From positions 1 through 22,745 of the forward strand of contig WMKJ01000158.1 in assembly GCA_009733715.1 (NCBI GenBank): a stretch of DNA of 22,745 nt, given 5' to 3'. Positions 1 through 22,745 of the stretch are shown here, in pieces. Position numbers and translations under genes: made by a program. Source of the stretch: Herpomyces periplanetae (lineage: Eukaryota; Ascomycota; Laboulbeniomycetes; Herpomycetales; Herpomycetaceae). The notes below the pieces were generated by a model. That model was not told the DNA's origin. It saw only the letters and a list, made by a program, of their open reading frames with translations, and did not search any database. Within the stretch, counting starts at the first letter, position 1. Each line of letters opens with the position of its first letter.

Positions 1-430
1 TTCCCTGCTTTGGAACGAACGGGTTATTAGCTGAGCGAATATACGAGAATTGGATAAGCGGTTTAAGCCGTGGTCACGTATAATCTCAACATATGAGCTC
101 GACTGGCATTTGTTTCATTCCATAACGCTCGCGTCAAGCTTTTACAATCAATCATCGCTCGTTGACATTGACATTGATTAAATCTTCAGTCTACACTCCC
201 TCATCCCTATTCACACTCCTACAAATATACATCTATATATATACATATATACATATATACGTGAACATGTACATCTATAAATACACTTAACTTTTAGTTC
301 TATTTGTTCGTATTATCATGTTAAAATTTATCACGTTAATAGGTAAACCTGTCCAAATATTCTATATCTGATCCATTATTCCAACCCGAACCTAAAGACC
401 TACTGAAATCACACAATTCCTTAACTCACG
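1..430. other. AT-rich 5' flank, no gene seen
   Basis: I see no convincing coding exon here on either strand. The left part (about 1-170) is less AT-rich and could be the edge of a neighbouring gene outside the window. From about 225 to 281 there is a simple TA/TATAC-type repeat. The remainder is the AT-rich upstream region of the ORF at 431 and of SRP54. Confidence 0.5.
225..281. repeat. TA / TATAC simple repeat
   Basis: The sequence is an imperfect run of TA and CATATATA units. It is low-complexity DNA with no coding potential. Confidence 0.7.
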
Positions 431-629
431 ATGCGCTTTGGGTTTCCTACGCAAAATTTACCACCATCGCCACCGCCACATTCCCATGGAATGCCCGGAG
501 TTGACCCGCGCCACCCGGACTTATCTCGGTAAGGCCTTGGTGCGCCACATGTGGCAAATGATTCTGCGGATTATCAAGGATCCGAAGGATGGAAAAGTAT
601 TAAAGACGCGATCAAAGCAGTGGAAATAA
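431..629 (+). pseudogene. Small ORF with disrupted frame, weak resemblance to a complex I AGGG-type subunit
   Basis: Two open frames overlap here. The first starts at the ATG at 431, is Pro/His-rich (it includes MPGVDPRHPDLSR) and stops at 530-532. The second frame continues to 629 and reads YLGKALVRHMWQMILRII followed by KDPKDGKVLK and a final RSKQWK. Read across the frame change the two halves look like one small protein of about 65 residues. The pattern MW-x-x-IL followed by K and DG-x-V weakly resembles the small NDUFB2 (AGGG) subunit of respiratory complex I. What I see is the frame change; the NDUFB2 link is a guess. Alternatives are a sequencing error, a missed splice, a pseudogene, or a 5' exon of the SRP54 transcript, because a GTAAGG donor lies at 529. 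Confidence 0.3.
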
Positions 630-759
630 TGTTTTAACGTAAAGGGAAAATATAAACTTTCCCTTTCCCTCACACACACACATTCTTATTCATTAAGTGA
701 TTTTTAAACGTTTAATTTATCCTAGCAAGTTTACAATTTTTTTCAGATTCTCCGTTCGC

Positions 760-2467
760 ATGGTTCTGGTAGACTTGGGACGGCGGATTAGCTCCGCTGT
801 CACTAATTTAAACCGAACGAGTAAAATTGACGAAAGTGTAAGTATCCGCCACGGCTAACGTCAACTCACTTATTACCAAAGTGTAAACGACAGTAATATT
901 GATTCATTAACGAATTAACAAAAATAATTATTTTCATCATGCACTGCACGCTTGCACAATGAACGTAGGCTAACCTTAACACTGACTAAAGTAGGCATTC
1001 GATTCAATGTTAAAGGAAATATGTAACGCTTTAATTACAGCTGACGTTAACGTTAAGTTAGTGGCTAATTTACGTACATCAATACGAAAATCTGTCAATT
1101 TTAACGAATTAGCGCCTGGTGTTAATAAAAAGCGAATTATACAAAAATGTGTATTCGATGAACTGGTTAAATTGGTCAATCCGGAAACTGAGGGTTTCCA
1201 AGTTAAAAAAAACCGCTCAAACGTTATTATGCTTGTGGGCTTACAAGGAGCGGGTAAAACTACTACGAGTACTAAACTGGGAAAATTCTATCAAACTAGA
1301 GGCTTTAAAACTTGTTTGGTTTGCGCAGATACGTTTCGCGCAGGAGCTTTTGATCAATTAAAACAAAATGCCATCAAAGCCCAAATACCCTACTATGGTA
1401 ATCTATTAGAACCTGATCCAGCCGTAGTTGCAAAGACTGGCGTTGACAATTTTAAAAAAGAACGCTTCGAAGTTATCATCGTCGATACATCCGGTCGACA
1501 TAAACAAGAACAAGAGCTTTTTGATGAAATGATCCAAATTCAAAAGGCCGTTCAACCCGACCAAACTATCATGGTTTTAGACGGTTCAATTGGCCAAGCT
1601 GCGGAATCCCAATGTCGTGCATTCAAGGATGCCTCAAACTATGCTGCCATTATAATTACCAAGACTGACGGTGCTGCTGCCGGTGGTGGTGCTATCTCTG
1701 CAGTTGCTGCTACTCATACTCCAATTGTATTTCTTGGTACGGGTGAGCATATATTCGATCTGGAAAGATTTTCGCCTAAACCATTCATAAATAAATTACT
1801 CGGATTTGGTGATATGGCTGGTCTTGTTGAACATGTCCAAACCATGAACTTTACCCAAAAGAGCACTATCAAAAATATTGCCCAAGGTCTCTTTACACTT
1901 CGTGATATGCGAGATCAACTGTCGGGTATTTTACAAATGGGTCCCTTGACAAAAATGGCCAATATGATCCCCGGGTTATCCGGTATGATTGCAGGGATGG
2001 ACGAGGAAGAAGGGGCAATCCGTTTAAAACGAATGATATATATATGTGATTCAATGACCATGAAAGAATTAGACGGTGATGCTCGTGTATTTGTCGAGCA
2101 ACCTTCTCGGATTGTTAGAATTGCAAAGGGATCTGGAACCAATGTTCGAGAGGTCGAAGAATTGTTAACTCAACATCGTGTAATGGCTAATATGGCCAAA
2201 AAGATGAAGGGAGGTTTGCAAAATATGCAAAAAGTCCAAGCCCAACTTTCCTCCAAAAATCCTCGACAACAGCTCGGTGCAGCCCAGCGTCGGATGGCTT
2301 CATTACCCGAAACAAATGATTTTGCTGGATTAATGAAAATGATGGGTGGGTCAGAGGCTCTTTCATCCCTTACAGGATCATCTGGAAAACTTCCAGATAT
2401 TTCTCAATTGATGAAACTTATGGGAGGAGCAACTCGTCCTCCAGTTAAGCCTGCTCGAAAGCGGTAA
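760..2467 (+). CDS. SRP54: Signal recognition particle 54 kDa subunit, SRP54 GTPase
   Basis: This gene encodes the GTPase of the signal recognition particle. It binds the SRP RNA and the signal sequence of nascent proteins and docks with the SRP receptor at the ER. Exons are 760-837 and 995-2467, giving 516 aa, about the family's length. The start MVLVDLGRR matches the conserved SRP54 N terminus. The 157-nt intron (838-994) has a GTAAGT donor and a CTGAC-type branch site close to the TAG acceptor. After the helical N domain comes the G domain, with P-loop GLQGAGKT at about 108-115, [10 protein letters not shown] near 138, DTSGR at 190-194, TKTDG at 248-252 and the signature [14 protein letters not shown] near 269. 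The C-terminal M domain is Met-rich, has [13 protein letters not shown] for RNA binding, and ends in a basic tail. One oddity is alanine where histidine is usual after TKTDG. It is the only housekeeping gene in the window. Confidence 0.97.
838..994 (+). other. SRP54 intron 1
   Basis: The donor is GTAAGT at 838 and the acceptor is TAG at 992-994. Removing these 157 nt joins the codons for KIDES to AFDSMLKEI, restoring the conserved SRP54 N domain in frame. A TGACTAA-like branch site lies about 10 nt before the acceptor. Confidence 0.93.
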
Positions 2468-2569
2468 AGTATATTGTTCATTTACTCTTTTTTTAATCCC
2501 TGTTTTTAGTTTTGGCTTGTTTTAACATTTCGTTCGCCCGACTACATTCCCTTCCCTGTGAAAGGCCTA

Positions 2570-2577
2570 TGACGTCA
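2570..2577. promoter_or_regulatory. TGACGTCA palindrome (CRE/ATF-type site)
   Basis: This is a perfect 8-bp TGACGTCA palindrome, the consensus for CREB/ATF-type bZIP factors. It lies 47 bp before the ATG of the small ORF at 2624 and about 100 bp after the SRP54 stop codon. An 8-mer can occur by chance, so function is only possible. Confidence 0.3.
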
Positions 2578-2623
2578 CAACCAAGTGTATAGCTGGATTT
2601 GTTTACACTTTTGGTCCGTTTGA

Positions 2624-2812
2624 ATGCAAAAATACCCTTTTCTTTTCATCGTGATACTAATCCTCTTCGTTATCCTACTTTTTGGGATTCTTCCTAAAAA
2701 CTCACCAAGTCCTTCGTCCACCGTTTACTATACACAATCATGCGCTATGCTATACGTAAATCCCCGTTTATACAGTACTCTCAAATTAAACTGTTGTATG
2801 CTATTTCGTTAA
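2624..2812 (+). CDS. Hypothetical 62-aa protein with N-terminal membrane segment
   Basis: The ORF starts with a true ATG. The N terminus is MQKYP followed by about 18 hydrophobic residues (residues 6-23), which would act as a signal peptide or signal anchor. Then come a Pro/Ser-rich stretch (PKNSPSPSS) and a short tail with three Cys. I do not recognise a family. The C-terminal half shows little sign of selection, and the ORF could be the first exon of a split gene or a chance ORF. It lies between SRP54 and the convergent secreted gene A. The cysteine spacing (16 or 17 residues) does not match the C-x18-C family nearby. Confidence 0.3.
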   Translation: MQKYPFLFIVILILFVILLFGILPKNSPSPSSTVYYTQSCAMLYVNPRLYSTLKLNCCMLFR

Positions 2813-2886
2813 TTGAATTCATGTCTCCAGATTAAGTTGAATTTCCTTGTGATCTCTCTTACATATTTCCAACCATAAATCTACTC

Positions 2887-3561
2887 TCATACACGATACA
2901 TTCTCAGTTTGTACTTAAAGCATGCATGCTCATAAATTGGTTCCACCGTTATTATAAGCTGCGATGAGTGAAGGTAGCATCCAAAACAGTACGTCTTTGA
3001 GTTCACCACCAAGTATAATTTTCGTTTTCCATCATTCCCAGTTATGATTTGAACGGAAAACTTGGGATAGTTAACTATTTGTGCCAGCCCAAACGCTACT
3101 CCAAGTGAGCCTTGACTATCTCGTATTCCAACTTTCCCTAAAAATATTCGTTAATTTTCCCATTTTCCTTGCACACAATATTCTTCGTTAGCTTACTCTG
3201 GAATGCATTATTACTGTCTAAAGTCCAAATTTCACCTTCGGTTGTTATCGCAAACTTTATCCTACACTTTACTTAGCCAAATTTTACGAAAAATTTACCG
3301 CTTCACTTAATTTATTGTGTACCTCTTCATGACTAAATTATTCACATTTTGTACGTTTCCAATAGTAAACTTCTCATTAGCATGCCACAAACCATCGTAG
3401 GTTATCCCTAACGATGTATCAATTCCGGGTGAACCATCCTTTAGTATCGGTATAACTTCTTCAAGTTTAATACTAAATCTGCAGACAACATCTCCACGGC
3501 AGCATGCGTAACATAATATCCATATTATCATGAAGGAATAAACCCTTCTAAACATTTCCAT
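2887..3561 (-). CDS. Secreted C-x18-C family protein, member A (short form)
   Basis: The gene is on the minus strand with three exons: 3561-3323, 3261-3197 and 3137-2887 (184 aa, stop TGA at 2887-2889). The introns are 61 and 59 nt, and the second has TTAAC before its TTTTTAG acceptor. The N terminus is a signal peptide (MFRRVYSFMIIWILCYACC; a second ATG lies at 3555). Exon 2 is exactly 65 nt and encodes IKFAITTEGEIWTL, matching the LEFKISNKGEL segment of member D. Exon 3 has KLYLVVNSKTYCFGC, then 18 residues, then C (Cys155 and Cys174). It lacks the Ser-rich linker of the longer members and has an extra Cys152. The family is unknown to me; a secreted effector or surface protein is an inference. 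Splice sites are predicted, but the joined product matches three paralogues. Confidence 0.78.
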
Positions 3562-3752
3562 TATAGTCTCGTTAACTAAAATTCCTCTTTAACTTTTAAT
3601 TCCAGACTTAAGCTTCTCCAAACTGTAAAATCTTCCCTTCTTTATTCTTCATCCGTCTGCTTGTTTTTAATTTTTCTAGCTTTATGCCACGCCGTCCATT
3701 TATCAATTTTCACTTATTTTTTCCATTTTCGCCTTGTATTACCCTTACACTC

Positions 3753-4886
3753 TTACACGTTGCATATCCCGTATGTATCGCTATAATTTGCCCCATAAAA
3801 TTGGCCTTGCAAGCTAAATTTTACGCTTTCGCAGCCCGTATCACATCCATAATTGGTTAGTTGATAAAATGCCAATTCATTATTTTCTTAGCTTAACCTT
3901 TTAGTTTAAGCGCCGTCCTCTTGCTCTAGATAATTCCTCTCTAATAATTAACAGCTTTCAGCCGAGCTTTAACGCAGAAATATATAGCCTTAACCACCCT
4001 CACAATAGCTCCTATGCTTACTTATAACGACAATTGTCAAGCTTGACAATGCGTCCTGCATATAACCACATATACACTTCCATTCTTAATCCGTACCTTT
4101 TGCCTCGCTTTGCATTGAAATACCTCCATTATATCTGCACTCGTCGTAACTTAATTCCATCCTTACCCTTTTGCCCTTCTCCCACAAGCCATTCAAAATT
4201 ATGCCATCTTCACCCTCTCGGCTCCATAATTTCAACATTTACTCTAGTTAGCAGTATACACCATTAACCATCTTTTGTAAGCCTTTTAAACGAAGCAATA
4301 CCATTTTATTTGTATGCCAAAAATCATCTCGTATATTTCTCATCAACGTATAACCCAGTATTAAATCAAACTATGTCATGTTGGCTTAAAAATGCCTGTT
4401 TAAACTAGCCATATAAATTATGATCAGCCTGTGCCTTTTCAACTCCTTATTTGTGATACATTCTCAATGCCACGTTTATAATTATCCCTTTCTTTCCGTT
4501 TCTCTAAAATACTAGTTAGGTTTTAACATTCTACTTCCTCTGAACTCACTCCTACGTATCGCAGCAACAAAACCCCCCAAAATACATACTATCCCACTTT
4601 TGCCAGTTCGCTCCTAGAAATGGGCTCTTGATGTAAATGTCTCTACGATTAATTATGTACTTGACTCAATAAATATATGAATTGTTTACGTACATACAGA
4701 GTGTGTAATCAAGGGTCCCTTTTCCATGTATATGTACTTTATTCCTTCTCTAAAGCTAATTATATTAACATCAACCATGTCCATGTTATCGCATACATGG
4801 ACTGTTAAACACAAACCATTTATCCACGTTCTTGATGGATATATATTCACCTCGAACGCTTTTTCCGTAATATTGGAACTTCCAAT
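3753..4886 (-). pseudogene. Possible decayed or unresolved fifth family member
   Basis: Several exon-like open pieces lie on the minus strand but do not join into one clean gene. One piece (4886 to about 4689, 66 codons, no stop) follows a TTTAG acceptor-like site, contains FEVNIYPSRTWING and ends near a GTATGT donor. A possible exon near 4630-4590 reads NWQKWD, then a GTATGT donor with a later CTAAC branch site. A last piece (3887-3753) reads NELAFYQLTNYGCDTGC and ends soon after another Cys, like the end of member A (TYCFGC). No signal peptide was found, the cysteine spacing is 22 rather than 18, and stops separate the pieces. It could be a pseudogene, two gene remnants, or chance. Confidence 0.3.
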
Positions 4887-5227
4887 CTAAATATTACAGT
4901 TACAATTGTGCCTCTGGTAGAGCATTATCTTCCAAAATGTTAGATTCCTCTTCACAAATTTCGTAATCTGCATACAATATTGCGAGTGATTTCCCCGTAA
5001 CACCTGCCTATCGAGGAATTCACCCCATATCTTGCTCCCAAAAAACGCAGCTAGTTCCCGTAACACTTAGGATAACAGCCTTCACAAAGGATTATTTAGC
5101 ATGTGTGCGGGATTACATCCCAACCCTTGACATAATTCGGGGATCACTTACTCGAAAGTCCTCATGTACACAAAAAAAAAGTAGATAGATCTTAGTCTTT
5201 AAAATACAAACGTAAGGAACTGTGATA

Positions 5228-5336
5228 ATAGTTGGCATATGCCCGAAACTATTTGCTGAGGAGCCCAGCGTATCTTGTTAAAAGGGCTTAGTACGGTTTC
5301 GTAATAATTGCAGGAGGTAGCGTTGCGACATTAAAT
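5228..5336 (+). repeat. Dispersed repeat W, copy 1
   Basis: The core at about 5285-5336 (AAGGGCTTAGTACGGTTTCG and on) closely matches 22074-22125, and weaker similarity extends upstream from CCCGAAA. By eye the cores are roughly 80% alike. The element type is unknown. Confidence 0.6.
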
Positions 5337-5579
5337 ATTTTAGTTTAATTGGCATGCACCTATATGCACTGTTTGAACACTCCAGGCTACACAATTAGAT
5401 CTCGGATGTTGATCTTGATCGTCATTGAAGTGGTTGAATACAATTACAATGTCATGTCATCAAAATTGGGTAGAGCAACCTCACGTTAAGTACATGTGAA
5501 GATGGTCGTGATAAATTGGATTCAAATAGAATTGATATGATTATCCCGTGTATTTAAAACGTTCGAGACACCAACCATT

Positions 5580-6500
5580 ACATGGATTACGAGGACCCAT
5601 TTGTTTTATTTTTATCACGACTCATTTTGTTGTTTTTCTGTTTATACTTAACTTGGAGCCATATCTTTTGTGTGGTCGACACTGACATTGGTATTGTTAT
5701 TGAGCTTTTTGAACTATTGTCCTGTCTAACTTGTCGAGTAAATCTTGCACAGTGCTCAGTTTGAAGTGGTAGGCCACCACATTTCTTATTATAACAATCA
5801 AACACCTTGTTCACCAAAGTAGACGTAACGAGTGGGATCGTTTAACGTAAGAGTATTGCAGCTAGTCAATGTCCAATTTAGTGGACTCCTCACCACAAGG
5901 CCTCGAAATTGAATGCTTCTTGTATACATCTTCACGTGCGGCTTGGCTATGTGTTACGGATGTGACAACCGAAGAGATAGAAGACAAGGGAACAATGAGT
6001 CGATGGAGTGAGTTGCTCTTCAACTTATCGTCGGCTCTTGTTTGGAAGTTCTTATACGAATCTCAAGAAGACTCTTGACAGTGTTATACTCTGAAGCCGT
6101 ATCTCTTGAGTGGTTAATGCTAGCCGTATACAAAGGATACAGTGCTTCATTTCTTGCAGTAGAATGGAAGTCGAGCAAACAAATTTCCCCTGAGAGAGGT
6201 CAACACAACACAAGAGACAATAAACAAATAGAGGGAGGAAAAAAATAGCCAAGGGGAAGCCATCTAAGCTTAGGGCATGACTTGGGCAACAAGAACTGAA
6301 CAAAAAAAAGAATAATAAACCCACAACCAAATATAGCATGGAAGAGATATTATACAGTATAGGGATTTGTGCAAGGAAGGGACCGAACCCAAGGAGTAGT
6401 CTCCATAGCGAAAAATACCATGAGGAATAAGTTCTCAAGGTATTCAAGAGGAAGAAATAAAATTACCAGTTTGAGGAAATATAGGTAGATGACGGAGGAG
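5580..6500. repeat. Dispersed repeat X/Y, copy 1 (old, degenerate)
   Basis: Two segments recur elsewhere in the window. Segment X (about 5640-5766, plus orientation) matches the reverse complement of about 15960-16090; the shared peptide pattern is W-x-HIFC followed by DT-x-IGI. Segment Y (about 5925-6490) matches about 15285-15870 in the same orientation (for example GGAAGCCATCTAAGCT and TTATACAGTATAGGG). X and Y therefore have different relative orientations in the two copies. The sequence is hydrophobic-coding or AT/GA-rich and badly worn. It is probably a remnant of a mobile element, but I cannot name the class. Confidence 0.6.
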
Positions 6501-8300
6501 TTGTGTTCTTTTATACTCACGCGGAAAAGACTTGTCACAGCTGCATTTCACTGTCAACCCCTATCATTTTCTCAAAGATAAGCGTTAAACAAATATTGCG
6601 GAAACAGTCATCCAAGCCATCCAGTATGCGCCTGACTCGGTTTAGTAATCCCGTTACAGCCTTCAAATCGGTGCTACACTGCTGTGACAGCAGGAGCTGG
6701 GGGATGACCGTAAGTCCATACTCATGCTTTTTAGAAAGCGAACTGCGAGTAACCAAGACTGACTTGCAAACATTAGGACAGGTACATATGTACAAGAAGC
6801 GTGTAATAAGGTAGGAATCCGAGACTGCACCCGTAATCGAGCGCTCTGGAAATACACTTGAGTTTGCACAAGCCCCATGGCGCTGGTGGGGGACGAAGTC
6901 CGATTGAAACCATAGGGATGGCTTAGTGCATCAATATGGATTGTGTCGTGCCCATTGCACCCGGTGTGCTAGTGCTCTTGTGACTAGCAAAGGGACCTAG
7001 TCACGTTTATGTAAGCAAATAAGTACCTTTAGCGCTGAACAGCGTGCTGCCAGAATATGGCCAGGTGAAAAATATGATACATCCCGACAAGGATAGGGGT
7101 GCTCATCATGTCCAGTCAGGCAACTTATACATCCGAAGTAATAGCGTTCTAAGGGGCGTCCCGTCGTAAGTTAGTGATGCCGTTGAACCATGTAACGTCT
7201 TTACAGGTACTAGTACTTTCAATAGTGGTTTTTCGCTCAGCTCATTGTTGAACTAAACTGAACGAAAGAGCATTATGCTCGAAATGGTTCTCGGTACCAG
7301 TTGGTAAGATGAGTGATTTTGGTTTTGGTGTCTTAATATGAAAACTCAAAACCATCCATATCTCTTCAGGCCTTGTAAAAAATAGTTCCTGCACAATTTC
7401 ATGGTTGATAATGAAGCGGATCGAGACAAATAGTTTAACTCTCCATATATATAGATCTATCACTGAAAACACCGTATTCTTATCCAGAACTTAAATCTCG
7501 TCAAAACTGATGAAGATGTCCATGTTTCGAGCATCGAAAAGTCCATTTTTGAAGAGTATGCAAGTCAAATCAAGCAAAGGGTGGTGCATGTGATGACCGA
7601 CACCGAGAAAAAACGTAATTTACAAAGATCCAAGGCAAACTAAAGAACATTGACAAGAAATGGAACAAAACAAAATATAGGTGCGAAATGACCATTACCC
7701 GATTTTTGATAAAATCCGTAAAATGATTAACCCGAAACCTGTCTGATTATTCCAAATTTTGAGGATAAGTACACAGACATGTATGGAAGGTGTTTACAAA
7801 ATTTGGGCGTAATTGAACCCTCGAAAAATACAAAACTGTGGTTTTCGGTAATTTTTGTAACGGATTTCTTTCATTTAACTGCTCCTTGTTTTCATTGGAC
7901 ACCCAAGATTTCCCACTTTTTTACCCAGGGGCTTACGACCCTCTCCCTTTTTTTTTTTCCCGGTAACTTGTCGCAATAGCGCTACTCTGTTGTTGCAGAG
8001 AAGTCGCGTTTGGGATACTCTAATGTTTGGTTTTTCTTGACTTGATGTCGGGAGTCATGAATGACAGTATTTTATTTTGTACTTAGCTTTTTTTCAAGCA
8101 GATTGGACACGGATAACCGGACCTATGTAGCACTAGTATCACTGTCGTCAAGGATACGCAAGCGTCGGAACACGACGGAAAGAATCAATATCCATGAGCA
8201 CAAAGCAGATAGCTTTGCAGGCTTATCGCCATCCATCTTGACTTGATTTTATGTTCTTAATACCGGATGGTGCTATCTGTCAGATTATATTATCATGACT
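6500..8300. other. Higher-GC stretch with no recognised gene
   Basis: This stretch is less AT-rich than its surroundings, especially about 6600-7250. It holds several short open frames on both strands. None shows a motif, signal peptide or paralogue I recognise, and many stops interrupt all frames. It lies between repeat X/Y copy 1 and repeat Z copy 1 and may be the interior of an old inserted element. Confidence 0.35.
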
Positions 8301-8309
8301 TAAAAATAA

Positions 8310-8910
8310 TTCTCAAGCTACACTGGACATGCTACAAGCATTGAAGTTAGCAATATATGAGGGTAATCCAATAATGATTATTCTATTTTACGATATATCG
8401 ACCAAGGGTATTTATACTGTTCGCATGTGCGAAGTTGTAATAGTCTTATATATCAAGCTCCAGCTACAGGTAGTAGCTGCTTGGCTTATCTAGATGATGG
8501 CAAGGTGGTTGGAGCAGTAAGTACAAAATGAAGATGAGGGTAAGTATAGATTCGCGGTCTTTCATCTCTTAGCTTTTGTATTTAAACCAGCCTTGTTCCT
8601 CTCTATATTGAAGCATTCGGAGATAAATTTTTTTTGAGTTTATTTTAACTTTACTTTTTTATAAGAAGTTCTACTTAGCTAGATTATTTTAGTTGAACTG
8701 TTTTTGTTATGCGTTTGGTGGGCATTGGCAAAAGTGATGTGAGGGTTGTTCGGTGGATTTTTGTTGCTCATTCCGGTCGAAAAGAGCAAACGGCTTGTTT
8801 TGTAGTCATCACTACACATATTTGTTGACGTTATTTTATGCCTTTTTCTACCAACTATGTCTCTCTGCAGGGTATAGCGTAATATTTAGGGCCAGTTTGG
8901 CAACAGTTAC
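8310..8910 (+). repeat. Dispersed repeat Z, copy 1 (old, degenerate)
   Basis: This copy matches, in opposite orientation, the segments at 18790-19360 (for example TTCGCATGTGCGAAGTTGTA against TTCGCATGTGCGGAGTTGTA, and GGCTTGTTTTGTAGT against AGCTTGTTTTGTAGT near the other end) and 17705-18240. Identity by eye is roughly 60-70%. Some peptide-level similarity persists (FAVFHLLAFVFKPAL against FAILHVVDFVFRPTL), which suggests the ancestor was coding. The element class is not recognised. Confidence 0.65.
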
Positions 8911-9140
8911 ATTTTATAGGATGTTTGAATAGTACTTTTCCGTTTCTCTATTCTCCCTGTATTATATTTCTTGCATTTTTGAAGTTTGCTATTTTTTGTT
9001 TCTGGACCAATTGTATTAAAATTTATCATTAGTTATATTAATCGGTCATTGAGATGTATTACAAAACTATTTCATTGTTCTCTAAAATTTCACACTTAAT
9101 AGGCGAGAGTGTCTAAATTGTGAAATAATATAAATGCTGA

Positions 9141-10146
9141 TTATGACGCCTTAGTGTAAATTACTTCTAATATATACGGTCCGCAAGTTTTTCGTACAGT
9201 TTGGTGTAAGTAAAGGAAGCTTCTAGTAGCATCAGCTTCGCAAAAAGTAAACGTAGCAGAATTGTGGTGTTTTAATACGAATCTACGGTTTATTTTTGAA
9301 TAGGTAACGCTGAAAACAACCTTTTCAGCCCCATCCAGCGAATACGACTCACCTATTCTTGGAGCAAGGGTGTGTAACATATTCGAACTAATATGCACTT
9401 TACGTGAAAATTTTAGAGATCTGTTGTACACATATTCTACAATTGTGTTAGAATCGAAGCTTTAACATGATTCAATTTTTGACTTACTAAACTCTTTCCA
9501 TCTCATTGCTTGGGCCATCAAATACTTGTCATCCTTTAAATGAAACTTGAGTCTGTAATGGTATAAGATGTTGTTGATACAAAAGCCTTATATTACTTAC
9601 ATTGAGTTTTTCTCATGTTCGTTATAATAAATTTTCGCAGTTTTTATCATCAATGTGTCTTCATCACTAACGTAAATATAACCATATTCACAGCTTGGAG
9701 AAAGGGAATGAAAGTTGAACCTAGAAATTGGGCAAATGTAGAAATCCTTAGGGGGAACGCTTGAGCTATCAATGGGAGCTGTTTCAAACGAATTATTTTA
9801 GCCAACTAAAGGTATTATTCAAATTTTTACCTAAATATAAAAATATATATTATTAATTACATGTTGTGGAATCAGAATGGCTTAAAGATGGTTGATTTTT
9901 AGTAAGATAATCAGGTCCTAAATGGTCCGAGAGGGATTTTGTTCCAAAAACTTCATCAAGATCAGACTGATTTAGAATACTTAGGGTCGCAGTGTTTCCA
10001 TATGAATTTAGAATATGATCAGGTATATCAGGGCATTCATTATCTGACAATAAAGTACTTTGATAAGTTAAAGGAGAACTGACATTTGGCTGTGACAGCA
10101 ATACCCTTGAGAGAAACAGAAAAATTAACTTCGGAAGAAACCCCAT
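9141..10146 (-). CDS. Secreted C-x18-C family protein, member B
   Basis: The gene is on the minus strand, with predicted exons 10146-9861, 9778-9601, 9552-9488 and 9436-9141 (274 aa). The start is the ATG at 10146, where a signal peptide begins (MGFLPKLIFLFLSRVLLSQP). A Ser/Asp/Asn-rich linker follows, then a conserved segment with KDFYICPISRF. Next is the 65-nt exon (LKFHLKDDKYLMAQ) and the C-terminal domain with FTFC (Cys242), 18 residues, then Cys261. The introns are 82, 48 and 51 nt, and the last has a CTAAC branch site. The 82-nt intron has no counterpart in the other members and is the least certain; removing it keeps the frame and gives a length close to members C and D. Function is unknown. 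Confidence 0.75.
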
Positions 10147-10259
10147 TACAATGGAATATGAACTTATTTTTTCCACAAAATTCTTGACAGGATACAAATT
10201 TATTAAAATAAAGTCAAATGTCCTCAAATAATTGTTACCGGAGAGTATATGATACAACA

Positions 10260-12900
10260 GGAGTATTTCTATTATATACGGACGTGGCTTTAGTATAGAA
10301 GGAACTAATGATAAGTCTTATTTAGTGGCTAGTGTCAACTTTAATGCAAACTGTCACATGTTCCATTTCAAATATAACTTAATGTTATACATCTCCTTAT
10401 GATACCAAAAAGTTATTGTAAATGTTAACTACAAAAAGGCTAAAATTAAAAGAAAACCCTTGTTTTCTGTACCATTGCGTAGCCAAATTGCTATCAAATC
10501 CTGTAGATAAATAGTAAATATATCATAGATCATGCACACAAAATTTAAGAGAGACAAAATGACCTTCCCAGTTTTTAGGCTGAATAAATTTAATAGTAGC
10601 TGCTTTACAGTTTCATTTAATTACCCAAATAAGAAATATTTATTCACTCATATTTACTCTCCCCTGCTTCCAAATTTTTTAACTTATCTAAATTTATTTG
10701 CTAAGTTTAGTATGTGTCCGAAAATATGTCTATCTAACACTGGAAATATGAATAACTCCAATTTTATAGTTATTCGATTTACAACTAATTATGCGATGCT
10801 TTCGTAATCGTAACTACACATTAAAATTTAAAAATTCCACTCGTCACTCCACACTTTCTAACATAAAGCCTTCCATCAGGTAACACGGGTCAAGCTAATG
10901 GGGGCGCTCGCCATTTTGGTTCGAGACTAAAATCTGACAGATTAACCATTACGTTTGCTATCGGCATTATTATTACTTGCAGAAGCATTACTAGTGTCAT
11001 AGACTCATGGTACTATGTCCCTATATACTGCCTCTAGATAAATATATCCTCCACGTAGAGTAAAATTTTGTATTAACAACTCATTTTCACTTCATTCCTC
11101 TCCTAATTAACTTAGAAGCATTAAACAAAAAGTGACTTGATCAAACGGTCAAAGACTCTTGGAATCTCAACAATATACGGACATAATTTATCTCTCATCC
11201 TCAAGATGATAATATTAATCATTCTTGTTATTTCCATTTAAATACTTTAAGCATTTTCTTTCTATTAGTAGCAAATGTCATTGTAACTATCCTTCCGATT
11301 AGACTTCTCTTTATACAATCACGTGCATTGTTAAGATTATATTTACATCTGTAATTAATTGTGCGGTTATCATTCATTTCTCTCTGCTCTTGTTGCAAAA
11401 GTTCCTATAGCTACAAGGCAAGTTGTATGTCCCATTCGCCCAGAATAGGTAATGGATGGCAACTTTCAAAATAAGCTACATGTCTTTTTTATCAAATTCT
11501 ACCAGACACAAGATAAAAGATGTTCAACTGCAACAAAATAGCTAAGCCGAAATTTTTTTAAAAAGGTATAATAAAAATAAATTCAAAAACAAGATTGATC
11601 TCCCATTGCCTCAGTATAGAGGAGATCAAAGCTTGTATATAAAAGACTTGAGATGGGAAACGGCGAAATCTTTACTTTGAATCATTGCTCTTTACTTTTA
11701 GCCTTAAATATTTCACCCATACAAAGATAAGTTTGACAACTACTGTTTGTAGTCGTAATCTAATAGAGAAGGCTATGACGACTTTGTACGTGCAAACAGT
11801 ATAAGTGCCCTTGTGGTTATTTCGGAATATAGAATAATCATCATTAGATAATCCCCAAATATTGTTAACTACAATAATTGTAGCATATCTGGTGCAGGTT
11901 GAGAATTATTTAGAAGCAGTAAAAATATAATATAACTGAAAGCATCATATGATGTTAGAAATATAAACTCCAACTATAATGATTGGCGATAAGCACGCAA
12001 AGTTACCAGCTTAAGGTTCACGAGAATTAGATCTGTTCTCCAAGCAGTAACATCATCCAGAAGTCATATAGAGATAACCATATTTGATCATTTCTCATTA
12101 TGATTACATATTTTTAGCAAGCCGCTCCATATAATCGGGTAAATGGCAGTATTCTAAATACTAATTTCTACTTGAAATTAGCAAGAGACTAACTACCATT
12201 CTCCCTGGCACCAATGTAAGCCAAACAATTTCAAAAGCTAACTGCTCTTGAGCGACCGAGGCTTGAACACTGTCCAAATATTATTCCGAAGAGTATACTT
12301 CAGGCTTTAGCCCTTGCATATCATTGGCGGGACTGATACTAGTGCTACATGGGCCAGTTTGTATGTTAATTTTCACCTAACAAGGGCTGGATAGGCCCTG
12401 CTCTCTATGTACATTAGTTTAAAGCTATTCCGAATAACTCGAGACATCATTTAAAAATAATATTTAAACGCCAGGGTATGCCGTTCGTGACACTACTCTA
12501 TAACACATTATAAGCTGCAATGTTAAGTGTGTGGTGTCCTCGCGATTCTGTCGGAAGCTGGCCAGTGAGTGCCGCTTTCTGTGCGCGTTCACCCATATCC
12601 GACTTTGGCTGGACCACAAAATAAAAGCATGTCATTTATTCGTGACAGAATATATTCAAGAATCTTCAATCCAACCCAGTTTCAAACATGAATTTTTGAT
12701 GCGACTTGCGAAGCGGCCCCGATAACAATGCAGTATAGCCATGCATGTCATAAAAGAACAGAGATTTTAATGATTTGAGTATAAGAAGGTTACGGGAAAA
12801 TTATTAAGGCGAATGAGGCAATAGTGATAAACCTGTATTACGGCGAGAGAAAAGGTCGATAAAGGAAACAAAAAGGCTTTCAGCTATAATAACAGATTTA
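10260..12900. other. Long AT-rich intergenic stretch
   Basis: No convincing gene is visible. A 91-codon open frame at 10532-10807 has an ATG but no motif, no signal peptide and no paralogue. A more GC-rich patch at about 12525-12725 is open for about 64 codons without an ATG and is not recognised. A small inverted repeat lies at 11595-11629. The right part (12730-12900) is the upstream region of the small ORF at 12923. Confidence 0.4.
11595..11629. repeat. Small inverted repeat
   Basis: TTGATCTCC at 11595-11603 is the perfect reverse complement of GGAGATCAA at 11621-11629, with a 17-nt loop. No gene nearby explains it, and chance is possible. Confidence 0.4.
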
Positions 12901-12922
12901 TTTTTAGTAGTTGGAAAAAATA

Positions 12923-13138
12923 ATGAAAGAAAAGGCGTATAACAAGGGTAACGGCATAATGTTGCACCACGTTTGGAAGGTCGAGTTTTTTCTCTATAGA
13001 CTTTGGGCCGACAGTATTATTTTGCCCACTGCCGTTGTAATGATATTGGTACTTTTCTTGATGCGCTTTTGCTACTTTTCGATAAAAGACTATTTATCCG
13101 AAATTCCTGCAGATGAAAGTTTTACAGACCTGGATTGA
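12923..13138 (+). CDS. Hypothetical 71-aa single-pass membrane protein
   Basis: The ORF starts at the ATG at 12923 and stops at TGA. Residues 1-25 are polar and basic (MKEKAYNKGNGIMLHHVWK). A hydrophobic segment of about 22 residues follows (IILPTAVVMILVLFLMRF), then an acidic tail (SEIPADESFTDLD). The charge pattern, the clear tail and somewhat higher GC than the flanks make it look like a genuine small gene. I do not recognise the family. It resembles many small ER or mitochondrial accessory proteins only in layout. An open hydrophobic stretch downstream (13199-13474, no ATG) could belong to the same transcript, but I cannot link them. Confidence 0.4.
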   Translation: MKEKAYNKGNGIMLHHVWKVEFFLYRLWADSIILPTAVVMILVLFLMRFCYFSIKDYLSEIPADESFTDLD

Positions 13139-13485
13139 ACTCAAACATTTACTTTATGGTTAGGACACAATTACTCCTGAGTAGCTTTGTAATCGCTGTT
13201 GTTCGGTCAGCTATTTAGCTGGACCATAATAATAATACCAATACTTTCAAATTTAGCGATATTTGCATTTCTGGTTTTGTTTTTTTTATTATACAGCTGC
13301 CTTCCTCATATACTAGTAATAACTTGTAGACTGCAGTTCGCTGTACAATGGCTATGGTCCCAGAGCAAACCTATTTTTTTTATGGTTAACTTTTGTTATT
13401 GTGTATATTTTCTCCAATATTTGGGGGTAAATGTGAATTTTAAACAATATCTTGCATTAAGAATTTCTCAATAATACAATTATGC

Positions 13486-14427
13486 CTATTGTTTGGTATT
13501 TAATACTGTTTTTGATAAAAACTGTAATTTGAATTTGTAACAGTTTTGAGACATAACAAGTCGGGTCACTAAAAATAAAGCCGTGTCATTGTAATAACAG
13601 AACGTAAATATGTCTTTATTCCCGTGCCTAAAATAATCCCTTTCCAAAATTTTGTGATATTTGGATGAGATTGGTTTATACTTTTTTCCAATCTCGTCCC
13701 TACGTTGCCCTAAGACGATTGTTGAGTTTAAAGCTTTGGTAAAGGGTAAACCACCTTTTCCATATCTGTAATCTGGCATATTTTCATAAAAATTTTCTGT
13801 AAAATGTGAGATTAAGAAAATAATCTTATGTAAACTTACCCCACACTAAACTGGATTTTACCTTCCCCAATAAATATCCTTGTGTATCTATACAAAATTC
13901 TAACCTGAAATACTATATTCAGTATATTACTAATATATATATTTTGGATCATACATGTAGTTTTTCCTATGTTGTTCATCTAAATATGGCGATAATCTTG
14001 TCAAAACATGACCAGTCTCACTTAGAAATAAATAGTTCATGCTCCAAACAATTCTAGTATCAATTATTGCATCCGAATCATATGGTATCGGCTTTAGAGA
14101 AAAGAAAATATCTGAATCTATGTCAACGAATTTCGTATTTGCGTAGTTGTGTTCTTCTACTATTGAATGTTGAGGAACAGCTATACTAGAGGAGTGAAGA
14201 TGGTCTCCTGTGATTTTATTGAGCGATTGAAGAGGATGGCTTTCGACAGCATTATCCATTGGAATAACCTCAGAAGTGGAAGAACTGAAAGTGCAAGTAA
14301 TTTCTTGTATACGATCAAAAAATGATGACATTGAGTCGAACTCAGTTATGTCATGTGTAAATTCTGTGGGAGACTTCGGACTGGGTTGGCACAATACGTA
14401 GCTTAAAAATAACCAAACATGAATCAT
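13486..14427 (-). CDS. Secreted C-x18-C family protein, member C
   Basis: The gene is on the minus strand with three exons: 14427-13955, 13904-13840 and 13796-13486 (282 aa, stop TAG). The introns are 50 and 43 nt, with donors GTATGA and GTAAGT and acceptors TTTCAG and TTACAG. The signal peptide is MIHVWLFLSYVLC, followed by QPSPKSP. A Ser/His-rich linker of about 90 residues leads to a conserved segment with IFFSLKPIPYDSD and W-x-x-x-YLFL. The 65-nt exon encodes LEFCIDTQGYLLGK and ends in W, as in member D. Exon 3 begins ENFYENMP (ENLYRR in D) and carries IFTFC (Cys246), 18 residues, then Cys265. The splice pattern is supported by close agreement with D. Function is unknown; it is probably secreted. 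Confidence 0.85.
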
Positions 14428-15130
14428 TTTGAAAATTCAAAATTCAATAAAATTTAAAAAAATAATCATGATCAAACTTGAAATTATACAAAAATTTATA
14501 TTTATTTTATATACATAATGAAAACTCTAACAAAAGAACATAAAGTGCACGGACACTAAATTCATATAAGGCGAATCACGCAAAGATATGTTTAAATATT
14601 CAATCAAATTTTTAATATTACCAACAAGTGTCATTATGTATTCTTGTAATTCAAATACCTTGCGTAAAAGAGCAGCGTAAGAATTTGAAAGCAAGTTATT
14701 AATATAGCTACAATTAAAATTTGCATTACGGATTTTGTGATAAATGAAAGTACTTTGAATTCACATGGTTATAATTTTATAATTTTCAAAAACGTCTAAA
14801 CCATAAATACCGCAAAGACGAAATATCTACTAATGTTACAAAATATTACCTTTTATTACAAGATTATTTCAGTGAGTGTTTTTCAAAATTCATAGTGTTA
14901 TGAGATTTAGTTACTAATATTAGTCCCCATGTACAGATAAAATTATTGTACAAAGAGAAATTTGGAAAGCATAGAACGTCTTTAGAGATTACTATAACAA
15001 TTGTGGATGTATTAGTATATTTAAATATTATATTCAGAGTTTATTTTTGGAGAACAGTATTTCTGAGAACTGTCATCTATATTTTAGTAACCAGGTGAAA
15101 TATTAAAACTCCAACGTAATCACTTGTTCT
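14428..15130. other. Very AT-rich upstream region of member C
   Basis: This stretch is very low in GC, with many A/T runs and no open frame worth reporting on either strand. It includes the presumed promoter of the minus-strand gene ending at 13486. I see no specific regulatory site. Confidence 0.45.
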
Positions 15131-15284
15131 AGAGTGGTTCAAAGCATCTATGACCATGGACAAACATTTTATGGAAGTAGCATTCACAAAACCTTAATTC
15201 TTGATATTTTGGGTGAATGTGACGCTTCTCTGGTTTTAATACTGGATGTTCTTTTTTCTGCTTTGATCAAACTTTATTTCATAA

Positions 15285-16100
15285 CAGTTACGAATGTGAC
15301 CACCGGAGAGAGAAAAGACAAAGATCTTGCGGATAAGGAGGGAAGGGTGTCTTGAGAGGAGCTGCTCTTCAACTCACCGCCCGCTCTTAACCGAAAGTCT
15401 TTTTCGGTGTTTCAAGATGAATTTTTACTATTACACCCTGAAGTGGTATCCCTTAAGTGGTCAACACTAGCAGAATTTGAAGAATATGATCACGGCATCA
15501 TCACAGGATCCTCTACTGGCAATAGAGTGGAAGTCGAGTAAAAGGCTTGCCTTTGAAGGAGAACAACTCAGCACTATCAAGCAAGCGAACAAGTAGAGGA
15601 GATAAGAAAACTGAAAGATGAAGGGAGGCCATCTAAGCTCAACACAAGACTTGTGCAACAAGAATTGAGCAAAAAAATAAACTCACAACTAGATGCACTA
15701 TGGAACAGATTTTATACAGTATAGAGGCATGCACAAGGAAGAAGTCTAACCTAAAAAGTAGTCGCCATAATGGAAAATACCATGGTAAAAGAGTGTTCAC
15801 TGTATTCAAAAGGAAGAAGTAAGATTGCCAGTTGCAGAAAATATTTGGAGATAACGGAGAAGTCATCTGGGTTGTCTTGCATGGTGTTGCACGCGCTTTC
15901 ACGACATATCAAGGTTTACTTGGCAAACAGGCAGTATAATTATTATGCCGGGTGAAGTATCTACAAATGCTTCAAATAACACACTGTGCAGAACTTACTT
16001 TACAACATTGACAGGGAAACAACACAACAAACATAGTAATAATACCAATACCAGTGTCGATCAGACAAAAGATATGGTTCCAAAATAATTACGTAACGGA
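15285..16100. repeat. Dispersed repeat X/Y, copy 2 (old, degenerate)
   Basis: Segment Y (about 15285-15870) matches 5925-6490 in the same orientation, for example GTTACGAATGTGACCACCGG against GTTACGGATGTGACAACCGA. Segment X (about 15960-16090) matches 5640-5766 but as its reverse complement. The copy is worn and split by small insertions and deletions. The original element class is not recognised. Confidence 0.6.
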
Positions 16101-16222
16101 CAAAAAGTATGCAGTCATCTCTTTATCAACAGCTGGACGAGAAGATAAAGACAAGAAACATAAAACGAGAAAGATGATCCTCCCAAGATCCCAGTCGTCA
16201 TTTGAACCTTGGACATCTTAAA

Positions 16223-16282
16223 CACGTGAGATGGCTAAGTCAACTCCATTCGAGTCAGATTTATGTTAGCCATCTCCACGTG
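16223..16282. repeat. Inverted repeat, 16-bp arms
   Basis: CACGTGAGATGGCTAA (16223-16238) pairs with TTAGCCATCTCCACGTG (16266-16282), with a single extra base and a 27-nt loop. It lies just past repeat X/Y copy 2. It could be a terminal piece of a small DNA element, a hairpin, or a paired E-box (CACGTG). Confidence 0.65.
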
Positions 16283-16289
16283 TATATAT

Positions 16290-17455
16290 ATTTATCAAAT
16301 TACTTCACCGTATTTTCATGTGATGACATTGTAATGCAATTAGTAATTGCAATCACAATAGAAATAAATGTTCCGGTATGATCACAGGTGCGCATTAGTG
16401 CCCTAACACTCATCATATGTGCGAACCGCACATTTCTGCGTTTGTCCATTCAGCTTTGACGTGACAATACGGAATCCCTTTTTGAAATTGCTGTGAAACT
16501 GAACCAGACTCTTGTAACAGACTACATTATTCTCCTGAAAAAATGTTCAACTGATATTTCCTGTTAGGTGACAATTATCATCATAATACTCCTTGTTTAC
16601 ATCATGAAAACCGAAAAACTATCTGTTTTTCCTTTATGTATCCCTTGGTATTTGACTACGTGAGAACCAAATCACTCTACCAGGATTGGTCTGCTTTTAA
16701 AGAGAAGCAGGGATTCGCACATATTACATAAGCAGAGCTAACTGCATCTAAGGATTTCATATGATGTTACACATTGCATTTCAGCATGGTAGATATGTGT
16801 TCTTCCCATGTGATGTACCATGTAAGAGGTTTACTGAGCAAATACGTGCTACGAGTGATTTTTGGTAACATGAACGTGTGAATTTTGTGTAAATAGATGT
16901 TTTCGGCACCGTAATCGTGAATAATTCTGTTAGTTTTGGAGTAATAAATTTATTGTTGACGAAACGGTGAGCTCGATGTCAGATCTATTTTTATGGAGGC
17001 TTTAATATTTTATTCCAATTTATACTACTATTTATCATGGAATGGAGATGTCACTACTTTCACAAAAGTGTAAGTGATCTAGAATGATTTGTGTTTTTAC
17101 TCTTTGCAGGCACTTGATTCCCTAACAATAACGTTACCAACTGGTATTTCGAGTTGTGCTTATACTAATGATTCTCATTCGTTTCAACGTGGTACGAACT
17201 AATGGGACATTTGTTATTTTGGGTATCAGTATTTGTACTACTTGACAGTCTCCAAATTTCAATAAAATATTGTGGGATTTAATCGAGTATTGCTCACTTC
17301 TTATCACAATAAGCAAGCTTTTTACTCACAGTAACTGCTTATTTACCTTTGTTTCTTGTAACTTGCTTCATGAAATTAATAAAAAGACTCGTGGTTCGCA
17401 GACTGTTATTTATGATTATTTAACGCTTTTGTACTAAATTTTTTAAGTTTCATTA
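16290..17455. other. Intergenic stretch, nothing recognised
   Basis: No exon, motif or paralogue of the secreted family was found on either strand. Short open frames are present but have no support. Confidence 0.4.
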
Positions 17456-17459
17456 ACTA

Positions 17460-17690
17460 CATTTTGGCTATACTTCTGTTTATGCAATTCTCCATATTGT
17501 ACGAAATCCTTCCGTCCTTGCATATTGCTGTGTTTTTATACTCATGTTCCGTCTTAAACTTAGATAAATTTCCACAGTTTATCTTTTCCCCTAATCCATC
17601 ATCACATCTCTTTCCTTTGCTTGTGTATGATTGTCTTCTCACTAAGGAAATCCGTCTTCACGTGTCCTATTCTGCTTTTAGCAGAGGTGT
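17460..17690. repeat. Dispersed repeat Y, copy 3 (partial, inverted)
   Basis: This segment matches the reverse complement of the Y segment of copy 1. The shared peptide pattern is ILY, then hydrophobic residues, then CS or CC, then LNLD or LSLD before FP. It lies directly beside repeat Z copy 2. It is shorter than the other Y copies. Confidence 0.5.
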
Positions 17691-17704
17691 GTTACTCTCT
17701 ACTT

Positions 17705-18240
17705 TGCTGTTCGGAGTAGTTTAATTGGTAGAGCAAGGCACATGAAAAAAACGTAAGCAAGTATAGTTATAACTACAAATATTGACTAGTTGTCCTACTC
17801 GACCTGAGCATGTAAAAAACTACAATCCTCCAAACAACTACAAGAAAGTTTTGTCAGAGTCGACTAGACCAAAATAAAAGGTAGCCCAACAAAATATAAA
17901 CTAGTTATGCATAAAAAAAAAAGCTATATGTGAAACTTGTAAAACAAAATTAATCTCCGTAAATCCATACTTGAAAGGGATCCAGACCACTTTGAATACA
18001 AAAGCAACGATGTGAAGGGCTTGACCTTGTTTCACGCTTCGATGTTTGCACACCCTCGACGAAAATGATACTGGTGCTATATAGATCAGCTATCTTAGTA
18101 CTATTTACGTAATGTCATCTGTGTGCATGAGAAAGGCTATGAATCATAGTTAATAAAGGCAAGGCGAAGAAAATCATAATAACAGAATAGGCTAATCGCG
18201 GCATTACTCTGTAGCATAGAGCTGATTTAACATTCTTATT
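17705..18240 (-). repeat. Dispersed repeat Z, copy 2 (old, degenerate)
   Basis: This copy is in reverse orientation to Z copy 1 and in the same orientation as Z copy 3. Shared sequence includes CTCTACCAATT against TTCTACCAACT, and a peptide pattern LHIVAFVFK like those of the other copies. It is more worn than copy 3. Confidence 0.55.
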
Positions 18241-18279
18241 GTGTCGAAATTTTCACCTCGTTTCTAATATTTTTGCCAG

Positions 18280-18537
18280 GTCGTTTCTTTTCCGCTTCAC
18301 TACGCAGTGAATATTTCCGTTCATGTGTTTGGAGGGAAGGTTTCTTTCAGCTTCGTATTTACCCATTTCAGGAATAACAGTCCTAAAACTACCAACTTGC
18401 TATATTGGGAAGCTGGTTTTAGTAAGGGCACAAGAAATACTTCAAGTCCCGATTTTTCAGGCAATCTAGTACTCTTTCATGGAAATCAAGGATTTTTTGT
18501 ACTGAAAGCTATAATAGCTGGACTTCCGGAAAAATAG
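18280..18537 (+). CDS. Possible orphan exon, unrecognised
   Basis: An open frame of 85 codons runs from a TTTTTGCCAG acceptor-like site to a TAG stop at 18535-18537, with no ATG near its start. Its composition is more protein-like than that of other chance frames here (for example LLYWEAGFSKGTRN and GNLVLFHGNQGFFVLK). I could not find an upstream exon or a relative in the window. It sits between two copies of repeat Z and may belong to the repeat landscape rather than to a host gene. Confidence 0.22.
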   Translation, partial: VVSFPLHYAVNISVHVFGGKVSFSFVFTHFRNNSPKTTNLLYWEAGFSKGTRNTSSPDFSGNLVLFHGNQGFFVLKAIIAGLPEK

Positions 18538-18789
18538 GAACTTAACAGCTAAGCAAAGCTAACGACCCATTTTCTTCAGTCGATCTACATGTAACATGTC
18601 ATTTTGCTCCAATGAGCTGTTATAATAAAATTTTTAGTAGACTTTAATATTGAGATTGTAGTTTTTTAAAAGGAAATTGTTCTCGTAGCGTCAGACTCTG
18701 CGCTGTTGTAGGCCAGCTGCCCCACTAGTAAAGGATCAATCCAGTAATCGTGGCCATAGTTTATGTAGCATCGAAATGATACCCTCTAT

Positions 18790-19360
18790 CCTGCAGCGAG
18801 GTGTAGTATAGTTGACAAATAAAGTTATAAGATAGTGTAAATATAGGAACAACTACAAAACAAGCTGTTTGTCTTATTCGATAAGAATACGTAACGGACA
18901 TCAACCCTCCAAATAAATCACACGTGATTTCTGTTTAAGTCCATCACACACAAGACATGAGATGTTCAACGAAAATTAACTAGTTAAGAATATAATTTTA
19001 TGAAAAGATAAAACAAAATTAAATACCAAAACAATATTAATCTTTAAGTGCTTCAATAAAATAAAGATCAAGGTCGGCCTAAATACAAAATCTACGACGT
19101 GAAGGATTGCAAATTTTATACTTTCCCTCATCCTCGCAATGAACCATCTGCATTGACCATCACCATTTCTTCGAGATAAGTCTACCAACTACTACATATA
19201 GAAGGAGCGTCATAAACAAGACTGTTACAACTCCGCACATGCGAATCCCATATTCGCCGTTGTTATCTTGGAAGGTGAAATAATCGCTATACAATTATAG
19301 CTAAATCTTGCCAATTGCAACGCTAGGAGCATATCAGGAGTGCTATGAACAACTGTTTGA
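18790..19360 (-). repeat. Dispersed repeat Z, copy 3 (old, degenerate)
   Basis: Read on the minus strand, this copy aligns along most of its length with Z copy 1, including both ends (TTCGCATGTGCGGAGTTGTA and AAACAGCTTGTTTTGTAGT). One minus-strand stretch (about 19190-18976) stays open with the pattern FAILHVVDFVFRPTL. The class of element is unknown. Confidence 0.62.
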
Positions 19361-19369
19361 AGCTATGAA

Positions 19370-20800
19370 AACACAAAATTACTAAGGGAATTATCTTATA
19401 ATGGCAATTTAGAAACCAGCCACAATAATTGATAAAAAGCGCAAAACGCTTCTAGCTATGAATTCACGTTCATTATCGCTTTAAACCAAACGGTATATAC
19501 TACCTAAAACTACTTGAATACTACACACATCTAGACTTAAATTGATATGGTCACCTTGAAAAATGAAGCTAATTGCACCCAATTAGCATGTTCTTGGACC
19601 ATATACGCATCATTTCGGATGTAATTTTTCATGCAATAAAGTTTAAATATACTTGAAGAAAACGACTTTAGTGCCATATAATTCTCGTTATTTACGAATT
19701 TCTTATATGAAAAAACCAATTATACAACAAAGCCTTACCATCCATAATATCAAAAAGCAAGCTAAATATATAACGTGTCAGATTATGCTAAACGTAGCTT
19801 CACTCTGTAATACTCCGCTTGGACAACCGGACATTAATATTGTAAGTAGTCAACTTCAGTTCTCTATGGCTAAATAATGAATCGTGGGCCCTGCAACAAT
19901 TTTCCGGTGAGACACAGTTGGAACCCTTACAGTCTTGCCTCTTTTCAGTATTTCTCTGTGAAAATTACATATAGAGAGTATGTCTTAATTTCAAAGCAAA
20001 CAACCCACTGAAAGTAATTGAAATGAGGCTCCAGGTAAAATTTATGACAAAAACATATGCACATAAGCAATAGGTGTACAAATGACAATTCTTGCACCAC
20101 ATATAAAAAAGAAAAAAATGCTACAGAGAACTAAGTGTAATATAAATTTTGTTAGTCTGTCTTCTGTTTGTGTCAAATATATGTATTATGTGTATTATAT
20201 GTATCATATGTACATATGTTTGCCACACAGCAGCAAAACTTTTGGTGTTGATAAAACTAAAAAATTATCATTCACTAACTTCTTCCTCTCAATTAATAAC
20301 TGAAATATGATTAAACAAAAGTAACACTGATATTATTATGAATAGATATCACTCCGTGATTTTTAACAGCAATACACTTCTTAAGCAAGGTAGCAAATAT
20401 TATCTTTTAAGGCCGTATAAAATACCATATTTTGAATTCAGAAATTTTTAGCATGCATATCTTCCTTTAGAAAAATTTTATAGCGGAGTACTGAGGTAAA
20501 ATTTTGTAAAACTTAGGATTACATTAAAAATTTCAGTTCCTAATTTTGAAATATAATATATATTAACATGTAAAAGCGCGTAATATAGCGTCTTTCAATA
20601 AATATAAATGTCAATGTAACACAATTACATGTATTTCGTATATAATGCATGCAAGATTTTTCAAACTTTATGTTAAGTATCGCATATATAATTGATTCTT
20701 ATTTCCATATTTCATAGTTTATCTATTGAAAATATATTAAGATAAAAACTTCCGTTCTCTTAAAATCAAATATTCCAACTAAGCACTTTTAATATTCACT
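19370..20800. other. AT-rich stretch upstream of member D
   Basis: No gene is supported. Open frames at 19653-19877 and 20082-20303 lack motifs and conserved relatives. A TATG/TATCA simple repeat lies at about 20177-20220. The last 200 bases are very AT-rich and are the presumed promoter of member D. Confidence 0.4.
20177..20220. repeat. TATGTATTA-type simple repeat
   Basis: This is a run of imperfect TATG/TATTA/TATCA units, typical of microsatellite-like AT-rich DNA. Confidence 0.6.
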
Positions 20801-21721
20801 ATGATACTTTTTTGGTTATTGTTGGGGACAAGTCTCTGTCAGCCCCCGGATGAAACAGAAGGTTCTATATTTGATTTTCAAAGTTATTCATTGAAAACTT
20901 CACCAATTTCGGATGACGATTCGTGCCAACCCGAGGTACCTTTCAAAAAGTTCAAGACATCTCATTCATCTCCATCAAGTTTAGTAAATCCGTCTTATTC
21001 AGTTGAACAAGGAAATTTTCCGTCAAGCTCCAGCAATAGTCAACCATATCCTCGAAAAGGTGAAAGAAAAATATTGAAAGATGGTACAGTAATGAAGACC
21101 AAGGAAGCAATAGATTCTACATTCTATCTTTTACCTGTACCTCTGGAAAATTCAGCGCACCAAGCATTGTTTAATTGGGAAAGCTGTTACCTGACACTTG
21201 GTAAAAATAATGTGTTGGTTGTCCCTACTGTTAATGTGAAATCTTCGAATAAAATTAAAGATACAAAGTATAACTCAGCTATATGGTTACTTTTCCAAGC
21301 TTCACATTTTAACTTGGGAATTGGTTAGGCTAGAGTTTAAAATCAGTAATAAGGGTGAATTATTTGCAAAATTGCCAACCACTCAGACATGGGGTATGTT
21401 AAGGAATATTAGCCACTTAAATCTAACTTTTTTGTAGAAAATTTATATCGACGTGCAGATTCGAAAGACTTCGTAGTCGAAAGATCCGCAGCAAACGCAC
21501 TTATAACCACATTATTTGTGGGTGCGATAACTGGTTCTTTAAGCGTACCATTCAATCAAGCGAATTACATATTATTACTTGACAATATTAAATATTTTGT
21601 TTTTAAGGGTAGAAATATCTTTAGTCTATGTCCCTACGGCGAAGATACGTATTTTTTTTCCCTTAGAAAAACATCTGTGCAACAATGTACCTCTATCAAA
21701 CTAGTGATAATTCCATTATAA
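20801..21721 (+). CDS. Secreted C-x18-C family protein, member D
   Basis: The gene is on the plus strand with three exons: 20801-21267, 21329-21393 and 21438-21721 (271 aa, stop TAA). The introns are 61 and 44 nt; the second runs from GTATGT to a CTAAC branch site and TTTTTTGTAG. The signal peptide is MILFWLLLGTSLC, followed by QPPDE. Residues 15 to about 105 form a Ser/Pro/Lys-rich linker (for example SSPSSLVNPSYS). Then come FYLLPVPLENS and NWESCYLTL, which align with member C. The 65-nt exon encodes LEFKISNKGELFAKL and ends in W. Exon 3 holds IKYFVFKGRNIFSLC (Cys242), 18 residues, then Cys261. It is the only plus-strand member. Its function is unknown; secretion is a prediction from the signal peptide. 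Confidence 0.83.
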
Positions 21722-22745
21722 AGCAACAAGAGTGTGTAACTTCATATTATATTAAAAATGGAATATTAACTAAGTACAAACTTTAATATACATATTATAA
21801 TTAAACTATTTGAATTCAAATTAGAAAATCAATGAAATTATATTGCTGTCCGATAGTTAAAATTAGTTTAGAAAACTCTTTTTTATGTAACTTCCAATGA
21901 ATTGATTGAAACACATTCTGTAGCTATCCTCAAACTGGATGGTGTGATCATGCTCAAAATTTGGAAACGATCAGAATCGTGATATTGCTATTGATATGGC
22001 ATTTTGATGAACGTCGTTATGTTCCCGAAAATATCAGTTGACGATTTCTGAAGACCCTTGTAAGGCTTGCTGCAAGGGCTTACAACGGTTTCGTAGTAAT
22101 TGCAGGAAGCAATGTCGCAGTAATACCGGAGAATGGGTATTATTTGTCATTGCAATTTCTTAACTCTGATAAAGTTTCAATTGCGTAATAGTTATCACCG
22201 TAATGTCATATTAGTAACAAAATCACATTTCCGGTTGTTCCCAAATTTTGAGCATAGTTACAATTATACACTTTAAGGATTGCCACAGTATTTCCTCCCC
22301 TTAGATCCACGAGAAGGTACAAAAACAAAATTTGTTATGTCAAGTTTTAGACACATAAAATCATGCGGTATTTTATTTTGGATTTTATTCAAATAGTTAT
22401 TTAAAATAGTAAAATAAATTTTATTTCCTATTTGTATCCCATTTATCACTAAATATTAAGTTAGACATTATTGTGGCGTACTTTTGGAATTATCACTAAT
22501 CTAATTTGGAAACATTTATTTACTCTTACTTTCCTAATAGAAAAAAAGTATTCCTTGCTTTTATTAGGACAAACATTAAATATAGTTCTGAACCGATATA
22601 AAAAATATTTAATATTATTTTCTATAAATATATATTTAAATTTCGCGAATGGTTTACTTGAAACTCGCAGTTAACCTAAATATAGCGTGGTTTTGAGTGC
22701 ATTGTTTGTAGATTTTTCTGCTGAAAGGGAACTTGAATCACTACA
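21722..22745. other. AT-rich right flank
   Basis: Apart from repeat W copy 2, I see no supported gene. An open frame at 22471-22674 has a non-ATG start and an AT-driven composition (Leu, Ile, Lys, Tyr, Asn), so I do not call it. Confidence 0.4.
22030..22125 (+). repeat. Dispersed repeat W, copy 2
   Basis: The core at 22074-22125 matches 5285-5336 (AAGGGCTTACAACGGTTTCG and on). Its frame stays open further than in copy 1, with the pattern NGFVVIAGSNVAVIPENGYY, so the ancestor may have been coding. It lies 300 bp after member D. Confidence 0.6.

Follow-up and report, generated by a model that had tools for sequence, protein, structure and literature searches.

A large, fast-diverging family of probably secreted fungal proteins with a common exon layout and a C-terminal cysteine pair

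Four genes in the window, i.e., the whole stretch of 22,745 nt that was analysed, were rebuilt with predicted GT..AG introns, and the resulting models ended exactly at the coordinates given in the original prediction. Member A (2887..3561, minus strand) comprised exons 3323-3561, 3197-3261 and 2887-3137 and encoded 184 aa, while member B (9141..10146, minus strand) carried an extra 5' intron and encoded 274 aa from exons 9861-10146, 9601-9778, 9488-9552 and 9141-9436. Member C (13486..14427, minus strand; exons 13955-14427, 13840-13904 and 13486-13796) and member D (20801..21721, plus strand; exons 20801-21267, 21329-21393 and 21438-21721) encoded 282 and 271 aa, respectively. In all four, the middle exon (the third of B's four) was exactly 65 nt long and was flanked by introns of phase 2, then phase 1, a feature that had not been used before and that agrees with a single family. 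A fifth, D-like copy, member E (22485..22742, minus strand), was absent from the earlier list; it is a last-exon fragment with one in-frame stop (TAA) and 48% identity to D, situated at the end of the contig, which is identical to the window (22745 nt). The genome is small and AT-rich.

Full-length identity of A–C to D was only 20–27%, and A was the most divergent member, without the long N-terminal segment. The features by which the four had been grouped were largely recovered: signal-peptide-like starts, judged by eye, were supported in A–D and followed by CQP or SQP in three of them, and every gene contained both the [LI]-[EK]-F-x-[IL] segment (IKFAI, LKFHL, LEFCI and LEFKI) and the C-terminal C-x18-C pair. 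The F-[ST]-[LF] motif expected before the cysteines was found in B (FTF), C (FTF) and D (FSL), whereas A has YCFG. That the matching spacing was improbable by chance was also borne out: when the same number of cysteines was redistributed randomly over the last exons of the four genes, 200,000 trials gave none with a shared spacing of 18 and 2 with a shared spacing of any length.

The family comprised at least 19 loci, distributed over 11 contigs of the 13.8-Mb genome, and 16 of these were modelled. All 16 models agreed in the position and phase of two introns, with a middle exon of 65 nt in 13 and of 62 nt in three. The C-terminal pair was C-x18-C in 13 models, x20 in C52 and C178, and x17 in C189; the spacing of exactly 18 residues claimed at the outset thus holds for the window genes but is typical of the family rather than invariant or defining. 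Besides the cysteine pair, the family is marked by its exon layout and, in 13/16 models, by a W at the end of exon 2. Domain identity to D was 15–41% for the other 13 aligned members. A layout scan built on A–D matched five genes on other contigs and no place on the reversed sequence, and C178 had the same layout though it lies in somewhat GC-richer DNA (39.6% vs. 35.5%). Of the 29 introns inspected in 14 family genes, 21 had the branch-point-like motif YTRAY within their final 30 nt, compared to 11.5 expected from shuffling. Soon after the start, [CSG]-Q-[PS] was found at 11 of the 16 loci with a visible start, the exceptions being A, C36, C71, C108b and C160.

The proposal that A–D form one family was upheld by the common exon layout and phases and by significant matches of B, C and D to other contigs. 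D matched C24 (E 7.0e-15 and 7.1e-12) and C52 (E 2.1e-13 and 1.4e-8) and grouped with both in the tree (support 100/99); C matched C95 (E 5.1e-8), C36 (E 1.4e-6) and C130 (E 2.1e-6); B matched C71 (E 1.8e-6) and grouped with C160, C95b and C52b (support 96/97). For A, a six-frame search returned no relative besides A itself, and its putative membership is argued from architecture and cysteines alone. Decayed or broken copies included E, C95 at 7500-8450, and C71 beyond its first exon.

The family had been described as unrecognised, and it had no match among PDB sequences or in a search of 5.8 billion proteins, nor did 14 members have a credible Pfam match (E<=10, with HMMER filters dropping most matches above about 0.1). 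Several Pfam and PDB matches were treated as chance, namely LytTR in B (E 0.026 at full length, best 0.0084), weak matches of one member each to Cna_B and DUF956, and eight PDB matches of the four-member profile to versatile peroxidase (E 2.1–2.7). An apicomplexan source and FAINT-type proteins, both considered at first, were dropped, as Pfam gave nothing comparable and the neighbouring SRP54 gene matched Pezizomycotina, and DUF7908 (PF25485) was found neither in this genome at E<=10 nor for any of the 14 members.

We consider it probable that A–E belong to a lineage-specific multigene family encoding a secreted binding module of the surface or host interface, which diverged in a repeat-rich compartment. 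The proteins would enter the secretory pathway via the signal-peptide-like start, and after processing most members probably begin with Gln, likely converted to pyroglutamate. Next would come some 75–130 Ser-rich residues that are probably disordered (a segment absent in A), followed by a probably all-beta C-terminal domain about 165 residues long. The domain might be remotely related in fold to the C-terminal beta-trefoil of Pir cell-wall proteins. As suggested by their conservation, the last two cysteines, usually 18 apart, may be disulfide-bonded and thereby hold the last beta-hairpin in place. The Ser-rich segment and the absence of a GPI tail, like the signal peptides, were judged by eye; secretion, disulfide, fold and binding role are what we infer from sequence. 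Outside the cell, at the fungal surface or where it meets the host, the domain would serve for binding, with a variable module built around a conserved disulfide core; its gene copies would have spread and diverged within the repeat-rich compartment. In our reading, this is a lineage-specific surface or effector-like family, with a putative effector role.

Diversifying selection, which had been proposed to act on the domain, did not find support. Among 15 pairs analysed by NG86, dS was undefined in four and dN/dS ranged from 0.31 to 0.68 in the other 11, with no defined value above 1, and positive selection was set aside as unsupported. The three closest pairs (D, C24 and C52) gave 0.53–0.63 at dS values of 1.0–1.25, i.e., near saturation. 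RIP is not favoured as the driver of divergence: of the 23 segments into which the window was divided, 22 had a negative composite index, those of A–D included; the exception was 17001-18000 (+0.14), where RIP may have acted.

Sequence-eroded secreted families are often recognisable by structure only. Ecp32 of Dothistroma and Fulvia, compared here by description, comprises five paralogues regarded as beta-trefoil effector candidates, with none to five cysteines as opposed to the one conserved pair in our family (excerpted text of PMC9493481). The same excerpts describe secreted Dothideomycete paralogues with low identity (22–49% within species) and introns at the same positions in two gene pairs, which resembles the situation here, and a predicted beta-trefoil, a fold that the family may share. 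Blumeria RNase-like effectors and other sequence-unrelated, structurally similar effectors likewise show lineage-specific expansion and eroded sequence, and their common origin was argued from a conserved intron position (PMC9816061 and PMC6759760, in the portions available); the likeness is one of sequence and gene traits, and the family has no Pfam or PDB sequence match. MAX effectors have a beta-fold and one conserved disulfide, both of which are predicted for the family, and identities often <25%, but according to the available part of PMC4624222 their cysteines lie 34–49 residues apart, compared to 17–20 in all 16 family models.

The last ~50 residues of the family may weakly resemble the C-terminal domain of Pir cell-wall proteins. 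Five overlapping profile comparisons with Pir C-termini scored 16.1–22.1, each above all 60 or 100 shuffles, at hhalign probabilities of 1.3–8%, and both cysteines were in register with the yeast Pir set in the profile alignment. Both groups are fungal and, as predicted for the family, secreted, with a disordered N-terminal part and a beta-rich C-terminal domain, and have an F-x-x-C ... C pair near the end, mostly C-x18-C in the family vs. C-x16-C in Pir4, where C195-C212 is a predicted disulfide (PMC8975586, in excerpt). However, of the four conserved cysteines of Pir proteins just the inner pair is kept in the family (16/16), the second pair (C128-C225 in Pir4) not being conserved; in addition, the family has two introns inside the domain, the DGQ repeat was absent in all 11 proteins examined, and PF22799 (PIR1-like_C; gathering score 27.6 bits, not reached) listed none of 14 members at E<=10. 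In the whole-genome search with PF22799, the sole gene listed was a Pir-like gene on C110. It lacks an intron within the domain, so that gene structure fails to link it with the family; a protein search with it gave no match, and its PDB matches to antibody light chains (best E 0.0042) were treated as chance.

It is possible, though less probable than the reading above, that the members are divergent wall proteins whose Pir-like ancestor lost its repeats and outer cysteine pair, serving wall architecture rather than host interaction. The above-shuffle match in the right place and the one Pir-like gene in the genome are consistent with this, as is similarity between thirds of the domain (r1-r3 over 9 columns and r1-r2 over 13, 0/40 shuffles as high in each case), which a beta-trefoil, the fold predicted for Pir C-termini (PMC10483737, in part), could show. 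Conversely, hhalign gives the match a low probability, r2 and r3 showed no similarity (26/40 shuffles as high), DGQ repeats are missing in the proteins examined, and structural wall proteins would not usually be so divergent or so numerous. A more speculative scenario is that a Pir-type wall domain without repeats and outer disulfide, keeping one clamp, became a variable host-interface binding module, giving an undescribed expanded family of surface or effector proteins whose common origin would be visible mainly in its near-invariant exon layout.

Two old dispersed repeats, neither with an assigned strand, lie at 8188..8908, with inverted window copies at 11501-12012 and 18852-19245, and at 15884..16640. 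The first had at least 30 genome matches counting itself, the other 29 at 64–73% identity, and the second at least 45 counting itself, the others at 62–76% and one at 83%. Of the ten other contigs with family members, seven carried one or other of these repeats (P 1.9e-4, ignoring size differences among contigs), which agrees with a spread in a repeat-rich compartment. This enrichment and the broken copies would also fit genes that are transposon-encoded or captured, without a host-directed role, an explanation that we regard as improbable: 16 copies retain both the cysteine pair and the splice layout, the family genes lie outside both window repeats, and pairwise dN/dS <1 suggests constraint. 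Doubled TTAGGG was not found in pieces of 10 contigs, leaving a subtelomeric position unsupported. An SRP54 gene near the family matched Pezizomycotina and adjoined Eremomyces in the tree on a very long branch (0.85), which points to a fast-evolving Pezizomycotina fungus.

Chance resemblance among four unrelated small secreted proteins, or spurious splice sites in non-coding AT-rich DNA, where such sites abound, might be read from the low identity of A–C to D, but it is very improbable given the matches to other contigs, the recurring exon and phases, the empty reversed-sequence scan and the layout of C178, and for B, C and D it is already refuted at the sequence level.

Despite their dissimilar appearance, the four genes appear to belong to one large family whose members diverge rapidly and are probably secreted. 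Proteins with identities as low as ~15% are united by the cysteine pair and by a mechanical signature of gene layout, a 65-nt exon with a phase-2 intron before it and a phase-1 intron after it, so that more members could be listed in this and related genomes without structures. The Pir link, if true, would trace the origin of an effector-like class to an ordinary protein of the cell wall. Should the fungus live as a symbiont or parasite bound to a host, these proteins would be obvious candidates for the interface between the two.

Splicing of the four genes A (2887–3561), B (9141–10146) and C (13486–14427) on the minus strand and D (20801–21721) on the plus strand with GT..AG introns gave a complete, secreted-looking protein in all four cases, ending exactly at these coordinates as originally predicted. 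The claimed motifs were recovered as well: [LI]-[EK]-F-x-[IL] and C-x18-C in all four, and SQP or CQP in three. When cysteines were placed at random, a spacing of 18 was obtained in none of 200,000 placements and any common spacing across the four last exons in 2 of 200,000, in line with the claim that a chance origin was unlikely. A stronger feature than the motifs, absent from the original prediction, is the middle exon. In the splice models it measured exactly 65 nt in A (3197–3261), B (9488–9552) and C (13840–13904), all on the minus strand, and in D (21329–21393, plus strand), with a phase-2 intron before it and a phase-1 intron after it; B had one additional intron, upstream. Of 29 introns in 14 genes, 21 had the branch-point-like YTRAY within their final 30 nt, vs. 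11.5 expected. A scan for this layout (AG, 65 nt, GT, and a downstream exon with C-x18-C), devised after A–D were known, matched A–D and five genes elsewhere (contigs C24, C95, C108, C130, and C160), and gave no match when that DNA (210,536 bases, both strands) was reversed. Since the other scanned contigs were picked for a protein match, the scan tests the layout and not the existence of the family.

The genome (13.79 Mb, 220 contigs, of which the window is all of C56, 22,745 bp) was searched in six frames with proteins A–D, then with concatenated domains of further members, which placed the family at a minimum of 19 loci on 11 contigs, all locus counts being lower bounds: five on C56, three on C95 (one decayed), two each on C52 and C108, one each on C24, C36, C130, C160, C178, and C189, and the first part only of a locus on C71. 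A weak extra match (C24:5850–6134, E 0.09) was kept out of the count. The fifth window copy, E (22485–22742, minus strand), missing from the original list, is D-like, carries one in-frame stop and lies at the contig end. The decayed copy on C95 (7500–8450) is of D type and has several stops, indicating that the family includes pseudogenes. Sixteen of the 19 loci, all but C71, E and the decayed copy on C95, were modelled across both family introns; the models of C95b, C160, C178, C52b, C36, and C189 (a and b denote separate members on one contig) cover the domain, with a provisional 5′ end. Both introns had identical place and phase in all 16 models. The middle exon was 65 nt long in 13 and 62 nt in three (C95b, C108b, C52b), and one donor of C95a was non-consensus (GTCCTC). 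The cysteine spacing of exactly 18, true of all of A–D, did not hold family-wide: 13 of 16 members had 18, C52 and C178 had 20, and C189 had 17.

In a 14-row alignment of the domain, identity to D was 15–41% and five columns were invariant, both cysteines included. A 16-row tree contained three supported groups, namely D, C24, and C52 (100/99), B, C160, C95b, and C52b (96/97), and C95a, C130, C36, and C108b (95/97), which indicates that the window members represent different old subfamilies rather than a recent tandem array. A had a very long branch (7.08) in this tree, and its six-frame search of its own genome returned no locus besides A itself; A is assigned to the family by its architecture and cysteines. 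NG86 dN/dS for the D, C24, and C52 pairs was 0.53, 0.56, and 0.63 (dS 1.0–1.25), and among six genes 11 of 15 pairs gave 0.31–0.68, with dS undefined in the other four. These values indicate constraint on average; they neither demonstrate nor exclude positive selection at single sites, and the diversifying selection first proposed is not supported by them.

Starts were judged by eye at 16 loci (all modelled members minus C95b, plus C71). The hydrophobic stretch was followed by [CSG]-Q-[PS] in 11 (B, C, D, C24, C52, C52b, C95a, C108a, C130, C178, C189), and this motif was absent after the start in A, C36, C71, C108b, and C160; an N-terminal Gln of the mature protein would be expected to cyclise. 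In ten of 11 proteins examined, residue 21 was separated from the domain by a segment of 74–133 residues rich in Ser and also containing Asn, Thr, and Pro; the eleventh, A, had almost no such segment. The N-terminal segment of C52b (C52:20050–21250) contained a roughly 9-residue unit (NPNYHQSAL) repeated in tandem. The domain opened with F-[YF]-L-x-P in 8 of 16 members, its middle exon coded for a hairpin of about 22 residues with a terminal W in 13 of 16 in the alignment, and its end read F-x-F-C-P-Y-N-like ... C ... L. Three of the four B-type members (B, C95b, C52b) opened with F-Y-[LI]-C-P, and this cysteine-bearing opening mirrors the closing motif. When profiles of the domain thirds were compared (15 rows, without A), r1 resembled r3 over 9 columns and r2 over 13 columns, with none of 40 shuffles scoring as high in either case, and r2 and r3 showed no similarity (26 of 40 as high).

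The left end of the window contains SRP54 (760–2467, plus strand; start codon 760, short first exon 760–837, main open frame 1007–2467). Identity was 64–73% among the 120 protein matches listed, with the 8000 candidates sharing most words scored. Where recognised, the named SRP54 matches listed were all from Pezizomycotina fungi. SRP54 joined Eremomyces in a quick 62-row tree on a branch (0.85) too long for this placement to be trusted; given the very long branch and the best matches in Pezizomycotina, the organism resembles a fast-evolving lineage. Upstream, an open frame noted by eye at 431–529 (plus strand; MRFGFPTQNLPPSPPPHSHGMPG...) is a possible small gene. Two old, decayed dispersed repeats were found, at 8188–8908 (inverted window copies at 11501–12012 and 18852–19245; at least 30 genome matches, itself included) and at 15884–16640 (at least 45, itself included), their other copies mostly showing 62–76% identity. 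Both also occur on other family-bearing contigs and together mark 38 contigs. Without C56, seven of the ten other family contigs fall among 37 repeat-marked ones (P 1.9e-4; repeats taken singly, P 0.0075 and 0.0032), values that assume evenly drawn contigs and leave contig size uncontrolled. Of 23 window segments, only 17001–18000 had a positive RIP composite index (+0.14); the other 22 were negative.

That the family was unrecognised agreed with the database searches, which gave no credible Pfam, PDB-sequence or protein-search match to its members. Pfam at E≤10 returned for 14 members only LytTR (0.0084), Cna_B (0.062), and DUF956 (0.28), each in a single member and treated as chance. A 14-member profile matched no PDB sequence at E≤10, and with a four-member alignment none of 3280 candidates from 5.8 billion proteins reached E≤1, in a search that requires shared 5-residue words and would therefore let distant relatives escape. 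One gene among the genome matches listed exceeded the cut-off of PF22799 (PIR1-like_C, the C-terminal domain of Pir cell-wall proteins), with 42.1 bits, or 40.3 bits as translated protein. It lies at C110:147442–147666 (minus strand), its domain is uninterrupted by introns and its tail is rich in Asp; the protein ends in F-F-M-C-P ... C. In hhalign, the 14-member family scored 22.1 against the C110 protein alone, higher than any of 100 residue shuffles, and 18.6 once three yeast Pir C-termini were added to that protein, higher than any of 100 column shuffles and against 10.6 when reversed. The 16-member family scored 19.7 with the C110 protein, 16.1 with the yeast set, and 20.1 with both, in each case exceeding all 60 shuffles. 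As overlapping comparisons, these five do not amount to independent tests. Pfam recognised the yeast sequences used at 114–120 bits. The aligned stretch comprised 28–51 columns at the end, spanning the first cysteine only with the C110 protein alone and bringing both cysteines into register with the yeast set. With low absolute hhalign probabilities (1.3–8%), the Pir link is a lead. Pir C-termini are predicted beta-trefoils (PMC10483737), and the disulfides predicted for Pir4 are C195–C212 and C128–C225 (PMC8975586). The former (x16) resembles the family's cysteine pair in spacing. The outer pair is not conserved in this family.

That these loci form one family and that its proteins are extracellular is, taken jointly, moderately probable. 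The family protein would be exported and two-part, with a conserved disulfide core and a freely changing surface. Comparable builds appear in several fungal host- or cell-surface families: MAX effectors (PMC4624222), structurally similar, sequence-unrelated families (PMC9816061), powdery mildew RNase-like proteins, for which intron position was used to argue common origin (PMC6759760), and the beta-trefoil Ecp32 family (PMC9493481). We favour the reading that the family protein may act as an extracellular binding module, either at the host interface or on the surface of the fungus.
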